Positions 1-64,000 of a stretch of DNA of 64,000 bases are shown piece by piece. A program made the translations under genes and the position numbers. A model generated the notes under the pieces. That model made no database searches and was not told where the DNA came from. It saw only the letters and a list, made by a program, of their open reading frames with translations. The DNA lies in NCBI GenBank assembly GCA_029959295.1, contig JASCOH010000001.1, positions 1 through 64,000 of the forward strand, read 5' to 3'. Source of the DNA: Flavobacteriaceae bacterium PS02334 (lineage in GTDB: Bacteria; Bacteroidota; Bacteroidia; Flavobacteriales; Flavobacteriaceae). Each line of letters begins with the position of its first letter. Position 1 is the first letter of the stretch.

Positions 1-113
1 GCGATAATTAACCGCAGAAGTGAGTACCAAAAAACAAAATTAACAACGAATCAAATAAAACAATTATCTTTGAATTATTAACTAAATACTCTCTTAGGAA
101 AAGTCCAATTTAG

Positions 114-1571
114 TTTGAAGACATACAATATACTGCCGCAAAAGAATTAAAAAGAAGAACGGGCAGCAGCTATTCACATATTTTTCAACACCAAATTTTT
201 GGATTAGATATTCAAGAATATTCTGTTAACAGAAGTAAGCTACTATTAAGTTTATTGGCACTGTCAGAAGGTGAAGATGTAGAAGAATTTCATTTTAATA
301 TCCACACAGGTGATGCTTTAATATTTAATTGGAATAATATCTATGATAATTTCCAAGGTTTTGAAATTATTGTAGGAAATCCACCATATGTTTCTGCAAG
401 GAATCTAGAAGTAGAAGCCAAAGAAAATATTAAGAATTGGTCAGTTAGTACATCGGGTAATCCTGATTTGTATATTCCTTTTTTTCAAATTGGGTATGAA
501 AATCTTGCAGAAAATGGTATTCTAGGTTATATTACAATGAATACTTTTTTCAAAAGTTTAAATGGAAGAGCTTTAAGGAGTTATTTTGAAGAAAATAGAG
601 CTACAATAAGAATTGTTGACTTTGGAACTCTTCAGATTTTTAAATCAAAAAGCACTTACACCTGCATTTGTTTCTTGGAAAAAGTGGAACAGAATTATAT
701 CGAATATTATAAATCTACTGATAAAGAATTTCCAACTAATAGAAATCAATATAGTAGAATTAATTACAAAAATCTTGATGCAAAAAAGGGTTGGAATTTA
801 AATAACAATGAAATTATATCCAGGCTAGAAGCTATAGGTAGACCTTTTGGGGAAAGATATAAAACTCGACATGGCATTGCTACATTAAAAAATGACATTT
901 ATATTTTTAAGCCAGTAGCAGAAGATGAAGATTTTTTTTACTTGCAAAATGGGAATCTTTACCCAATAGAGAAAGGAATTTGCAAAGATATTTTGAACTC
1001 AAATAAATTGAGTAGAAATATTGATTTTGATGCAGTGAGAGAAAAGGTCTTGTTTCCATATAATGATGACATAAAACCAAAAGCCCTTGATGAAGAGTTT
1101 TTGAGTAACCAATTTCCTATGGCATTTGAATATCTACAAAGGAAAAGAGCCATTTTATCCGAAAGAGATAAAGGGAAAGGAAAATATGAAAAATGGTTTG
1201 CCTTCGGAAGAACGCAGTCTTTGGAAAAAGTTGCTAATAAATTATTTTTTCCTAAATTTTCAGACAGAATTCCAAGTTATTTAATCAGCAACGATGATGA
1301 TTTGCTGTTCTACAATGGACAGGCAATTGTCGGTCATTCAGAAGAGGAAATGTTATTGGTAAAGAAGATTTTGGAATCCCGTTTGTTTTGGTACTATATA
1401 AAAACAACAAGTAAACCATATTCATCAGATTATTATTCATTGAATGGTACATATATCAAGAATTTTGGTATTCCTGAATTTACTAATAATGATATTGATT
1501 TTTTAATTAATGAATCTAATCAGGATATAATCGATGCGTTCTTAGAAGATTATTATAATATTCGATTGTAA
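114..1571 (+). pseudogene. 5'-truncated Eco57I/type IIG-like restriction-modification methylase
   Basis: The adenine-methylase catalytic motif NPPY occurs early, followed by a long variable C-terminal half like the TaqI/Eco57I specificity domain. The reading frame is open from just after a stop at 111-113. Residues before the first usable start (TTG at 255) still look coding (GLDIQEYSVNRSKLLLSLLA), as is typical between SAM motif I and NPPY. The upstream SAM motif I (DPxxGSGxF) is absent. Bases 1-110 give only short broken frames, one of which (LLGKVQFSLK) looks like the preceding segment in another frame. I infer a decayed N-terminus. A shorter protein from 255 (438 aa) could be made but would lack the SAM-binding motif. 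Confidence 0.65.
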
Positions 1572-1605
1572 ATTTAAAAACACCTATTTGTACAACTAAA
1601 AATTA

Positions 1606-1777
1606 TACGCCAAACCATAAAAAGTTTGGCTTTTTTGATGTTTCAAAAGTCATGCAAAGCCAATAACAGCCAAATAATTCCTTTGACAGCCACTTTACTA
1701 GAGTGCTTTAATTTCTGAAACATCTTTGTTGACAAAGCCCACAAAGAGTGAGTACAATAACAAATTAAAGTGTTTTA
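1606..1777 (+). repeat. Leader block, copy 1 (direct repeat)
   Basis: About 170 bp lying directly before the gene at 1778 is clearly similar to 2634-2813 before traE. Both copies run: terminator hairpin, a CCAAT/CAGCCAAAT stretch, CCTTTGACAGCCACTTT, GAGTGCTTT, GAAACAcCTTTGTT-like, a short dyad, then AACAAATTAA and the start codon. It is probably a shared promoter and 5' UTR for transfer genes. Confidence 0.75.
1609..1636 (+). terminator. Rho-independent terminator after the methylase gene
   Basis: Stem GCCAAAC (1609-1615) pairs with GTTTGGC (1624-1630), followed by six T. It is the first element of a leader block that recurs before traE. Confidence 0.75.
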
Positions 1778-2614
1778 ATGATGAAAGAACCTGACTACAA
1801 AAGAGAATTACCAACAATTAACATTGAGGGAACAGAGTTTCTTATCGATGTAAACAAATTAGAACTCCGGGAAAAGTTAAACTCCAAAAATACTATCTCA
1901 ATCTTTGATATGCGGGATGTTGGAGACGGCTATACTTTTCAATATGGTTTGAGTGAAAAAAATATTCCGCATTTGTTCTCCAGTAATGAAAAAATAACGG
2001 TAAAAATTCCTGACCTGGTCAAACTTGACCCGGAGGGCATGGCATTAAAATATAATGTTGCAGATGTTTCCGGAAAGGATGATTTTGATTTAATGGTTGA
2101 TCAGGATGCATTGCATAAACGTATCCGTCTGGGAAATCTTCCGACGTTAGATATTGCAGGACATACTTTTTTTGCCGATGCTCGGATAGACCTGCTGAGG
2201 CCAAAAGATGATTTTACCACTCTGGGTATTTGTTTTTCTGATATCGACCATTATTTCAATGAAGAAGAACACAGTTATATAATTCCATACAATCCAAAAA
2301 CACATCAATTTCAGGAACTGGATTATGATAAGATTACGGAATATCCAAAAGATCTTATAGCTGTACAATTTCCACATCAACAGATATTAGATCCCATTGG
2401 CTGGAACAGATACCACGGATTTAATGAAACCCAAAACTTAAAGGAAATAGGTTTGAAACTGCATTTCGAGGCAAAGTTAATCCCTTGGCAGAAGACAGGA
2501 ATAGACGAAACCATCAAGGAAAATATAAAACGATTAAAGCCGGACACTTTACAATCAAAAAAACAAATTCCTGAAACCGACAAAACTCTAAAAAAAAGAG
2601 GGAGAAAAATGTAA
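1778..2614 (+). CDS. Conserved ICE hypothetical protein upstream of the tra operon
   Basis: I do not recognise a named family. The 278-residue protein is soluble, with no signal peptide or membrane segment, and ends in a basic tail (KKRGRKM). Residues about 110-135 (LPTLDIAGHTFFADARIDLL) resemble the N-terminal stretch (LPTINIEGTEFLIDVNKLEL), so the protein may hold two related modules. Its start (ATG at 1778, or the adjacent one at 1781) follows a copy of the leader that also precedes traE, so it is probably co-regulated with transfer. A terminator at 2637 separates it from traE. Confidence 0.8.
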   Translation: MMKEPDYKRELPTINIEGTEFLIDVNKLELREKLNSKNTISIFDMRDVGDGYTFQYGLSEKNIPHLFSSNEKITVKIPDLVKLDPEGMALKYNVADVSGKDDFDLMVDQDALHKRIRLGNLPTLDIAGHTFFADARIDLLRPKDDFTTLGICFSDIDHYFNEEEHSYIIPYNPKTHQFQELDYDKITEYPKDLIAVQFPHQQILDPIGWNRYHGFNETQNLKEIGLKLHFEAKLIPWQKTGIDETIKENIKRLKPDTLQSKKQIPETDKTLKKRGRKM

Positions 2615-2633
2615 ACTAATTAATGATACATGA

Positions 2634-2813
2634 CAACGTCAAACCGTAAAAAGTTTGGCGTTTTTTTATTACATAACACACACTGTAACGCCAATGACAG
2701 CCAAATGATGCCTTTGACAGCCACTTTGTGAGAGTGCTTTGATTTCCGAAACACCTTTGTTCCGAAAGCCCGCAAGGTGTGGGCAAACTGTAACAAATTA
2801 ATGTGTTTCAATT
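2634..2813 (+). repeat. Leader block, copy 2, preceding traE
   Basis: Second copy of the block described at 1606-1777. In this copy the dyad before the start is stronger: GCCC GCAAGGTGT GGGC. It ends directly at the traE start codon and is presumed to carry the tra operon promoter and 5' UTR. Confidence 0.75.
2637..2667 (+). terminator. Rho-independent terminator before the tra operon
   Basis: Stem CGTCAAAC (2637-2644) pairs with GTTTGGCG (2653-2660), followed by seven T. It is the counterpart of the hairpin at 1609. Confidence 0.75.
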
Positions 2814-3119
2814 ATGGAAAAACAAAGAAAAAAAGTTTTGCTGACAGTCGTGGCTATGCTGTCAGCAATTGGCGTGTTCGCACAGGGAAACGGTTCGGCA
2901 GGTATCAACGAGGCTACCCAAATGGTAACTTCCTATTTCGATCCCGCAACCCAGCTTATTTACGCCATCGGTGCCGTCGTCGGATTGATCGGAGGGGTTA
3001 AAGTCTATAACAAATTCAGCAGTGGTGATCCCGACACGAGTAAAACGGCAGCTTCGTGGTTCGGTGCCTGTATCTTCTTAATCGTAGCGGCTACCATCCT
3101 GCGTTCATTCTTCCTTTAA
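2814..3119 (+). CDS. traE: Conjugative transposon protein TraE (DUF4134)
   Basis: This 101-residue protein matches the DUF4134/TraE family of CTnDOT-like elements in length and pattern. It has an N-terminal signal or membrane segment (about 8-23), a Gly/Ala region, then two hydrophobic helices (about 48-65 and 82-100). The family resembles small VirB2/VirB3-like inner-membrane components of the mating apparatus. It is the first gene of the tra operon, directly after the leader repeat, with traF 11 bp downstream. Confidence 0.9.
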   Translation: MEKQRKKVLLTVVAMLSAIGVFAQGNGSAGINEATQMVTSYFDPATQLIYAIGAVVGLIGGVKVYNKFSSGDPDTSKTAASWFGACIFLIVAATILRSFFL

Positions 3120-3130
3120 TCCTTTGCCTT

Positions 3131-3460
3131 ATGAATTACAATATCAACAAAGGCATCGGAAGAACGGTGGAATTTAAAGGACTGAAAGCACAGTACCTGT
3201 TCATTTTTGCAGGTGGTCTTCTCGGTACGCTTATTCTCGTGATGATACTGTATATGGTTGGCGTAAATTCATACGTCTGCCTGTTCCTTGGTGCCGGTGG
3301 TGCTTCGCTGATTGTATGGCAGACCTTTTCACTGAATAGCAAGTATGGCGAACACGGATTAATGAAGATTGCCGCCAACAAAAGGCATCCCCGCTACATC
3401 ATCTGCCGTAAGCCCGTACACCGCTATTTAAAATTCACTTCTAAAACGAAAGCCGTATGA
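3131..3460 (+). CDS. traF: Conjugative transposon protein TraF (DUF4133)
   Basis: The 109-residue product matches TraF/DUF4133: a start MNYNINKGIGR, a FKGLKAQY segment, two transmembrane helices (about 23-45 and 50-66) and a basic cytoplasmic tail. It is a VirB3-like inner-membrane component of the transfer channel. I chose ATG 3131 over an in-frame start at 3056 because that one lies inside traE and the conserved N-terminus begins at 3131. The stop overlaps the traG start by 4 bp (ATGA), which suggests translational coupling. Confidence 0.9.
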   Translation: MNYNINKGIGRTVEFKGLKAQYLFIFAGGLLGTLILVMILYMVGVNSYVCLFLGAGGASLIVWQTFSLNSKYGEHGLMKIAANKRHPRYIICRKPVHRYLKFTSKTKAV

Positions 3461-5961
3461 GAAATGTATCAAAGACCACCACACTGGAAAGCAAGTTTCC
3501 ACTCCTGGCAGTAGAGAACAATTGCATCTTATCCAAAGATGCAGACATTACCGCCTGTTTTGAAGTGCGTTTGCCGGAGCTGTTCACAGTAGCTTCTGCG
3601 GAATATGAAGCCATTCACTCTGCCTGGCATAAGGCGATCAAAACCCTGCCGGACTTCACGGTCATCCACAAACAGGATTGGTATATCAAGGAAAACTATG
3701 CTCCCGATTTGGCGGCGGATAACCAAAGTTTTTTGGCAAAGTCTTACCAACGCCATTTCAATGAGCGACCGTTTCTGAACCACTATTGCTATCTGTTTCT
3801 GACAAAGACAACCAAAGAGCGTATGCGTATGCAAAGCAACTTCAGTTCGCTTTGTAAAGGTACGCTTATCCCGAAGGAAATAAGGGATAAAGAAGCCATA
3901 CACTGCTTTATGGAAGCCGTAGCACAGTTTGAACGTATCGTAAACGATAGTGGTTTCATAACACTGCAACGTTTGACCGAAGATGAAATCATTGGTACAG
4001 ATGAAAAGCAGGGTTTGTTGGAGCAATACCTTACGCTGTCGAGGGAAACGGGAACACCGATGCAGGATATTGGTTTGGGAGCTGAAGAAGTACGTATCGG
4101 CAATAAAAGATTAAGTCTGCATACACTTTCAGATACGGACGACCTTCCCGGAACAGTATCGGCGGATACCCGTTTTGAGAAGCTGTCTACCGACCGGAGC
4201 GATTGCCGTTTGTCGTTTGCCGCACCAGTGGGATTGTTATTGAGTTGTAATCACATTTACAATCAATACCTGTTTTTGGATAACAGCGAAGCCAACCTGC
4301 AAAAGTTTGAAAAGTCTGCACGAAATATGCACTCGTTGGCTCGGTACAGCCGTGCCAACCAGATCAACAAAGAATGGATAGAAAGGTATCTGAATGAAGC
4401 CCACAGTTTCGGTCTTTCATCTATACGGGCACACTTCAACATCGTAGCATGGTCGGAAGATCCTGCGGAACTGAAACAACTAAAGAACGATTGTGGTAGT
4501 GCCTTGGCACTGATGGAATGTAAACCACGTCTCAACACGACCGATGTAGCCACTTTGTATTGGGCAGGAATGCCCGGTAATGCAGGAGATTTTCCAAGCG
4601 AAGAAAGTTTTTACACCTTCATCGAACCTGCCTTATGCTTCTTTACGGAAGAAACGAATTACCACAATTCGCCTTCGCCATTCGGTATCAAGATGGCAGA
4701 CCGTTTAACAGGAAAGCCTATCCATTTGGATATTTCGGATTTGCCGATGAAGCGTGGTATCATCACAAATCGGAACAAATTCATATTGGGTCCGTCAGGA
4801 AGCGGGAAATCTTTTTTTACCAATCACATGGTTAGGCAGTACTACGAGCAGGGTGCTCACGTGCTACTCGTGGATACAGGTAACTCGTATCAGGGATTAT
4901 GCGAACTCATCAAAGGAAAGACAAAAGGCGAAGACGGTGTGTACTTCACATATACCGAAGATAATCCGATTGCCTTCAACCCATTCTACACCGATGATGG
5001 CGTATTTGATATTGAAAAACGTGAAAGTATCAAGACTTTGATATTGACACTTTGGAAACGTGATGACGAACCGCCAACACGTTCTGAAGAAGTGGCTCTT
5101 TCCAATGCGGTTTCCGGTTACATCGAACGCATTAAAAACGAGGGGATTTTTCCATCCTTCAACGGATTTTATGAATACGTGCAGGGCGATTACCGCAAGG
5201 TACTCGAAGAAAAACAGGTAAGGGAGAAAGACTTTGATATTGCCAATTTCCTCAACGTACTCGAACCTTATTACAAAGGTGGTGAATACGATTACCTGTT
5301 AAACTCCGACAAGCAATTAGACCTGCTTTCCAAACGCTTTATTGTGTTTGAAATTGATGCTATTAAGGACCATAAAATTCTTTTTCCCATAGTCACGATC
5401 ATCATTATGGAGGTCTTCATCAACAAGATGCGTAGGCTCAAAGGTATCCGCAAGCTGATACTGATTGAAGAAGCCTGGAAAGCGATAGCGAAGGAAGGAA
5501 TGGCGGAATATATCAAGTATTTATTCAAAACCGTGCGTAAGTTTTTTGGGGAAGCCATCGTGGTAACACAGGAAGTGGACGACATCATTCAATCGCCTAT
5601 TGTCAAGGAAAGTATCATCAATAATTCTGACTGTAAAATCCTTTTAGACCAACGCAAGTATATGAACAAGTTTGATGATATACAGGCAATGTTGGGATTG
5701 ACGGACAAAGAGAAAGGTCAGGTACTTTCCATCAATATGAACAACGATCCGTCACGGCTTTACAAGGAAGTCTGGATTGGCTTAGGTGGTACACACTCGG
5801 CAGTCTATGCCACAGAAGTTAGTTTGGAGGAATACCTCGCATACACCACGGAAGAAACCGAAAAAATGGAAGTGATGCAGTTCGCATCGGAACTCGACGG
5901 AAACGTCGAACTCGCCATCAAGCATATCGCTATGCAAAGGCGTGATCAATCAAATCAATAA
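3457..5961 (+). CDS. traG: TraG-family conjugation ATPase (VirB4-like)
   Basis: The 834-residue protein is full length for Bacteroidetes TraG, the VirB4-type ATPase that powers assembly of the mating channel at the inner membrane. The Walker A motif GPSGSGKS is at about residues 445-452. A Walker B-like LILIEEAWKA is near 667-676, and motifs typical of VirB4 (VTQEVDDIIQSP, ILLDQRKY) follow. The N-terminal third is the DUF3875-type domain. It overlaps traF by 4 bp and is followed after 27 bp by traI. Confidence 0.95.
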   Translation: MRNVSKTTTLESKFPLLAVENNCILSKDADITACFEVRLPELFTVASAEYEAIHSAWHKAIKTLPDFTVIHKQDWYIKENYAPDLAADNQSFLAKSYQRHFNERPFLNHYCYLFLTKTTKERMRMQSNFSSLCKGTLIPKEIRDKEAIHCFMEAVAQFERIVNDSGFITLQRLTEDEIIGTDEKQGLLEQYLTLSRETGTPMQDIGLGAEEVRIGNKRLSLHTLSDTDDLPGTVSADTRFEKLSTDRSDCRLSFAAPVGLLLSCNHIYNQYLFLDNSEANLQKFEKSARNMHSLARYSRANQINKEWIERYLNEAHSFGLSSIRAHFNIVAWSEDPAELKQLKNDCGSALALMECKPRLNTTDVATLYWAGMPGNAGDFPSEESFYTFIEPALCFFTEETNYHNSPSPFGIKMADRLTGKPIHLDISDLPMKRGIITNRNKFILGPSGSGKSFFTNHMVRQYYEQGAHVLLVDTGNSYQGLCELIKGKTKGEDGVYFTYTEDNPIAFNPFYTDDGVFDIEKRESIKTLILTLWKRDDEPPTRSEEVALSNAVSGYIERIKNEGIFPSFNGFYEYVQGDYRKVLEEKQVREKDFDIANFLNVLEPYYKGGEYDYLLNSDKQLDLLSKRFIVFEIDAIKDHKILFPIVTIIIMEVFINKMRRLKGIRKLILIEEAWKAIAKEGMAEYIKYLFKTVRKFFGEAIVVTQEVDDIIQSPIVKESIINNSDCKILLDQRKYMNKFDDIQAMLGLTDKEKGQVLSINMNNDPSRLYKEVWIGLGGTHSAVYATEVSLEEYLAYTTEETEKMEVMQFASELDGNVELAIKHIAMQRRDQSNQ

Positions 5962-5988
5962 TTATTAATCATTTAAAATTTAGAAGCA

Positions 5989-6621
5989 ATGAAAAAAATA
6001 ATGTTACTGGTGTGTACGGCACTAATGCTTGCCATAGCACCCACCGCTAAAGCCCAATGGGTAGTAACCGATCCGGCTAATCTGGCATCAGGAATTCTTA
6101 ACTCCGCCAATGAGATTGTACAGACTTCATCTACCGTAAGTAATGTAGTGAAGAATTTCAAAGAAGTTGAAAAAGTCTATAAGCAAGGCAAGGAATACTA
6201 CGATAAGCTGAAAGCGATCAACAATCTGGTAAAAGATGCCCGCAAAGTGCAGCAGACTGTTTTGCTGGTAGGTGATGTATCTGAAATGTATGTTCAAAAT
6301 TTTGGCAAGATGATGAACGATCCCAATTTCACACCACAGGAATTAGTTGCTATCGGTAACGGCTATTCGGCACTCCTTAACGAAAGTACTGAGCTACTGA
6401 AGGAATTAAAACAGATTGTAACCTCGTCAAGCCTTTCGCTGAATGACAAAGAACGTATGGACATCATCGACCGTGTGTATAAAGAAGTAAAGGAATACCA
6501 CAGCCTTGTACGCTATTACACCAATAAAAATATCTCTGTAAGCTACCTGAGAGCGAAAAAGAAAGACGATGCCAAAAGAGTATTGGATCTCTACGGAACT
6601 TCAAATCAAAAATACTGGTAA
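5989..6621 (+). CDS. traI: Conjugative transposon protein TraI (DUF4141)
   Basis: The 210-residue exported protein has a clear signal peptide ending at AKAQ (about residue 22). A helical body rich in Lys/Glu follows, with a VVKNFKEVEKVYKQGKEYYDKL-like coiled-coil region cut by short turns. Length and pattern match DUF4141/TraI of CTnDOT-type elements, which occupy a VirB5-like periplasmic position. TraJ starts 2 bp after its stop. Confidence 0.88.
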   Translation: MKKIMLLVCTALMLAIAPTAKAQWVVTDPANLASGILNSANEIVQTSSTVSNVVKNFKEVEKVYKQGKEYYDKLKAINNLVKDARKVQQTVLLVGDVSEMYVQNFGKMMNDPNFTPQELVAIGNGYSALLNESTELLKELKQIVTSSSLSLNDKERMDIIDRVYKEVKEYHSLVRYYTNKNISVSYLRAKKKDDAKRVLDLYGTSNQKYW

Positions 6622-6623
6622 AA

Positions 6624-7616
6624 ATGGAATGGAATAATCTTCATGAAGTTCTGCGGTCGCTCTACGATGATATGATGCCGCTTGCAGGCGATATGGCAGC
6701 GGTGGCAAAAGGTTTGGCAGGATTAGGTGCATTATTCTATGTGGCATTAAAGGTTTGGCAGGCTTTAAGCCGTGCCGAACCTATTGATGTGTTTCCGCTA
6801 TTAAGACCATTTGCTTTGGGACTGTGTATTATGTTCTTCCCAACCATTGTTTTGGGAACCATTAATGCGGTACTAAGCCCGGTAGTTACAGGAACACATT
6901 CCATATTAGAAAACCAGGTACTTGACCTGAACCTGTTGCAGCAACAAAAAGACCAGTTGGAGTATGAAGCAATGGTCAGAAATCCTGAAACAGCCTATAT
7001 GGTATCAGACGAAGAGTTTGATAAAAAGCTGGAAGAACTGGGATGGTCGCCCTCCGATATTGGAACAATGGCAGGTATGTATATGGACAGAACCGCTTAT
7101 CAGTTGGAAAAAGTAATAAAGGACTGGTTCCGTAATTTATTGGAAATACTGTTTCAGGCAGCAGCACTTGTCATAGATACTATACGAACGTTTTTCCTGA
7201 TAGTCCTCTCCATACTCGGACCGATAGCCTTTGCCATTTCTGTGTGGGATGGATTTCAATCTACGCTCACCCAATGGCTCACGAGGTACGTCAGTGTCTA
7301 TCTCTGGCTACCTGTTTCTGATTTGTTCAGCTCGATGCTGGCAAGGATACAATCACTCATATTGGAACGTGATATTGAAATGCTTGCAGATCCGACCTAC
7401 ATACCTGATACGAGTAATACGGTGTACATCATATTTATGATCATTGGCATTATCGGATATTTTACAATACCGACGGTAACAGGCTGGATTATCCAGGCAG
7501 GAGGTGCAGGAAACTTCACCCGTAATGTAAATCAGACCGCAATGAAAGCTGGAAATGTAGCAAGTGCCGGTGCTGGTTCAGCAGCAGGAAATATTGGTGG
7601 TCAGCTAATGAAATAA
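6624..7616 (+). CDS. traJ: Conjugative transposon protein TraJ (VirB6-like)
   Basis: A 330-residue polytopic inner-membrane protein with hydrophobic helices near residues 25-47, 63-85, 180-215 and 268-290 and a Gly/Ala-rich tail. It matches the CTnDOT TraJ family, functionally the VirB6-like channel component. It sits between traI and traK as in other Bacteroidetes elements, starting only 2 bp after traI. Confidence 0.92.
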   Translation: MEWNNLHEVLRSLYDDMMPLAGDMAAVAKGLAGLGALFYVALKVWQALSRAEPIDVFPLLRPFALGLCIMFFPTIVLGTINAVLSPVVTGTHSILENQVLDLNLLQQQKDQLEYEAMVRNPETAYMVSDEEFDKKLEELGWSPSDIGTMAGMYMDRTAYQLEKVIKDWFRNLLEILFQAAALVIDTIRTFFLIVLSILGPIAFAISVWDGFQSTLTQWLTRYVSVYLWLPVSDLFSSMLARIQSLILERDIEMLADPTYIPDTSNTVYIIFMIIGIIGYFTIPTVTGWIIQAGGAGNFTRNVNQTAMKAGNVASAGAGSAAGNIGGQLMK

Positions 7617-7642
7617 TGTAAAATAATTAATCATTAAAAAAA

Positions 7643-8266
7643 ATGGAATTTAAAACACTAAGAAATATTGAAAACAGCTTCAGACAGATTAGGCTTTACG
7701 CCATTGTGTTTGCCGTTCTCTGCATTAGTGTGGTAGGATATGCCGTATGGCAGTCCTACCGTTTTGCAGAAGAACAACGCCAGAAAGTTTATGTGCTGGA
7801 CAATGGAAAATCATTAATGTTAGCTCTTTCACAGGATGCCAGTATCAACCGCCCTGTAGAAGCAAGGGAACACGTTCGTCGCTTTCATGAACTGTTTTTC
7901 ACACTGGCTCCCGATAAGAATGCCATCGAAAGTAATATGAAACGGGCGTTTAACCTTGCCGATAAAAGTGCTTTTGACTATTACAAAGACCTTTCGGAAA
8001 AGGGCTATTACAACCGTATCATTTCGGGAAATGTACAGCAACGTATCGAAGTGGACAGTGTGGTCTGCAATTTCGATACCTATCCTTATGCAGTACGAAC
8101 CTATGCCAAACAGTTCATTATCCGTTCAAGCAACGTAACCCGACGTAACCTTATTACTTCTTGTTATCTGGTGAATTCTGTCCGTTCAGATAACAATCCG
8201 CAAGGGTTTAATATTGAAAAATTTGCTGTAACTGAAAACAGGGACATCGAAGTGATTGAACGCTAA
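7643..8266 (+). CDS. traK: Conjugative transposon protein TraK (VirB8-like)
   Basis: The 207-residue protein starts MEFKTLRNIENSFRQIR, the conserved TraK start. It has one transmembrane helix (about 17-36) and a periplasmic domain with the family pattern (EAREHVRRFHELFF, SDKSAFDYYKDL-like). It is equivalent to the VirB8-type bitopic assembly factor. TraK follows traJ after 26 bp. Confidence 0.92.
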   Translation: MEFKTLRNIENSFRQIRLYAIVFAVLCISVVGYAVWQSYRFAEEQRQKVYVLDNGKSLMLALSQDASINRPVEAREHVRRFHELFFTLAPDKNAIESNMKRAFNLADKSAFDYYKDLSEKGYYNRIISGNVQQRIEVDSVVCNFDTYPYAVRTYAKQFIIRSSNVTRRNLITSCYLVNSVRSDNNPQGFNIEKFAVTENRDIEVIER

Positions 8267-8277
8267 AAGAAAAAGTT

Positions 8278-8712
8278 ATGAAACAGTTACTTGATTTAGA
8301 CACATTCGCAAAAACTCTTACAGATAAAGGATATAATGGTTATTTCCAGACGGAGGCGGCTTATGCCGACAAGCTCAAAGATAGCATTAGCAGATTTTTA
8401 GAGGCTTGTAATAACGGAACTGACAAACCGATGTTGCCTAACATTATGATGCTGAAAACCTATCTGGAATGGAATGGCGATGATAAGCCAAAGGTTGAAT
8501 GCAATATGTGGGTAAAATATGAAAACGGTCTATTCGATGTTCAGAAAATGAACATTGAAAGAATAGATCAGTACGGGCAAATATTGAAGCAATCGAAATT
8601 GACAGATCTATCTACAAATTCGGTTCCGACAAGAAAAGAAGCCATAGCACAAGTGTCCGAAAAGCCCAAAGAACAGTTATCTAACCCAAACAGACGGTTC
8701 AGGATGCGATAA
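8278..8712 (+). CDS. Hypothetical protein inside the tra operon
   Basis: I do not recognise a family. It is a soluble 144-residue protein without signal peptide or membrane helix. It has a compact N-terminal domain (about 1-105) and a polar tail ending NRRFRMR. It lies between traK and traL with short gaps (11 and 17 bp), so it is co-transcribed with transfer genes. It could be an accessory factor or antirestriction-like passenger; there is no sequence evidence for either. Confidence 0.8.
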   Translation: MKQLLDLDTFAKTLTDKGYNGYFQTEAAYADKLKDSISRFLEACNNGTDKPMLPNIMMLKTYLEWNGDDKPKVECNMWVKYENGLFDVQKMNIERIDQYGQILKQSKLTDLSTNSVPTRKEAIAQVSEKPKEQLSNPNRRFRMR

Positions 8713-8729
8713 TCGATAATCATTAAGGT

Positions 8730-9017
8730 ATGAAAAAATTACGAGTAAATATGGACAGGTACTTTGACCAATTGGACGATCGCTGGCGGGAACTACCTGT
8801 ACGCAAACAACACCAATATACCCTTTACTTTTTTCTGGGTTATTTGCTGCTTACCGCAGGGGTCATTGCCAAAGTATGGTACGATACGGGAAAGTCTGAA
8901 AACGATATGAGAATTGAGCATATCGAAAACCCTATCCTCAAAAAAAGGGAAAGTCCTGCAAGCTTGCAGGACAGTATATCAACCATTTTAAAAAATAAGA
9001 TTTATGAAAGAAAATGA
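8730..9017 (+). CDS. traL: Conjugative transposon protein TraL (DUF3989)
   Basis: A 95-residue protein with a basic N-terminus, one transmembrane helix (about 30-50) and a short periplasmic tail, fitting TraL/DUF3989 in size and topology. Its 3' end overlaps traM by 14 bp, so translation of the two is probably coupled. Confidence 0.88.
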   Translation: MKKLRVNMDRYFDQLDDRWRELPVRKQHQYTLYFFLGYLLLTAGVIAKVWYDTGKSENDMRIEHIENPILKKRESPASLQDSISTILKNKIYERK

Positions 9018-10347
9018 GAATAAAAAGACAGTTGTTCGGGTAACGGAAGGTAATCCGAAAGAAACGGCTGATGTGCTGCAAGACAGTACACAGACAAAAA
9101 CCGAAAAGCTTAAAAAGCCACTCATATTCGGTTTGATGGGCATCGTCTTCGTGGGATGTATGTACCTCATATTTAAGCCATCGGAAGATAAAAATGAGAT
9201 GGAAAATATTGGGTTGAACGATGCTGTTCCACAGGCTACCGAGGCAGGGATGCAATCGGATAAGCAAAAGGCGTATGAGCTGGAAATGTTGGAGCAAAAA
9301 GATCGTGAAAAGCGAAATGCCCTGACAACGCTTTCAGATTACTGGAATACAGACAGCTCACTAAATACGGAAGAAGAAATTCCCGAAGAAGAGGACGGTT
9401 ATGATTATAGCCCGGGACGAAATTCGGGAAGATCCGGCAATTCGGCATTGAACAGTTACCGTAATGCACAAAGTACATTAGGTTCATTCTATCAGGATAA
9501 TAATTCGGAAACAATGGAACTCCGCAGGCAATTGGATGAACTCAAAGAGCAATTGGCGGAAAAAGATGTACCTCGGGCTACAACGGTGGATGACCAATTG
9601 GCATTGATGGAGAAATCTTATCAGATGGCAGCTAAGTATTTACCACAAGGCACTACAAATACAGGAGAAGCTGCACCTTCTGGTAATAACAATACAGTTA
9701 CCAATGCTTCTGCTGTAAATCAAAAAGAGCATTTTGTCGCATTCACACCAGCAAGGAAAAATACTGTTTCGGCGTTGTACCGTGAACCTTCGGATGCAGA
9801 GTTTTTAGCTGATTGGAGCCAAACTAAAAACCGTGGGTTTTATACCGCAGGTTCTACAGAGCAGGTGGTACAACCTAAAAACAGTATCAAAGCCAGCGTA
9901 CACGAAACACAAACCGTTGTTGGTGAAACGGGTGTAAGACTGCGATTGCTGGAAACAGCCCAAACGCCTCAACGAACTATTCCCAAAGGAACGATTGTAA
10001 CTGCCAACGGCAAATTTCAGGGCGGACGTTTACAGCTAAAAATTACTTCCATAGAATTGGAGGGCAATATCATTCCGGTGGATATAACCATTTATGATCT
10101 GGACGGACAGCAAGGTTTGTACGTTCCGTATTCACCCGAAATGAATGCTCTTACCGAAATGGCGGGTAATATGAGCCAAACAGGTGGAACCAGCGTAATG
10201 CTTACGCAGAATGCCGGACAACAGGTAGCGGCTGATTTAAGCCGTGGGGTGGTTCAGGGTATTTCGGGCTATTTCGCCAAAAAAGTAAGAACACCAAAAG
10301 TTACGCTGAAAGCCGGACATCAGGTATTCCTTGTATCCAAAAAATAA
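9004..10347 (+). CDS. traM: Conjugative transposon protein TraM (VirB10-like)
   Basis: The 447-residue protein has the TraM architecture: a short cytoplasmic segment, one transmembrane helix (about 39-57), a long polar and coiled linker (about 60-250, with MELRRQLDELKEQLAEK), and a beta-rich C-terminal domain (from about 290) ending with hydrophobic and basic residues. This is the VirB10-like protein bridging the inner and outer membranes. It overlaps traL by 14 bp and precedes traN by 24 bp. Confidence 0.92.
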   Translation: MKENENKKTVVRVTEGNPKETADVLQDSTQTKTEKLKKPLIFGLMGIVFVGCMYLIFKPSEDKNEMENIGLNDAVPQATEAGMQSDKQKAYELEMLEQKDREKRNALTTLSDYWNTDSSLNTEEEIPEEEDGYDYSPGRNSGRSGNSALNSYRNAQSTLGSFYQDNNSETMELRRQLDELKEQLAEKDVPRATTVDDQLALMEKSYQMAAKYLPQGTTNTGEAAPSGNNNTVTNASAVNQKEHFVAFTPARKNTVSALYREPSDAEFLADWSQTKNRGFYTAGSTEQVVQPKNSIKASVHETQTVVGETGVRLRLLETAQTPQRTIPKGTIVTANGKFQGGRLQLKITSIELEGNIIPVDITIYDLDGQQGLYVPYSPEMNALTEMAGNMSQTGGTSVMLTQNAGQQVAADLSRGVVQGISGYFAKKVRTPKVTLKAGHQVFLVSKK

Positions 10348-10371
10348 TGTTAAACTCAAATAAATAGAAAA

Positions 10372-11265
10372 ATGAAAAATCATTTAAAAACTTTTTGGGC
10401 TATTGCCCTGATACTCGGCTTTGCCGTACAATCTTATGCACAGGATAGTGTAAGAACTCCGCTCGCTTTAGGAAAGATAGCTCCTTACAAAATGGAAGTA
10501 ACCTACGATAAAACTTCGCATTTGATTTTCCCGACTGCTATACGTTATGTGGATTTGGGAAGTGAATACCTGATTGCCGGAAAGGCGGAAGATGCGGAAA
10601 ACGTATTGCGTGTGAAAGCATCAGTTAGGGATTTTGAAGCTGAAACAAATTTTTCCGTCATTACCAATGACGGTCGTTATTACTCTTTTGATGTGTATTA
10701 CAGTTCTTATCCCGAAGCGTTGAGCTATGACCTTTTGACGATGCAAAAAGCAGTTGATAAAGCCAACGGAAACGATGTGCTTTTTGAAGAACTGGGCAAC
10801 AATTCGCCCTCATTGGCAGGCTTACTGTTGGAAACCATTTACAAGAAAGACAAACGCATAGTAAAGCATATCGGGGCAAAGAGTTTTGGCATCCAGTTTA
10901 TCCTTAAAGGAATTTACATCCACAACGGTAAATATTATTTCCACACGGAATTGAGAAACAAAACCAATGTACCGTTTCAGATTGATTTTATCAATTTCAA
11001 GGTGGTCGATAAAAAGGTTGCCAAACGTACCGTAGTGCAGGAACGACCAATGATACCGCTTCGTACTTACAAGCCACTGGATGAGATTGGTGGAAAATTG
11101 ACAGAGCAAAATGTGTTCCTGTTAGATCAGTTTACAATTAGCGATGACAAAGTGTTGCTGATTGAAATTTTCGAGAAAAACGGAGGCAGGCATCAAACGC
11201 TTCAGGTGGAAAATTTGGATTTAATCAAAGCTCGTTTGATTAACGATATGCACTTAAAATTTTAA
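10372..11265 (+). CDS. traN: Conjugative transposon protein TraN (VirB9-like)
   Basis: The 297-residue exported protein has a signal peptide (cleavage near SYAQ, about residue 24). A beta-rich body follows with the family pattern (KTSHLIFPTAIRYVDLGS near 45-62). It matches TraN/DUF4138 of CTnDOT-like elements, the VirB9-like partner of TraM in the outer-membrane core complex. It belongs to the tra operon, 24 bp after traM. Confidence 0.92.
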   Translation: MKNHLKTFWAIALILGFAVQSYAQDSVRTPLALGKIAPYKMEVTYDKTSHLIFPTAIRYVDLGSEYLIAGKAEDAENVLRVKASVRDFEAETNFSVITNDGRYYSFDVYYSSYPEALSYDLLTMQKAVDKANGNDVLFEELGNNSPSLAGLLLETIYKKDKRIVKHIGAKSFGIQFILKGIYIHNGKYYFHTELRNKTNVPFQIDFINFKVVDKKVAKRTVVQERPMIPLRTYKPLDEIGGKLTEQNVFLLDQFTISDDKVLLIEIFEKNGGRHQTLQVENLDLIKARLINDMHLKF

Positions 11266-11291
11266 TAACACTTTAAAACAATAGCAATAAA

Positions 11292-11852
11292 ATGAAAAAG
11301 TATATCTATACCGTGATGCTCATAATCTTGAGTATCACAACCAGTCAGGCTCAGCGAATGATACCTAAACAAAAAAGATTGGAAGTAAATGTTGGTGTAT
11401 TGTCCGATGATAAAATCGGAAATGATTATTACATCAATATCGGTATGACCATAAATGGTAAGAATGGGAACTACCAGCTTTGGGCGTTGGAATATACGCA
11501 CCAATACCACGATTATAAAACTATCCGCATTCCGCAGGAAACCTACACTGCCGAAGGAGGCTATAGTTTCTTCCTTTTAGGCGATAGTAGAAAAAACATC
11601 ACGCTGAACTTAGGCTTAACAGGTGTGGTCGGGTACGAAACCATTAACCGTGGCGAAGTGATGTTGTATGACGGAGCAAAGATTTTGAATGAAGACAACT
11701 TCATCTACGGAGCTGGTGGTCGTCTCACTTTTGAAACCTATCTCTCAGACCGATTTGTATTAGTTCTGCAAGGACGTACAAAAGTTTTGTGGGGTACGGA
11801 TCTGGAACAATTCCGCCCGTCAGCAGGTGTGGGTTTAAGGTTTAACTTTTAA
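11292..11852 (+). CDS. traO: Conjugative transposon protein TraO
   Basis: A 186-residue exported protein with a signal peptide ending near TSQAQ. Alternating hydrophobic strands and a C-terminal aromatic residue (VGLRFNF) suggest an outer-membrane beta-barrel. Length and the motif run (GYETINRG, LTFETYLSDRF) match the TraO family. It follows traN after 26 bp. Confidence 0.9.
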   Translation: MKKYIYTVMLIILSITTSQAQRMIPKQKRLEVNVGVLSDDKIGNDYYINIGMTINGKNGNYQLWALEYTHQYHDYKTIRIPQETYTAEGGYSFFLLGDSRKNITLNLGLTGVVGYETINRGEVMLYDGAKILNEDNFIYGAGGRLTFETYLSDRFVLVLQGRTKVLWGTDLEQFRPSAGVGLRFNF

Positions 11853-11863
11853 AACGTAGAACA

Positions 11864-12313
11864 ATGATAGCAATATTTAATAAATTCAGAATGGTACTAT
11901 TGCCAATATATGTTCTTTTGGCAATCCTTACAGTTTCGGTTACGTTGGTGTCTTGCAGTAAAGATGATGAACTCGAAATACAGAACGATTTTCCTTTTGA
12001 GGTCAATGTGATGCCTGTACCTAAAGATGTATCTAATGGGCAGACGGTAGAAATTCGTATCTCGATACAACGTACCGGAAATTACAGCAACACACAATAC
12101 TATCTCCGTTATTTCCAGTTTGACGGAACGGGAACCTTACAGTATCATGATGAACCGCCTTATCAGCCAAACGATTTATACCCGTTAGCAACGGAACAAT
12201 TCAGGTTGTATTACACATCAACATCTGCTGTATCACAATCCTTTGAAGTCTGGATTTCGGACAGCTTTGGTAACGAAAAGCAACTGAGCTTTCAGTTTAA
12301 TAGTAGTGATTAA
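11864..12313 (+). CDS. traQ: TraQ-type lipoprotein (DUF3872)
   Basis: A 149-residue protein with a hydrophobic N-terminus and a lipobox-like cysteine (LVSC, about residue 31) followed by acidic residues, then one beta-sandwich-like domain. It matches DUF3872, found as TraQ at the end of CTnDOT-type tra operons. No traP-like zinc-finger primase gene lies between traO and this gene. A strong terminator follows. Confidence 0.85.
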   Translation: MIAIFNKFRMVLLPIYVLLAILTVSVTLVSCSKDDELEIQNDFPFEVNVMPVPKDVSNGQTVEIRISIQRTGNYSNTQYYLRYFQFDGTGTLQYHDEPPYQPNDLYPLATEQFRLYYTSTSAVSQSFEVWISDSFGNEKQLSFQFNSSD

Positions 12314-12339
12314 AGCGGCATTTTAGTTTATAAAAAAAC

Positions 12340-12368
12340 GGCTTACCGGATTTGGTGAGCCTTTTTTT
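12340..12368 (+). terminator. Terminator of the tra operon
   Basis: GGCTTACC (12340-12347) and GGTGAGCC (12354-12361) form an 8-bp stem with one G-T pair, followed by seven T. Confidence 0.9.
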
Positions 12369-12566
12369 ATTTAACAGTTGGCATCTTAATCTTTATATCC
12401 TTATAATTCTTTTTTTGCGGCTGCTCGTCAATTTGGCGAGCATTTAATGACGGAAGAATTTACGAATAAGTACCCAAACTGCATAAATCTTGCGTATTAT
12501 CCTTTAGGTATTACATGATAAATAGTGACACCTTTTAAATTTATGTAAATTTTTATCACTTTTTTC

Positions 12567-12600
12567 TTGACCGTTGACTATACTCCACGGTTTATATTTG
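12567..12600 (+). promoter_or_regulatory. MerR-type promoter/operator of the metal operon
   Basis: TTGACC (12567) and TATATTTG (12593-12600) are separated by 20 bp holding a dyad ACCGT...ACGGT around TATACTCCA. The stretched spacer and central dyad are hallmarks of MerR-family operators, and the right box fits the Bacteroidota -7 consensus. A nearly identical site lies at 15480. The preceding gap (12369-12566) holds only an AT-rich stretch and a 9-bp hairpin at 12422-12442. Confidence 0.75.
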
Positions 12601-12630
12601 CGTATGCAAATCTTTAAAAAATAATAGAAA

Positions 12631-13080
12631 ATGTTGAACAAAACATATAAAACGGCAGCAATAACCTTGGTGTTTTCATTGCTGGCAACATGTGGTTATG
12701 CACAGAATCACTTAAAAAAAACTACTATGAAACAAGCGGAGAAAACGGTGTGCAGCAACGACTGCAATGCCAAAAATAAGTCAGAACAGATGTCCTGCAA
12801 ACTGACGAGTCCTGAGCTGCAAAGAAGAAAAGAAACCGCTATTGCAAGCTTAAAGGGTCAGGTAATTGAAAAAAAGGAACTTAAAAATGGTTTTGCTTAT
12901 AAATTTTCGGGAGATGATAAGGTATTGGATGAACTGACAGAGTTTATCAAAACAGAAAGAAACTGCTGTGACTTTTTCACATTTGCAATGTCTGTAAGCG
13001 GAGATAAAAGCGAAGCCTGGCTGGAGCTAACAGGGGCAGATGGTGTGAAAGAATTTATAACTGCTGAACTGGATTTTTAA
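12631..13080 (+). CDS. Small exported Cys-rich metal-associated protein
   Basis: The 149-residue protein has a signal peptide (cleavage near GYAQ, residue 25) and cysteines at CSNDCNAK and MSCKL, plus a C-terminal ERNCCDFFTFAMSV segment like those of unnamed proteins carried in metal/arsenic islands. The paired cysteines suggest soft-metal binding in the periplasm; this is inferred. It is the first gene after the MerR-type promoter at 12567, with the cytochrome-permease gene 64 bp downstream. Confidence 0.8.
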   Translation: MLNKTYKTAAITLVFSLLATCGYAQNHLKKTTMKQAEKTVCSNDCNAKNKSEQMSCKLTSPELQRRKETAIASLKGQVIEKKELKNGFAYKFSGDDKVLDELTEFIKTERNCCDFFTFAMSVSGDKSEAWLELTGADGVKEFITAELDF

Positions 13081-13144
13081 AAATACGTTCTATAATACAC
13101 GAAAAGCTATTAATTGACTATATATGTCACTATCTAAAATTTGA

Positions 13145-15022
13145 ATGAACAAAATTTATATTTATTTTCTTTTCTTCTTTCTTGGGACATCCCAGGCATT
13201 TTCGCAGACCGCCGAAAGAGATAAAGACTTACGCACTTTAGTAACCTTATTAGATTACATATCAAAAGATTATCCGGCAGCTGTGGAGGCTGGTAAAGTG
13301 GTCAATGAATTTGAATTCGCCGAAATGACCGAATTTGCCGAAAAAAGCATTGTACTGCAAAAAGAGTTATCACCCGCAATCAATAACAATAAGTTCAATG
13401 AACTGCAAACCTCTTTATTGGAATTGCAACAATCCATAGCCCATAAAAAGGAAAAGGAAAAAATTTCAGAAATTGCCTTAAACACCAAGAACAGAATTCT
13501 TGATCTGGGATTACTGAAGATTACACCTGATCGCTATCCGTCTTTAAAAAATGGAGCTGTTTTATTTCAGGCCAACTGTGTTTCCTGTCATGGGAACAAA
13601 GGTTTTGGTGACGGACCGGCCGGTAAAGCACTAGATCCGTCTCCCACTAATTTTCACGAAGCCGAAATATCTCCGCTCCAGGCATATAATGTTATCAAAC
13701 TGGGTATTGAGGGGACAGGAATGGTTTCTTATGACCACTTGTCCGAAAGTGAAATCTGGGATCTTTCTTTTTATATCTTATCGCTTAAACACGATAAGGA
13801 TAATGCAAAAATCAAATTTCCCAACCGGTTACATCTGGACAGTATCAGCAAATGGAATGATGATGAGCTCCAAAGATTTCTGGATAAATCACAGGAAAAA
13901 GTTACAGTAGGGCAGCTTCGCCACTATGAACCCGAAAGACCTGATCCCTTGGACGTGGCCATGGAAAATCTGAATCTTTCTTATGCCGTTTTCCAGAACG
14001 GAGACAATAAACAGGCTGAGAAACTGGCTTTAACTTCCTATCTCGAAGGTATAGAGCTTGTAGAAAACCTGCTGAGTGCCTCGTCGCCTTCTTTGGTAAG
14101 AGATATCGAACGGGACATGATCGCTTACCGAAAGGCTCTTCAGAATAAGGATAAAGAAAATGCAGAAAAGTATTACAACACGCTTAAAGAAGAAATCATT
14201 TCAGCAAAAAAAATATTGTCTGAAAAAGACTATTCCTTCGCTTTTATTTACGGTTCTGCCTTGTCCATATTAATAAGGGAAGCATTGGAAGCACTGTTGA
14301 TCATCCTCATCATTTTAAGCGTTTTGAGACCAATGAAAGTTAAAAAAGCAGTTGTGGCAGTGCATTCTGGTTGGTTGCTTGCTGTGCTTATTGGTATAGC
14401 AGGCTGGTTTTTTGTAGACAGCCTGATCAATCTAAGTGGAGCTTCGCGTGAGCTAATGGAAGGTATTGGAGCTATTGTAGCTGTTCTGGTATTGCTCTTT
14501 GCCGGTATATGGCTTCATTCCCATTCCGAGATATCGAAGTGGACGCACTTTGTTAAAACCCGTATAAACCGTATTTCAGAAACAGGTAACTGGATGGGCT
14601 TATTTATTTTCGCTTTTATAGTTGTTTTCAGGGAAGCCTTTGAGGTGGTTCTGTTCCTTTCTTCATTGAAGCTGAACAATCCCGAAGTTGCAGGTTCTGC
14701 TATTAACTGGGCAGTGCTTACTTCAGTGGTTATCGTAGCCGCTATCACATTTGTCTTCCTGAAGTTTACTAAAAAGCTCCCGATTGGAAAATTCTTCAAA
14801 CTGGCATCCTATATGGTGGCTGTATTGGCAGTGGTATTGGCAGGTAAGGGAATTATGGCGTTTCAAGAAGCAGGTTACGTCCCTATTACGCCTGTTGGCT
14901 TTATACCACAAATAGACCTGCTGGGGATTTATCCAAATGTACAAACCCTCTCGGCACAGATTTTAATACTTGCTATTATTATATTTTTCAATTGGAAAAA
15001 CCGTAGGGGAAGCAAAGATTGA
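13145..15022 (+). CDS. Cytochrome c-FTR1 family iron permease fusion
   Basis: A 625-residue protein: signal peptide (1-20), a helical periplasmic region, then a c-type haem site CVSCH (145-149) with a class I cytochrome pattern. A second linker follows, then about seven transmembrane helices with the FTR1 metal motifs REALE (378-382) and REAFE (496-500). FTR1 permeases import iron after oxidation, and the fused cytochrome may provide that redox step. In this arsenic/metal island it may move iron or another metal. It shares the operon with the small Cys-rich protein and converges on merR through a shared terminator. Confidence 0.9.
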   Translation: MNKIYIYFLFFFLGTSQAFSQTAERDKDLRTLVTLLDYISKDYPAAVEAGKVVNEFEFAEMTEFAEKSIVLQKELSPAINNNKFNELQTSLLELQQSIAHKKEKEKISEIALNTKNRILDLGLLKITPDRYPSLKNGAVLFQANCVSCHGNKGFGDGPAGKALDPSPTNFHEAEISPLQAYNVIKLGIEGTGMVSYDHLSESEIWDLSFYILSLKHDKDNAKIKFPNRLHLDSISKWNDDELQRFLDKSQEKVTVGQLRHYEPERPDPLDVAMENLNLSYAVFQNGDNKQAEKLALTSYLEGIELVENLLSASSPSLVRDIERDMIAYRKALQNKDKENAEKYYNTLKEEIISAKKILSEKDYSFAFIYGSALSILIREALEALLIILIILSVLRPMKVKKAVVAVHSGWLLAVLIGIAGWFFVDSLINLSGASRELMEGIGAIVAVLVLLFAGIWLHSHSEISKWTHFVKTRINRISETGNWMGLFIFAFIVVFREAFEVVLFLSSLKLNNPEVAGSAINWAVLTSVVIVAAITFVFLKFTKKLPIGKFFKLASYMVAVLAVVLAGKGIMAFQEAGYVPITPVGFIPQIDLLGIYPNVQTLSAQILILAIIIFFNWKNRRGSKD

Positions 15023-15028
15023 TGTAAT

Positions 15029-15058
15029 GTCCCCAGGGATTATTTAGTCTTTGGGGAC
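15029..15058. terminator. Bidirectional terminator between converging genes
   Basis: GTCCCCA (15029-15035) pairs with TGGGGAC (15052-15058). The hairpin lies between the FTR1 gene stop and merR, and covers the merR stop codon (TAA at 15046-15044). Confidence 0.65.
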
Positions 15059-15451
15059 AATTATTGGACAGCAATTTTCATTGGAAACGTTTGTATTAGA
15101 AGTACTGCAACAGGTTTTAAGACCATTTAGCAACATCGTACGGACTTGCAGTAACTCTTTGATTTTGTTATCAATGCGGTTCACCTTTTCTGCAATCTTA
15201 TCTGCGATGTTCTGGCAGGTTGCTTCGTTGGCATCTATCATATCGAGCACTTCTGATACTTCGTTTAATGTGAACCCCATGTTTTTGATCCACTTGATAG
15301 ACATGAGCCGTTGAAAAGTTTCTTCCGAATATTCTTTATAGTTGTTCTGCCTCCGCTCTTTTCTGTCAACGGTAATCAAACCCTGTTTTTCATAAAACCG
15401 GATGGTGTCTTTGGAAAGCCCTGTACGCTCTGATAATTCGCCTATTAACAT
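15044..15451 (-). CDS. MerR-family metal-responsive regulator
   Basis: The 135-residue protein begins with the MerR winged-helix (IGELSERTGLSKDTIRFYEKQGLI). A dimerisation helix follows, with ATCQNIADKIAEKV, where MerR-family metal sensors place a ligand cysteine. The Cys-rich tail is CC, then NENCC. This pattern fits a soft or heavy-metal sensor. The metal is not certain; ACR3 next door argues for arsenite or antimonite, while the architecture resembles Zn/Cd/Pb sensors. It is divergent from acr3, and the shared intergenic region carries the MerR-type operator at 15480; a second operator is at 12567. Confidence 0.88.
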   Translation of the reverse strand: MLIGELSERTGLSKDTIRFYEKQGLITVDRKERRQNNYKEYSEETFQRLMSIKWIKNMGFTLNEVSEVLDMIDANEATCQNIADKIAEKVNRIDNKIKELLQVRTMLLNGLKTCCSTSNTNVSNENCCPIIVPKD

Positions 15452-15479
15452 ATCTGATAAAATTAATCTCTCTTTTTAC

Positions 15480-15513
15480 TTGACAGTGGACTACACTCCA
15501 ACGTTTATCTTTG
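15480..15513 (+). promoter_or_regulatory. MerR-type promoter/operator of acr3
   Basis: TTGACA (15480-15485), a 20-bp spacer with TGGACTACACTCCA, then TATCTTTG (15506-15513). Box positions and spacer core match the site at 12567, so the divergent MerR protein probably controls both. Confidence 0.78.
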
Positions 15514-15579
15514 CAAAGATAATTAAATATAACTAGCAGGAATTAGTCCACTATAACACATTAAAAAAATACAAAGAAA

Positions 15580-16737
15580 ATGACGAAACAAGGATGCTCC
15601 ACAGCGGGCTGTGAACCCGAAACTGTGTCAAATGATATTTCGATATTAGATAGATACCTGACCGTATGGATTTTTCTGGCAATGCTGCTCGGTGCAGGTG
15701 TCAGCCACTTCTTCCAGTCTTCCGCGGAAGCCATAAACGAAACTTTTACAGTTGCAGGACATACCAATCTTCTGCTTGCATTCGGGCTTATTCTTATGAT
15801 GTACCCGCCTTTGGCCGAGGTACGATTTGAGTTGCTTCCGAAAGTATTTAAGGATACAAAAGCCCTTTGGCTTTCTCTTCTACTGAATTGGATTGTCGGT
15901 CCCCTGATTATGTTTGCCCTTGCCATTGGTTTCTTCGCCTATATAGCTCCTACATTTATCGGCCCCGATGACCGTTGGGCACTTTATATGGCAGGTCTTT
16001 TACTTGTTGGGATAGCCCGTTGCGTGGCTATGGTTCTAATCTGGAACCGTCTGGCAGGTGGCAGCAGCGAATATGGTGCTGCTTTTGTAGCATTGAACAG
16101 TATTTTCCAGATCATCACATTTGGCTTCTATGCATGGATTTTCATTTCAGTACTGCCCCCATATTTTGGAATGGAAGGTACTATCGTAGATGTAGAGTTC
16201 AAAGAACTCTTCAACAGTGTGCTGATCTATTTGGGCATACCTTTCGCATTGGGCATTTTCGGACGGATATTTCTCGTAAAAGCAAAAGGGAACGAATGGT
16301 ATGAAAATACGTATTTACCTAAAATAGCCCCACTTGCTGTAATTGCATTGATTTTTACAATTTTTGTCATGTTCAGCCTTCAGGGAGAAAGAATGCTCAC
16401 GCAGCCTCTCGATGTACTTTGGATTGCACTGCCTATGTCGGCTTATTTTGTAATCATGTTTTTGGTCAGTTTTTTTATAACACACCGTATGGGAGTTGAT
16501 TACCGCAGAAGTGCAACATTAGCATTTACAGCTTCGGGCAATAATTTTGAGCTGGCTATTGCCGTGGGTATTTCTGTATTCGGCATTGCTTCGCCTGTAG
16601 CCTTTGCCACGGCAATCGGCCCCCTTGTGGAGGTTCCTGTCCTGATCAGCCTGGTGCATCTGAGCCTGTATTTCAGGAAACGTTTCTTCCGTGGAAACGA
16701 GGGAGATAATCTGAAGGAAGAGATGATGAAGAAATAG
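15580..16737 (+). CDS. acr3: ACR3-family arsenite efflux permease
   Basis: A 385-residue membrane protein with about ten helices and the ACR3 signature in the fourth (ARCVAMVLIWNRLAGG, containing the conserved cysteine) plus FVALNSIFQ. ACR3 proteins export arsenite, sometimes antimonite, by proton exchange. The N-terminus carries an unusual Cys pair (GCSTAGC) before helix 1, which may bind or sense metalloid. It has its own MerR-type promoter. No arsC or arsR is visible nearby, so arsenate reduction would have to be encoded elsewhere. Confidence 0.9.
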   Translation: MTKQGCSTAGCEPETVSNDISILDRYLTVWIFLAMLLGAGVSHFFQSSAEAINETFTVAGHTNLLLAFGLILMMYPPLAEVRFELLPKVFKDTKALWLSLLLNWIVGPLIMFALAIGFFAYIAPTFIGPDDRWALYMAGLLLVGIARCVAMVLIWNRLAGGSSEYGAAFVALNSIFQIITFGFYAWIFISVLPPYFGMEGTIVDVEFKELFNSVLIYLGIPFALGIFGRIFLVKAKGNEWYENTYLPKIAPLAVIALIFTIFVMFSLQGERMLTQPLDVLWIALPMSAYFVIMFLVSFFITHRMGVDYRRSATLAFTASGNNFELAIAVGISVFGIASPVAFATAIGPLVEVPVLISLVHLSLYFRKRFFRGNEGDNLKEEMMKK

Positions 16738-16748
16738 CGGGAACATAG

Positions 16749-16780
16749 TTTGCCTGTCTTTGCTGACTTCGCTATATTTG
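16749..16780 (+). promoter_or_regulatory. Bacteroidota-type promoter
   Basis: TTTG (16749-16752), 20 bp, then TATATTTG (16773-16780) fits the TTTG / TAnnTTTG consensus. It lies 28 bp upstream of the start at 16809. Confidence 0.6.
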
Positions 16781-16808
16781 CAACATAATTGCATTAGTTA
16801 AAGTGTAC

Positions 16809-17867
16809 ATGAAAAGATTATCATTTTTAATATTCGTATTATTTTTATTTCAGGCAGCCCAGGCTCAAAAACAAACATTGGAAAAAATAATAAAAGGTGA
16901 AAAATCGGTGGTTAAAGACACCGTTTTTAAAGTAAGTACAACCGACAACGTTTCAGTAGATATACCTGTAACAATTATCAACGGAGCTGAAAAAGGGCCT
17001 ACATTTACAATTATTGCAGGCATACATGGAATGGAGTATCCTACGATAATGTCTCTCTTAGAACTTCGAAAGGAAATCGATCCACGCAAGTTAAAAGGGA
17101 ACCTGATCATTATACCGATTGTTAATGTACAGTCTTTTTATAAGCGTACACCTTTTATAAATCCATTGGATAATCTCAACCTTAACCGGGTTTTCCCCGG
17201 AAGTGCCGACGGAACCATTACTGAAGTTATGGCTGACTGGATGACAAAAGAAGTGTTTGCAGTCACCGATGTTTTATTGGATATGCATGGAGGGGACGTA
17301 GGCGAAGACCTAATTCCCTTTATGTGCTATTACGAGAACAAAGAATTCAAGCAGCAAACGGAACTGGCATCAAGATTAAGCGAAATAAGTGGGTTTGATA
17401 CGGTTGTTTCCTATCCCTACATACTACCTGCAGACAAACCCGCAATGTATGCTTTTAAACAGGCGGTAAGACAGGGTATCACCGCACTGAGTATAGAAAT
17501 CGGGAAATTGGGAAACTGGAGTAAGTCAGAAATCTCGATGACCAAAGATGGTATCTACAGGATGATGACTGAGTTGAAAATGTACGAAAATAAGCAGGTG
17601 AAACCTGTTCAGTCAGCAAAGATCCATTACAACAGACAGGCATACGTGTCGGTTCCGGTTCAAGGTATTTTTTACAGCAATGTAAAAGCAGGTGATAAGG
17701 TTAAAAAAGATGCAGAAATTGGATATATTACCGATATTTTCGGGAACGAAATCCAAAAAATAGTGGCTCCCGAAAGTGGTACTGTACTTTACAAAGTTGG
17801 TACACCTCCGGTAAATAAAGGAGAAACATTGTTTTGTATAGGCTTTCAGGTCAAAGAAGGTTTTTAA
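16809..17867 (+). CDS. Exported succinylglutamate desuccinylase/aspartoacylase-family hydrolase
   Basis: The 352-residue protein has a signal peptide (to about AQAQ, residue 20). The M14-like zinc fold typical of AstE/AspA proteins follows: GIHGMEYP supplies His and Glu ligands, LNLNRVFPG is the substrate-loop Asn/Arg region, LDMHGGD supplies the third His, and SIEIG is near the catalytic Glu. The C-terminus is a small biotinyl-like beta-barrel. Family members hydrolyse N-acyl amino acids or related amides; the substrate here is unknown. ATG 16809 is preferred over GTG 16803. A terminator follows. Confidence 0.88.
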   Translation: MKRLSFLIFVLFLFQAAQAQKQTLEKIIKGEKSVVKDTVFKVSTTDNVSVDIPVTIINGAEKGPTFTIIAGIHGMEYPTIMSLLELRKEIDPRKLKGNLIIIPIVNVQSFYKRTPFINPLDNLNLNRVFPGSADGTITEVMADWMTKEVFAVTDVLLDMHGGDVGEDLIPFMCYYENKEFKQQTELASRLSEISGFDTVVSYPYILPADKPAMYAFKQAVRQGITALSIEIGKLGNWSKSEISMTKDGIYRMMTELKMYENKQVKPVQSAKIHYNRQAYVSVPVQGIFYSNVKAGDKVKKDAEIGYITDIFGNEIQKIVAPESGTVLYKVGTPPVNKGETLFCIGFQVKEGF

Positions 17868-17889
17868 CCAAACCCAAATCCATTTTATG

Positions 17890-17916
17890 GCTCCGTATAT
17901 ATACGGGGCTTTTTTT
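17890..17916 (+). terminator. Terminator after the desuccinylase-like gene
   Basis: GCTCCGTAT (17890-17898) pairs with ATACGGGGC (17901-17909) with one T-G pair, followed by seven T. Confidence 0.8.
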
Positions 17917-18035
17917 ATGTCAATACTGAATGCGATAAAGACAAACACTACCTTTCAAAGCCAATGACTTCCACTTATATCTATTCCAAAATCAGGCTTT
18001 GTAAATTCGATTTCGACAGAAAAATTGAGCATCAT

Positions 18036-18347
18036 ATGGAAGTAATTGCAATACAAAAATCCGCATTGGACAGTTTGAATAATGAGTTGAAGGATCTTTT
18101 AGAACTGACTGAAAACACAACCCGAAAATACACCCCTATTTTCAGGGAAGAGAAATGGCTGGATAACCAGGAGGTATGCCTGATGCTGGGTATTACGAAA
18201 CGTAGTTTACAGACTTATAAGGACAAAGGATTGTTACCTTATTCCAGGCTGAATAGAAAAAATTATTTTAAACTTTCGGATGTTCAGGCTTTACTACAAG
18301 CCGGTCAGCCGTACAATACCTATAATGATGGATTTACTGACGAATGA
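18036..18347 (+). CDS. Helix-turn-helix protein (excisionase/MerR-like), first of a pair
   Basis: The product of about 103 residues has a coiled N-terminus and a C-terminal HTH_17-type domain (WLDNQEVCLMLGITKRSLQTYKDKGLLPYSR), the fold used by excisionases and small MerR-like regulators. I prefer ATG 18036 to the longer frame from 17964, because the N-terminus then matches the neighbour gene in design. The 3' end overlaps the next gene by 23 bp. Tandem pairs of this type are common in Bacteroidetes ICEs, where they may act in excision or transfer control. Confidence 0.8.
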   Translation: MEVIAIQKSALDSLNNELKDLLELTENTTRKYTPIFREEKWLDNQEVCLMLGITKRSLQTYKDKGLLPYSRLNRKNYFKLSDVQALLQAGQPYNTYNDGFTDE

Positions 18348-18633
18348 AACCCTGGAAATCATCCAACAACAGGAAATGGTAGCACAATTGCGAAGTCGAA
18401 TCGAAGACATTCTGAAAAACTATCGTCCGGTAATGAACGGAGAGATTTATCTTTCAGGCGAAGATATATGCAGACTGCTCCATATCAGCAAAAGAACGCT
18501 ACAACAATACAGGGATGATCATATTTTGCCGTACATACAGATTGGAGGCAAGATCCTTTATAAGGAATCAGATCTTTTTTTGGAATTAGAAAAGCATTAC
18601 ACCGGAAAAACTTCTATCAATGATAACTCCTGA
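18325..18633 (+). CDS. Helix-turn-helix protein (excisionase/MerR-like), second of a pair
   Basis: About 102 residues from ATG 18325 (or 18328). The layout matches the preceding gene: a Gln/Glu helical N-terminus, then an HTH_17 domain (YLSGEDICRLLHISKRTLQQYRDDHILPYI). The two proteins look like a diverged tandem duplication, perhaps forming a heterodimer. The gene end overlaps the convergent membrane-protein gene by 17 bp. Confidence 0.8.
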   Translation: MMDLLTNETLEIIQQQEMVAQLRSRIEDILKNYRPVMNGEIYLSGEDICRLLHISKRTLQQYRDDHILPYIQIGGKILYKESDLFLELEKHYTGKTSINDNS

Positions 18634-19354
18634 ATTTTCTTTTCAGATAATAATAACGAAATAGTAAACGGTCGTACCATAGAGTAAAAAGTAACAATCC
18701 TACTGGAAGAACAAGCATTCTCAGACCAAAATACGGATAAGAGAATCCTCCTATTATACATCCCAAAAAGAAACAGGATATGATAGCCAGCTTTAAAAAT
18801 ATATTTTTATTTAATTGTATCCTTGCTGGACGATCTCTATAAAAGAACAGTTGAGACAGTTCTATACCTAAATCTGTAAATAATCCCGTCAAGTGTGTTG
18901 TTCTCACCACAGATTGAGATACCCTAGTCACCAATGCATTCTGTAATCCCATGGCGAAAAGCAGAGAGGAAGATAGAAGAATTGAAAATCCAGGACATTT
19001 GTTAGGTGATAAAAATGCTGAAATGCTAATTGCCAAGAATATAGATATTTCGATGAATATGGGTATAACATAAGAAATTTGCGGTTTGTATTTTGAAACC
19101 CATTCCATGATAAGACTTGATACGAATGCACCAAACAAAAAAAACAAAATGTAGAATAAATAAGCAACAGCCATTTTGTAATTTCTTAAAACAAGTTCTT
19201 CAGAAAAAAACGCAAAATGTCCTGTCACATTCGTTGTTAACGTATGTAATTCCAGAACGCCCGTAATATTTACTATGCCTGCTACACCTGATAATATTGA
19301 AGCTAATTTCAAATTGTGTGTATATGTCCGACCTTTACCTCTATGCCTAAACAT
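18617..19354 (-). CDS. YoaK-family (DUF1275) membrane protein
   Basis: The 245-residue protein has six hydrophobic helices and DUF1275/YoaK patterns: an N-terminal SGVAGIVNITG helix followed by TTNVTGHFAFF, and the later AMGLQNALVTR...VVRTTHLTGLFTDLG. The family consists of inner-membrane proteins of unknown transport role. It runs opposite to the HTH pair, overlapping the last one at its 3' end, and appears to be a single-gene cargo unit. Confidence 0.87.
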   Translation of the reverse strand: MFRHRGKGRTYTHNLKLASILSGVAGIVNITGVLELHTLTTNVTGHFAFFSEELVLRNYKMAVAYLFYILFFLFGAFVSSLIMEWVSKYKPQISYVIPIFIEISIFLAISISAFLSPNKCPGFSILLSSSLLFAMGLQNALVTRVSQSVVRTTHLTGLFTDLGIELSQLFFYRDRPARIQLNKNIFLKLAIISCFFLGCIIGGFSYPYFGLRMLVLPVGLLLFTLWYDRLLFRYYYLKRKFRSYH

Positions 19355-19487
19355 CTATTGATTTGTTTAGTACAAATTTACAAAACTGACTTTCTTTAAC
19401 AGTCGAATATTGTATATAATAGACAACATGCTTATCTTTGCTTAGTAAAATATAAAAATCTTAAAGTGTTTTTGCTTTAAGTCTTGG

Positions 19488-19594
19488 TACTGAAAACTGG
19501 TAATTTTTAAGACAACAAGACGATAAGGAAGAACGCTCACGCTATAGGCGTGGGCGCTCGCTTATTCGTTGTCGGGTATACCAGTGCCTCAGTA
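19488..19594. other. Long multi-helix hairpin (candidate structured RNA or DNA site)
   Basis: Five nested complementary arms pair in register: TACTGA/TCAGTA, ACTGGTA/TACCAGT, GACAAC/GTTGTC, ATAAG/CTTAT and a terminal 9-bp stem CGCTCACGC/GCGTGGGCG closed by TATAG. About 33 pairs in 107 nt are separated by asymmetric purine-rich internal loops. A second small hairpin (TTGCCT...AGGCAA, 19609-19638) follows, then the gene at 19665. It may be a 5'-UTR element of that gene, an independent ncRNA or a folded single-strand DNA site. It also accounts for most of the gene-free stretch 19355-19664. Confidence 0.6.
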
Positions 19595-19664
19595 TCGGTA
19601 AGTTGTAGTTGCCTACGCTTCTTTTTTTGTGCAGGCAATCCATTAATTAAATACTGATATAAAT

Positions 19665-20057
19665 ATGGAAACTGGTATAGCACAACAAAAAATTACGCTC
19701 GCTTTTATCAATGAAAAAAGTCCGATATTGGATTTAATCTCTGATGGTCTAACCGCTTCAGGATTTGAAGTCACATTCCAATCCGAAACAATCGAAGATG
19801 GATTATTTCAGTTAGCTTCCTTGAAAGAACTTCCGGAAGTCTGCATCATTGACCTTGATTTTTATGATAACCAGATAATTTCAAAACTTCAAAAATTAAG
19901 AGCTAAATATCCTACAGTCAAACTGATTTCTCATAGCGATATTGACAATGAGAAAATAGGTAAAACTCTTTTAGATATTGGTTTTTCTAGTTGTTTGTTG
20001 GTTGGCTGTGATGTTGATGATTTTAGGAGAGTTATAGACAAGATTGTAACTTTATGA
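19665..20057 (+). CDS. Degenerate response-regulator receiver-domain protein
   Basis: A 130-residue stand-alone receiver-like domain with alternating beta/alpha pattern, the phospho-acceptor-like Asp in CIIDLDF (D63), the switch Ser in LISHSD, and the final helix VDDFRRVIDKIV. The expected acidic pair at beta-1 (AFINEKSP) and the conserved Lys at beta-5 (LLVG) do not fit, so phosphorylation may be lost or altered. No output domain or partner kinase is seen. It lies directly downstream of the 19488 hairpin. Confidence 0.72.
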   Translation: METGIAQQKITLAFINEKSPILDLISDGLTASGFEVTFQSETIEDGLFQLASLKELPEVCIIDLDFYDNQIISKLQKLRAKYPTVKLISHSDIDNEKIGKTLLDIGFSSCLLVGCDVDDFRRVIDKIVTL

Positions 20058-20228
20058 GTTTAACATTCGTACATTTCTCTCGAAAGCAAGGGCTTCCGGT
20101 TTTCACTACAAAGGTATATTTTACCTGGTCTGGTTTGACAGAAACCATATCATATATCCTGAAGGTAAATAGCTACAAATATAGCCCTCCATTTGGAAAG
20201 CTATATTTAAATAGGATCATCTTCCTGT

Positions 20229-20747
20229 TTACTTGAACTCAGCTTTGTAAATATTAATGATCATATTATCTAATGGGTTGTTTACAACATATTTACTTTT
20301 TTTATAGTCCATTATAATAATTTCAAAATCGTTTAACGCAAGCATTTTCTTTCCCGAAATATCAATGATCTTATTGGTATAGGATTCAAGCAGTCTTAGT
20401 TTATCCGAATCGCTGATCAGAGAAGCGTCCAGATATATTTTATTGTATTTAAACCTGAACTGATTAGCCATCGTTTCGGAATCTCTGGATTGAGGGATTG
20501 TTTTTTTGATGCCCTCCCTGTAAATCACATTATTGTTATAGACGATTTCAAAAAAGTAGATTTTTGAAGTTTCATTCAGATAATTATCGACCGTCTTTTC
20601 CGGGATTTCACCGTAAGGGTTGTCTTTGTTTATAAAAAGTTCATCCAGATTATTTTGTATCGATGTTACAGTTGGCGTTTGGGCTTGAATTTCCGGAACA
20701 AAAAGCGATAGTGTCAACAGCATGAATACCGTAGCTCTTTTTTTCAT
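20229..20747 (-). CDS. Hypothetical exported protein
   Basis: The 172-residue protein has a signal peptide (MKKRATVFMLLTLSLF..., cleavage near IQAQ, residue 23). The mature domain is mixed alpha/beta, with KKMLALNDFEIIIMDYKKSKYVV near the C-terminus. I recognise no family. It lies on the minus strand ahead of three other unknown or cargo genes. The gap 20058-20228 between it and the receiver gene holds nothing clear. Confidence 0.7.
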   Translation of the reverse strand: MKKRATVFMLLTLSLFVPEIQAQTPTVTSIQNNLDELFINKDNPYGEIPEKTVDNYLNETSKIYFFEIVYNNNVIYREGIKKTIPQSRDSETMANQFRFKYNKIYLDASLISDSDKLRLLESYTNKIIDISGKKMLALNDFEIIIMDYKKSKYVVNNPLDNMIINIYKAEFK

Positions 20748-20858
20748 ATTTAATGATTTGTGTTAATTTATATGCTATACATCAGTGCCATTTTCTTGGC
20801 TGCTTTAAAAATTAATGGTTATGAACAAGGTTAATCAAAATCACTGGCTTCTGAAAAC

Positions 20859-21581
20859 CTAAATTCTGCTAAAATCCGTATGGCTATCATAATGAAGAAT
20901 CTCTATCTGAGAAGGATGTACATCAACCGATTGGTAACCATCCTGATCAACTCTACAAGCTTCCGGATTACACATTGAATGATAAGAAGATACGGCGATC
21001 TTTCCCCATGGATATTCATAAAAGGTATTTAGATAACCGGGATCCAGGTTACATTTGAGTATCATGGGGCTTCCCAGACTCTTTATTATGTTTGAAATAT
21101 TATCGCATTCATAAAAAGGCATGTAAATCTGCTCCCCTCCGAAATTTACCAATAAAGGTTCAGCTCCACCATTGTACAGAGCTGATGTGGTAAAATTGAA
21201 AAATAGATAATTATCCCTAGACTGCTGTTGCCTGTGGTCAAAATGATTGTCCCATTTGTCCTGTACGATCTGCAATTCGGTATCTGAAAACAGATGTCCA
21301 TGGTCTTTAATGAAACTGCGTCTTATTTCTTCTCCTATCCTGCATGTAAGTCCCGATTTAAGAATCTGCTCAGGAACGGCTCTTGTATAATGAAATCCTT
21401 TGATCCTGCCATTAAGGCAAAATTCATTTACTTCTTGCACCAATAAAGCAACCTCTCTATCTTCCATTAGGTCATCTAGGAAGTCTGTTTCTAAAAAATT
21501 ATTTCTGACTTTTTTTAGCCTTTGTAGGTAAGCATCAGGAATGCCTGAGAGATTATTTAGATTTATCGCCTGATCGGTCAT
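20859..21581 (-). CDS. Hypothetical protein with an ADP-ribosyltransferase-like HYT motif
   Basis: A soluble 240-residue protein of no family I can name. Residues about 60-80 read KGFHYTRAVPEQILKSGL, reminiscent of the H-x-T/Y plus 'iL..GL' start of RNA/DNA-directed or toxin-type ADP-ribosyltransferases. A later FFNFTTSALYNGGAEPLLVNFGGEQIYMPF could hold the remaining catalytic strand and Glu. This is a weak inference. No immunity or antitoxin gene is obvious, although the small winged-helix-like gene lies 79 bp downstream (starts at 22140 but is upstream in transcription order). Confidence 0.65.
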   Translation of the reverse strand: MTDQAINLNNLSGIPDAYLQRLKKVRNNFLETDFLDDLMEDREVALLVQEVNEFCLNGRIKGFHYTRAVPEQILKSGLTCRIGEEIRRSFIKDHGHLFSDTELQIVQDKWDNHFDHRQQQSRDNYLFFNFTTSALYNGGAEPLLVNFGGEQIYMPFYECDNISNIIKSLGSPMILKCNLDPGYLNTFYEYPWGKIAVSSYHSMCNPEACRVDQDGYQSVDVHPSQIEILHYDSHTDFSRI

Positions 21582-21660
21582 CTATAAGTTTAAAGTATCG
21601 CACAGGTTGAACTGTCTTCCATAGTTTAGAAAACAGTTCAACACGCACTGGTTTGTGACA

Positions 21661-22140
21661 TTAATATAATTCCTCGTATCCTTTGTCAGTCAACTGCAAA
21701 CATTCCATAGGTTCCTGCTCATAGGTGATAAGCCCCTGATCAATCAGGCTGTTTACCGCATCTGCAAATAAATTTTTCTCCACCGGATTCAACTTCTGTA
21801 GGATGTTATGATTAATGTTCCTCATCATTACGATATGACCCGATTTTGAGTGTTGCTTTTCGAAAGCATCCATCACCAATTTTCCAATCTGCTCGGTGGT
21901 CTTGCTGTTTTTATACAATTGACCGTAACCAAGATCGGTAAGTCGAAGACACTCAGATCCTCCGCCATTTTCATACGTTACATATTGTTTGTCAATTAGC
22001 GATTGAATCGCAATATCTGCCTCCTGTCTTTGTTTAGGATTAAGGTTTTTGAACAGACCGAAGTTCAGACTTCTCATCATCAGGATATGGGTTGGCTTAG
22101 AATTCGTCTTTTCAAATTCGGCCATTATCAATTCTTCCAT
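21661..22140 (-). CDS. Duplicated winged-helix-like domain protein
   Basis: The 159-residue protein consists of two similar halves of about 75 residues. MEELIMAEFEKTNSKPTHIL aligns with IGKLVMDAFEKQHSKSGHIV, and the following MMR-N, L-KLNP, A-SLID, VTYE/ITYE, CLRLTDLGY/CLQLTDKGY elements align throughout. Each half looks like a winged helix whose wing ends at the LTD-GY segment. DNA binding is inferred only. It lies upstream of the HYT-motif gene on the same strand. Confidence 0.75.
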   Translation of the reverse strand: MEELIMAEFEKTNSKPTHILMMRSLNFGLFKNLNPKQRQEADIAIQSLIDKQYVTYENGGGSECLRLTDLGYGQLYKNSKTTEQIGKLVMDAFEKQHSKSGHIVMMRNINHNILQKLNPVEKNLFADAVNSLIDQGLITYEQEPMECLQLTDKGYEELY

Positions 22141-22250
22141 AATGTTATTTCTACATAGATTAATAAATGTGTGCCACTTTTTTGTGAAATGGCATTGTGC
22201 TAATTTACGAAAAAATGGTCTGGAATGAATGGACAGAAACGAAGTTGTTC

Positions 22251-22778
22251 TTATACTTTTTCAATTTTGTAAACTAAACTTTTTTCATCATTCGGCACAT
22301 CAGCTAATCTGTCAAATAAATTCATTTTGCTTTTTTCTAATACTCTTATCGAAGCCGAATGTTTTGGTCTGACTAGAGCATAGATTTCATTAAATCGTAA
22401 TTCAAAAAAAGCATAATCAATAGCGTTTTCTGCAAGTTCTGTTGCATAACCTTTTCCCCAGTAATTTTTATCAAACCTATAACCTAGATTTAGCCTTGTT
22501 TCTTCCCCATATTTCATATAGGAAACACCTCCAAATCCAATCACAAAATTTGGATTATTTATTTCGCAAATTTTCCACGAACCAAAATTATTTTCAATCC
22601 AATGTTTTAAGATGTTTTCAAAAGCCTTGTTTGCTTTTTCATAATTCATGGCTCCGTCGGGATTATACAGATTAGTGTCAGGGTCAGAGTTGATTTCATA
22701 AAATCTTCGAAAATCATCTCTGTTTGGTTTTTCAAAAATTAAATGTGTTGATTTTTTTACCATTTTGTAGTATTTCAT
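22251..22778 (-). CDS. GNAT-family N-acetyltransferase (RimJ/RimL-like)
   Basis: The 175-residue protein has the RimJ/L-type GNAT layout: THLIFEKPNRDDF at the start, FGGVSYM strand, LGYRFDKNYWGKGYATE (acetyl-CoA binding), and ALVRPKHSASIRVLEKSKM near the C-terminus. The likely activity is acetylation of protein N-termini or small amines; the substrate is unknown. An alternative start is Met6 (22763). A hairpin repeat (22865-22916) lies 87 bp upstream. Confidence 0.85.
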   Translation of the reverse strand: MKYYKMVKKSTHLIFEKPNRDDFRRFYEINSDPDTNLYNPDGAMNYEKANKAFENILKHWIENNFGSWKICEINNPNFVIGFGGVSYMKYGEETRLNLGYRFDKNYWGKGYATELAENAIDYAFFELRFNEIYALVRPKHSASIRVLEKSKMNLFDRLADVPNDEKSLVYKIEKV

Positions 22779-22864
22779 ACATAAACTTCATTGCGTCTCT
22801 TCTATGAACAAATTTAAAGATTTAAAAACTCGCTTTGGATATAATCCAGTTAAAATCCAACGTC

Positions 22865-22916
22865 AATCAAGCGACGTTCTTTTCCTTCTTCTTGGGTCAC
22901 TGTGTGAAAAGAAGTT
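22865..22916 (-). repeat. Cassette-associated hairpin repeat A
   Basis: AGCGACGTTCTTTT, a CTTCTT run, a short loop and GAAAAGAAGTT. It is the most diverged member of a three-copy family (with 23595 and 24333), 87 bp upstream of the acetyltransferase gene start. Confidence 0.7.
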
Positions 22917-22968
22917 ACTTGTTTATCAGCTATTTTGCAAAACAGCTTGTTGTGCATGCGGTATTTTA

Positions 22969-23526
22969 TCAAATTTTGCTTATCAGTTTCAATGTTTTCA
23001 AGTCGTAAATTCCTATTTCGTTTTTGTCAGTCTTGTCCAACTTACCATTGTTGTTTGTGTCGTAATGCCCAGTAATTACAATAGTTCCACTATCCTTATT
23101 AACCACCCAATTACGAACGAATAATTTACTGCCAGTTAATTGAGTTCGTTCTTTTCCGTCAACTGATAAAATAATTATTTGAGTTGGATCATTCCAGTCA
23201 ATTCCCTTCTTTTCGTCTAAGTCAATAGTTTGAGCAGATACAATTATTTGGTTAATTCCTAAATCGTCAATTTTAACTTGTTCTATTTTTTTTAAATATC
23301 CTTCATTCGGGAAATCAACTTGGGTTGTACTTCCATTTTTTGTATCTATAAACAAAAGATAGCGGTTTTTAAGTCCGTCTATTTTCCCCCAATTTTCAAT
23401 TGTCGCAATTACAAATGACGTTCCTTCAACTTCTGTCAATTTATTGAATTGAGTATGGTTGTATTTGTCTTGTCCATAAATGGTCAAGGTTGTTAAGGTC
23501 AAAAAGATAAATAAAAATTGTTTCAT
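22969..23526 (-). CDS. Hypothetical exported protein with a calcium-loop-like motif
   Basis: A 185-residue protein with a signal peptide (cleavage near IYGQ, residue 19) and a beta-rich domain. Near the end is HYDTNNNGKLDKTDKNEI, resembling an EF-hand/dockerin calcium loop with alternating Asp/Asn ligands. Family unknown. It is a single-gene unit between hairpin repeats A and B. Confidence 0.72.
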   Translation of the reverse strand: MKQFLFIFLTLTTLTIYGQDKYNHTQFNKLTEVEGTSFVIATIENWGKIDGLKNRYLLFIDTKNGSTTQVDFPNEGYLKKIEQVKIDDLGINQIIVSAQTIDLDEKKGIDWNDPTQIIILSVDGKERTQLTGSKLFVRNWVVNKDSGTIVITGHYDTNNNGKLDKTDKNEIGIYDLKTLKLISKI

Positions 23527-23594
23527 TATTTCTAAGTGTTTTGTTTGATAAATCTTCCCTTAGTAAATATACAAAAAAGTCTTTTTTTAACTAA

Positions 23595-23647
23595 AGCGAC
23601 GTTCTTTTGCATCTTTTCCTGGTCGCAACCTAGAAAGAAAAGAAGTC
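23595..23647 (-). repeat. Cassette-associated hairpin repeat B
   Basis: AGCGACGTTCTTTTGC, ATCTTTTCCT, GGTCGCAA, then AAAGAAAAGAAG. It closely matches repeat C at 24333 and lies 69 bp upstream of the exported-protein gene. Similarity to C continues beyond the hairpin (GTGAAATGA segment at 23684). Confidence 0.78.
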
Positions 23648-23689
23648 CGTACCATAACCGCTCATTGGGATAATGTATATCACGTGAAA

Positions 23690-23776
23690 TGAGTAGAGTA
23701 CATTGAGTTCTACAGATTAGAAAAGAAACGCCTGTTGTGGTTATTTGAGAGAGGAATACAAACGAAATGAGTAACA
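23690..23776 (-). pseudogene. Remnant resembling the 3' end of PRTRC thiF
   Basis: TTCTACAGATTAGAAAAGAA (around 23731) followed by CTGTT and a spaced ACGAAA run matches TTCTTCAGATTAAGAAAGAA at the thiF 3' end (around 24601). It lies at the same distance side of repeat B as the real thiF end lies from repeat C. I infer a decayed duplicate of the thiF terminus left when the intervening acetyltransferase was inserted. Confidence 0.5.
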
Positions 23777-23791
23777 CACTTTTCAATAGAG

Positions 23792-24253
23792 TTAATTCCA
23801 TATTATTTTTACTGCTGACATGATTTCTAGCTCAAGCCTGGTTTCAGATATTACCTTAAAACCATTTTTTTGATAGAATCCTATAGGTGATTTATAATAA
23901 TAGCCGTTGGATTTTTTATCAAGATCATGGTCAATTACCCAGCCATTTAGAGTATCTTCATCATCTTTTAGTTTATTTAGCATCATTGTCCCTATACCTT
24001 TACCATGTAATTTTCCAGAAATGATAATGGCAAACCATTTCTCATTTTCACGAATAAATGTAACTGCCCATCCCTCAATATTATTTTCATCGTTAAGTAG
24101 TAAGTAATGTGCTTTTTGAGTCAGGTTATCCAAATAGTTTTCAAAATCATCTACCGATTGGTAAACAAGTTTTTCAGGATACTCGTTATTCCATAATTCA
24201 AAAACTTGTTTTTTATCTTTTTTGCTTAATTCAGTTTGCTTAACAATCTTCAT
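23792..24253 (-). CDS. GNAT-family N-acetyltransferase
   Basis: The 153-residue protein has a GNAT core: NNIEGWAVTFI strand, IIISGKLHGKGIGTMMLNKL (acetyl-CoA pyrophosphate loop), and PIGFYQKNGFKVISETRLEL at the C-terminus, typical of small-molecule acetyltransferases. The substrate is unknown. It is a single-gene unit bracketed by repeats B and C, with C 80 bp upstream of its start. Confidence 0.85.
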   Translation of the reverse strand: MKIVKQTELSKKDKKQVFELWNNEYPEKLVYQSVDDFENYLDNLTQKAHYLLLNDENNIEGWAVTFIRENEKWFAIIISGKLHGKGIGTMMLNKLKDDEDTLNGWVIDHDLDKKSNGYYYKSPIGFYQKNGFKVISETRLELEIMSAVKIIWN

Positions 24254-24332
24254 TTTAGTAATTTTTAGGAATACGAATTTAAGAAAATAACATTCGCCAT
24301 TGACACGAGTAAATTAAATCGATAACAAATCA

Positions 24333-24390
24333 AGCGACGTTCTTTTGCTTCTTTTCTTTGGTCGCAATTTGGAAAGAAAAGAAGTTCGCT
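24333..24390 (-). repeat. Cassette-associated hairpin repeat C
   Basis: CTTCTTTTCTTT (24348-24359) and AAAGAAAAGAAG (24373-24384) form a perfect 12-bp inverted repeat with a 13-nt loop, nested inside AGCGA...TCGCT. A second small dyad GGGATA...TATCCC lies at 24404-24420. Between this and thiF no gene is seen (24421-24571). Confidence 0.8.
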
Positions 24391-24571
24391 AACAACAACA
24401 AAAGGGATACTGAATATCCCGTGAAATGATGTCGCAACCTGTTTGGCGAAATGTTAGAAGTGGAATTTTTGGAACGGTACATTTTGACAAAGTGGTTGTA
24501 CCGATTTTAAAATGCGAAAAGGCGGTTCCGACCAACGGAAGGATGCGTCTTTTCGCCGCCCGACTTTGCTG

Positions 24572-25378
24572 TCAGGCGACTTTTAAGGGTTGGGTTAGGA
24601 AGTTCTTCAGATTAAGAAAGAAACCTCTGTTTTCGGTCATTCCATAACGAAACATAGACCATAATAACGAACAACCCATTTGAGCCAATGTTGCATTGAT
24701 ATACAAATCCTGTTTTTCCAATGCTTCGGCTAAACTGCAACTTGGGGTATCGTCTATTTGTTCGGACTGTTTCAGCAGTTCGCCAAATTCATCTGTAACC
24801 ATTGGCAGGCTTGCTACCGTTTCGTACTTCTCGGAGTTGGGTTGTTTAATTTCTCCGATAGTAGATAGTATGACTTGTCCTGTCTGTTGGCTGTTACCAA
24901 AGTCTAACCAATACTTTGGTTCGTCACGATTGGCTCTGCGTTTGCTCATTGCTTTTAGCATTTCTGCAATGTCAAACCGTGCCTGTACATTGTCCACACA
25001 GGTAATGAAAATCGTTGCCTTTGCATTTTCGGGCAATCCACCGAAATTATTCCTTTCAAACTTTTGGGTTTCCGCTTTCCAATTCGTACCCATAAACCGA
25101 TTGACACGGTTTATCAATGCTACCGATTTGTACAAGCCTGTTTCACTTGGTGCAAATCGCTGTCTGCCCAAATTGGCTTCCGTGATAATATCATCATCCC
25201 ACAAACGCACCTGCAATCCTGCGTGTTCCAATTCTGTTAAACTGTGGCTCATTTCCATTAAAGCGGTCAGCACCTTTGAACCTGTGCCACCTGCACCAAT
25301 CAAATTAACCTCAATCGGGTTAGTCGGGCTTATCAAATAGTTGTCCGTAAAATGAACGGCTGTTTTTACTGTTTCCAT
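24572..25378 (-). CDS. PRTRC system ThiF-family protein
   Basis: A 268-residue E1/ThiF-like protein: nucleotide-binding loop NLIGAGGTGSKV (about 25-36), acidic RLWDDDIITEANLGRQRF (ATP/Mg contacts), FITCVDNVQAR, and a conserved CSLAEAL (about 225) where activating enzymes carry their thiol-ester Cys. ThiF members adenylate the C-terminus of a small partner; the partner in PRTRC systems is unproven. The start overlaps the stop of PRTRC B by 1 bp. It is the last gene of the PRTRC operon before the cassette region. Confidence 0.9.
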   Translation of the reverse strand: METVKTAVHFTDNYLISPTNPIEVNLIGAGGTGSKVLTALMEMSHSLTELEHAGLQVRLWDDDIITEANLGRQRFAPSETGLYKSVALINRVNRFMGTNWKAETQKFERNNFGGLPENAKATIFITCVDNVQARFDIAEMLKAMSKRRANRDEPKYWLDFGNSQQTGQVILSTIGEIKQPNSEKYETVASLPMVTDEFGELLKQSEQIDDTPSCSLAEALEKQDLYINATLAQMGCSLLWSMFRYGMTENRGFFLNLKNFLTQPLKVA

Positions 25379-26112
25379 TACAATAGATTTTTAAGGGTTT
25401 TGTTATTTGGTTTCAATACTTCTTTTGGAAAAGGTTTATCTGTGTTTACTAGGTCTTTCCAAAGGCTTACACAATTGCCCTTTATCGGATTATGTTTGCC
25501 TAACAAATGGCTGAAATAGGAATTGAAAAAATAATATTCCCAAGCCTGTATAAACTCTTCCACCGAAGCGGATTTTTTAATATCTACGCTTACCGTTCCC
25601 ATACAGACTTTGCCGTCTTCATAGATGTTGAAATAAGGCGTATGATACAATTTCGTTTTCTCGTTGGGTCTTCTATCACTTGAAAGGGCAAACACGCTCA
25701 AACCGTTTTTACTAGCTTTCCAAAGCATGGGTGGTATTGGTGCTTTTCCGTTGGGTATGCCCAAACTTTCTACAAAATACAGTTGCCTTTGCTGTGCTTT
25801 GGTGTACCAAATGACTGCACCTTTATCCGCATTGGGGTTGATGTGCAAAATGTTGGTTGGCAAAATTCCGTTCGATTTCAAAAAGGCTTTGTTATTTTCC
25901 TGTTCGGTATTGAGTGCCTTTGCCAATACATTTGCTTCTTTTACCGTCAAAGGGTGGGCATTGATAGGATTACCGTTTTTGTCCATATCAAAATGCTCTA
26001 CATATACATCGGTATTGCTTCCTTTGGTTTCATAGAATACCAAAGCCGATTTTGGGTGGTACAATGTGCCGAAGTCCTGTGTTATGTCGTTAATCGTTTC
26101 CATAATATCCAA
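25378..26112 (-). CDS. PRTRC system protein B
   Basis: The 244-residue protein matches PRTRC protein B in length and pattern (LYHPKSALVFYE, HPLTVKEANVLAKAL, VIWYTKAQQRQLYFV, PPMLWKASKNGL, YHTPYFNIYEDGKVCMG). Its function is unknown; it is always linked with the ThiF and C/E proteins on plasmids and ICEs. An alternative start is Met4 (26103). It is coupled to ThiF downstream. Confidence 0.9.
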   Translation of the reverse strand: MDIMETINDITQDFGTLYHPKSALVFYETKGSNTDVYVEHFDMDKNGNPINAHPLTVKEANVLAKALNTEQENNKAFLKSNGILPTNILHINPNADKGAVIWYTKAQQRQLYFVESLGIPNGKAPIPPMLWKASKNGLSVFALSSDRRPNEKTKLYHTPYFNIYEDGKVCMGTVSVDIKKSASVEEFIQAWEYYFFNSYFSHLLGKHNPIKGNCVSLWKDLVNTDKPFPKEVLKPNNKTLKNLL

Positions 26113-26113
26113 T

Positions 26114-27268
26114 TTATAAGGTGTGTAAAATGTCGCTTAATTTGTGCAGTAGTTCAAACAATCGGTTTTCAAAACAAAGGTTGTTGGCGGTTATATCCCT
26201 GCCGTCAAACTGCTTTTGGATAATGGGTTCTTCCATTTGTCCGTACTCCTGCATTTCGGTATTGACCGATTCTATAAGGGTTTCATTAAGCCAACCTTTG
26301 TGGTCAGCATAGAATGAAATATACTTTTCCATTCCGATAATGTTCTCCATATCTTCTTCCGATGCTTCTCCGTTGGGTTTCGCATTACGGAATACATTTT
26401 CATTCGGATAGGTCTGATAAAGGGCAAAGGTTTCTTTTGCTACGTTTAAACAGTCGGTATCAAAATCATCTTTGACTTTAAAACTGTTGATACGCTGTTC
26501 AAATACAGTCAGATTAATGCGGTTATAAATCCGCTGTTCTATATAATTCCCGATGTATTCTGCTTGTTTGATTTCGGAAAGATATACTTCCGTTTCATCC
26601 GTATAATCGTCCTGTTCAACCCAATCGTTCATCATTTCGTACATCCAATACAGATAGCTTGCTTCTTGCCTGTAATACGGAATATCGGCTATATGGTAGA
26701 GATAGGCACAAACGGATAACAATAAATGAGCGTTACCTTTTCGTTTGCGATTGTGCAACATTCGGTATAAGGAAGCAACGGGAATGTAAAAAAGTGTTGA
26801 GCCTGTATTGTAACGTTCTTCACTTACAAAGTAGGTTTTCTTGCTATCCTGTACCAAACGAATTTCTTCCCAATCCAAGACCTTTTGTTTCAATTTTTCT
26901 TCCATATCCGACATTGCCAAAGCCATATTGTAAGGATATGGAAATTGTTTACTCTGCATCGGTTCAATTTGGTAATGCTCGGCAAGTTTGGAAAGGGACT
27001 GAAAAAAATCCCTTTCCGTTTTATCTGATTTCCTACAAGCCTGTATGGTTTTCGTTTCTTTCAGTTTAGGCAGAAACGTACTCTTTAGAAAACCATTGGC
27101 AACATGGCTGTCGGTACTGATTTGCGTTTGTCTTTCCGCACTTCGTTTGTATCCTTTGGCTTTTGCATCCAATTGGCGAACTCGTTTAATTGGCGGTGCA
27201 ATTGCCGTTGTCTTTGCTGTTCGGGTATTGTGATAGTTCCCGATATGATATGTTTGTGCATAGTTCAT
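26114..27268 (-). CDS. PRTRC-linked hypothetical protein
   Basis: The 384-residue protein is soluble and mostly helical, with a basic disordered N-terminus (about 1-60) and a conserved-looking central region (SLYRMLHNRKRKGNAHLLLSV, ASYLYWMYEMMNDW). No family name is known to me, but it is embedded between PRTRC C and B with 1-17 bp gaps, so it probably belongs to the same operon and process. Confidence 0.82.
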   Translation of the reverse strand: MNYAQTYHIGNYHNTRTAKTTAIAPPIKRVRQLDAKAKGYKRSAERQTQISTDSHVANGFLKSTFLPKLKETKTIQACRKSDKTERDFFQSLSKLAEHYQIEPMQSKQFPYPYNMALAMSDMEEKLKQKVLDWEEIRLVQDSKKTYFVSEERYNTGSTLFYIPVASLYRMLHNRKRKGNAHLLLSVCAYLYHIADIPYYRQEASYLYWMYEMMNDWVEQDDYTDETEVYLSEIKQAEYIGNYIEQRIYNRINLTVFEQRINSFKVKDDFDTDCLNVAKETFALYQTYPNENVFRNAKPNGEASEEDMENIIGMEKYISFYADHKGWLNETLIESVNTEMQEYGQMEEPIIQKQFDGRDITANNLCFENRLFELLHKLSDILHTL

Positions 27269-27285
27269 TACTTTAAATATTTGGT

Positions 27286-27513
27286 TTAACCTTTCGTTCC
27301 CATTACGCTCTCAAATTTGTATTCTACTGCATCATCTTTTATCTGCGGTGCAGATGCTTTTGCCGTTGTGAGTATCGGGTACATATTGGCGTAAAAATTC
27401 ATTACGGCTTCCACGCTCCAACGTGGTTCGGGGTCGGTCAGTCTGATGTCCTGTCCTTTATCTTTGAGTATAAACACTCGTTCTAATTGCGTTGCTAATA
27501 ACATAATGCTCAT
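27286..27513 (-). CDS. PRTRC system protein C
   Basis: The 75-residue protein matches PRTRC protein C: an N-terminal strand (RVFILKDKGQDIRLTDPEP) and WSVEAVMNFYANMYPILTTA, the usual family core. It ends VMGTKG; small size and a C-terminal Gly make it a conceivable substrate for the ThiF-like enzyme, which is inference. It lies 8 bp after PRTRC E. Confidence 0.9.
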   Translation of the reverse strand: MSIMLLATQLERVFILKDKGQDIRLTDPEPRWSVEAVMNFYANMYPILTTAKASAPQIKDDAVEYKFESVMGTKG

Positions 27514-27521
27514 TTTTATTG

Positions 27522-28163
27522 TTAATACGCTGTTTCTTCTTCGCCTGTTTCATCTATGGGATAATCGGCTGTAACTTTTTCCGTTTTTGGCGGTTCGGGT
27601 GTGGTTTCTTCCTCTTGGCTCGGTTCGGGTTGCGGTTCTTCCGCTTCTCCGAAAAGGCTTGGTGTAGCGAATTTTGCAGACAATGCCGTTTTGCGTTTGC
27701 GTATCTCGTCCGCTTTTTCGGGAAACTCGGTTATGTCGGGAACTTTTATCCACGCTTCACGGAATTTGCCCTCTTTTTCGAGTTCGTCAGCCTTTGCCAT
27801 TCCATCTTTAAACTTCTTGTCTTTGGCTTCTTTTTCCTTTTTGGCTTTCTCGGTTTTTTCTTTCTCCATTGCCGATTGCTTTTTGACTTCTTCCATTTGT
27901 TTTAGGAATTTTTCCATATCCACCATTACGCCCGAAACGGTTTTGATAGGTGCTTGTATCTGATTGAAAAATTCCTCGTCAAACTCTTGGGGAGTGGCAT
28001 TAAATGTCAATGGGGGAATGAGGTTTTTGGCGTTATCTCCGCATTGTTCGTTGTTGAGTAAAACCGATACGATTAAGTTATTTTCTGCTCCTTTGGAAAT
28101 GTTCAGTTGCAATACTCCTGTAAAGTCCAAAGCTTGTATCTGATTGAAAAAATTGGTATTCAT
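27522..28163 (-). CDS. PRTRC system protein E
   Basis: A 213-residue protein with the PRTRC E N-terminal domain (FFNQIQALDFTGVLQLNISKG, LIPPLTFNATPQEFDEEF). A Lys/Glu coiled coil follows (about 85-130), then an acidic Pro-rich tail. It is the first PRTRC gene in transcription order and follows the small unknown genes by 12 bp. The antisense Phe-rich frame here is a shadow of its charged repeats. Confidence 0.9.
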   Translation of the reverse strand: MNTNFFNQIQALDFTGVLQLNISKGAENNLIVSVLLNNEQCGDNAKNLIPPLTFNATPQEFDEEFFNQIQAPIKTVSGVMVDMEKFLKQMEEVKKQSAMEKEKTEKAKKEKEAKDKKFKDGMAKADELEKEGKFREAWIKVPDITEFPEKADEIRKRKTALSAKFATPSLFGEAEEPQPEPSQEEETTPEPPKTEKVTADYPIDETGEEETAY

Positions 28164-28175
28164 CGTTCTGAAATT

Positions 28176-28370
28176 TTAATTGTTATCTGTTCGTTTTTTG
28201 ATTGCTGTGAGTTTCTCGTGTATATCTGTCCAATAGGCTTTTTGCCTTTTGTCGAACTCGGAAAAACTTTTATCCTCGTGGCTGTATCCTGTATTGCGTT
28301 TTGCTATTTTGATAGCTTCCTTTAGGTTGGTTACTTCAATTTCGCAACCGTTCAAATCCGTTATTTTCAT
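28176..28370 (-). CDS. Small hypothetical protein
   Basis: 64 residues, beginning MKITDLNGCEIEVTNLKEAI, then a charged helical segment. No family recognised. Its start overlaps the preceding stop by 4 bp (28367-28370), so it is translationally coupled within the PRTRC-region operon. Confidence 0.75.
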   Translation of the reverse strand: MKITDLNGCEIEVTNLKEAIKIAKRNTGYSHEDKSFSEFDKRQKAYWTDIHEKLTAIKKRTDNN

Positions 28371-28810
28371 AACTGCTCAAGTATTGGGGTTAATGGAAAT
28401 TCCTCTGTCCAAAATTCTTCGCTCGTGTGCTTTCCGTAAGCCTTGTACATCGCTGTTCCTGTTTTGTACATTACAAGCCTGTAACAGTCCAAGCGATTTT
28501 CGGGTACGGAAAGGGTTTCCAATTCTTCTTTATCCACTTCCACGAATACCATAGGCTTATTTTCAAGCCATTTGTATAAATCGGGATTGTCGTCTTCGTC
28601 AGCCGTATAAAAATCTACTGCCGTATCGTAATAGTTCAGTGATTGTAAGAAATAATCTTCTGCAAATGGCTTAACCATTTCAAGCCGTTTTGCCTGTTCC
28701 TTTTTCCAATCTTCGGTAATGTGGACAATGGCAAAATTGCAATTGTCCCATTCGCTGTTAGTACCTGCTTTGAGTAGTACGTATTCTGTTGGTTTATCTG
28801 ATAGTTTCAT
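28367..28810 (-). CDS. Hypothetical protein (ICE core region)
   Basis: A 147-residue acidic soluble protein, beginning MKLSDKPTEYVLLKAGTNSEWDNCNFAIVHI, with DFYTADEDDNPDLYKWL mid-region. No family recognised. It sits in the same-direction run of small genes between the DUF932 and PRTRC genes and overlaps the next by 4 bp. Confidence 0.78.
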   Translation of the reverse strand: MKLSDKPTEYVLLKAGTNSEWDNCNFAIVHITEDWKKEQAKRLEMVKPFAEDYFLQSLNYYDTAVDFYTADEDDNPDLYKWLENKPMVFVEVDKEELETLSVPENRLDCYRLVMYKTGTAMYKAYGKHTSEEFWTEEFPLTPILEQL

Positions 28811-28829
28811 TTTTGATTGCTTTAAATTG

Positions 28830-29168
28830 TTACTTACTGATTTCTGCTATCTGGTCAATCCTGCCATAAACAATAGTTCTAAGGCTTGTTTTGTCGGGGG
28901 CGTTGTATTCTGCCCAACTGCCGTACTGCTTTACCACATAGGTTTTTAATACATCTTCAAACCCGAAGCGATAACCCTGCAAGGGAACGGCTCGTTTGAA
29001 GAAAGCATTTCGGTTTACGGCTTCTGCAAGCCAGTTCTTTTCGGCTCGGTTCATCTTTTCGCCTTTGTTGAGTTTTTCCCTTAACAGATAGACCTTTGCA
29101 TTTTGCAGGGTTTTCAGTTCGGGTACATCGTGGCGGACAAACTTTGTGGCTATTACTTTTGTTTCCAT
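28830..29168 (-). CDS. Hypothetical protein (ICE core region)
   Basis: A 112-residue basic protein with the conserved-looking KGEKMNRAEKNWLAEAVN and YRFGFEDVLKTYVVKQYGSW. I do not recognise a family. It is co-directional with its neighbours, with gaps of 19 and 11 bp. Confidence 0.78.
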   Translation of the reverse strand: METKVIATKFVRHDVPELKTLQNAKVYLLREKLNKGEKMNRAEKNWLAEAVNRNAFFKRAVPLQGYRFGFEDVLKTYVVKQYGSWAEYNAPDKTSLRTIVYGRIDQIAEISK

Positions 29169-29179
29169 TGTGTTTGCTT

Positions 29180-29662
29180 TTAAGATTGATAAATGGCGAT
29201 TTTCCGTTCCAATAGGGTTTCCAATATCTCGTAATCGCTTTCGTATTCTTCGCCCTCAAAATGGTAGGTGTCCGTTTCTTCATCGAACTCGTATTGCTCA
29301 AATTCTTCTTCGTCCAAATAAATATCTGTGAGTAGCTTGTCAGAAAAGATTGCCCTGCCACATATACAGTTACCCATTTCCTCATAGTCCTGTGTGAAAC
29401 TCACGTTATAGTGTTCTGCTATCGCTTGTACTACCTCAATATTGGGCGACCATTTTGTTTCGTACTGAAATATGCCTGTAACATCATCGTCTTGATAGAT
29501 GTCGAAGAAATAGCCACCGTTACTGTCCTCTACAAAGTCGGGCAGTTGTCCGCAATTTTCTTCCTGTTGTTTTTCAGCCATTGATTTGAATAGCTGTTGT
29601 ATCTGTTCGATTGCTTCGGGTTCTCCCTCGAAAACAACCGTATTGCTACACCAATTTGCCAT
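29180..29662 (-). CDS. YubB/DUF1281-like ferredoxin-fold protein
   Basis: The 160-residue acidic protein starts MANWCSNTVVFEGEPEAI, the signature start of plasmid YubB/DUF1281-type proteins, and continues with IFQYETKWSPNIEVVQAIAEHY and the C-x-C CICGRA. Function unknown; such genes are common on conjugative elements. It lies between small unknown genes on the same strand. Confidence 0.78.
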   Translation of the reverse strand: MANWCSNTVVFEGEPEAIEQIQQLFKSMAEKQQEENCGQLPDFVEDSNGGYFFDIYQDDDVTGIFQYETKWSPNIEVVQAIAEHYNVSFTQDYEEMGNCICGRAIFSDKLLTDIYLDEEEFEQYEFDEETDTYHFEGEEYESDYEILETLLERKIAIYQS

Positions 29663-29682
29663 AATTGTATATTGTTTAAGGG

Positions 29683-30066
29683 TTATGAATGTGATTTTTC
29701 AGCGGTGTAAATGCCATTTACATAGTAGCCGAATGACTGCTCCCAAAGGCGTATTAAACCGTCCGTGTCTATGTAGAAATACTCCGTACGATTGCAGTAG
29801 ATAATATGTACTGTTTCGTCCTTGTGCTTCTTTTCAAGGCTCTTGCCTTTAGCCAATTCTTTTGCTTCCTCTATGTTTTTTGCTTTCATATCCTGCTGTT
29901 TTGTATCGTTATCAATCTTCACTATATCCACAATGGCACATTCGGGACAACCCTCTGTGGTTGTTATCTGCTGTATAGCTCCCTGCTTTCCACTTAATGA
30001 AAATACCCTTAGCATTGTCGTACCTGTGTCGTGCTTCAGCGTTGCTTCATATATCTCTATTGTCAT
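29683..30066 (-). CDS. Hypothetical protein (ICE core region)
   Basis: 127 residues with a CPEC pair (EGCPECAIVDIVKID) and a later IIYCNRTEYFYIDTDGLIRLW strand-rich region. No family recognised. It follows the DUF932 gene by 52 bp and is in the same transcriptional direction. Confidence 0.77.
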   Translation of the reverse strand: MTIEIYEATLKHDTGTTMLRVFSLSGKQGAIQQITTTEGCPECAIVDIVKIDNDTKQQDMKAKNIEEAKELAKGKSLEKKHKDETVHIIYCNRTEYFYIDTDGLIRLWEQSFGYYVNGIYTAEKSHS

Positions 30067-30118
30067 GGCTGTTGTTTATAGTAGGCTACCACCGTTTAAG
30101 GCGGTAGCCTGTGATTAT

Positions 30119-31192
30119 TTAATTAAGGTTTAGGATTTCCACACCGTCCAAAGCAAATGAGGTACACAATTCAAATGCTTTCTGCGATTTCAGTTGGGCA
30201 GTACCACCGAGTACAATACTTTGTAGCTTGGCTTCATCATTCTTGTAATTCCTTACATTCTGATAGTAGCCTGTCACAGCGTTATACGCTCCGAACAATG
30301 TGCCTTTAGTTGTGTCCATTTGTTGGGTATCGCTCATCATCGCATAGCTGAAAGCATCATCAACTACATTTTTGAATACGGTGGAAACTTCATCTTCAGC
30401 ACCTTTTTTGAGTAGGTCAAGCGTTTCCTTGTTTGGGCAAAGTGCCAATTGGATTAACTTTCTTACTTCTCGGTCTGTAACTTTTACCTTTGTCCACTCA
30501 TTGAATATGCCCTCTAATTGGTTGCTCAATGTGTTAGCCAATCCCATAATCTTGTGAGCGTTCTCGATACGTTGTTTTGCTCCCGAAGTGTGTTTGATAC
30601 GGACTACATTGGTCATACTGCGTAATGAGGCATTCAGCGTATTTTGGCATACAATCCTAATGGGAGTAAAAGCGGCTGTAATACTGCCCGAACCATCGTG
30701 CGAAGTGGTTAGGAAAATATACTTCTCGGTTACATCATCGCCATTTCCTACTCGGATATAGTCGGGGAGTTTGGCTGTAATAAAAATCCGTTCTCCGTTG
30801 CCCAATGCTCCTGCGGTTTCGTATAGAATACCCTCGCCACCTCCTACAATAGCATCAAAGAAATTAAAGGCTTCACGGTTTTGTACAATGTGGTAATCCT
30901 TACCGACCACGCCCAATACTGTATTGTTATCGGTGCGTATGTTGGCGAAATAGTTAGGTACTTCCAATTCGCTACTGCCTATCTCTATACCGTTGGCGGT
31001 TTCGATAATACCCGAACCTTTGGTAAACAGTGGGGATTTAACCACCTCATAATCTAATCCTGCGTGTCGGATAGCTTCTTCGCTCGTTGGGTATTGTTCG
31101 ACAATCTGCCCCAAACCGTGCCACGCTTTTTGCTGTACTGAAAAGAAACTGTGCTTTCCTGTTCTCTCGTTGAAATGAATGTTATGTGCCAT
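30119..31192 (-). CDS. DUF932 (phage/plasmid-like) protein
   Basis: A 357-residue protein with the DUF932 pattern: an N-terminal WHGLGQIVEQYPTSEEAIRHAGLDYEV, VLGVVGKDYHIVQNREAF, TSHDGSGSITAAFTPIRIVCQNTL, and a C-terminal region with TKGTLFGAYNAVTGYYQNVRN. The family (TIGR03299-like) is common on plasmids, phages and ICEs; its biochemical role is unknown. It lies 44 bp downstream of ssb and leads the block of small genes. Confidence 0.9.
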   Translation of the reverse strand: MAHNIHFNERTGKHSFFSVQQKAWHGLGQIVEQYPTSEEAIRHAGLDYEVVKSPLFTKGSGIIETANGIEIGSSELEVPNYFANIRTDNNTVLGVVGKDYHIVQNREAFNFFDAIVGGGEGILYETAGALGNGERIFITAKLPDYIRVGNGDDVTEKYIFLTTSHDGSGSITAAFTPIRIVCQNTLNASLRSMTNVVRIKHTSGAKQRIENAHKIMGLANTLSNQLEGIFNEWTKVKVTDREVRKLIQLALCPNKETLDLLKKGAEDEVSTVFKNVVDDAFSYAMMSDTQQMDTTKGTLFGAYNAVTGYYQNVRNYKNDEAKLQSIVLGGTAQLKSQKAFELCTSFALDGVEILNLN

Positions 31193-31236
31193 TTTGATAA
31201 AATTTTGAAGTTTGAAAAATGATTAAATGATTGTTG

Positions 31237-31629
31237 TTAGAATGGTAGGTCGTCTTCTGTGCCTTTCCCTGCTGTACTGTTGCTTCCTGTTTGTACAGTA
31301 GCTTGTACGGTTTCGGTTCTCTTACTACCTCCATACAGTTTGATGTTTGAGGTATGGAAATTCAGTCCTGCTCTCGGCTGTCCGTCATTGCCTGTCCACG
31401 CTCTTGTGCTTACTCGTCCTGTGAGTTCTACCAAAGTGCCTTTTGTGAGTAGGGTGGCTACCTTTGCAGAAATCCAATAAGAGCAGTCGAAATAGGTGGT
31501 TTGCTCAATGCGTTCGCCCTGCTTGTTTTTGTAGCTGTCGTTGGTTGCTACTGAAAAGTTTACTACTTGTTTGTCTTGTGACGTTGTGCGTACTTCCGCA
31601 TCTCTCGTCAATCGTCCGATGATGTTCAT
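31237..31629 (-). CDS. ssb: Single-stranded DNA-binding protein
   Basis: The 130-residue protein has an SSB OB-fold (MNIIGRLTRDAEVRTT, VVNFSVATNDSYKNKQG, TYFDCSYWI, LVELTGRVSTRAW) and the canonical acidic tail DDLPF for partner recruitment. I start at ATG 31629, preceded by a purine-rich AAACAGGAACG, rather than the longer frame from 31776, since the OB-fold begins there. It is the element's own SSB, probably used in transfer and replication of the ICE. Confidence 0.92.
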   Translation of the reverse strand: MNIIGRLTRDAEVRTTSQDKQVVNFSVATNDSYKNKQGERIEQTTYFDCSYWISAKVATLLTKGTLVELTGRVSTRAWTGNDGQPRAGLNFHTSNIKLYGGSKRTETVQATVQTGSNSTAGKGTEDDLPF

Positions 31630-31907
31630 AATCGTTCCTGTTTTAAAAGTTTTACATTTTGTTACGTTCGCTTTTCTCGTTTCCTGCTTCCTGTTGGTGT
31701 TTGCTCCGCTTCGCTTCGCATAAATTTTTCCAAAAGAAAAACCGGAAAAAAGAAAGCAGACTATCAAGGCGGTCAAGAGGAAAAGCCAAAAGGAAACGGA
31801 ATAATTGGAGGGTACCTTTAGGGAGGAAACCGTTTATGCCGTAGTCTTTTGGGTGGGATTGAGCGTGGGTGACCGCCGTACTTTGGCTGCCTTTTTACCG
31901 GTTGATT

Positions 31908-32039
31908 ATGGAAATATTCCGTCTTAAATTTCATGGGATAATTGACCAGGCAATGAAAGCCTGTGATAGAGATTTGAAAAACATTGAAGAGGGAAATGAA
32001 TTGGCGAAGTGTTTTTCAATTTCCTATATCAATAAGTAG
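31908..32039 (+). CDS. Possible 43-residue ORF in the ssb-integrase gap
   Basis: A short plus-strand frame, MEIFRLKFHGIIDQ onwards, with a plausible charged composition. The rest of the 31630-32163 gap is noncoding on what I can see: a purine-rich stretch, a GC-rich segment (31840-31890) and AT-rich sequence before int. Low support. Confidence 0.25.
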   Translation: MEIFRLKFHGIIDQAMKACDRDLKNIEEGNELAKCFSISYINK

Positions 32040-32163
32040 TCAAAAGCTCTTTTACTGCGAGGAGAGTGCGAAAGAGGTAAATGTGCTTAGGCTACAAAAA
32101 GTAAGGACATAAAAAAAGCAGAACCATTATGGTCCTGCTCTGTTTTGAAGTGATAAAAGCTGA

Positions 32164-33414
32164 TCAGAGGGCTGTAAGAAATGCTTCTTCCATCGCCTGA
32201 AACTTTGGTGCAACTAAATCCATATCCTTGCTGATTTTTTGGCTTGTGATCTTAGCATAAATCTGTGTAGTAGAAATATTTTTATGTCCCATCATTTTAC
32301 TTAAACTTTCGAGCGGTACGCCTTCGGTCAAAAACATTGTTCCAAAGGTGTGTCTTGCCGTGTGAAAAGTTACTTTTTGTTCTGTGATAATCTCAGCTGT
32401 TTCAATCAGTTTAGTAACGTGGTTATTGCAGGTTACATTAGTAGGAACCGGAAAGATAAATTCATTACGTGTAGTACCAATATACTTTTCTATAATACGT
32501 TTTGGAATTTCCATTAACCGAACGTTGGAAGCAATATCTGATTTTTTTCTCCTGCTGATAATCCATTGATGACCGTCAAAGAAAGACTGAATATTATTCC
32601 TTGTCAATTTTTTAATATCCGCATAAGCAAGGCCGGTAAAACAACTAAAAATAAAAAGGTCTTTTACAAGTTCGTATCTCGGATGTGGCGGTATGCACAT
32701 CATCAGCTTTTCTACATCTTCTTTAAGGATATAACCCCGGTCGGTTTCTTCCATATTGATTTCATAATCCTGAAAAGGATTATCACGTATTAAGCCTTTC
32801 TTAATAGCCAGCTCTACTAAACTTAATACAGGCATTGTATAAACCCACACTGTATTATGTGAAGACTTTAGGTCGTAACGAAGATAGAAGTCAAATTCAC
32901 GGATAAAATCACCCGTTAATTCACGGAAAGCCATATCATCACGGTGGTAGCGTTCTTTTATAAACGTTGTAAGATGATTGTAGACTGTGATATACTTATT
33001 GTAAGTGCTTTGTGATCTTTCTTCCTTTTCGACCAGTTTTTTAAAATTCTCATTTTGGTCGTTGAAGACTTTCAGTATAGCATCATCCATTACACCTACA
33101 CCTAAAAATACCAGCTTTACTTTTTGGGCTGTAGCAAAACCTTCGTGCTTCAGCATATCGTCATAAATTTTGTCGATTCTCCCTCGAATGTTATCCAGTT
33201 TTTGGTTAATATTCAAAGCTGTGGCACTTTTACCCTCAACCCGTCCGTATTTCAAATCCCAATTTTTCGGATTAATTTCTAACTTTGTTCCTAAAGTTTT
33301 AGGTGTCCCATCAATGGTGATACGCGCCATAATTGGTGCGTTACCATTCTTTTTCAGTTCGTTCTTTTTCAAGTAGAAAAGTAGTTTGAACGTGGACTTT
33401 TTTGTCTGTTCCAT
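32164..33414 (-). CDS. int: Tyrosine integrase of the ICE
   Basis: A 416-residue tyrosine recombinase of the Bacteroidetes ICE type: an N-terminal arm-binding domain (about 1-110), a SAM-like core-binding domain (about 115-215) and the catalytic domain. HxxR is HTAR (351-354), the third-box His is in GHKN (H377) and the nucleophile is Tyr386 (IYAKI). The first catalytic Arg position reads TGLAYAD (A263), a change also known in CTnDOT-type integrases. It lies at the element's end and probably recombines sites just beyond 33.4 kb. Confidence 0.93.
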   Translation of the reverse strand: MEQTKKSTFKLLFYLKKNELKKNGNAPIMARITIDGTPKTLGTKLEINPKNWDLKYGRVEGKSATALNINQKLDNIRGRIDKIYDDMLKHEGFATAQKVKLVFLGVGVMDDAILKVFNDQNENFKKLVEKEERSQSTYNKYITVYNHLTTFIKERYHRDDMAFRELTGDFIREFDFYLRYDLKSSHNTVWVYTMPVLSLVELAIKKGLIRDNPFQDYEINMEETDRGYILKEDVEKLMMCIPPHPRYELVKDLFIFSCFTGLAYADIKKLTRNNIQSFFDGHQWIISRRKKSDIASNVRLMEIPKRIIEKYIGTTRNEFIFPVPTNVTCNNHVTKLIETAEIITEQKVTFHTARHTFGTMFLTEGVPLESLSKMMGHKNISTTQIYAKITSQKISKDMDLVAPKFQAMEEAFLTAL

Positions 33415-33627
33415 AACTCAAATGTTTAATGTTTAAAATTAAATTACATTGAGTTACAAGAGAATATAAAAAAGAGTGCAAACAACTGAAATATAAACAG
33501 TTAAATCAAGACTATAACTTCATTAATCGGTAACGAGTTAGTAACCTAACATTGTATTTCCAAGCCCAAAATCTATCAGACACCGAGTTCCAAACTAAGA
33601 CTCCTTTTTTATAAAGCATTGTATAGT

Positions 33628-33646
33628 AACGGTTTTAACCGTTTTT
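33628..33646 (+). terminator. Terminator-like palindrome at the ICE boundary
   Basis: AACGGTT (33628-33634), TT loop, AACCGTT (33637-33643) and a short T run. It may be a plus-strand terminator or part of the recombination region. Otherwise the gap 33415-33795 is AT-rich and gene-free. Confidence 0.45.
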
Positions 33647-33647
33647 C

Positions 33648-33657
33648 TTACTTTTGC
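33648..33657. other. Candidate ICE attachment core
   Basis: TTACTTTTGC differs at one position from the GTANNTTTGC core described for CTnDOT target sites, and lies 234 bp beyond the integrase start. The matching left-end copy would be outside this window, so this is unconfirmed. Confidence 0.3.
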
Positions 33658-33795
33658 TTTTTATTAATCTTTTTTTTTAAACAAAACAAATTCAAGGAAT
33701 TTCACGTCATCTGCTGCGTATTTCTAGTTTAGAAGACGCCATTCTTAGCGATAATCAATTCCAAATATTATGCTTTTGTAAATTCATTGCAAGAA

Positions 33796-34494
33796 TTAGC
33801 AGATCAGAAGGAGTCGATATTCATCCTTTTTTTCTAAAGGGGCCCGATGAATGCAAGGCAGAACCTTCTGTTCCGGATGGTCGACTGCCAGCCTCCACAG
33901 ATTGCCCGATCCCAAGTTTATTGGCCTGGCATTAAGTGTAGGCTGATAATGCAGGTCAAAATAATATTCCTTTAAAAAAAAATCAAATTCATCTTCAGGA
34001 CCGCCATGCAGTTCTTTAAGCTTTTCCCTAATTTCCAAAATCCTGATTTTTTGTATGGCATCTCCATTGGGCAATATGTCGCTTGCAGTACCGTAATAGG
34101 TACATAAGAATGTATCGGTGCTGATGGGCGAACGATCAACATGGTAAGAATACACGTCAGTTGAAATGAAGTCCAGCTCCTCGTCCCGCTCGTAATTTTT
34201 TATTAAGTTGAGTGAAGGAGATGCTCCGAAATCAGTCAATAATCTCAGGTCCTCCAAAATAATTTCCCTTGCAGCATGACCTGCTACAGACAATTGAAGC
34301 GATAAAAGCTCTTTGATGGAAACTTCTGTAATATTTTCTCTTAATTTAAGCTTGGAAACAATTTCTTTAAAATCCCCAGCCGGTTTTCTATGCCAGCAGA
34401 CTGCATTTTTATGACCTTGGAAATTTGCATTCACAAGATCAAAAAAATTAGAAACCAATTCAACCTGATTTTGGTCAAAAAATGAGTTATTCAT
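33796..34494 (-). CDS. DUF1826 family protein
   Basis: About 232 residues from ATG 34494 (MNNSFFDQNQ); the longer start at 34530 adds a hydrophobic stretch that looks like untranslated leader. The family pattern is seen in YSYHVDRSPISTDTFLCTYYGTASDILPNGDAI, then LWRLAVDHPEQKVLPCIHRAP and YRLLLIC, matching DUF1826 motifs (HxDR, TYxGxGT-like, HRxP). The function is unknown. It is the first chromosomal gene beyond the ICE end, pointing back toward it. Confidence 0.75.
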   Translation of the reverse strand: MNNSFFDQNQVELVSNFFDLVNANFQGHKNAVCWHRKPAGDFKEIVSKLKLRENITEVSIKELLSLQLSVAGHAAREIILEDLRLLTDFGASPSLNLIKNYERDEELDFISTDVYSYHVDRSPISTDTFLCTYYGTASDILPNGDAIQKIRILEIREKLKELHGGPEDEFDFFLKEYYFDLHYQPTLNARPINLGSGNLWRLAVDHPEQKVLPCIHRAPLEKKDEYRLLLIC

Positions 34495-34757
34495 ATTTAG
34501 AGAATATCTTGCAAAAATAAGTAAGAGCAAGCTAGGATGGATATGTTATTAAAAAAAAAAAAGAGCTCTCTCATAATTTAAAATATTTGCCGAGTTATTT
34601 ATATTGATTACAAGAAGCATTTTTTCAGGCTGTAATTTTTGGATGGCTGAAATGATCCAGAAGCTGGCGACTTTATTGACTTTAGTTAAATAATTACAAA
34701 CCCTTATTGTATTCACTGCAATTATCGTAAATTGTATATAAAACTAACTTCCGCAAT

Positions 34758-35567
34758 ATGAAAAAAATTACGCTTCTTTTTGCCTTTTTTACAGCAGCGT
34801 TAAGTGCGCAAAATTTTCCAGCCCCTTACTGTGCAATCAGCGATCCTGATGAGGTATCGGTTGAAGAGATTACTGCTGTCAGTTTCAGCGCCATTACAAT
34901 CAGCAATACCAATGCTGCCGATCCGCTGGTCGATTTTACGGCAACACTGGTGCCAGTGACTCCAGGACAGGCTTATTCGCTTAAGGTATACGGCAACACT
35001 TATGGTGATTTTGAAACCAGCATTGTAGCGTTTATCGATTGGAATAATAATGGTACCCTAGATGATTCAGGAGAGATTTATGAGGTGGGGACGCTTGCAA
35101 ATTCAAATGGAAATGATGGCGTATTTGCAGAGATGCAGATTACCATACCCGCAACAGCAGCTATGGGTACAACCCGCATAAGAATTACCAAAATATATAC
35201 AGACGAGGAATCTGTCGCCATAGTCAATCCCTGTGCAATTTCCTTTGACGCCTTTGGATTTGGCGCTTTTCCGGGATATGGCCAAGCCTTGGATTTTAAC
35301 CTGACCGTCGGCAGCCTCAGCAGCCCGGATTTTGATGCCAAGTCTTTATCCGTTTATCCTGTTCCGGCAAAAAATTCACTCACTATAGCTTATAGGTCAA
35401 CAATCGGCACCATCCAGATCTACAACCAGTTGGGCCAGGAAGTATATGCAAGCCACGGATTGGGTTCCGAAGTAGATTTGGACGTTTCCAATTTTGCGTC
35501 AGGCGTCTACTTTATAAAACTGTCTAATCACAAGCAAGCAAAGACTTTTAAAATTATTAAGGAGTAA
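34758..35567 (+). CDS. GEVED-domain protein secreted by type IX system
   Basis: The 269-residue protein has a signal peptide (1-18, cleavage LSAQ). A GEVED beta-sandwich domain follows (FIDWNNNGTLDDSGEIYEVG, ATAAMGTTRIRITKIY). The C-terminal type IX secretion sorting domain is about 195-269 (LSVYPVPAKNSLTI, IYNQLGQEV, DVSNFASGVYFIKL, KTFKIIKE). It is exported across the outer membrane and may be surface-anchored. Without an enzyme domain, an adhesin or structural role is likely. Confidence 0.9.
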   Translation: MKKITLLFAFFTAALSAQNFPAPYCAISDPDEVSVEEITAVSFSAITISNTNAADPLVDFTATLVPVTPGQAYSLKVYGNTYGDFETSIVAFIDWNNNGTLDDSGEIYEVGTLANSNGNDGVFAEMQITIPATAAMGTTRIRITKIYTDEESVAIVNPCAISFDAFGFGAFPGYGQALDFNLTVGSLSSPDFDAKSLSVYPVPAKNSLTIAYRSTIGTIQIYNQLGQEVYASHGLGSEVDLDVSNFASGVYFIKLSNHKQAKTFKIIKE

Positions 35568-36376
35568 TTGCCTGCTTTCGGACAGGATCAAAAGATCGAC
35601 CCTTCTAAAACATTCCTGATACAGGGCGAAAACAATCCGATGTTTTCCCGCATGTCGCTAAAGATGGGCGATGCTTCTTTTGATGGCCTGGACATCGGCT
35701 ACTTCAAGAACTACGGCGGCAGGCTCAGCAAAGAGGACCTTCTTTCCGATGCTGAAAAACATATCGGAACCATCGGACCCGACCTGTTTCAAGGCAAGAT
35801 CCTGATCATAGACTATCCCAAAAAGCGTATCGGCATCTGCGAAGCATTGCCAAGGCAGTACCTGGAGGCCACCTTCCAGCCTTTCAAGAGCGGCGACGGA
35901 AGGCCGAAAATCCCGCTGCTCATCAACGGCAAAACCCAGCACGTGATGTTTGATACCGGATTCAGCATCTTTACCCTGCAGACCACGAAAAAGGATGCCA
36001 TTGAGGCGGCAGGCCATAAAGTTATAGATTCCCTTACCGTAAGCTGGGGGAAAAAGCGACTTTCCTTGGTGTCAAAGCTAAGAAGCCTATAAAATTCGGG
36101 ACTAGGTCCCTTAAGGGCTCTACCCTATATTACGACGAACAGGAGACATTTCAGAATTTTTACAAATTTGTCGAAATCTGGGGCCTGACCGGAAATGCTT
36201 TCTTCCTGAACAGCACTGTTATTATCGACTATAAAAACAGCTATTCGGAGTGCTTTAGACAAGATTACTATACGGTTAAATGTACCAATAAGAAATTCAG
36301 TCTAGATGTTGATCTATTCTATGCTGAAGTTGTACGGCCTGTCGGATTGGGTGATGGCCTGAGCATAATTGCCTAG
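35568..36376 (+). pseudogene. Frameshifted, 5'-truncated aspartyl-protease-like gene
   Basis: The first frame (35568-36092) carries QHVMFDTGFSIF, the DTG motif of retropepsin-like proteins, preceded by FRM-style strands. At a G5A5 run (36046-36055) the frame breaks. Coding sense continues in another frame to 36376 with GLTGNAFFLNSTVIIDYKN, the second-half signature of the family. The 5' end is also missing: only the tail of a signal peptide (PAFGQDQ) abuts the stop codon of the preceding T9SS gene. Two defects indicate a pseudogene, unless the base run is a sequencing error. Confidence 0.75.
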
Positions 36377-36466
36377 ATTTATAACAACTGTTGAAGATTA
36401 TGCAGGAAGAAAAGAATCATTGCTTGTAGATAATTATTGTAACTTTAGCAGCATAAAATTTCTGTC

Positions 36467-37237
36467 ATGAAAATTGCCACCTATAACGTAAATGGAATCA
36501 ATGGCCACCTTTCGGTACTGCTCAAGTGGCTGGAAGAATCCGCTCCTGATATTGTCTGCCTGCAGGAGCTCAAGGCACCCCAGGACAATTTTCCTCATGA
36601 GGCAATCAGTTCCGCAGGTTACAATGCGGTCTGGAATGGACAAAAGCAATGGAACGGTGTTGCGATACTTGCAAAGGGGATGGAGATTCAGGAAGTCGGC
36701 AGAATCCTTCCTGGAGATCCTGAAGATATGCAGAGTCGCTACCTGGAGGCACTCGTCGGGGGAATCGTGGTTGCCTGCATCTATCTTCCGAACGGAAATC
36801 CTGCCCCTGGGCCGAAGCTGGATTACAAGATGCGGTGGATGGAGAGGCTCTCTGCAAGAGCGAAAGTATTGCTGGAGCACAAGGTGCCCGTTGCGATTGC
36901 AGGCGATTTTAATGCAATTCCCACCGAACTTGACGTGTATAAGCCCGAGAAATACAAGGAGGATGCGCTGTTTTGCATTGAAGTCCGGGAAGCATTCCGT
37001 TCTCTTGTAAATCAGGGATGGACTGACAGCATAAGATCTCTTTATCCTGATGAGACCATATATACATTTTGGGATTATTTTAGGAGCGCCTATTCTAGAA
37101 ATGCCGGGATGCGCATCGACCACTTTCTCCTGAGTCCAGAGCTGGCAGGAAGGCTTCAGTCTGGCGGCGTGGATAAAGATGTAAGAGGATGGGAAAAGAC
37201 CAGCGACCATGCGCCTGTATGGATCCAGATAGCCTGA
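36467..37237 (+). CDS. xth: Exodeoxyribonuclease III
   Basis: The 256-residue protein has all EEP-family motifs of ExoIII: MKIATYNVNGI, LQELKAPQ (metal-binding Glu), AGDFNAIP, a FRSAYSRNAGMRIDHFL tract with the DHxL-type Asp, and SDHAPV (catalytic His). It acts in base-excision repair as AP endonuclease and 3'-5' exonuclease. It stands alone, with a TAACTTTAG box near 36439 as a weak promoter. Confidence 0.93.
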   Translation: MKIATYNVNGINGHLSVLLKWLEESAPDIVCLQELKAPQDNFPHEAISSAGYNAVWNGQKQWNGVAILAKGMEIQEVGRILPGDPEDMQSRYLEALVGGIVVACIYLPNGNPAPGPKLDYKMRWMERLSARAKVLLEHKVPVAIAGDFNAIPTELDVYKPEKYKEDALFCIEVREAFRSLVNQGWTDSIRSLYPDETIYTFWDYFRSAYSRNAGMRIDHFLLSPELAGRLQSGGVDKDVRGWEKTSDHAPVWIQIA

Positions 37238-37577
37238 TGCAAAAGAATAAAATTTCTAGATCATATCTGTTTTTTTTGGAAGCGAGGAAAATAAATGCGT
37301 CCAAAGGAAATTCGAGCAATCCGGGATAAATGTAGTCCTTTTTCCTGGAAACTAACATCTTAACAATGACTTCGACGTGGTAGCCGAGACAGCCATAAAA
37401 GAATATCAGGCCCCAATAGGCGGACGAAGGCAAAACTAGGCAAAACTCCACATTTTTGGACACAAAGAACTTTAGCACCCGGCCATGAAATCCCATGCGA
37501 GAATAGGCAGCAATAAAAATAAAATAATTGCGAATAACATGGTGGCATTCCATGTTTTATGCCTAAATTGCTGTATT
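37238..37577. other. Gap between xth and the type III PKS operon
   Basis: A minus-strand frame (from 37553) gives hydrophobic stretches but runs into antisense of xth and matches nothing I know. I see no terminator or clear promoter. The region may hold a remnant or the operon's 5' UTR. Confidence 0.4.
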
Positions 37578-38711
37578 ATGCAAACAAATCCTGACGTGAT
37601 TATTATTGGTGGCGGTCTTGCAGGTCTTGCGGGAGCAATACATCTATCCAGGCAAGGACTGGAGGTAACCCTGATTGAAAAGTCAGCTTACCCGCGCCAC
37701 AAAGTATGCGGTGAATACATTTCTAGCGAAATCCTGCCCTATCTGGATTGGCTGGGCGTAGATATTCTTCAGTTGCATCCTGCAAAAATTAACCATCTTG
37801 AGTTTACTTCAGGCCATGGAAAAGCTCTCAGAGCAAGACTTCCGCTAGGAGGTTTGGGCATCAGTCGCCATTCGCTGGATAATTTTTTATGCCAAAAAGC
37901 GATAGCAAGCGGCTGTACTATAATCAAGGCCACAGTTACGGCTGCTACTTTTGCGGATGATGCATTTTCAGTTACAGCCCAAAATCAAATTTTAACAGCA
38001 AAAATAGTATTGGGGGCCTACGGAAAGCGTTCCAATATCGACCAAATACTATCGCGCGGTTTTATCAATAAAAAAGCACCATGGCTGGCCGTAAAGGGCC
38101 ATTATTCAGGTAATTTTCCTGACAGTGTCGTGGCGCTCCACAACTTTAAGGGAGGCTACTGCGGCGTTTCCAAGGTTGAAGATAATATCATAAACATCTG
38201 CTACCTGGCCGATTTCAAGACCTTTAAGAAATACAGAAACATAGAGGATTACCAGCGCAACGTGATGTACAAAAATAAGCACATCAGGTCTGTTTTTGAA
38301 AACAGCATGCCCCTTTTTGAAAAGCCACTCACCATAAGCCAGATCTCATTTGAAAAAAAACGGGTCGTGGAAAACCATATGCTGATGATAGGCGACACTG
38401 CAGGTCTCATCCATCCGCTTTGCGGCAACGGCATGGCGATGGCTGTCAAAGCGGCTAAAATTGCATCAGAACTCGTATTGGACTACTACTCCGGAAAGAT
38501 AGCATCGCGGCAGCTGCTGGAGCGTGCCTACACCCGACAGTGGAAGAAACATTTTGGCAGGCGATTGCTTGCAGGCAGGCTTCTATCGAAAGTACTGAGG
38601 CGTGAAACCGCTACTGCAGCACTAGTAAGCATGGCGGCGGCGGTCCCAACGCTGCTGCCCTGGATAGTCAAGCAGACCCACGGCAAACCAATACCAATCA
38701 AATGGCCATAA
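37578..38711 (+). CDS. FAD-dependent oxidoreductase (geranylgeranyl-reductase-like) of the PKS operon
   Basis: The 377-residue flavoprotein has the Rossmann GGGLAGLAGAIHL (FAD ADP loop), YPRHKVCGEYIS, and GDTAGLIHPLCGNGMAMAVKAA (second FAD motif). The fold is the p-hydroxybenzoate hydroxylase/geranylgeranyl reductase group. In other type III PKS clusters such flavoproteins hydroxylate or oxidise alkylresorcinols to quinones; that role is inferred. ATG 37578 is chosen because upstream residues in the longer frame are not conserved-looking. The 3' end overlaps the methyltransferase by 10 bp. Confidence 0.88.
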   Translation: MQTNPDVIIIGGGLAGLAGAIHLSRQGLEVTLIEKSAYPRHKVCGEYISSEILPYLDWLGVDILQLHPAKINHLEFTSGHGKALRARLPLGGLGISRHSLDNFLCQKAIASGCTIIKATVTAATFADDAFSVTAQNQILTAKIVLGAYGKRSNIDQILSRGFINKKAPWLAVKGHYSGNFPDSVVALHNFKGGYCGVSKVEDNIINICYLADFKTFKKYRNIEDYQRNVMYKNKHIRSVFENSMPLFEKPLTISQISFEKKRVVENHMLMIGDTAGLIHPLCGNGMAMAVKAAKIASELVLDYYSGKIASRQLLERAYTRQWKKHFGRRLLAGRLLSKVLRRETATAALVSMAAAVPTLLPWIVKQTHGKPIPIKWP

Positions 38712-39415
38712 GTACCAAATACAGGACAGAGCAAACCGAAATGATGGATGATTTTTCAATCCAGGGTGAAGAGCTGCGAGAAGCCTTGGATAAGATCGCG
38801 AGCATCAACCAGCTCCTAGGTGGCAACAGGCTCACGCTAAGTGGTGTAAAGCAATTACTAGAAAGGTCGGATGTTTCCGAGCAGGTAGTGATTGCCGATA
38901 TAGGTTGCGGCAACGGCGACATGCTCCGGATGCTGGCCACTTACGCAAGAAAAAACAGCCTTAACCTTAAGATGGTCGGCGTGGACGCCAATCCCTTTAC
39001 TATAAATTATGCCCGAATGCTGTCAAGCGACTACCAAGATATAGAATATGTCTGCACCGATATCTTCAGCAAGGATTTCATTGCCCTAAGATATGATATC
39101 GTTTTATGCACCCTTACCCTGCACCATTTTACCAATGCGCAAATAATAAATATAATCACTACCTTTAATGACAATGCGTCCATGGGAATCATAGTAAACG
39201 ATCTGCACCGCAGCAGGTTGGCATACCGGCTTTTTCAAATAATCTGCGTCCTCTTTGGCCTAAACAGAATGTCGAGGCAGGACGGGCTCGTATCAATATT
39301 GAGGGGATTTAAGAGAAACGAGCTGGTAAGCTTCTCCAAGGCCTTAAAATTAAAAAATTATACCGTCCAGTGGAAATGGGCTTTCCGCTACCAATGGATA
39401 ATTTCTAAAATATGA
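38702..39415 (+). CDS. SAM-dependent methyltransferase of the PKS operon
   Basis: A 237-residue class I methyltransferase: motif I VIADIGCGNGDMLRML (about 62-77), acidic GVDANP (motif II), VLCTLTLHHFT (motif IV). Related enzymes next to type III PKSs O- or C-methylate phenolic lipids or pyrones. It overlaps the gene before it by 10 bp and the next (PKS) by 4 bp, so it is part of a coupled operon. Confidence 0.88.
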   Translation: MAISTKYRTEQTEMMDDFSIQGEELREALDKIASINQLLGGNRLTLSGVKQLLERSDVSEQVVIADIGCGNGDMLRMLATYARKNSLNLKMVGVDANPFTINYARMLSSDYQDIEYVCTDIFSKDFIALRYDIVLCTLTLHHFTNAQIINIITTFNDNASMGIIVNDLHRSRLAYRLFQIICVLFGLNRMSRQDGLVSILRGFKRNELVSFSKALKLKNYTVQWKWAFRYQWIISKI

Positions 39416-40464
39416 GCGTAAAGATAATAACTGTTGCAAAGCAACTTCCGCAATATTCGCGCACCACAGCCGACATCCTTCCATTACTGGATATATGGTT
39501 GCAGGGGCAGGACGCACGCTTTATAAAAAAAGTAAAAAAGATATTTGAAGGCGCGGCAGTAGACAAGCGCTATTCTATCATGGACCCCGCTGAAGTCTTC
39601 ACGGCCACATCGTTTGAAGATAAGAATAATATCTACTGCAGGGAAGCCGTTATTCTAGGAACGCAGGTTCTTGAAAAAGCGCTGGCCAAGGTAGGCTGGG
39701 AACCAAAATCCCTCGACTATATCATTACGGTAAGCTGTACGGGCATCATGATTCCATCCTTGGATGCCTACCTTATAAACAAGATGAAGCTCCGGCAGGA
39801 CATCGTAAGGCTGCCCGTTACCGAAATGGGCTGTGCCGCAGGGGTATCCGGCATTCTGTATGCCAAAAACTTCCTTAAGGCTAATCCTGGGAAGCGGGCT
39901 GCTGTAATAGCGGTCGAATCTCCTACGGCAACATTCCAGCTTGATGATTTTTCGATGCCAAATATTGTGAGCGCCGCCATCTTCGGCGACGGGGCTGCCT
40001 GTTGCCTGCTGTCATCTTATGAAAAAGACTACGGGCCAGCGATTCTCGACGAGCAGATGTACCATTTTTATGATGCCGAGCAGATGATGGGTTTCAAGCT
40101 CACCAACGGCGGCTTGCAAATGGTACTGGATATAGCAGTTCCCGATGCCATCGCATCGCATTTTAGCGATATCATACATCCTTTCCTGCAAAAAAATAAT
40201 CTGGAAATCAATGATATAGATCACATGGTATTTCATCCCGGGGGTAAAAAGATAGTAGCCATTGTCGAGACACTTTTTTCGGGATTGGGAAAGAATATCG
40301 ACGACACCAAAGAGGTGCTCAAGCAGTACGGCAACATGTCCAGTGCCACTGTTCTCTATGTGTTGGAGCGTATTATGGAACGAAAGCCACTGCCAGGGGA
40401 AAAAGGGCTGATGCTGAGTTTCGGCCCAGGATTTTCAGCACAGCGGATCTTGTTGCAATGGTAA
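39412..40464 (+). CDS. Type III polyketide synthase
   Basis: A 350-residue chalcone/stilbene-synthase-like enzyme. The catalytic Cys is at about 141 (TEMGCAAGVSG), His at about 275 (FHPGGKKI) and Asn at about 308 (YGNMSSAT), giving the intact type III triad. ITVSCTGIMIPSLDA is another family block. Such enzymes condense malonyl units on an acyl starter and cyclise to alkylresorcinols, alkylpyrones or related phenols. The adjacent ACP/KAS suggests the starter is delivered by an ACP. It overlaps the methyltransferase by 4 bp. Confidence 0.95.
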   Translation: MSVKIITVAKQLPQYSRTTADILPLLDIWLQGQDARFIKKVKKIFEGAAVDKRYSIMDPAEVFTATSFEDKNNIYCREAVILGTQVLEKALAKVGWEPKSLDYIITVSCTGIMIPSLDAYLINKMKLRQDIVRLPVTEMGCAAGVSGILYAKNFLKANPGKRAAVIAVESPTATFQLDDFSMPNIVSAAIFGDGAACCLLSSYEKDYGPAILDEQMYHFYDAEQMMGFKLTNGGLQMVLDIAVPDAIASHFSDIIHPFLQKNNLEINDIDHMVFHPGGKKIVAIVETLFSGLGKNIDDTKEVLKQYGNMSSATVLYVLERIMERKPLPGEKGLMLSFGPGFSAQRILLQW

Positions 40465-40485
40465 TTACTATAAAATAAACAGACC

Positions 40486-40923
40486 ATGAACCTAAATGAT
40501 ATTATGGCACAACTGCCCTACAGCAAGCCTTTTTTATTTGTAGACGAATTGCTGCATGCCGATGAAAATGGCATTACGGGCACTTACACTTTTGATGAAA
40601 GCCTTGATTTTTACAAAGGCCATTTTAAGGGAAACCCGGTAACTCCGGGAGTGATCCTGACAGAAACCATGGCGCAGATAGGCATGGTCTGCCTGGGAAT
40701 CTATCTGCTCGATAACAACCTGAAAAAAGATACCGTAATCGCATTCACATCTGCCGACATGCAGTTTCTAAAACCAGTTTACCCCAATGAAAAAGTCACA
40801 GTAACTTCCCAAAAGACATTTTTCAGGTTCGGAAAGCTCAAGTGTGCAGCGGTCATGAAAAACGAAGCCGGACAGGAAGTCTGCAGGGGCATTCTATCCG
40901 GAATGATAACTGCCAGGCTATGA
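40486..40923 (+). CDS. FabZ-like 3-hydroxyacyl-ACP dehydratase
   Basis: A 145-residue hotdog-fold protein: YKGHFKGNPVTPGVILTETMAQ carries the catalytic His (about 46) and acidic Glu (about 60). It should dehydrate beta-hydroxyacyl-ACP during starter-chain synthesis. It is 21 bp after the PKS and overlaps the ketoacyl synthase start (ATGA). Confidence 0.9.
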   Translation: MNLNDIMAQLPYSKPFLFVDELLHADENGITGTYTFDESLDFYKGHFKGNPVTPGVILTETMAQIGMVCLGIYLLDNNLKKDTVIAFTSADMQFLKPVYPNEKVTVTSQKTFFRFGKLKCAAVMKNEAGQEVCRGILSGMITARL

Positions 40924-42203
40924 ACAGGAGAGTTGTAATAACAGGCCTGGGAGTAGTTTCTCCAAACGGGGTCGGGGTTCCTGCGTTTACCCATGCCATA
41001 AAAAATGGAATCTCTGGCATACGGCACGATATGCAGCTACAGGAATTGCAATTCTCCTGCCAAATAGCAGGCCAGCCCCAAATTACAGACGAACTCAAGT
41101 CGGAATATTTTACCGATCTTGAACTCCGCGGGTTCGGCAGCACGGGAATACTATATGGCGTCATTGCAGGCATCGAAGCCTGGAAAAATGCCGGACTACC
41201 TATGCAAGTAAGTGAGGAGCCCGATTGGGACAGCGGGACTGTTTTCGGCTCGGGCACATCGGGCATTGATAAATTTCGCGAAAGCATCTACAAAATAGAC
41301 GCACTGCAAACCCGCAGGCTTGGCAGCACCGTAGTTGCTCAGACCATGAACAGCGGCATCAGCGCCTGGCTCGGCGGAAAGCTGGGGCTTGGAAACCAAG
41401 TCACTACAAATTCTTCTGCCTGTGCAACAGGAACCGAAGCAATCATGATGGCCTTCGACCGCATACGTTCCGGACAGGCCAAGCGCATGCTGGCTGGCAG
41501 CACCGGAGATAGCGGTCCCTATATATGGGCAGGATTCGACGCCCTGCGTGTGTGCAGCTCAAAATATAACGACAGCCCACATGAAGGCTCCCGCCCCATG
41601 AGCGCCACGGCTTCGGGATTCGTGCCCGGAAGCGGTGCCGGTGCGATGGTAGTCGAAGAACTGGAAAGCGCGCTTAGACGCGGCGCAACCATCTATGCCG
41701 AGATATTGGGCGGCAATGTAAATTCCGGCGGGCAGCGCGGGAGCGGTAGCATGACCGCTCCCAACAGCCATGCCGTGCAGCGGTGCATCACCGATGCGCT
41801 TCAAAATGCAGGCATTTCGGGAGCTGACGTCGATGCCATAAACGGGCATCTTACCGCAACAGCAAAAGACAGCCTGGAAATTGAGAACTGGACAAAAGCG
41901 CTGAACCGACACGGGGATAAATTTCCCTATATCAATTCCTTGAAAAGCATGACGGGGCATTGCCTTAGCGCTGCCGGAAGCATTGAGAGCGTAGCCGCGG
42001 TACTGCAGCTGCACCAGGGCTTCCTATTCGGCAATACCAACTGCGATAACCTGCATCCGGAGATCGCCGCACTTGCCGATCCTTCAAAAATACCATTAAA
42101 AACGGCCAACATTAACTTGGAGATAATCGCCAAGGCAAGTTTTGGCTTTGGCGATGTAAACGCCTGTATACTATTTAAAAAATTTGACAACCTTACATTA
42201 TGA
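40920..42203 (+). CDS. Beta-ketoacyl-ACP synthase (KAS II-like)
   Basis: The 427-residue thiolase-fold enzyme has Cys about 168 (SSACATGTEA), His about 310 (NGHLTAT) and His about 347 (SMTGHCLSAAG), the full Claisen triad. The usual AHGT(S/G)T block reads GHLTAT, an unusual Gly-to-Leu change beside the catalytic His. I start at ATG 40920 (MNRRVVITGLG), not 40842. It probably elongates acyl-ACP for the type III PKS. It overlaps both neighbours by 4 bp. Confidence 0.92.
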   Translation: MNRRVVITGLGVVSPNGVGVPAFTHAIKNGISGIRHDMQLQELQFSCQIAGQPQITDELKSEYFTDLELRGFGSTGILYGVIAGIEAWKNAGLPMQVSEEPDWDSGTVFGSGTSGIDKFRESIYKIDALQTRRLGSTVVAQTMNSGISAWLGGKLGLGNQVTTNSSACATGTEAIMMAFDRIRSGQAKRMLAGSTGDSGPYIWAGFDALRVCSSKYNDSPHEGSRPMSATASGFVPGSGAGAMVVEELESALRRGATIYAEILGGNVNSGGQRGSGSMTAPNSHAVQRCITDALQNAGISGADVDAINGHLTATAKDSLEIENWTKALNRHGDKFPYINSLKSMTGHCLSAAGSIESVAAVLQLHQGFLFGNTNCDNLHPEIAALADPSKIPLKTANINLEIIAKASFGFGDVNACILFKKFDNLTL

Positions 42204-42454
42204 CTAGAGAAGAAATTATTGCCAAGCTAAAAGTTATCGTAAAGCCCTATGCTGCAAATCATGAAGCTTATGAGAGCCTTACGGAAGATACCGATTTTAT
42301 TACCGACCTCAATATTAATTCGGCCAACCTGGTAGACATTGTACTGGATATTGAAGAAACCTTCGACGTGGTTATCGACAACTCTGATATGGAACGCATG
42401 CTTGATATCAAAACTACGGTTGGGATCATAGAAACCAAACTTGCGGCAAAGTGA
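42200..42454 (+). CDS. Dedicated acyl carrier protein
   Basis: The 84-residue ACP has the four-helix pattern and a phosphopantetheine serine at about 41 in LNINSANLVDIV (canonical DSL replaced by NSA). It carries growing acyl chains for the neighbouring KAS and dehydratase and may hand them to the type III PKS. It overlaps KAS by 4 bp and the PPTase start by 4 bp (GTGA). Confidence 0.9.
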   Translation: MTREEIIAKLKVIVKPYAANHEAYESLTEDTDFITDLNINSANLVDIVLDIEETFDVVIDNSDMERMLDIKTTVGIIETKLAAK

Positions 42455-42969
42455 TAGGCAATGATATCGTAGATTTGATGCAGTCTCGACTTGAGAGCAA
42501 CTGGCAACGGAAAGGCTTTCTAGAAAAAATATTTACAGATAATGAACAGCTGCTCATAGCAAACGACCGAGAGCCCGAAATTATGGTATGGCTGCTATGG
42601 AGCATGAAAGAAGCTGCGTACAAAATATACAACAGGCAGACAAAAACAAGGGAATTTATTCCGAAAAAGCTGGCATGTACAATACTCTCGAAAGACAGAT
42701 TTCATGCTTCAGGCCGAGTTGCTTGCCTTGAAAACACATACCCTACAGAATCAGCCATCACCAAAGACAGCATCCATACTGTAGCTGTCAGCAGTATAGC
42801 AAATTTAGTAGATGTGATTGAGATCGAAAACAAAGGAATCAGAAAAGATGGAAACGGCTTGCCCTACTTCCCTACTTCAAATAATATAATCCAGGATGTT
42901 TCAATCAGCCACCACGGCCGTTTTGAAAAAGTGGTTGCGATTCGAATGGATGTGCAAACAAAAAGCTAG
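42451..42969 (+). CDS. 4'-phosphopantetheinyl transferase
   Basis: The 172-residue PPTase has IGNDIVDL (2-9, metal-binding Asp) and WSMKEAAYK (50-58, Glu and Lys), the hallmark motifs. It would load the ACP at 42200. The start is GTG, overlapping the ACP stop, and the length fits AcpS/Sfp-like single-domain enzymes. It is the last gene of the operon. No terminator is seen after it. Confidence 0.88.
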   Translation: MIGNDIVDLMQSRLESNWQRKGFLEKIFTDNEQLLIANDREPEIMVWLLWSMKEAAYKIYNRQTKTREFIPKKLACTILSKDRFHASGRVACLENTYPTESAITKDSIHTVAVSSIANLVDVIEIENKGIRKDGNGLPYFPTSNNIIQDVSISHHGRFEKVVAIRMDVQTKS

Positions 42970-43079
42970 GCTGCGCTTATAGAATCAGTTAATTTTTTCA
43001 ACAGATTAGCCAGACGATGCCAACTCCTACCCGATTGCTATCTAAAATTACAATGCAGGAGGGGGTGCACTAAAATTAT

Positions 43080-43224
43080 GACCACGTCGGCCCGTTTTCA
43101 AATGGGCAAAAAGTAGGCCAAGCATCAAAAGACAATTTGATTCTCTACCCTAGCGGACTTTTGATGGGCAAGACCTATGATGACCGAAAGAAAGAGCCGG
43201 TGGACAGGATTCACTATACCATTT
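43080..43224 (+). pseudogene. Coding remnant
   Basis: One frame reads DHVGPFSNGQKVGQASKDNL and, after a few residues, SGLLMGKTYDDRKKEPVDRI, then TGA, with natural-looking composition but no start and an upstream stop. It has the feel of a truncated repeat or lipoprotein tail. The parent gene is unknown. Confidence 0.35.
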
Positions 43225-43493
43225 GAGACAGTATCACAACCGCTACAGAAAAAACCATTGTAAAAATTATTATATTGATAATCCTATCTTTTTTCTGTCT
43301 GGAGTTATCGGTTATATAAACGCTCCGGATCTGTTTTCGCTTAATTTTATTCGCTTTCATATACTATTTTATTTATGATACCTTGCCCAAGGAATATATC
43401 GCTATCTGAGGAAATAATTTCAGGATTAAAAATCCTAATCTTATTAAAAGAATATAAAAACATAGACTATAGTTCTATTGTTTTTTTTATGTT

Positions 43494-43613
43494 TTAATTT
43501 GGCATTATACTTACCATACCGAAAAAGATTGCTAAACAGGTACCTACGAAACAGGTTAGCGTTATTATAGTTATTACTATAATTTTTATGGTTTTAGAGA
43601 TTAATTTTATCAT
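43494..43613 (-). CDS. Possible small membrane peptide
   Basis: A 39-residue minus-strand frame, MIKLISKTIKIIVITIITL followed by CFVGTCLAIFFGMVS, could form one or two hydrophobic helices. There is no ribosome-binding or homology evidence; AT-rich DNA yields such frames by chance. Confidence 0.25.
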   Translation of the reverse strand: MIKLISKTIKIIVITIITLTCFVGTCLAIFFGMVSIMPN

Positions 43614-43744
43614 ACTGATCTATTGTTACTATACATATTTAATTTGGATTTGGATAGACAAATTAGATACCAGAATTAATCACAAACCCTAAAAAACTAA
43701 AATACAGAAAATTAACAAACAATACTGCTCTTATAGTTAATAGA

Positions 43745-43978
43745 TTGCCTATCAAAATGATATGGTTGCAATATCAGAACGAAAGTATATTGTTAACTTC
43801 TGAAACTTTCAGGTTGATATTAATAAAGGAAGAAGTAGAAGAATTTTCGCCTTCTTTAAAAATATATTACTGTAGTGAACTGATACAAGTTCTAAGCAAT
43901 CATTTCCAATTTTATCAAGGTAAAGGGATAGAAATAGATTTATTATATTGCAATTATAATCAGTCCCAAAGTTCTTAA
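43745..43978 (+). CDS. Possible small hypothetical protein
   Basis: A 77-residue frame with mixed composition and Cys-containing segments (YYCSELIQ, DLLYCNYN). It is alone in the spacer before the his operon, with no recognisable family and no clear promoter. Confidence 0.35.
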   Translation: MPIKMIWLQYQNESILLTSETFRLILIKEEVEEFSPSLKIYYCSELIQVLSNHFQFYQGKGIEIDLLYCNYNQSQSS

Positions 43979-44216
43979 GTTTCTATGATAAAACAACTTA
44001 ATGGTTTGTTTGTGCTGTTTTGCAATACTTTATATTTTAATGTACCATAATTGTACCACTGAAGTTCGAAACCGCTTTAAAATAAGGAAAGTTAATTTCT
44101 GCATCGGAAAATAGAAGACACATAATAAATTTGACAAATGATTAAATGTGAAAACTTTTGAAAAACTATAAATGTTAAATATTTAAAAAAATAAAATTAG
44201 GGAATAGTTTTTAAAC

Positions 44217-44224
44217 TACATTTG
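44217..44224 (+). promoter_or_regulatory. -7 box of the his operon promoter
   Basis: TACATTTG fits TAnnTTTG and lies 16 bp before the leader-peptide start. No clear TTTG is seen at -33. Confidence 0.55.
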
Positions 44225-44240
44225 CATCAAATAAAAAATC

Positions 44241-44297
44241 ATGTTTACAAATCAATTACATCATCATATCCATTTCTCCGCTCAAGCGAAGTGTTAA
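44241..44297 (+). CDS. hisL: His operon leader peptide
   Basis: An 18-residue ORF, MFTNQLHHHIHFSAQAKC, with four His in five codons, directly upstream of a terminator hairpin and hisG. This is a classic attenuation arrangement: scarcity of charged tRNA-His would stall the ribosome at the His run and favour read-through into the operon. Confidence 0.88.
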   Translation: MFTNQLHHHIHFSAQAKC

Positions 44298-44326
44298 TGG
44301 TATGTAAGTAATTCATCATATTCTAA

Positions 44327-44357
44327 AACCCGTTTGAGTACATCAAACGGGTTTTTT
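44327..44357 (+). terminator. His attenuator terminator
   Basis: AACCCGTTTGA (44327-44337) pairs perfectly with TCAAACGGGTT (44343-44353) and ends in a T run. It lies between the leader peptide and hisG. Confidence 0.9.
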
Positions 44358-44398
44358 ATTTGTAAAAATTTGGTGTACTCATTCACAATCTCAAAAAA

Positions 44399-45256
44399 AT
44401 GAGCACCTTAAAATTAGCAATCCAAAAATCAGGAAGACTCAACGAAGACAGCCTGAAAATTCTGAAAGACTGTGGGATTTCCATTGAAAACGGAAATGAC
44501 CAACTAAAAGCCAAAGCTTCCAATTTTCCCCTAGAAGTTTTATTTCTCCGCAACGCCGATATTCCGCAATATTTAATTGACGGCGTCGTGGACATTGCCA
44601 TCGTTGGCGACAATCTTTTAGTCGAAAAAGGTAATGACATCAAAATCATCGAAAAATTGGGCTTTTCTAAATGTAAAGTTTCGGTTGCTGTCCCAAAAAC
44701 ATTTCCTTTTTCTACTTTGGAAGATTTGGAAGGAATGCGAATCGCTACTTCTTATCCCAAAACAGTTTTAGACTTTTTCCAATCAAAAAATATCAACGTC
44801 GAATTGCACCAAATTTCTGGTTCAGTAGAAATTGCGCCAAACATTGGCCTTTCAGATGCCATAGTTGACATCGTTTCCAGCGGAAGCACTTTGTTCAAAA
44901 ACAATCTTAAAGAAGTAGCCGTAATCTTAAAAAGCGAAGCCGTTCTTGCCGTTTCCGACAAAATTTCTGCAGAAAACCAGTTGATTTTAAACAAGCTACA
45001 ATTTAGAATTCAATCCGTTTTAAAAGCTCGGAATTCGAAATATATTTTGATGAATGTCCCTAATGAAAAAATAGAGAGCATCAGCAAAATCCTTCCTGTT
45101 TTAAAAAGCCCGACAGTGATGCCATTGGCAGAAAAAGGCTGGAGCAGTCTGCATTCTGTGATCAATGAAGATCAATTTTGGGAAGTAATCGACCAATTGA
45201 AAGAAGCTGGAGCCGAAGGAATTTTGGTTTGTCCAATAGAAAAAATGGTTTTATAA
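44399..45256 (+). CDS. hisG: ATP phosphoribosyltransferase (long form)
   Basis: The 285-residue enzyme catalyses the first step of histidine synthesis (ATP + PRPP). The catalytic domain shows LKLAIQKSGRLNEDSL, GVVDIAIVGDNLL and DIVSSGSTLF. The C-terminal about 75 residues form the ACT-like regulatory domain of the hexameric long form, so no hisZ is needed and feedback by histidine is expected. It is the first structural gene behind the attenuator, 15 bp before hisD. Confidence 0.96.
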   Translation: MSTLKLAIQKSGRLNEDSLKILKDCGISIENGNDQLKAKASNFPLEVLFLRNADIPQYLIDGVVDIAIVGDNLLVEKGNDIKIIEKLGFSKCKVSVAVPKTFPFSTLEDLEGMRIATSYPKTVLDFFQSKNINVELHQISGSVEIAPNIGLSDAIVDIVSSGSTLFKNNLKEVAVILKSEAVLAVSDKISAENQLILNKLQFRIQSVLKARNSKYILMNVPNEKIESISKILPVLKSPTVMPLAEKGWSSLHSVINEDQFWEVIDQLKEAGAEGILVCPIEKMVL

Positions 45257-45271
45257 TTTTAAAGAAATACA

Positions 45272-46567
45272 ATGAAAAGCATCAAAAATCCAGACAAAAA
45301 AACGTGGCCTGATTTAGTAAAAAGACCAACGAATTCTTATGAAGATATAGAACAAACCGTGGCTTCCATTTTCAAGGAAATTCAAGTAAAAGGCGATGTT
45401 GCCGTTTCAAAATACAGCTATTTATTTGACGGCACAAATTTAAAATCGTTTGAAGTTTCAAAGGAAGAAATATCTGAAGCAGTTGCCAAAATTCCGAGTG
45501 AATTGAAAAGTGCAATTAGTTTGGCCAAATCAAATATTGAACGTTTTCACGAAGCTCAAAAAACCGAAAAATTTGAAGTAGAAACCACAAAAGGTGTTTT
45601 TTGCTGGAAAGAAAAAAGAGCTATTCAAAAAATCGGATTGTACATTCCGGGTGGCTCTGCTCCTCTTTTCTCTACGGTTTTAATGCTCGCCATTCCGGCT
45701 AAAATCGCAGGTTGCCAAGAAATTACCTTGTGTTCGCCTCCTGACAAATCAGGACAACTAAATCCTGCAATATTGTATACTGCTTCTTTGTGTGGAGTTA
45801 CAAAAATTCTTAAAATCGGCGGCATTCAAGCGATTGCAGCCATGACTTTTGGAACAGAAACGATTGAAAAAGTGTATAAAATATTTGGTCCAGGAAACCA
45901 ATTTGTGACTGTCGCCAAGCAATTTGCTACAAAATTTGGAATCGCCATTGACATGCCAGCCGGACCTTCAGAACTTTTGGTTTTTGCTGATGATTCAGCA
46001 AATGCAAGTTTTGTCGCAGCAGATTTATTGAGTCAAGCCGAACACGGAAGCGACAGCCAAGTAATTTTGATTTCCACTTCGCAGCAGATTATTGATGCTG
46101 TTGCTGTTGAAATTAAGAAGCAGATTAAAGTTTTGCCCCGCTTTGAAATCGCACAAAAAGCAATTGCTAATTCCAAATTAATTTTGGTTGAAACCGATGA
46201 AATTGCTTTGGAATTAATCAACGAATATGCGCCAGAACATTTTATAATTTGTGCCAAAAACGAAGATTTTTTCATCAACGGAATCCAAAATGCAGGTTCA
46301 GTTTTCATCGGAAATTATGCGCCAGAAAGTGCCGGAGATTACGCTTCAGGAACCAATCATACTTTGCCGACAAATGGTTTTGCAAAAAATTATGAAGGCG
46401 TAAATCTCGATAGTTTTTTAAAATCGATGACTTTCCAAAAAATTACTGCAGAAGGAATCCAAAATATTGGAAAAGCAATTGAAATCATGGCCGAAGCCGA
46501 AGGCTTGCAAGCGCACAAAAATGCAGTGACTTTGCGATTAAATGAACTTCAAAACATAGCAAAATGA
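45272..46567 (+). CDS. hisD: Histidinol dehydrogenase
   Basis: The 431-residue, full-length enzyme oxidises histidinol to histidine in two NAD steps, zinc-dependent. Motifs: GLYIPGGSAPLFSTVLM, FGPGNQFVTVAKQ, DMPAGPSELLV and LSQAEHGSDSQ (catalytic Glu/His). The C-terminus carries the HTLPT(N) zinc-ligand region. The 3' end overlaps hisC by 4 bp. Confidence 0.96.
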   Translation: MKSIKNPDKKTWPDLVKRPTNSYEDIEQTVASIFKEIQVKGDVAVSKYSYLFDGTNLKSFEVSKEEISEAVAKIPSELKSAISLAKSNIERFHEAQKTEKFEVETTKGVFCWKEKRAIQKIGLYIPGGSAPLFSTVLMLAIPAKIAGCQEITLCSPPDKSGQLNPAILYTASLCGVTKILKIGGIQAIAAMTFGTETIEKVYKIFGPGNQFVTVAKQFATKFGIAIDMPAGPSELLVFADDSANASFVAADLLSQAEHGSDSQVILISTSQQIIDAVAVEIKKQIKVLPRFEIAQKAIANSKLILVETDEIALELINEYAPEHFIICAKNEDFFINGIQNAGSVFIGNYAPESAGDYASGTNHTLPTNGFAKNYEGVNLDSFLKSMTFQKITAEGIQNIGKAIEIMAEAEGLQAHKNAVTLRLNELQNIAK

Positions 46568-47607
46568 GAACTGTTGACATCAATAAATTAGTCCGAAAAA
46601 ATGTTCTGGCGATGGAATCGTATTCTTCTGCTCGCAATGAATTCAAGGATTTTGACCAAAATTTAATTTTTTTGGATGCAAACGAAAATCCGTTTGAAAA
46701 TGGACTGAACCGTTATCCAGATCCAAAACAGAAAAACCTAAAAAAAATGCTTTCTGAATTAAAAAACATTCCGGAAAATCAGATAATTCTTGGCAACGGA
46801 AGCGATGAATTACTAGACTTGCTTTTCAGAGCTTTCTGCGAACCAAACCAAGATTCAGTAATCACTTTGCCTCCAACGTATGGAATGTACAGCGTTTTGG
46901 CTAACTTGAATGCGATTGAAAACAAAGAAATTGTATTGCAAAATGATTTTGAGCCAAACGTTGATTTAATTTTAAAAGCCACTGATAAAACCACAAAAAT
47001 CTTGTTTCTGTGTTCACCAAATAATCCGACTGGGAATACTTTTTCGGAAGATAAAATTCAAATCTTACTAGAAAATTTTTCGGGATTGATCCTAATTGAC
47101 GAAGCTTATATTGATTTTTCCAACAAAGAAAGTTGGCTTAAAAAAATAGATGAATTTCCGAATTTAATTATACTTCAGACCTTATCAAAAGCGTATGGCT
47201 TGGCAGGAATCCGCTTGGGAATTTTATACGCAAATCCAAAAATCGTTACTGTTTTAGACAAAATAAAACCACCTTACAATGTCAATAAGCTGTCGCAAGA
47301 AAAAGCTTTGGAACGAATTGAAAATTACAATGCTGTTTTGCAAGAAATCGAAGTGATTTTATCAGAAAGAAAAAAATTGATTGCTGCTTTGAATACAATT
47401 CAATTCATTGAAAAAATTTACAATTCAGATGCAAATTTTGTTTTGGTCAAAGTAGATGATGCTGAAAAACGATACAAACAACTATTGAAAAAAGGCATCG
47501 TGATTCGAAACCGATCTGGTCAAGAACTTTGTGAAAACTGCCTGAGAATCACAATTGGAACTGAAAAAGAAAACCAACAATTGCTTGAAATACTGAAATT
47601 ACTATGA
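46564..47607 (+). CDS. hisC: Histidinol-phosphate aminotransferase
   Basis: A 347-residue class I/II PLP enzyme: [17 protein letters not shown] (Asp/Tyr contacts), [14 protein letters not shown] with the Schiff-base Lys, and a C-terminal [18 protein letters not shown]. It transaminates imidazole-acetol phosphate. It overlaps hisD and hisB by 4 bp each. Confidence 0.95.
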
Positions 47608-48746
47608 AAAATCAAAAAATATTATTCATCGATCGTGACGGAACTTTAGTCAAAGAACCTTCTGATTATCAATTAGATGATTTAAATAAATTACAGTTTT
47701 ATCCCGAAGTTTTCTATTATTTATCCAAAATAAGCAAAGAGCTTGATTTTGAATTGGTTATGATTACCAATCAAGATGGTTTGGGAACAAATTCTTTTCC
47801 AGAAGCTACTTTTTGGCCTTGCCAGAATTTAATTTTAAAGTCTTTTGAAAACGAAGGAATTATTTTCAAAGACATTCTGATTGATCGAAGTTTTCCGCAT
47901 GAAAATCTGCCGACAAGAAAACCTGGAATTGGAATGCTGGGAAAATACATCCAAAATTCAGAATATGATTTAGAAAATTCCTTTGTAATCGGCGATCGAT
48001 TTACTGATGTAGCTTTGGCCAAAAATTTAAACTCAAAAGCAATTTTCTTGAATCTAGATGAAAATTTAGGTCGAGCAGAAACACTTTTTGCAGCGTCAGA
48101 TTTAGAAGAAATTATCGCCTTAAAAACTTTAAAATGGAAAGAAATCTATGAATTTTTAAAGCTTCAAGAACGCGTTGCTTCCATTGAAAGAAGAACTAAC
48201 GAAACTGATATTTCGATCAAAATAAATTTAGACGGAACTGGAAAAAGTAATATTTCTACCGGAATTTCATTCTTTGATCACATGCTCGATCAGCTCGCTA
48301 GACATGGCCAAATGGATTTAGATATCAACGTGAAAGGTGATTTAGAAGTAGATGAACACCACACGATTGAAGACACTGCAATTGCTTTGGGCGAAGTTTT
48401 TGCCAAAGCATTAAGTGATAAATTGGGCATTGAACGTTATGGTTTTTGCCTTCCGATGGACGATTGTTTGGCACAAGTTGCATTGGATTTTGGAGGAAGA
48501 AATTGGCTGGTTTGGGAAGCCGATTTTAAGCGAGAAATGATCGGAAAAATGCCTACTGAAATGTTCTATCACTTTTTCAAATCGTTCAGCGACGGAGCCA
48601 AAGCCAACTTAAATATCAAAGCGGAAGGCACAAATGAACACCACAAAATAGAGGCGATTTTTAAGGCTTTTGCCAAAGCGATTAAAATGGCGGTAAAACG
48701 CGATACTGAGAAAATGATTTTACCATCAACTAAAGGAATGTTATGA
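47604..48746 (+). CDS. hisB: Bifunctional histidinol phosphatase / IGP dehydratase
   Basis: A 380-residue fusion. The N-terminal HAD phosphatase (about 1-165) has FIDRDGTLV and the [14 protein letters not shown] and [10 protein letters not shown] motifs. The C-terminal IGP dehydratase (about 185-380) has [27 protein letters not shown] and [15 protein letters not shown], the Mn-binding His-rich blocks. It supplies steps 6 and 8 of the pathway. It overlaps hisC and hisH by 4 bp. Confidence 0.96.
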
Positions 48747-49330
48747 AAATTGCAATTATAGATTATGGCGCTGGAAATGTGCAAAGCGTTCAATTTGCCT
48801 TGAATCGTTTGGGCTTTGAAGGAATTTTAAGTGCCGATGCTGATTTTATTTCAAGCGTTGACAAAGTGATTTTTCCTGGAGTTGGCGCTGCTAATTCGGC
48901 TATGAAAAAATTACGCGAAAGCGGTTTATATCAAATTATTCCGAGTTTGAAACAGCCCGTTTTGGGAATTTGCCTTGGAATGCAACTGCTTTGCAATTAT
49001 TCAGAAGAAGGAAATACGGAAAGCTTGGGAATTTTTGATGTTGCTGTAAAAAAATTTTCTGCTGAAAATAAAATTCCACAAATGGGTTGGAATACAATTT
49101 ATAACCTTGAATCGGCTTTGTTTGAAGGTATTTCTGAAAAAGATTATGTGTATTTGGTGCATAGTTTTTACGCTGAAAAAATGAAAAATACGATCGCCAC
49201 AACAAATTATGGATTGGAATATTCCTCGGCTTTGCAAAAAGATAATTTTTTTGGAGTTCAATTTCATCCTGAAAAAAGCGGAAAAACTGGAGAGAAAATC
49301 CTTGGTAACTTTTTAAAACTTGAATTATGA
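48743..49330 (+). CDS. hisH: IGP synthase glutaminase subunit
   Basis: A 195-residue class I glutamine amidotransferase: [21 protein letters not shown] (nucleophile Cys) and [11 protein letters not shown] (His, Glu). It provides ammonia to HisF. The stop overlaps hisA by 4 bp. Confidence 0.95.
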
Positions 49331-50052
49331 GAATCATTCCAGCAATCGATATTATAGAAGGAAAATGCGTCAGATTAACCAAAGGAGATTATGCCACGAA
49401 GAAAATTTACAATGAAAATCCGTTGGAAATTGCTAAGGAATTTGAAGCAAACGGCATCGAATATTTGCATTTGGTGGATCTTGACGGCGCAAAATCGGAG
49501 CGAATTGTGAATTATAAAATTTTGGAACAAATTTCAGAAAATACAAATCTCAAAATTGATTTTGGCGGCGGCCTAAAAGCAAATGCTGATTTGGAAATTG
49601 CTTTCAACTCTGGCGCCAGTCAAATCACGGGAGGAAGCATTGCGGTAAAAAATCCAAATTTATTTCAAGAATGGATTTCAAAATACGGCTCTAAAATTAT
49701 TTTGGGAGCTGATGTTTATGAAGAAAAAATTGCAGTTTCGGGATGGCAGGAAACTTCTGATTTGGATTTGCTTCCGTTTATTGAAAAGTATCAAAATTTT
49801 GGAATCGCAACTATTATCTGTACCGATATTTCAAAAGATGGAATGCTTGAAGGTCCCTCGTTTTCGCTGTATGAAAAAATAGTGACCGCTTTTCCTGATA
49901 TAAATCTGATTGCTTCAGGCGGCGTTTCCAGATTTGAAGAATTGCCAAAATTACAGCTTTTGGGTTGCGAAGGCGTGATTATCGGGAAAGCGATTTACGA
50001 AGGAAAAATAAGCTTGAAGCAATTGCAAAATTTTATAATTAACAAAATATGA
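49327..50052 (+). CDS. hisA: ProFAR isomerase
   Basis: A 241-residue beta/alpha barrel: [19 protein letters not shown] (first catalytic Asp), [16 protein letters not shown], and [14 protein letters not shown] (second Asp). It isomerises ProFAR to PRFAR, the substrate of HisHF. It overlaps hisH and hisF by 4 bp. Confidence 0.95.
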
Positions 50053-50804
50053 TCACGAAAAGAATCATTCCGTGTCTTGATATTAAAGACGGAAGAACCG
50101 TGAAAGGCGTCAATTTTTTAGATTTGAGAGATGCCGGAAATCCTGTGGAATTGGCCTTTAATTATTCTGAAAATAGTGCTGACGAGTTAGTTTTTCTAGA
50201 CATTTCAGCCACAGAACAAAGGCGAAAAACGCTCGTCAATTTGGTTCGAGAAGTAGCTAAGGAAATCAACATTCCGTTTACTGTTGGCGGTGGCATTTCG
50301 TCGTTGCAAGATGTCGAAATGCTTTTGAAAAATGGCGCTGACAAAGTTTCAATCAATTCATCGGCAGTTAAAAATCCCAAGCTGATTGCTGATTTGGCAT
50401 TAAATTTTGGAAGCCAATGCATTGTTGTGGCAATTGATGCTAAAGAAATTGATGGTTTTTGGAAAGTGCATTTGGTTGGAGGAAAACAGGCGACCAATTT
50501 GGATTTATTTGATTGGGCAAAAGAAGGTGAAAATCTTGGAGCAGGTGAAATTTTGTTCACTTCAATGGATAACGACGGCACAAAAAATGGTTTTGCAAAT
50601 AAAGCGCTTCGCCGACTTTCAAAAACTGTAAATGTACCGATAATTGCCTCTGGCGGTGCGGGAAAAATTGGCGATTTTGCCGATGCTTTCACAATTGGAA
50701 AGGCAGATGCTGCTTTGGCAGCGAGTGTTTTCCATTTTGGAGAAATAAAAATTATGGATTTGAAAAGAGAATTGGCACAAAAAAATATAGCAATACGATT
50801 ATGA
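50049..50804 (+). CDS. hisF: IGP synthase cyclase subunit
   Basis: A 251-residue barrel paralogous to His[18 protein letters not shown] (Asp11), [27 protein letters not shown] (Asp130), IIASGGAG. Together with HisH it forms IGP and AICAR. It overlaps both neighbours by 4 bp. Confidence 0.96.
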
Positions 50805-51397
50805 AAATAGATTTTAATAAAAATAAAGACGGTTTGGTTCCTGCGATTATTCAGGATTTTGAAACCAAAAAAGTATTAATGCTAGGCTATTTGAATGAAG
50901 AAGCTTATGCAAAAACTTTAGAATTGAACAAAGTGACTTTTTTCAGCAGAAGCAAAAATAGATTATGGACGAAAGGCGAAGAAAGCGGTAATTTCTTGGA
51001 AGTTGTGGATATTAAAATTGATTGTGACAATGATACTTTCCTAATAAAAGTAAAACCATTTGGAGCTGTTTGCCACACTGGAAGCGATACTTGCTGGAAT
51101 GAAAAAAACGAAGCTTCTTATGGCTTTTTATCTGAATTGGAACAGACAATTGAATACCGAAGAAACAATCCTACAGAGAAAAGTTATGTGGCTTCTCTGT
51201 TTGAAAAAGGAATTAACAAAATTGCACAAAAGGTTGGTGAAGAAGCTATCGAAGTGGTAATTGAAGCTAAGGATAACGATGCTAATCTATTTTTAAACGA
51301 GAGCGCTGATTTGCTTTTTCACTATTTGATATTGCTTCAGGCGAAGGGATTTTCTTTAGAAAATGTGGTTGAAATTTTAAAAATCAGATCTAAATAA
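50801..51397 (+). CDS. hisI: Bifunctional phosphoribosyl-AMP cyclohydrolase / phosphoribosyl-ATP pyrophosphatase
   Basis: A 198-residue HisIE fusion. The N-terminal HisI domain has [40 protein letters not shown] and CHTGSDTCW (metal ligands). The C-terminal HisE domain has [28 protein letters not shown]. It covers steps 2 and 3. It is the last gene of the operon, overlapping hisF by 4 bp. Confidence 0.95.
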
Positions 51398-51575
51398 TTC
51401 CGTGGAGAATGTTTTTTAGGCATTTCTCTAGCTATGCTTTTATATTTTACTTTTGACAATGCAAATTTTTAGCTTTTTTGAGATTGTTAAAGCCTATTTG
51501 CCTCGGCTTAAATTATTAAATTTAGAAAAAAAAATAATAAACTGCTCTTTTTCAGCTTTGTATTATTTATTAACC

Positions 51576-51583
51576 TATCTTTG
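51576..51583 (+). promoter_or_regulatory. -7 box upstream of the cold-shock gene
   Basis: TATCTTTG fits TAnnTTTG and lies 20 bp before the start; TTTG at 51557 is a possible -33 box at a short 15-bp spacing. Confidence 0.5.
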
Positions 51584-51603
51584 ACCAAATTTAAATATTA
51601 AAG

Positions 51604-51795
51604 ATGCAAGAAGGTACAGTAAAATTTTTCAATGAAGACAAAGGTTTCGGATTTATAACTCCTAATGATGGAGGAAACGAAGTTTTTGTTCATGTTTCAG
51701 GTCTAACAGAGAGCATTCGCGAGAATGACGAAGTTCGTTATGACGTGGAAGAAGGCCGTAGAGGTCCGAACGCAGTAAACGTAGTCGTAGCATAA
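51604..51795 (+). CDS. Cold-shock domain protein
   Basis: A 63-residue CspA-type OB-fold: GTVKFFNEDKGFGFIT (RNP1, KGFGFI at 13-18) and VFVHVSGL (RNP2). It is a nucleic-acid chaperone of mRNA, single-gene unit, with a terminator right after. The family is abundant in flavobacteria. Confidence 0.95.
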   Translation: MQEGTVKFFNEDKGFGFITPNDGGNEVFVHVSGLTESIRENDEVRYDVEEGRRGPNAVNVVVA

Positions 51796-51816
51796 CATAC
51801 TATAGAATTAGTTTAT

Positions 51817-51845
51817 AAAGCACCTGCCCATAGCAGGTGCTTTTT
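51817..51845 (+). terminator. Terminator of the cold-shock gene
   Basis: AAAGCACCTGC (51817-51827) pairs with GCAGGTGCTTT (51833-51843), followed by more T. Confidence 0.9.
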
Positions 51846-51913
51846 GTTTATAGCCAAAATATTGCTACAGAGTTTATTTTCCTAAAATAATTTCCACATT
51901 TTATAAAATTAAA

Positions 51914-51944
51914 AAACCTCCAAATCAAATGAATTTGGAGGTTT
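51914..51944 (-). terminator. Terminator of the RND efflux operon
   Basis: AAACCTCCAAAT (51914-51925) and ATTTGGAGGTTT (51933-51944) form a 12-bp stem. The A run on the left becomes a T run on the minus strand after the outer-membrane factor gene. Confidence 0.85.
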
Positions 51945-51967
51945 CTGATTTTTTAATAGCCAGAATA

Positions 51968-53404
51968 TTATTTCCAACCGCCGCCTAAATCTCTGTAAAC
52001 ATGAACTGCAGCGTTTAATTGTTCTTTTTTAGTATCTATTAATTCCAGCTTAGATTCTAAGGCATCTCTTTGTGTCATCAAAACCTCAAAATAATCTACT
52101 CTGGCTGATTTAAACAGATCGTTTGAAACATCGATTGATCTATTTAATGCGGCAACTTGCTGTGATTTTAAGTCGTAGCTTTTTTGAATATTTTCGATTT
52201 TAGAAAGCTGCGTTGAAACTTCTAAATAAGCATTCAAAACCGTGCGGTCATAATTGTATAAAGCTTGCAATTGTCTTGCATTAGCACTAGAAAACTCAGC
52301 TTTGATAGCATTTCTGTTGATAAGTGGCGCTGCAATATCTCCTGCCAACGAATATAAAATCGATTCAGGAAATGTAAACAAATAAGACGGCTTAAATGCC
52401 TGTATTCCAAAAGCTGCAGAAATGTCAAGCGAAGGATAAAACTCGGCACGGGCCACTTTTACATCTAATTTTGCAGCAACCAATTCCAATTCTGCCTGCT
52501 TCACATCGGGACGATTTTCTAATAATTGCGATGGAATTCCAGAATTTACAGCTGCTGGCAATAAATCTGTAAAATTGCTGTGGTCTCTTTTAATTTCCTG
52601 CGGATAATGTCCTAACAGAAAATTAATTTTGTTTTCAGTTTCCTTAATTTTCTGAAGAATATCAAACTCCATGCTTTTTGAAGTAAGAACCTCAGCCTGA
52701 AATTTCTGAACTCCCAATTCTGTTGCTCTCGCAGCTTGTTTTTGCACTTTTACAATTTCTAAAGCGTTGGATTGCAAAGCAATAGTTTGTTTTACAATAT
52801 CAAGCTGACTGTCTAGAGCCAATAATTCATAGTAAGAATCGGCAACTTCAGCGATCAGATTTGTAATTACAAAGTTTTTGCCTTCAACTGTAGCCAAATA
52901 TCTGTTTACAGCTGCCTTTTTAGAATTGCGCAGTTTTTTCCAAATATCGACCTCCCAATTGGCATAAGCCGCAATCGTGTAATCTGGTAAAGGATCAGGC
53001 GTTTCAATGCCCGGCTTTATTTCGGTAGAAGCATCACCTGCACCTTGGCTTGTATATCTTCCTACTTTTTCTAATCCAGCGCCGGCACGAACTCCAACGG
53101 TTGGCAATAAAGCTCCTTTTCTGACACGAATGTCATTCTTCGCAATTTCAATTTCCTGCAAAGTGATATTTAGTTCCTGATTATTTTTCAAGGCAACGTC
53201 AATCAGTTCCACAAGGTTTTGATCTTTGAAGAAATTTTTCCACTTTAAGGAAGAAATCGTAGTCGTGTCTTGAGATTTTACGTTTCCAAACGCTTCCGGA
53301 AGCGGTTTTGATTGTGTTTCTGTAACGGCTTGCGGTGCCTTGCAACTTACGACTGCAAGAAATCCTAAGATAATTCCGTATTTATATAATTTGATTTTAT
53401 ACAT
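51968..53404 (-). CDS. RND efflux outer-membrane factor (NodT/OprM family lipoprotein)
   Basis: About 478 residues from ATG 53404 (another ATG at 53413). It has a lipoprotein signal (FLAVVSCKAP) and two TolC-type repeats: LIDVALKNNQELNITLQEIE and SQLLENRPDVKQAELELVAAKLDVKVARAEFYPSLDI. It forms the trimeric exit duct for the pump encoded upstream. The start overlaps the pump stop. The product ends in YRDLGGGWK, typical of the family. Confidence 0.92.
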   Translation of the reverse strand: MYKIKLYKYGIILGFLAVVSCKAPQAVTETQSKPLPEAFGNVKSQDTTTISSLKWKNFFKDQNLVELIDVALKNNQELNITLQEIEIAKNDIRVRKGALLPTVGVRAGAGLEKVGRYTSQGAGDASTEIKPGIETPDPLPDYTIAAYANWEVDIWKKLRNSKKAAVNRYLATVEGKNFVITNLIAEVADSYYELLALDSQLDIVKQTIALQSNALEIVKVQKQAARATELGVQKFQAEVLTSKSMEFDILQKIKETENKINFLLGHYPQEIKRDHSNFTDLLPAAVNSGIPSQLLENRPDVKQAELELVAAKLDVKVARAEFYPSLDISAAFGIQAFKPSYLFTFPESILYSLAGDIAAPLINRNAIKAEFSSANARQLQALYNYDRTVLNAYLEVSTQLSKIENIQKSYDLKSQQVAALNRSIDVSNDLFKSARVDYFEVLMTQRDALESKLELIDTKKEQLNAAVHVYRDLGGGWK

Positions 53405-56400
53405 GATTGTCATCAATTTCTTCTGTTAATGGATTTTCTTCTTCGTGCTTTACCAGCTTGTGTTTTTCAGCAATCCTGCCAAAAATATAATACAATCCAG
53501 GAATTACGAACACGCCGCAAATGGTTCCGATAAGCATCCCTCCTGCCGCAGCTGTTCCGATGGTTCTGTTTCCAATTTTCCCCGGACCTGTAGCAAAAGC
53601 GAGCGGTAATAAACCTGCAATAAAAGCAAATGAAGTCATCAAAATTGGACGAAAACGCGCTTTTGCTCCTTCCATGGCGGCTTCAAGAACTGATTTGCCC
53701 GCGGCATGCCTTTGTATTGCAAATTCTACAATCAATACGGCATTTTTACCCAGCAAACCAATCAACATTACCATAGCAACCTGCGCATAAATATTATTTT
53801 CTAATCCTGTTAATTTCAATAAAAGGAACGCTCCGAAAATACCTGCAGGCAACGAAAGAATTACAGACAATGGCAAAATAAAGCTTTCATATTGCGCTGC
53901 CAGAACCAAATAAACGAATCCTAAACAGATTAAGAACACCCAAATGGCTTGGTTTCCTTGTGCTACCTCATCCGCAGAAATACCAGCCCAGTCAATGTCA
54001 TATCCTCTAGGCAATTTTGCAGCTGCAACTTCTTGAATCACTTTGATTGCCGTACCAGAACTATATCCTATGGCAGGCCCACCGCTGATTTCAGTAGAAG
54101 TATACATATTATGCCTTGTAATTTCTGAAAGTCCGTATACTTTTTCTAGTTTCATAAAGGCAGAAAAAGGCACCATTTCATCACGATTGTTTTTTACATA
54201 TAATTTCAAAATATCATCTGGCTGTGCGCGGTATTCTGGCGAAGCTTGAACTATTACTTTGTAATTAATTCCGTATTTGATAAAACTGATTTCGTAATTA
54301 CTACCTACAAGTGTCGACAACGTATTCATTGCATTTTCAATGGAAACGCCTTTCTGCTGTGCCAAATCATTATCAACTTTCATCATATATTGAGGGAAAC
54401 TCGCACTGAAAAAGCTGAATACATTCGATAATTCTGGACGTTTGTTTAATTCTTCTACGAACTCTTTATTGACTGCTTCCAGTTTTTTGAAATCACTTGT
54501 ACCCGTTTTATCTAACAATCGAAGTTCAAATCCTCCTGCCGCTCCATATCCCGGAACTGCTGGCGGTTGGAAAAATTCAATATTTGCGCCAGGAATATCT
54601 TTAGATTTTTCTTCCAGTTCGGTCATGATTTCTTGAACCGATTGTTTTCTTTCCTCCCAATCATCCAAGTTGATCAAACAGGTTCCTGAATTTGCTCCGG
54701 TTCCTTCTGTCAAAATTTCGTAACCCGCCAATGACGAAACTGATTTTACACCTTCAATTTTCTCTGCAACTTTTTGCAGTCGCTCTGCAATATCATTTGT
54801 TCTTTCCAATGAGGAACCAGGAGGCGTTTGGATAATTGCATAAAACATTCCCTGGTCTTCATTCGGAATAAATCCGGAAGGAACAGTACTGCTGATAAAC
54901 CAAGTTCCTGCACAGAAACCAGCAAGCGCTATGAATGTAATCGCTCTTCTGTTTATAATTTTACCAAGCACATTTTGATATTTGCCTTGCGCCAGATCAA
55001 ACTTGTTGTTAAATCCATCGATGAAACGGTTTACAGGCGTTTTCTTTTTAGGCTTTCCGTGATTGTTTTTCAACATCATTGCACAAAGTGCAGGCGTCAA
55101 AGTCAAGGCAACAATACCAGAAAGGATAATTGCGGTTGCCATTGTAATAGAAAACTGTCTGTAAAATACTCCAACCGGACCTGACATAAACGCTACCGGA
55201 ACAAATACCGCAGCCATCAAAAATGTAATTGCGACAATAGCACCGGCAATCTCGTGCATTGCTTTTTTGGTAGCTTTAAATGGCGACAGATGTTCTTCTT
55301 CCATCTTGGCATGGACGGCTTCGATGACGACAATCGCATCATCGACGACGACTCCAATAGCTAAAACCAAGGCAAACAGCGTAATAAGATTCAGGGAAAT
55401 ATCAAAGAATTGCATAAAAACAAACGTTCCAACCAATGAAACTGGTACTGCAATTGCGGGAATAACCGTTGATCTCCAGTCACCTAAGAAAAGAAACACG
55501 ACTAACCCAACCAAGATAAAAGCTTCTACCAAAGTGTGGATTACTTTTTCGATGGAAGCATCCAAAAATTTAGAAACGTCATACGAAATTTCATAATCCA
55601 TTCCTTTTGGGAATTTTTTCTTGATGGTTTCTAATTTGGCTTTAACGTCGGCAATAACCTGATTGGCGTTACTTCCGAAAGATTGCTTCAAGACGATTGC
55701 TGCAGAAGGTTTTCCATTCAAATTAGAATAAATATCATACATCGAACTTCCGAATTCTACTTTGGCAATGTCTTTCAGTCGTAAAAGTTCTCCGTTGCTA
55801 TTTGATCTGACGACAATATTTTCGTATTGCTCTTTTGTCGTAAATCGTCCAGAATATTTCAGTACATATTCAAATGCCTGCGAACGCTTACCTGAACTTT
55901 CACCGGTTTTACCTGGAGAAGCTTCTAAACTTTGGCTAGACAAGGCTTCCATCACTTCATCCGCAGAAATCTTGTACGCTAGCATGCGGTCAGGTTTTAG
56001 CCAAATACGCATCGCATATTCACGCGTTCCCAAGATATCTCCTGATCCCACGCCATTGACCCTTTTCAATTCAGAAAGTACGTTGATATCGGCATAATTG
56101 TACAGAAACTTCATGTCTGTATTTTTATCCTTGCTGTAAAGATTCACATACATCAACATACTTGGTACTTCACGGGTGATTTTCACACCTTCGCGAATTA
56201 CCAAAGGAGGCAATTTATTGGTAACAGAAGCTACACGGTTTTGAACGTTGATAGCCGCCTGATTCGGGTCTGTACCTAAATTAAATACTATCTGGATGCT
56301 TGCTTCACCGTCATTTCCGGCATCTGAAGTCATGTATTTCATTCCTGGAACTCCGTTTAAGGCTCTTTCCAAAGGAATAATTACGGATTTGATCATCAAT

Positions 56401-56564
56401 TCTCCATTAGATCCAGGATAATCAACAGTTACGTTTACAATTGGAGGAGAAATCGTAGGGAATTGTGTAATCGGCAGATTTACGACCGACAAAATTCCTA
56501 AAAAAACAATTACAAGCGATATCACTATCGAAAGAACAGGTCTTTGAATAAATTTATTAAACAT
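53397..56564 (-). CDS. RND multidrug efflux permease (HAE1 family)
   Basis: The 1055-residue, full-length AcrB/MexB-like pump has twelve membrane helices and two large periplasmic loops. Motifs include FIQRPVLSIVISL at the N-terminus, the proton-relay segment LVLAIGVVVDDAIVVIEAVH, and GLLGKNAVLIVEFA in the second half. Substrates are unknown. It lies between its fusion protein (24 bp upstream) and outer-membrane factor (overlapping), a complete tripartite system. Confidence 0.96.
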   Translation of the reverse strand: MFNKFIQRPVLSIVISLVIVFLGILSVVNLPITQFPTISPPIVNVTVDYPGSNGELMIKSVIIPLERALNGVPGMKYMTSDAGNDGEASIQIVFNLGTDPNQAAINVQNRVASVTNKLPPLVIREGVKITREVPSMLMYVNLYSKDKNTDMKFLYNYADINVLSELKRVNGVGSGDILGTREYAMRIWLKPDRMLAYKISADEVMEALSSQSLEASPGKTGESSGKRSQAFEYVLKYSGRFTTKEQYENIVVRSNSNGELLRLKDIAKVEFGSSMYDIYSNLNGKPSAAIVLKQSFGSNANQVIADVKAKLETIKKKFPKGMDYEISYDVSKFLDASIEKVIHTLVEAFILVGLVVFLFLGDWRSTVIPAIAVPVSLVGTFVFMQFFDISLNLITLFALVLAIGVVVDDAIVVIEAVHAKMEEEHLSPFKATKKAMHEIAGAIVAITFLMAAVFVPVAFMSGPVGVFYRQFSITMATAIILSGIVALTLTPALCAMMLKNNHGKPKKKTPVNRFIDGFNNKFDLAQGKYQNVLGKIINRRAITFIALAGFCAGTWFISSTVPSGFIPNEDQGMFYAIIQTPPGSSLERTNDIAERLQKVAEKIEGVKSVSSLAGYEILTEGTGANSGTCLINLDDWEERKQSVQEIMTELEEKSKDIPGANIEFFQPPAVPGYGAAGGFELRLLDKTGTSDFKKLEAVNKEFVEELNKRPELSNVFSFFSASFPQYMMKVDNDLAQQKGVSIENAMNTLSTLVGSNYEISFIKYGINYKVIVQASPEYRAQPDDILKLYVKNNRDEMVPFSAFMKLEKVYGLSEITRHNMYTSTEISGGPAIGYSSGTAIKVIQEVAAAKLPRGYDIDWAGISADEVAQGNQAIWVFLICLGFVYLVLAAQYESFILPLSVILSLPAGIFGAFLLLKLTGLENNIYAQVAMVMLIGLLGKNAVLIVEFAIQRHAAGKSVLEAAMEGAKARFRPILMTSFAFIAGLLPLAFATGPGKIGNRTIGTAAAGGMLIGTICGVFVIPGLYYIFGRIAEKHKLVKHEEENPLTEEIDDNHV

Positions 56565-56588
56565 CTTTTTATTTTTTAATGATTAGAC

Positions 56589-57668
56589 CTATTCTGCTTT
56601 TAAACGCAAATGATTCAGCACTTTCTCTGGAGATTGGAATTCATATTTAATCTTGTCATTTTCTTTTACTTTTTGAACACCTTCCAGTAAAATTTTATCT
56701 TTTGCTGTAAGTCCTGAACTTACTACATATAAGTCTGGGATTTCACCCGTAGTCGTGATTTCTCTTGAGCTTACCTTATCATTTTTATCCACGATAAAAA
56801 CATATTTTTTATCTTGGATTTCATAAGTCGCTTTCTGCGGAATCACGATAGCATTTTTAAGAGGAACAAGCATTTGGACTTGTCCAGTTTCACCGTTGCG
56901 AAGCAGTTTTTCTGAATTTGGGAATCGTGCCCTGAAAGCAATATTTCCGGTTTCATTATTGAATTCGCTCTCGATGACTTCTACATTTCCTTTGTCTTTA
57001 AATATATCGCCATTGGCTAAAACCAGATTCACTTTAGTTTCGGCACGGTCTTTTACATTGGTTTGATATTGAAGATATTCTGGTTCTGAAACGTTGAAAT
57101 AAGCGAACATTTGGCTATTGTCAGAAAGGCTTGTCAGCAATTCTCCTTCTTCGATAAGGCTTCCTAATTTTAAGGGAATTCTGTCGATCGTTCCGTCAAA
57201 TGGAGCTCTGATTTCTGTGAATGACAAGTGTAATTTTGCCAAGGCAACTTCCGCTTTTGCTGCTTGAAGTTTTGCTTGTGCGACAGCTTGCTCATTTCTT
57301 GAAACTACGTTTTTGTCTGCTAAGATTTTGGTATTTTGCAATTCTATTTCAGCAGATTTTTGTTCGGCTTGCGCTTTCAATAATTCGGCCTCATAAAATT
57401 TTGGCATAATTTTGAACAACAGCTGGCCTTCCTTTACAAACTGACCTTCATCAACATAAATGTTTTGTAAAAATCCTTTTTCCTGAGCACGGATTTCGAT
57501 GTTTCGAACTGATTTAATCTGCGATACATAGTCTTTGGTAAATGTAGTATCGATTTCTACAGGATTGGTTACCGTAAATTTTTCGACTTCTTCTTTTTCT
57601 TCTTTTTTAGTTGTACAGCTTACTAGGCACAACAAGGCAATAGCGCCCGTTAAAACGAGTTTTCTCAT
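56589..57668 (-). CDS. RND efflux membrane-fusion protein (AcrA-like lipoprotein)
   Basis: The 359-residue adaptor has a lipoprotein signal (LLCLVSCTTKK), a biotinyl-lipoyl half (IRAQEKGFLQNIYVDEGQFV), a coiled-coil hairpin (AELLKAQAEQKSAEIELQNTK region), and a second half LSFTEIRAPFDGTIDRIPLKLGSLI. It bridges pump and outer-membrane duct. It is the first gene of the operon; no regulator gene is adjacent. Confidence 0.94.
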   Translation of the reverse strand: MRKLVLTGAIALLCLVSCTTKKEEKEEVEKFTVTNPVEIDTTFTKDYVSQIKSVRNIEIRAQEKGFLQNIYVDEGQFVKEGQLLFKIMPKFYEAELLKAQAEQKSAEIELQNTKILADKNVVSRNEQAVAQAKLQAAKAEVALAKLHLSFTEIRAPFDGTIDRIPLKLGSLIEEGELLTSLSDNSQMFAYFNVSEPEYLQYQTNVKDRAETKVNLVLANGDIFKDKGNVEVIESEFNNETGNIAFRARFPNSEKLLRNGETGQVQMLVPLKNAIVIPQKATYEIQDKKYVFIVDKNDKVSSREITTTGEIPDLYVVSSGLTAKDKILLEGVQKVKENDKIKYEFQSPEKVLNHLRLKAE

Positions 57669-57843
57669 TAGGGTATAAAAATGGAATTAGCGATGAATGC
57701 TTGGAATGCAGTGATTCCTTTAGATGTGAATAAACATCAGAAGCCATAGTTATAGCAGAAACTGTCTTACCAGAAAAAGTAAATTAAATACAAATATAAG
57801 ATAGACACGACTGCAATCTAGGCAAACAGATGCATGTCGTTTA

Positions 57844-58233
57844 TCATATTCTTAATACCCTCAGAGTAATATAAATAGGATTTGTCTGGCCACAAAATGG
57901 CGCGAAGATTTTAAAATTCTTATGTGAAGATTTTAAAAGTGATTGGTTTGAAAAAGTCAAATACCAGTCACTTATTAAGCTATAATTTCCGGTAAAAATT
58001 TTACTTGGAATTCTGTCATTGATGTCTCCGCCAAGGTGCTCTTCATCGATGCCCAAGTCGGCTTCCTCGATTAGCGAAGTTCCAGTCTCTTGATTGGTAA
58101 ATTTTGCTCGGTGTTTTTTTTCTAAACTATGAGAAGAAGGATTTGAAATTTGACGCGTACCCGCATTAGCATAATGACCTCCGCCCAGCAGAAGTAAAAA
58201 TACAAAAACGAATAGTGCAAATAATTTTCTCAT
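57844..58233 (-). CDS. Hypothetical exported protein
   Basis: A 129-residue protein with a long hydrophobic signal sequence (MRKLFALFVFVFLLLL...) and cleavage near ANAG. The remainder is polar with an acidic EEADLGIDEEHLGG stretch, without known domain. A TAATTTTG box just upstream could be its promoter. Single gene between the efflux operon and small unknowns. Confidence 0.65.
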   Translation of the reverse strand: MRKLFALFVFVFLLLLGGGHYANAGTRQISNPSSHSLEKKHRAKFTNQETGTSLIEEADLGIDEEHLGGDINDRIPSKIFTGNYSLISDWYLTFSNQSLLKSSHKNFKIFAPFCGQTNPIYITLRVLRI

Positions 58234-58402
58234 TTCGCACCAAAATTAGACAAACTATTGAAAGAAAAAAAGAATTTTCACTAGGCTTTAACAAATGACA
58301 ATAAATTGTGCAACTATAAATAAGTTTTGTAAATCAAAACTGCTATTTATAAATGGATCATCTTGTCGTCAAAACATTAGCGATAATTTCAAATAATTAA
58401 TT

Positions 58403-58613
58403 TTGAAAAAATTCAACTATATCATTTACTGCTCTTTAAGTATTTTTTTTTTAAATTATCAATTGCGCTAAAGATAAATTTAATTCTACAGAAATTTACA
58501 ATCAAAAAGCCAATGAAATAATTTTTCAAATCATCGAAGAAAGTGGCTGTAATTTTTTGCTTGAAATTCCGAATGAATCAACAAGTCATCCTTCGCAAAT
58601 CTGCAACCTTTAA
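58403..58613 (+). pseudogene. Frameshifted small lipoprotein-like gene at a T10 tract
   Basis: From TTG 58403 the frame gives KKFNYIIYCSLSIFF, a signal-peptide-like start, then meets a ten-T run (58443-58452). A one-base shift there continues as IINCAKDKFNSTEIYNQ, with a lipobox-like Cys, through EIIFQIIEESGCNFLLEIPN to a stop at 58613. Nine T would join the two. It may be a decayed gene or a phase-variable lipoprotein. A long dyad (CCTTCGCAA...TTGCGAAGG, 58590-58636) covers the end. The rest of 58234-58658 shows nothing. Confidence 0.4.
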
Positions 58614-58658
58614 ATATCAAGTTAAAGTTGCGAAGGACAAACTCGTAAAAATTTATAT

Positions 58659-58868
58659 TTAAGAAGCCAGTGGCATTCTATACAGCAATTCGATAAGCGG
58701 TTCTTGAATGTCGATATTGCGTTCTCTCCAAAGTTCTATTTTCAAGGTTGATACAACTTCATATCTCTTATTTTCATCGAGATTTTTCAATCTTGTTCGC
58801 AATAATTCTACAGTTGGATATTTGTAAAGTGTAGATTTAAGTCTGTTGATTACGTAATTTGAGTCCAT
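58659..58868 (-). CDS. Small hypothetical protein
   Basis: A 69-residue helical, charged protein (MDSNYVINRLKSTLYKYPT, LENLDENKRYEVVSTL-like). No family recognised. It is monocistronic; the 242-bp gap upstream shows no clear feature. Confidence 0.6.
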   Translation of the reverse strand: MDSNYVINRLKSTLYKYPTVELLRTRLKNLDENKRYEVVSTLKIELWRERNIDIQEPLIELLYRMPLAS

Positions 58869-59110
58869 AATATTATATTTTAGTGTTATTGTTTAATGAG
58901 ATTGCTCTTGCTAAATTATTAAACGAAAATCAACCGATTGTTGCATTATTACAGGTAGATTTTATAAAATTCCATCTCCTGAATGTTTTAAAATCTTAAG
59001 CATTATTTTCTCAAAAAACTTTATCTTAGCTGTAAGCATTCATTATCAAATTTTTTAAGTTTATTTCATAATTACGGAAGCTCCAACTAATTAAAATTAA
59101 CAGATATCAG

Positions 59111-59215
59111 ATGGTTGAGAATTATAAGCAAATATTAGAAAAGGCTAACGAATCAGTTAGTCAAGGCGACAACGATGGTTTTCTTTCCTATTGCACAGAT
59201 GACGTGAAATACTAA
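59111..59215 (+). pseudogene. Truncated NTF2/SnoaL-like gene fragment
   Basis: 34 residues (MVENYKQILEKANESVSQGD, then GFLSYCTDDVKY) match the start of SnoaL/NTF2-like proteins, then stop after helix 3. The following intact gene at 59277 is of the same superfamily, so this is probably the stump of a neighbour paralog. Confidence 0.55.
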
Positions 59216-59276
59216 GGCTGAGGAGTAAAAACACAAAACAACTACAATTCTAATCACCAAAAATTACAATAAAAAC

Positions 59277-59657
59277 ATGGCAAATCAATTCAAAAACGTA
59301 ATCGAAAAAGCATATACAGCATTCAACGAAAGAAACATCGACAACGCACTATCAACAATGCAACCAGATGTGCAGTGGTCAAAAGCTTGGGAAGGTGGTT
59401 ACATAAGCGGACACAATGAAATCAAGCAATATTGGACAAGACAATGGACAGAAATCAATCCAAATGTTGCGCCAGTCGGTTTTAATGAACGAGAAAATGG
59501 AAGCCTGGAAGTTAAGGTTCATCAAAATGTAAAAGATTTACAAGGAAATCCAATTTTTGACGGATTAGTAAAGCATATTTATACTTTTCAAGATGGATTG
59601 ATAAAAACAATGGATATTGAACTGGTTGAAAATACTATTATCACTCAAGAATCTTAA
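59277..59657 (+). CDS. NTF2/SnoaL-like protein
   Basis: A 126-residue cone-fold protein: helix FKNVIEKAYTAFNERNIDNALSTM, DVQWSKAWEGGYISGHNEIKQYW, and the C-terminal sheet LVKHIYTFQDGLIKTMDI. The family includes ketosteroid isomerase-like and polyketide cyclase-like enzymes; no specific activity is assigned. Single gene upstream of the dioxygenase. Confidence 0.85.
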   Translation: MANQFKNVIEKAYTAFNERNIDNALSTMQPDVQWSKAWEGGYISGHNEIKQYWTRQWTEINPNVAPVGFNERENGSLEVKVHQNVKDLQGNPIFDGLVKHIYTFQDGLIKTMDIELVENTIITQES

Positions 59658-59774
59658 ATATTAAAACAGGTATTTATACTTTAAACAGAAAAATTTAATT
59701 GGCTTATTTTTGGAAAATCAGATCATTTATTAAAATAATGAGCTCGAACTGAAAACCACAAAATTCTAAAAACT

Positions 59775-60695
59775 ATGCCTTGGATTATTCTTGAAAACCT
59801 ATGGAAACGTGCAGTACAAAATTCCATTATTGCTTCTGCAGATGATAACCAAACTTGGGATAATGAAATCAAAATCTTATATCAATTAGGCATCAGCATA
59901 GAAGATGTACTACAGTTTTTATATGGTGAAAAACCTGATTTTGAATCTTTTAAAACTTGGGTCAATAATAGAAAAAGAAGCAAAAATATAGAAATTGAAG
60001 ATTTTACGGATAATATTTTCTCAGAACAAGATCTTCAATTTTGGGACAAAAACGGTTACATTATCATAAGAAACGCTATTTCAAAAAAAGATTGTGAAGC
60101 CACGCAAAAGGCAATCTGGGATTTCTTAAAAATGGATCCCAACAAAAAAGAAACTTGGTATAAAAGGCATGATGACCAAAAAGGATTAATGCTTAATTTT
60201 TCAGATCATGAAACATTAAACAAGAACAGATTCTCTCCAAAAATAAAAAAGGCATACGAACAGCTTTACAATACGACCAAAATATATAAAACCATTGACA
60301 AAGTAAGTTTTAATCCTCCTGAAACTAAAGAATTTACTTTTCTAGGAGGCCCGCTGCATTGGGATACCAGTTTAAAGCAGCCCATCACATTTGGACTTCA
60401 AGGACTGCTCTATCTCACTGATTGTGGCTGTAATGATGGTGCTTTTCACTGTGTTCCGGGATTTCATACTAAAATCGACGATTGGCTAAATGGTCTTGAA
60501 CCAGATGAAAATCCGAGAGATAAAGCCCTAAAAACATTACAGCCCGAACCCGTGATTGCCAACGCTGGCGATTTCATAATCTGGGATAACCGATTGCCTC
60601 ATTGTGCAACGCCAAACAAGGGCGAAAGTCCGAGAATGGTTCAATATCTTACCTACTTTCCTGATGATTATGATACTTCCAGAGAGTGGCTTTAA
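59775..60695 (+). CDS. Phytanoyl-CoA dioxygenase (PhyH) family protein
   Basis: The 306-residue Fe(II)/2-oxoglutarate-dependent oxygenase has the facial triad: H195-x-D197 (LHWDTS) and H276 (LPHCATPNKGESPR), with R287 for 2-oxoglutarate. The N-terminal about 80 residues precede the double-stranded helix. The substrate is unknown. It is convergent with the TonB-receptor gene (15-bp gap). Confidence 0.88.
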   Translation: MPWIILENLWKRAVQNSIIASADDNQTWDNEIKILYQLGISIEDVLQFLYGEKPDFESFKTWVNNRKRSKNIEIEDFTDNIFSEQDLQFWDKNGYIIIRNAISKKDCEATQKAIWDFLKMDPNKKETWYKRHDDQKGLMLNFSDHETLNKNRFSPKIKKAYEQLYNTTKIYKTIDKVSFNPPETKEFTFLGGPLHWDTSLKQPITFGLQGLLYLTDCGCNDGAFHCVPGFHTKIDDWLNGLEPDENPRDKALKTLQPEPVIANAGDFIIWDNRLPHCATPNKGESPRMVQYLTYFPDDYDTSREWL

Positions 60696-60710
60696 TTTTT
60701 ATATTTAGAT

Positions 60711-62582
60711 TTAAAGAAGGCTGAATTTAACGCCCAAACTAAACCATCTTGATGGAAGCGGCACTGATCCAACTTCATAATAAGTAGTATTGAAGATATT
60801 TTGCGCATCCAAATAAATCATTATTTTTTTAATAGACTGGCTCATCCTGAAATCATTAATCCAATAAGATTGGCCCGATGCTCTTTCGTTAAATCTGGTG
60901 GCGAACAAAACCGTGAAATTTTTATACTGAAAATCTACCGTGTTGGTTACTTGATGTTTCAAAGATGAAATCAGATATTTAGAATTAATGTCGGTTCGAA
61001 TATCTTTAAATTCAGAATCTAAATAAGAATAAGCAAGATTTATATTCAACTTTGCTTCTTTGCCAAGATCTGCACTATAATTCGAACGCATATTGATGCC
61101 GTTTGTAATCAGATTTCCAAAATTGTTGCTTTGCCAAGGCTCAGTATCAACCATTCTTATCCAATCAATAAAATTACTGATCTTTCTGTAAAAATAATTG
61201 GCATTGAAACTGAATGCTTTTTTGCTGATTTTGAGTCCCAATTCTGCCTGAAAAGCATTTTCAGAATCAAGATCAGGATTCCCAATATTTCCTGGACGCT
61301 GGTTCAGGTATAAGTCTGTAAACGAAGGTATGCGCTGGCTTGTCCCAATATTTCCAACTATTTTAATCACATCGGTTAGCGCATAACTTGCATCCAATCC
61401 TGGGTAAACTTGCCATTTATAATCTGAATTATAATTAAGATAAGTACCAAAGTTCACGTTCAGCCTTTCTAGCAAATTAGTTCTGTATTGCAGATAAACT
61501 CCTAAATTTTCACGATCATGTTCTCCAATATTAGAAGAATTGATGTCCTCATTTCTGAATTCAGCGCCAAAACCAAGTTCTCCAGCGCCTGTTTTGTAAG
61601 AAGTATTAACCTCAGCCGCAACTGAATTTGTATAATGCTGGCTTCTTCCCGCATTTAAATTAGCAATCCCAAAATAACGGTAATCATCATAATTATATCT
61701 GTAGCTCAATCGTGGCAACAATGTCCATTTATCAGATATTTGATGCTTGGATTGTACAGACGCAAATGTAGTTTGCACGACTTCGCTCGAATTCTTGTCC
61801 CCTGGAGCGGCGTAAAATCCATTAGCTCCAAATCCATTGTTGATATAACCGAACGAGCCAGAAATTTCATTTAAAGTATCAATCTGAACATTTCCTTGGT
61901 AGAATAATTTATTATTTTCAAATCCGGTATTATAGCGATAGCCGTTGCTTTTGTCGTGTGATACAAAAAGAGAATGCTGGTGTTTTTCCTTGCTTAAAAC
62001 GCCGCCAAGCTGAATTCCTCTGCCATAAAAAGTGTCGCCCGTATCTTCTGAGTCTTTTTCAAAATTTGAACCCGCATAAGAATTTACTAAAAATCCTGAA
62101 TTGGCTGGCTTTTTCGTAATAATATTGATTGCGCCAGTCAAGCTGTTGATTCCATAGATTCTTGCCGCTGGTCCGCGAATTATTTCAATTCTCTCAATCA
62201 GTTCCACAGGAATCGGAAGGTTCAGCATGTTGTGAGCCGTTTGCGAATCAATGATTTTCGTTCCGTTTAAAAGAACAACCGTTTGCTCAAAGCTTCCTCC
62301 GTCGATACTTATATCTGCTTGGCTTCCAAAAGGCCCTCTCTGTCTTAAATCTACTCCGTTAGCATATTGCAGCAGTTCTTGAATAGTTCTTCCTGGTAGT
62401 TTTTTAATCGTTTCCTTGTCAATTACATATACATTTCTATTTTGCTTAGAAATGGGCGTGCTAAACTGGTTTTCATTGATAATTATTTCAGTAAGGCCGA
62501 CGATGCTATCCTTTTTTGTCTGAGCACATACAGCAGCCGTAATCAATAGTAGCATTAAAATAGTAAAATAAATCTTTTTCAT
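60711..62582 (-). CDS. TonB-dependent outer-membrane receptor
   Basis: The 623-residue protein has a signal peptide (cleavage near VCAQ), a plug domain (IKKLPGRTIQELLQYANGVDL, DISIDGGSFEQTVVLLNGTKI, ERIEIIRGPAARIYGINSLTGAINIITKK) and a 22-strand-type barrel ending in a C-terminal aromatic-hydrophobic strand (WFSLGVKFSLL). The size and plug resemble BtuB/cobalamin- or small-siderophore-type receptors. It is divergent from a MocR-like regulator, which probably controls it. Confidence 0.92.
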   Translation of the reverse strand: MKKIYFTILMLLLITAAVCAQTKKDSIVGLTEIIINENQFSTPISKQNRNVYVIDKETIKKLPGRTIQELLQYANGVDLRQRGPFGSQADISIDGGSFEQTVVLLNGTKIIDSQTAHNMLNLPIPVELIERIEIIRGPAARIYGINSLTGAINIITKKPANSGFLVNSYAGSNFEKDSEDTGDTFYGRGIQLGGVLSKEKHQHSLFVSHDKSNGYRYNTGFENNKLFYQGNVQIDTLNEISGSFGYINNGFGANGFYAAPGDKNSSEVVQTTFASVQSKHQISDKWTLLPRLSYRYNYDDYRYFGIANLNAGRSQHYTNSVAAEVNTSYKTGAGELGFGAEFRNEDINSSNIGEHDRENLGVYLQYRTNLLERLNVNFGTYLNYNSDYKWQVYPGLDASYALTDVIKIVGNIGTSQRIPSFTDLYLNQRPGNIGNPDLDSENAFQAELGLKISKKAFSFNANYFYRKISNFIDWIRMVDTEPWQSNNFGNLITNGINMRSNYSADLGKEAKLNINLAYSYLDSEFKDIRTDINSKYLISSLKHQVTNTVDFQYKNFTVLFATRFNERASGQSYWINDFRMSQSIKKIMIYLDAQNIFNTTYYEVGSVPLPSRWFSLGVKFSLL

Positions 62583-62603
62583 TTGTTTTAATTTTTGCCA
62601 AAT

Positions 62604-62623
62604 GTAGTATCTTGCCGTACTAC
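62604..62623. promoter_or_regulatory. Candidate operator between the TonB receptor and MocR genes
   Basis: GTAGTA (62604-62609) and TACTAC (62618-62623) form a perfect 6-bp dyad with 8-bp spacing in the 64-bp divergent intergenic region. Confidence 0.45.
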
Positions 62624-62646
62624 TAAAGTATACCAGTTTTATAAAA

Positions 62647-64000
62647 ATGGATGGTCCGGTTCAAATTCCTTTCAAAAGCTTCATTCTGCTCAAGCCAGAA
62701 GAAACTACAGCACTTTACCTTCAAATAGTTTTTGAATTTATTAAAGCCATACAAATTGGACTGCTTCCCGAAGGCACAAAACTTCCTGGCACTAGAATAT
62801 TATGCAAATTACTGTCAGTCAATAGAAATACGCTTATCAAGGCTTTTCATGATCTGGAATTGCAAGGCTGGATTGAAATTCTGCCCAACAAGGGAACTTT
62901 TATATTATCGGAACAAAAAAATAAGAATAAGAAAGAATTTGCCCCTGCCAAAAGCAAAAACCTGCAAGATGCCAATGCTGGTTTTTCATATAAGCGTTCT
63001 GCTATTCTTGAAAATCCTAAGGAAGTAAGCACTCTGCCTTACCAATTTAATGACGGCCAGCCTGATTTGCGCCTCGTTCAAACCGATGTTTTGGCAAGAC
63101 TATATGTTTCAAAATTAAAAAGTCAAAAAAGCACGAAAACCTGGGAACAGATTCAAACGGAATCACATTCGAATTTTAAGATGCATTTTGCTAATTTTTT
63201 GAATCTGACGCGCGGCATACGCATTTCTACCTCCAATCTTCTTACGACAAGCAGCCATGAAATCAGCCTCTATTTGGTTGCGAAACTGCTTATTTCTCCT
63301 GGCGATAAAGTTGTTGTAGGTTCTCCTGGCTATTATATGTCAAATATGACTTTGTCTGATAGCGGTGCGCAGATTATCTCCATCCCCGTTGACAAGGACG
63401 GAATCAATACAAAACAATTGAAAAAGATTTGCGAAGAGCATCAAATCAGGATATTGTACCTTACTTCTACTTATCATTATCCAACCACAATTTCCTTGAG
63501 CGCCAAAAGAAGAATGGAAGTGCTCGAATTGGCGAATCAATATGGATTTGTCATTTTAGAGGACGATTATGATTTTGATTTCCATTATGATAACAATCCG
63601 ATATTGCCTTTAGCTGCTTTTGATTCAAATGAAAGAGTGATTTATATAGGCTCCTTCGGAAGATCTTTGCCATCCGGTTTTGGATACGGTTTCATTGCAG
63701 CTCCTTCCGAATTTATAAAAGAATTGGAAAAACATCAAAACATTTTGGAACCCGGAATTGACGCTATTAAAGAACAAGTTCTTGCAGATTGGATCAGCGA
63801 GGGTGAAGTTCACCGCCTTTCGAAAAAAAATAAAAAAATCTACAAAGAGCGCAGGGATTATTTTGCCTCCTTATTAAAGGAAAAATTGAAGGGGAAAATT
63901 AAATTTCAAATTCCGCCCCGCGGATTGGCTGTCTGGGTAGAATGGCTGGATAATTTTAACTTGGTTAAGCTGCAAAAAGAATGTGCCAAGAATGGACTGT
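62647..64000 (+). CDS. MocR-type GntR/aminotransferase-fold regulator (3' end beyond window)
   Basis: Open to the window end (451 codons). The N-terminal GntR winged helix (about 22-90: YLQIVFEFIKAIQIGLLPEG, VNRNTLIKAFHDLELQGWIE) is followed by a linker and a fold-type I aminotransferase domain (SSHEISLYLVAKLLISPGD, LEDDYDFDFHYD). At the usual PLP-lysine position the sequence reads GSFGRSLPSGFGYGF, so the Lys is Arg339 and the downstream Arg is Gly. PLP may bind differently or not at all. It is divergent from the TonB receptor. Start ATG 62647. Confidence 0.85.
   Translation, partial: MDGPVQIPFKSFILLKPEETTALYLQIVFEFIKAIQIGLLPEGTKLPGTRILCKLLSVNRNTLIKAFHDLELQGWIEILPNKGTFILSEQKNKNKKEFAPAKSKNLQDANAGFSYKRSAILENPKEVSTLPYQFNDGQPDLRLVQTDVLARLYVSKLKSQKSTKTWEQIQTESHSNFKMHFANFLNLTRGIRISTSNLLTTSSHEISLYLVAKLLISPGDKVVVGSPGYYMSNMTLSDSGAQIISIPVDKDGINTKQLKKICEEHQIRILYLTSTYHYPTTISLSAKRRMEVLELANQYGFVILEDDYDFDFHYDNNPILPLAAFDSNERVIYIGSFGRSLPSGFGYGFIAAPSEFIKELEKHQNILEPGIDAIKEQVLADWISEGEVHRLSKKNKKIYKERRDYFASLLKEKLKGKIKFQIPPRGLAVWVEWLDNFNLVKLQKECAKNGL

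Follow-up and report, generated by a model that had tools for sequence, protein, structure and literature searches.

A conserved type III polyketide synthase operon with a putative type II acyl-supply cassette in Flavobacteriaceae

Overview

The window, that is, the whole stretch of 64,000 nucleotides analyzed from Flavobacteriaceae bacterium PS02334, contains a seven-gene operon that probably consists of two modules (estimated probability about 0.6): an acyl-supply cassette would feed a type III polyketide synthase (PKS) head, and the predicted product is a methylated lipid of the phenolic or quinone type. This reading starts from a full gene set with intact catalytic residues, conserved linkage of the genes, an enoyl-reductase-like gene that is present in relatives and absent here, and re-use of the cassette elsewhere, including beside darB. 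The operon is widespread and conserved, and is common rather than unusual.

Gene organization and catalytic residues

The seven genes and their order, as originally predicted, were confirmed: all are intact, and every protein (7/7) has Pfam matches above the cut-off.

37578..38711, + strand: FAD-dependent oxidoreductase (geranylgeranyl-reductase / QhpG-like superfamily); PF01494, PF05834; TIGR02032 117.3 bits, under the cut-off of 158.8
38702..39415, + strand: class I SAM-dependent methyltransferase (MT; PRK06202-like); PF13649, PF08241; NF004851 138.9 bits, under the cut-off of 243
39412..40464, + strand: type III PKS, triad Cys141-His275-Asn308; PF00195, PF02797
40465..40485, + strand: 21-bp gap between PKS and DH; site of an enoyl-reductase-like SDR gene in many relatives
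40486..40923, + strand: FabZ/FabA-like hotdog dehydratase (DH), His46 and Glu60; PF07977
40920..42203, + strand: beta-ketoacyl-ACP synthase (KAS; FabF/FabB family), Cys168-His310-His347; PF00109, PF02801
42200..42454, + strand: acyl carrier protein (ACP), Ser41; PF00550
42451..42969, + strand: 4'-phosphopantetheinyl transferase (PPTase; AcpS superfamily), GTG start; PF01648

Five of the six junctions overlap, by 10, 4, 4, 4, and 4 bp, in agreement with the prediction that most genes overlap by 4-10 bp; the sole gap is that between the PKS and the DH. The frame of the FAD enzyme is open from 37485. The ATG at 37578 was taken as its start because it fits the homologues, among which Met1 is nearly invariant. 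The longest frame of the KAS opens at 40842, and the gene was called from 40920. The two PKS domains scored 67.2 bits (PF00195) and 66.1 bits (PF02797), with a cut-off of 27 each. The ACP barely passes PF00550 (22 bits; cut-off 20.8), and a genome scan with this model at E 0.001 recovered the other ACP and missed that of the operon.

The PKS triad is invariant in all 140 aligned sequences, a set that omits duplicate loci and L116, in which the PKS is split across two frames. The KAS triad and Ser41 of the ACP are each invariant in 107/107 rows, and His46 and Glu60 of the DH in 106/106 (window included in each case). The PKS and KAS triads are thus intact, as had been stated. The alignment of the FAD enzyme has fewer rows (97), because the query was started 31 codons too early.

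Conservation of the operon

The loci of the best 80 of 488 relatives (L003-L082) were read. The genes of the FAD enzyme, MT, and PKS are present in all 80, and 79, including two copies from Sphingobacterium, keep the whole gene order; in the exception, L076, the contig ends 74 bp past the PKS. One of the loci with the operon, L051, is from Flavobacterium johnsoniae strain CI04. This means that the linkage of the genes is not due to chance, and that the linkage of the ACP and KAS to the PKS, on which the original prediction was made to depend, is conserved. A match to the FAD enzyme was found in all of L003-L082, in L115-L134 except L117, and in L138-L145, and 15 of the 19 loci of L115-L134 have no PPTase gene at that place. 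Within the genus, 132 of 249 sampled genomes (approximately half) carry the PKS. When the genome lists from a 247-genome sample of the phylum were compared by hand, a close PKS (E ≤1e-150) and a close KAS (≥60% identity) were found in the same 23 genomes, about 1.6 kb apart at most.

The PKS and the head-group enzymes

The nearest relative of the PKS with a solved structure was Pks11, a PKS of alpha-pyrone synthesis (173 bits); the resorcinol enzyme CylI came next after the Pks11 entries. The PKS might accordingly make an alkyl alpha-pyrone through two extensions and lactonization, with the MT O-methylating the 4-hydroxyl group and the flavoenzyme acting on the chain or being a reductase. The top NCBIfam match of the FAD enzyme, the geranylgeranyl reductase family, is consistent with this role, although it lies below the cut-off. 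However, the cassette is found next to darB, a resorcinol former, and expression of a hidABC-like trio yielded alkylresorcinols, with one methylation on co-expression (PMC10896814). Formation of a pyrone in place of a phenolic lipid seems rather unlikely.

A DpgA-like function was rejected (NF042429, 174 bits; cut-off 425). The match is considered to be generic, since four PKSs of other bacteria scored 128-165 bits and the L003 orthologue 176 bits. No DarB match was found at E 1e-20 in L003-L082 and L115-L145, and neither the PKS nor the KAS of the window has DarB among its NCBIfam matches.

By gene content, the closest known trios are hidABC of picocyanobacteria (hierridin, alkylresorcinols) and a homologous planctomycete trio, which have an MT, an oxidoreductase, and a type III PKS in one operon, as here (PMC10896814, PMC8086630). 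The hierridin route is proposed to begin with a C14 acyl-ACP (PMC8086630), and what the planctomycete FAD enzyme does was left open by the study of that trio (PMC10896814). The order here, FAD enzyme-MT-PKS, differs from that described for hidABC, and a dedicated KAS-DH-ACP-PPTase cassette is present in addition. In the best tree the window PKS did not group with the PKSs from the trio loci, so that the parallel with hidABC may stop short of the ring chemistry; joining them was not rejected (p-AU 0.141; HidC not in the tree).

All nine Pfam matches of the MT are to class I SAM families, and none is ICMT. This bears on the parallel drawn earlier with Streptomyces srsABC, which combines a type III PKS, a methyltransferase, and a flavoprotein, as in the present operon. 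SrsB is of the isoprenylcysteine-carboxyl-methyltransferase type, whereas the MT here belongs to class I and a fatty-acid cassette is added. Because its methyltransferase is of another family, srsABC is not the best parallel; hidABC-type trios fit better.

An enoyl-reductase-like gene in relatives

Many relatives have an eighth gene, coding for an SDR that resembles an enoyl reductase (ER), between the PKS and the DH, the point at which the window's operon has its sole gap. L133 has such an eight-gene operon. It is present at this site in 25 of 29 loci of L086-L114 and in 18 of 19 loci of L115-L134, and is absent from it in all 79 judgeable loci among L003-L082 and in all eight of L138-L145. 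The gene content thus bears out the prediction that the ketoreductase (KR) and ER are missing from the window's operon; for the family, the absence of the ER does not hold.

A Tyr-x6-Lys motif, the active site of FabL/FabI-type enoyl-ACP reductases as opposed to Tyr-x3-Lys, occurs in 50/50 full-length copies of the SDR (two genomes counted twice), in 49 by pattern and in L181 by eye. FabL was the top NCBIfam model for all five copies scanned, at 117-141 bits and under the cut-off of 328, and a PDB search with one copy placed gluconate 5-dehydrogenase (89.9 bits) just ahead of FabL (86.1 bits). FabG-type enzymes have Tyr where the SDR has Val or Ile. The reading as a ketoreductase was dropped, because FabL is the best NCBIfam model and the Tyr-x6-Lys motif is present. 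The motif and the sub-threshold scores suggest an ER-like enzyme, the closest solved structure not being an ER.

The lineage of the window appears to have lost this gene, which apparently was lost several times. One remnant was found among the relatives; in the longer PKS-DH gaps (109-558 bp) of some L003-L082 loci, no remnant was detected by tblastn. At least five changes of state were counted on a PKS tree of 76 rows, drawn from the 140 and comprising all 40 with the ER, the remnant, 32 without the ER (window included), and three of six outgroups. Six were counted on a tree of 65 rows, which omits the outgroups, the ER-containing rows L115, L121, L089, L093, L111, and L108, and some rows without the ER, and to which four new rows were added. 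Presence of the ER is likely, not certain, to be ancestral, because the root lies on long outgroups in the former tree and on an imperfect outgroup in the latter. Relocation of the ER within the genome was also considered and rejected: SDR paralogues with long alignments are at most 30% identical, and two short partial matches reach 39-41%. By pattern match, three of the four nearest paralogues have Y-x3-K and one has neither motif.

A cassette with KAS, DH, and ACP and no ER, as in the clade of the window, might make a conjugated polyenoyl-ACP, which the PKS would convert to a polyenyl resorcinol or pyrone pigment; the seemingly ancestral ER and its repeated changes of state agree with this. 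However, primary FabI could supply the enoyl reduction, the window's operon has no KR, and no polyene-specific KAS pairing was seen. Furthermore, L121 keeps the ER-like gene and has no DH, which suggests that the reductive enzymes can be replaced by primary fatty acid synthase (FAS). A polyenyl product is considered to be unlikely.

The cassette as a separate unit

The ER-DH-KAS-ACP(-PPTase) genes form a cassette in their own right, which occurs without the PKS in L174-L181 and L183. In L174 and L178-L181, all from one genus (g251) of another family (f3), ER-DH-KAS-ACP-PPTase adjoins darB (NF053539 over the cut-off in 5/5). Elsewhere the cassette adjoins a GNAT and a glycosyltransferase, and L183 has DH-KAS-ACP-PPTase with no PKS, MT, or FAD gene within its 19 kb. 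The head trio PKS-MT-FAD is found without the cassette in three of 12 distant Bacteroidota loci read (L155-L157), and around all four MT matches read on plasmids. In the other nine distant loci, nothing related to the remaining operon genes lies near the type III PKS. Re-use of the cassette beside darB and the GNAT and glycosyltransferase genes supports the earlier proposal of a dedicated acyl-ACP supply, as judged from sequence.

The operon KAS finds two other KAS in the genome, and its identity to each is 31%. A separate set is present, with a KAS and an ACP side by side on contig C44 and a second PPTase on C55. The FabZ domain also occurs in a 463-aa frame on C33, which from its length would be an LpxC-FabZ fusion.

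That the KAS, DH, and ACP are spare fatty-acid genes merely co-transcribed with an independent, acyl-CoA-using type III PKS would fit the cassettes without a PKS and the nine distant loci just described, but is highly improbable in view of the shared 23 genomes, the gene order kept even in Sphingobacterium, and the low identity of the KAS to its paralogues.

In architecture, the nearest precedent is Azotobacter ars, where fatty-acid synthase genes next to those for type III PKSs are dedicated to making the acyl starters (PMC3098273). Those are type I FAS/PKS proteins giving C22-C26 chains, whereas the present operon has discrete single-domain type II KAS, DH, and ACP, together with the MT and FAD enzyme. 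In the cylindrocyclophane cluster, an ACP-bound chain is elongated and then passed to the type III PKS CylI (PMC8086630); there type I PKSs elongate, and its halogenase and dimerizing enzyme are not among the seven genes here. The DarAB dialkylresorcinol/flexirubin clusters share a homologous cassette in g251, but their ring former is DarB. Koreenceine, from a Pseudomonas type II pathway, was set aside as not relevant. No characterized product of the operon was found in the open-licence literature searched.

Proposed pathway

In the favored two-module model, the reaction steps, the acyl-ACP transfer, and the product class are predicted from the gene set. The first module would comprise the KAS, DH, ACP, and PPTase, and ancestrally probably also the enoyl reductase. 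The PPTase would activate the dedicated ACP, on which the KAS would elongate the acyl chain. The keto group would be reduced by primary FabG, the window's operon having no KR. After dehydration by the DH, the double bond would be reduced by the cassette's own ER, or by primary FabI in lineages without it, such as that of the window. In the second module, the type III PKS would take the acyl chain from the ACP, add malonyl-CoA units, and cyclize the product to an alkylresorcinol (or alkylpyrone). The MT would methylate it and the flavoenzyme might hydroxylate or oxidize the ring, so as to give the methylated phenolic or quinone lipid.

Type III PKS clusters make up 9% (PMC7440613) and 10.74% (PMC10734526) of predicted clusters in two surveys of Flavobacteriaceae. 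Here, a common operon of this class can be read as a pathway of two modules, whose chain-supply logic is testable. If the model is true, the operon would offer a naturally occurring type II counterpart to the Azotobacter hand-over from FAS to type III PKS, its cassette would be a modular part occurring beside two different ring-forming enzymes, and natural variants with or without the ER and head genes would be at hand for testing what sets chain saturation. A bolder extension seems quite doubtful: that a portable type II cassette swaps heads across Bacteroidota (type III PKS trio, DarAB, GNAT/glycosyltransferase), that repeated ER loss turns the tail from saturated to polyenyl, and that the product of the very common Flavobacterium operon is a new class of pigment-lipid, unsaturated and phenolic or quinone in nature.

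A mobile element neighbors the operon, and G+C content and an integrase hint at co-ownership of the two.

Conserved operon

The comparisons below suggest that a re-usable acyl cassette, here without an enoyl reductase (ER), feeds a type III PKS that has methylating and oxidising partners. The genes concerned are as follows.

37578-42969, plus strand: operon of seven genes, in the order FAD oxidoreductase, class I methyltransferase (MT), type III PKS, FabZ-like dehydratase (DH), KAS, ACP and PPTase

Neighbouring genes overlap at five of the six junctions, by 10 or 4 bp; the sole exception is the 21-bp gap between the PKS and the dehydratase. All seven genes exceed their curated Pfam cut-offs, the ACP barely. 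The catalytic triad of the PKS showed no variation in 140 of 140 aligned sequences, including six distant outgroup PKSs. The same was true of the Cys/His/His of the KAS and the Ser of the ACP (107/107 rows) and of the His/Glu of the dehydratase (106/106 rows). The genes, junctions, Pfam matches and invariant residues confirm the seven-gene set of the original prediction; the functions named here are those predicted from sequence. The accompanying interpretation, an operon that makes an acyl starter, cyclises it and then methylates and oxidises the product, was correct in outline. It was amended in detail: the operon is common, the cassette is re-usable, and the ER has apparently been lost here.

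Distribution and transfer

In the genome collection, PKS relatives are encoded in 488 stretches, of which the 80 best-matching loci were used for gene-order comparison (78 from Flavobacterium, Myroides, [Flexibacter] or Flavobacteriaceae records and two from Sphingobacterium). Among these best 80 of 488, the oxidoreductase-MT-PKS order was kept in all 80 and the complete operon order in 79; the remaining locus ends at a contig end. A whole-genome search at E 1e-100 or better found the PKS in 132 of 249 genomes of the window's genus. At the same threshold it was found in 103 of 299 genomes of the family, by hand count and with one match over two frames. In one relative, L116, the PKS (and FAD-enzyme) matches were split over two reading frames, which might reflect a pseudogene or a sequencing error.

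In a phylum sample of 247 genomes, 23 have a close PKS (E 1e-150 or better), and another 87 that match at E 1e-30 or better show PKS identity of 36% or less. A close KAS (60% identity or more) was present in exactly the same 23 genomes when the lists were compared by hand, no more than about 1.6 kb away from the PKS; as counted by the tool, four of these KAS matches read through a single stop codon. In the PKS tree, the closest named relatives of the window are Flavobacterium. The two Sphingobacterium copies nest inside the Flavobacterium group (supports 82-93), and both loci carry all seven genes. This points to transfer of the operon, which is common and seems to have moved between lineages at least once.

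Type III PKS clusters made up 9% (PMC7440613) and 10.74% (PMC10734526) of predicted clusters in two surveys, the available portions of which do not resolve this operon. No characterised product of the operon was recognised in the titles and abstract beginnings of the top-ranked matches listed from the open-licence literature; a report under another licence is possible.

Enoyl-reductase-like gene in relatives

Many other family members have an additional gene, some 260 codons long, between the PKS and the dehydratase, at the position of the 21-bp gap in the window's operon. It was present in 25 of 29 small loci (L086-L114) and whole in 18 of 19 larger ones (L115-L134, leaving out L117, which is not an orthologue); the two sets share two genomes. 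In L120 it was reduced to a remnant of about 200 bp, which by eye retains the beginning of the Rossmann motif as well as the C-terminal end. In L086 (from the window's genus), L109 and L112, the gene is absent and the dehydratase directly follows the PKS. In L098, two other genes occupy this position (2589-3834), neither of them the ER-like SDR.

This gene looks like an enoyl-ACP reductase, because FabL was the top NCBIfam model in all five copies scanned, with scores far under the cut-off, and because all 50 full-length copies have Tyr-x6-Lys, the arrangement typical of FabI and FabL, and lack a Tyr where FabG has one. The solved structure nearest to the one copy searched counts against this reading: it was gluconate 5-dehydrogenase, with FabL second.

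The minimum number of state changes of ER presence was five (76 rows) and six (65 rows) on PKS trees with modest support values and imperfect rooting, so that loss of the ER seems to be recurrent. A genome search found no close ER copy elsewhere in the window's genome. L121 keeps the reductase and is without the dehydratase. KAS and ACP were present in all 106 operon loci with sufficient flank (L003-L082 without L076, L115-L134 without L117, and L138-L145). This constancy fits a model in which DH and ER might be replaced by enzymes of primary FAS and KAS and ACP would not.

Cassette with other partners

The phylum KAS search gave four genomes with a KAS of 50-52% identity and without a close PKS. 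In G394, a genome of family f3 in the same class, ER-DH-KAS-ACP-PPTase is divergent from a cluster with DarB (dialkylresorcinol ketosynthase). A search of 121 f3 genomes found the cassette in four further members of the genus of G394 (g251); in another, G502, none was found at E 1e-100. All five g251 cassette loci have a darB neighbourhood, with DarB over its cut-off in each. In three genomes of family f23 (L175, L176 and L177), the neighbours of the block are a GNAT-family gene and one for a family 2 glycosyltransferase, and one of the three has the ER; this cassette perhaps serves another lipid pathway. Seven genomes were found in g249, a second f3 genus: in five of them (L144, L145, L182, L184 and L186) the type III PKS operon lacks the ER, and in L185 it includes it. 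The seventh, L183, offers a natural headless cassette, DH-KAS-ACP-PPTase with neither a PKS nor an MT or FAD gene in its vicinity. The presence of the PPTase varies (91/107 loci).

Judged from gene content, the acyl-making block is an independent unit whose partners are of at least three kinds, two of which form rings. This re-use is the chief new support for the dedicated starter supply that had been proposed.

Trio and ring chemistry

The PKS-MT-FAD trio occurs without the cassette in three of 12 distant Bacteroidota loci examined, from 87 such genomes. It was also found around all four methyltransferase matches examined from 34 plasmid records; one of these plasmid trios has the PKS on the opposite strand and one a short oxidoreductase. 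No PKS was found near the two FAD-enzyme matches examined. A Hymenobacter plasmid (L169) encodes a FAD-enzyme relative next to an isonitrile synthase and a member of the TauD family.

Such trios match the arrangement reported for hidABC, the hierridin (alkylresorcinol) trio; among planctomycete PKS genes, 58 of 96 are reported to share it in the available part of PMC10896814. According to the same part, expression of the planctomycete trio gave alkylresorcinols and co-expression one methylation, and the role of the FAD enzyme is left open (PMC10896814). The window PKS shares 24-33% identity with the trio PKSs and is separate from them in the best tree; a common group was not rejected by the AU test (p 0.141). 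A resorcinol ring would be favoured by the trio and by the company of darB, and a pyrone ring by Pks11, the alpha-pyrone synthase that is the nearest solved enzyme.

Genomic surroundings

Just upstream of the operon lies the following element; a tyrosine integrase, SSB and DUF932 are encoded in the same stretch.

24572-33414, minus strand: PRTRC-type element with ThiF, Prok-E2_D and PRTRC protein E

No tRNA was found in the 64-kb window. The G+C content is 0.47 in the operon and 0.50 in xth (36467-42969 together), versus 0.355 across 43-64 kb. The operon also exceeds its orthologues in L003-L082 (median 0.363, highest 0.454). These differences suggest that xth and the operon were recently acquired.
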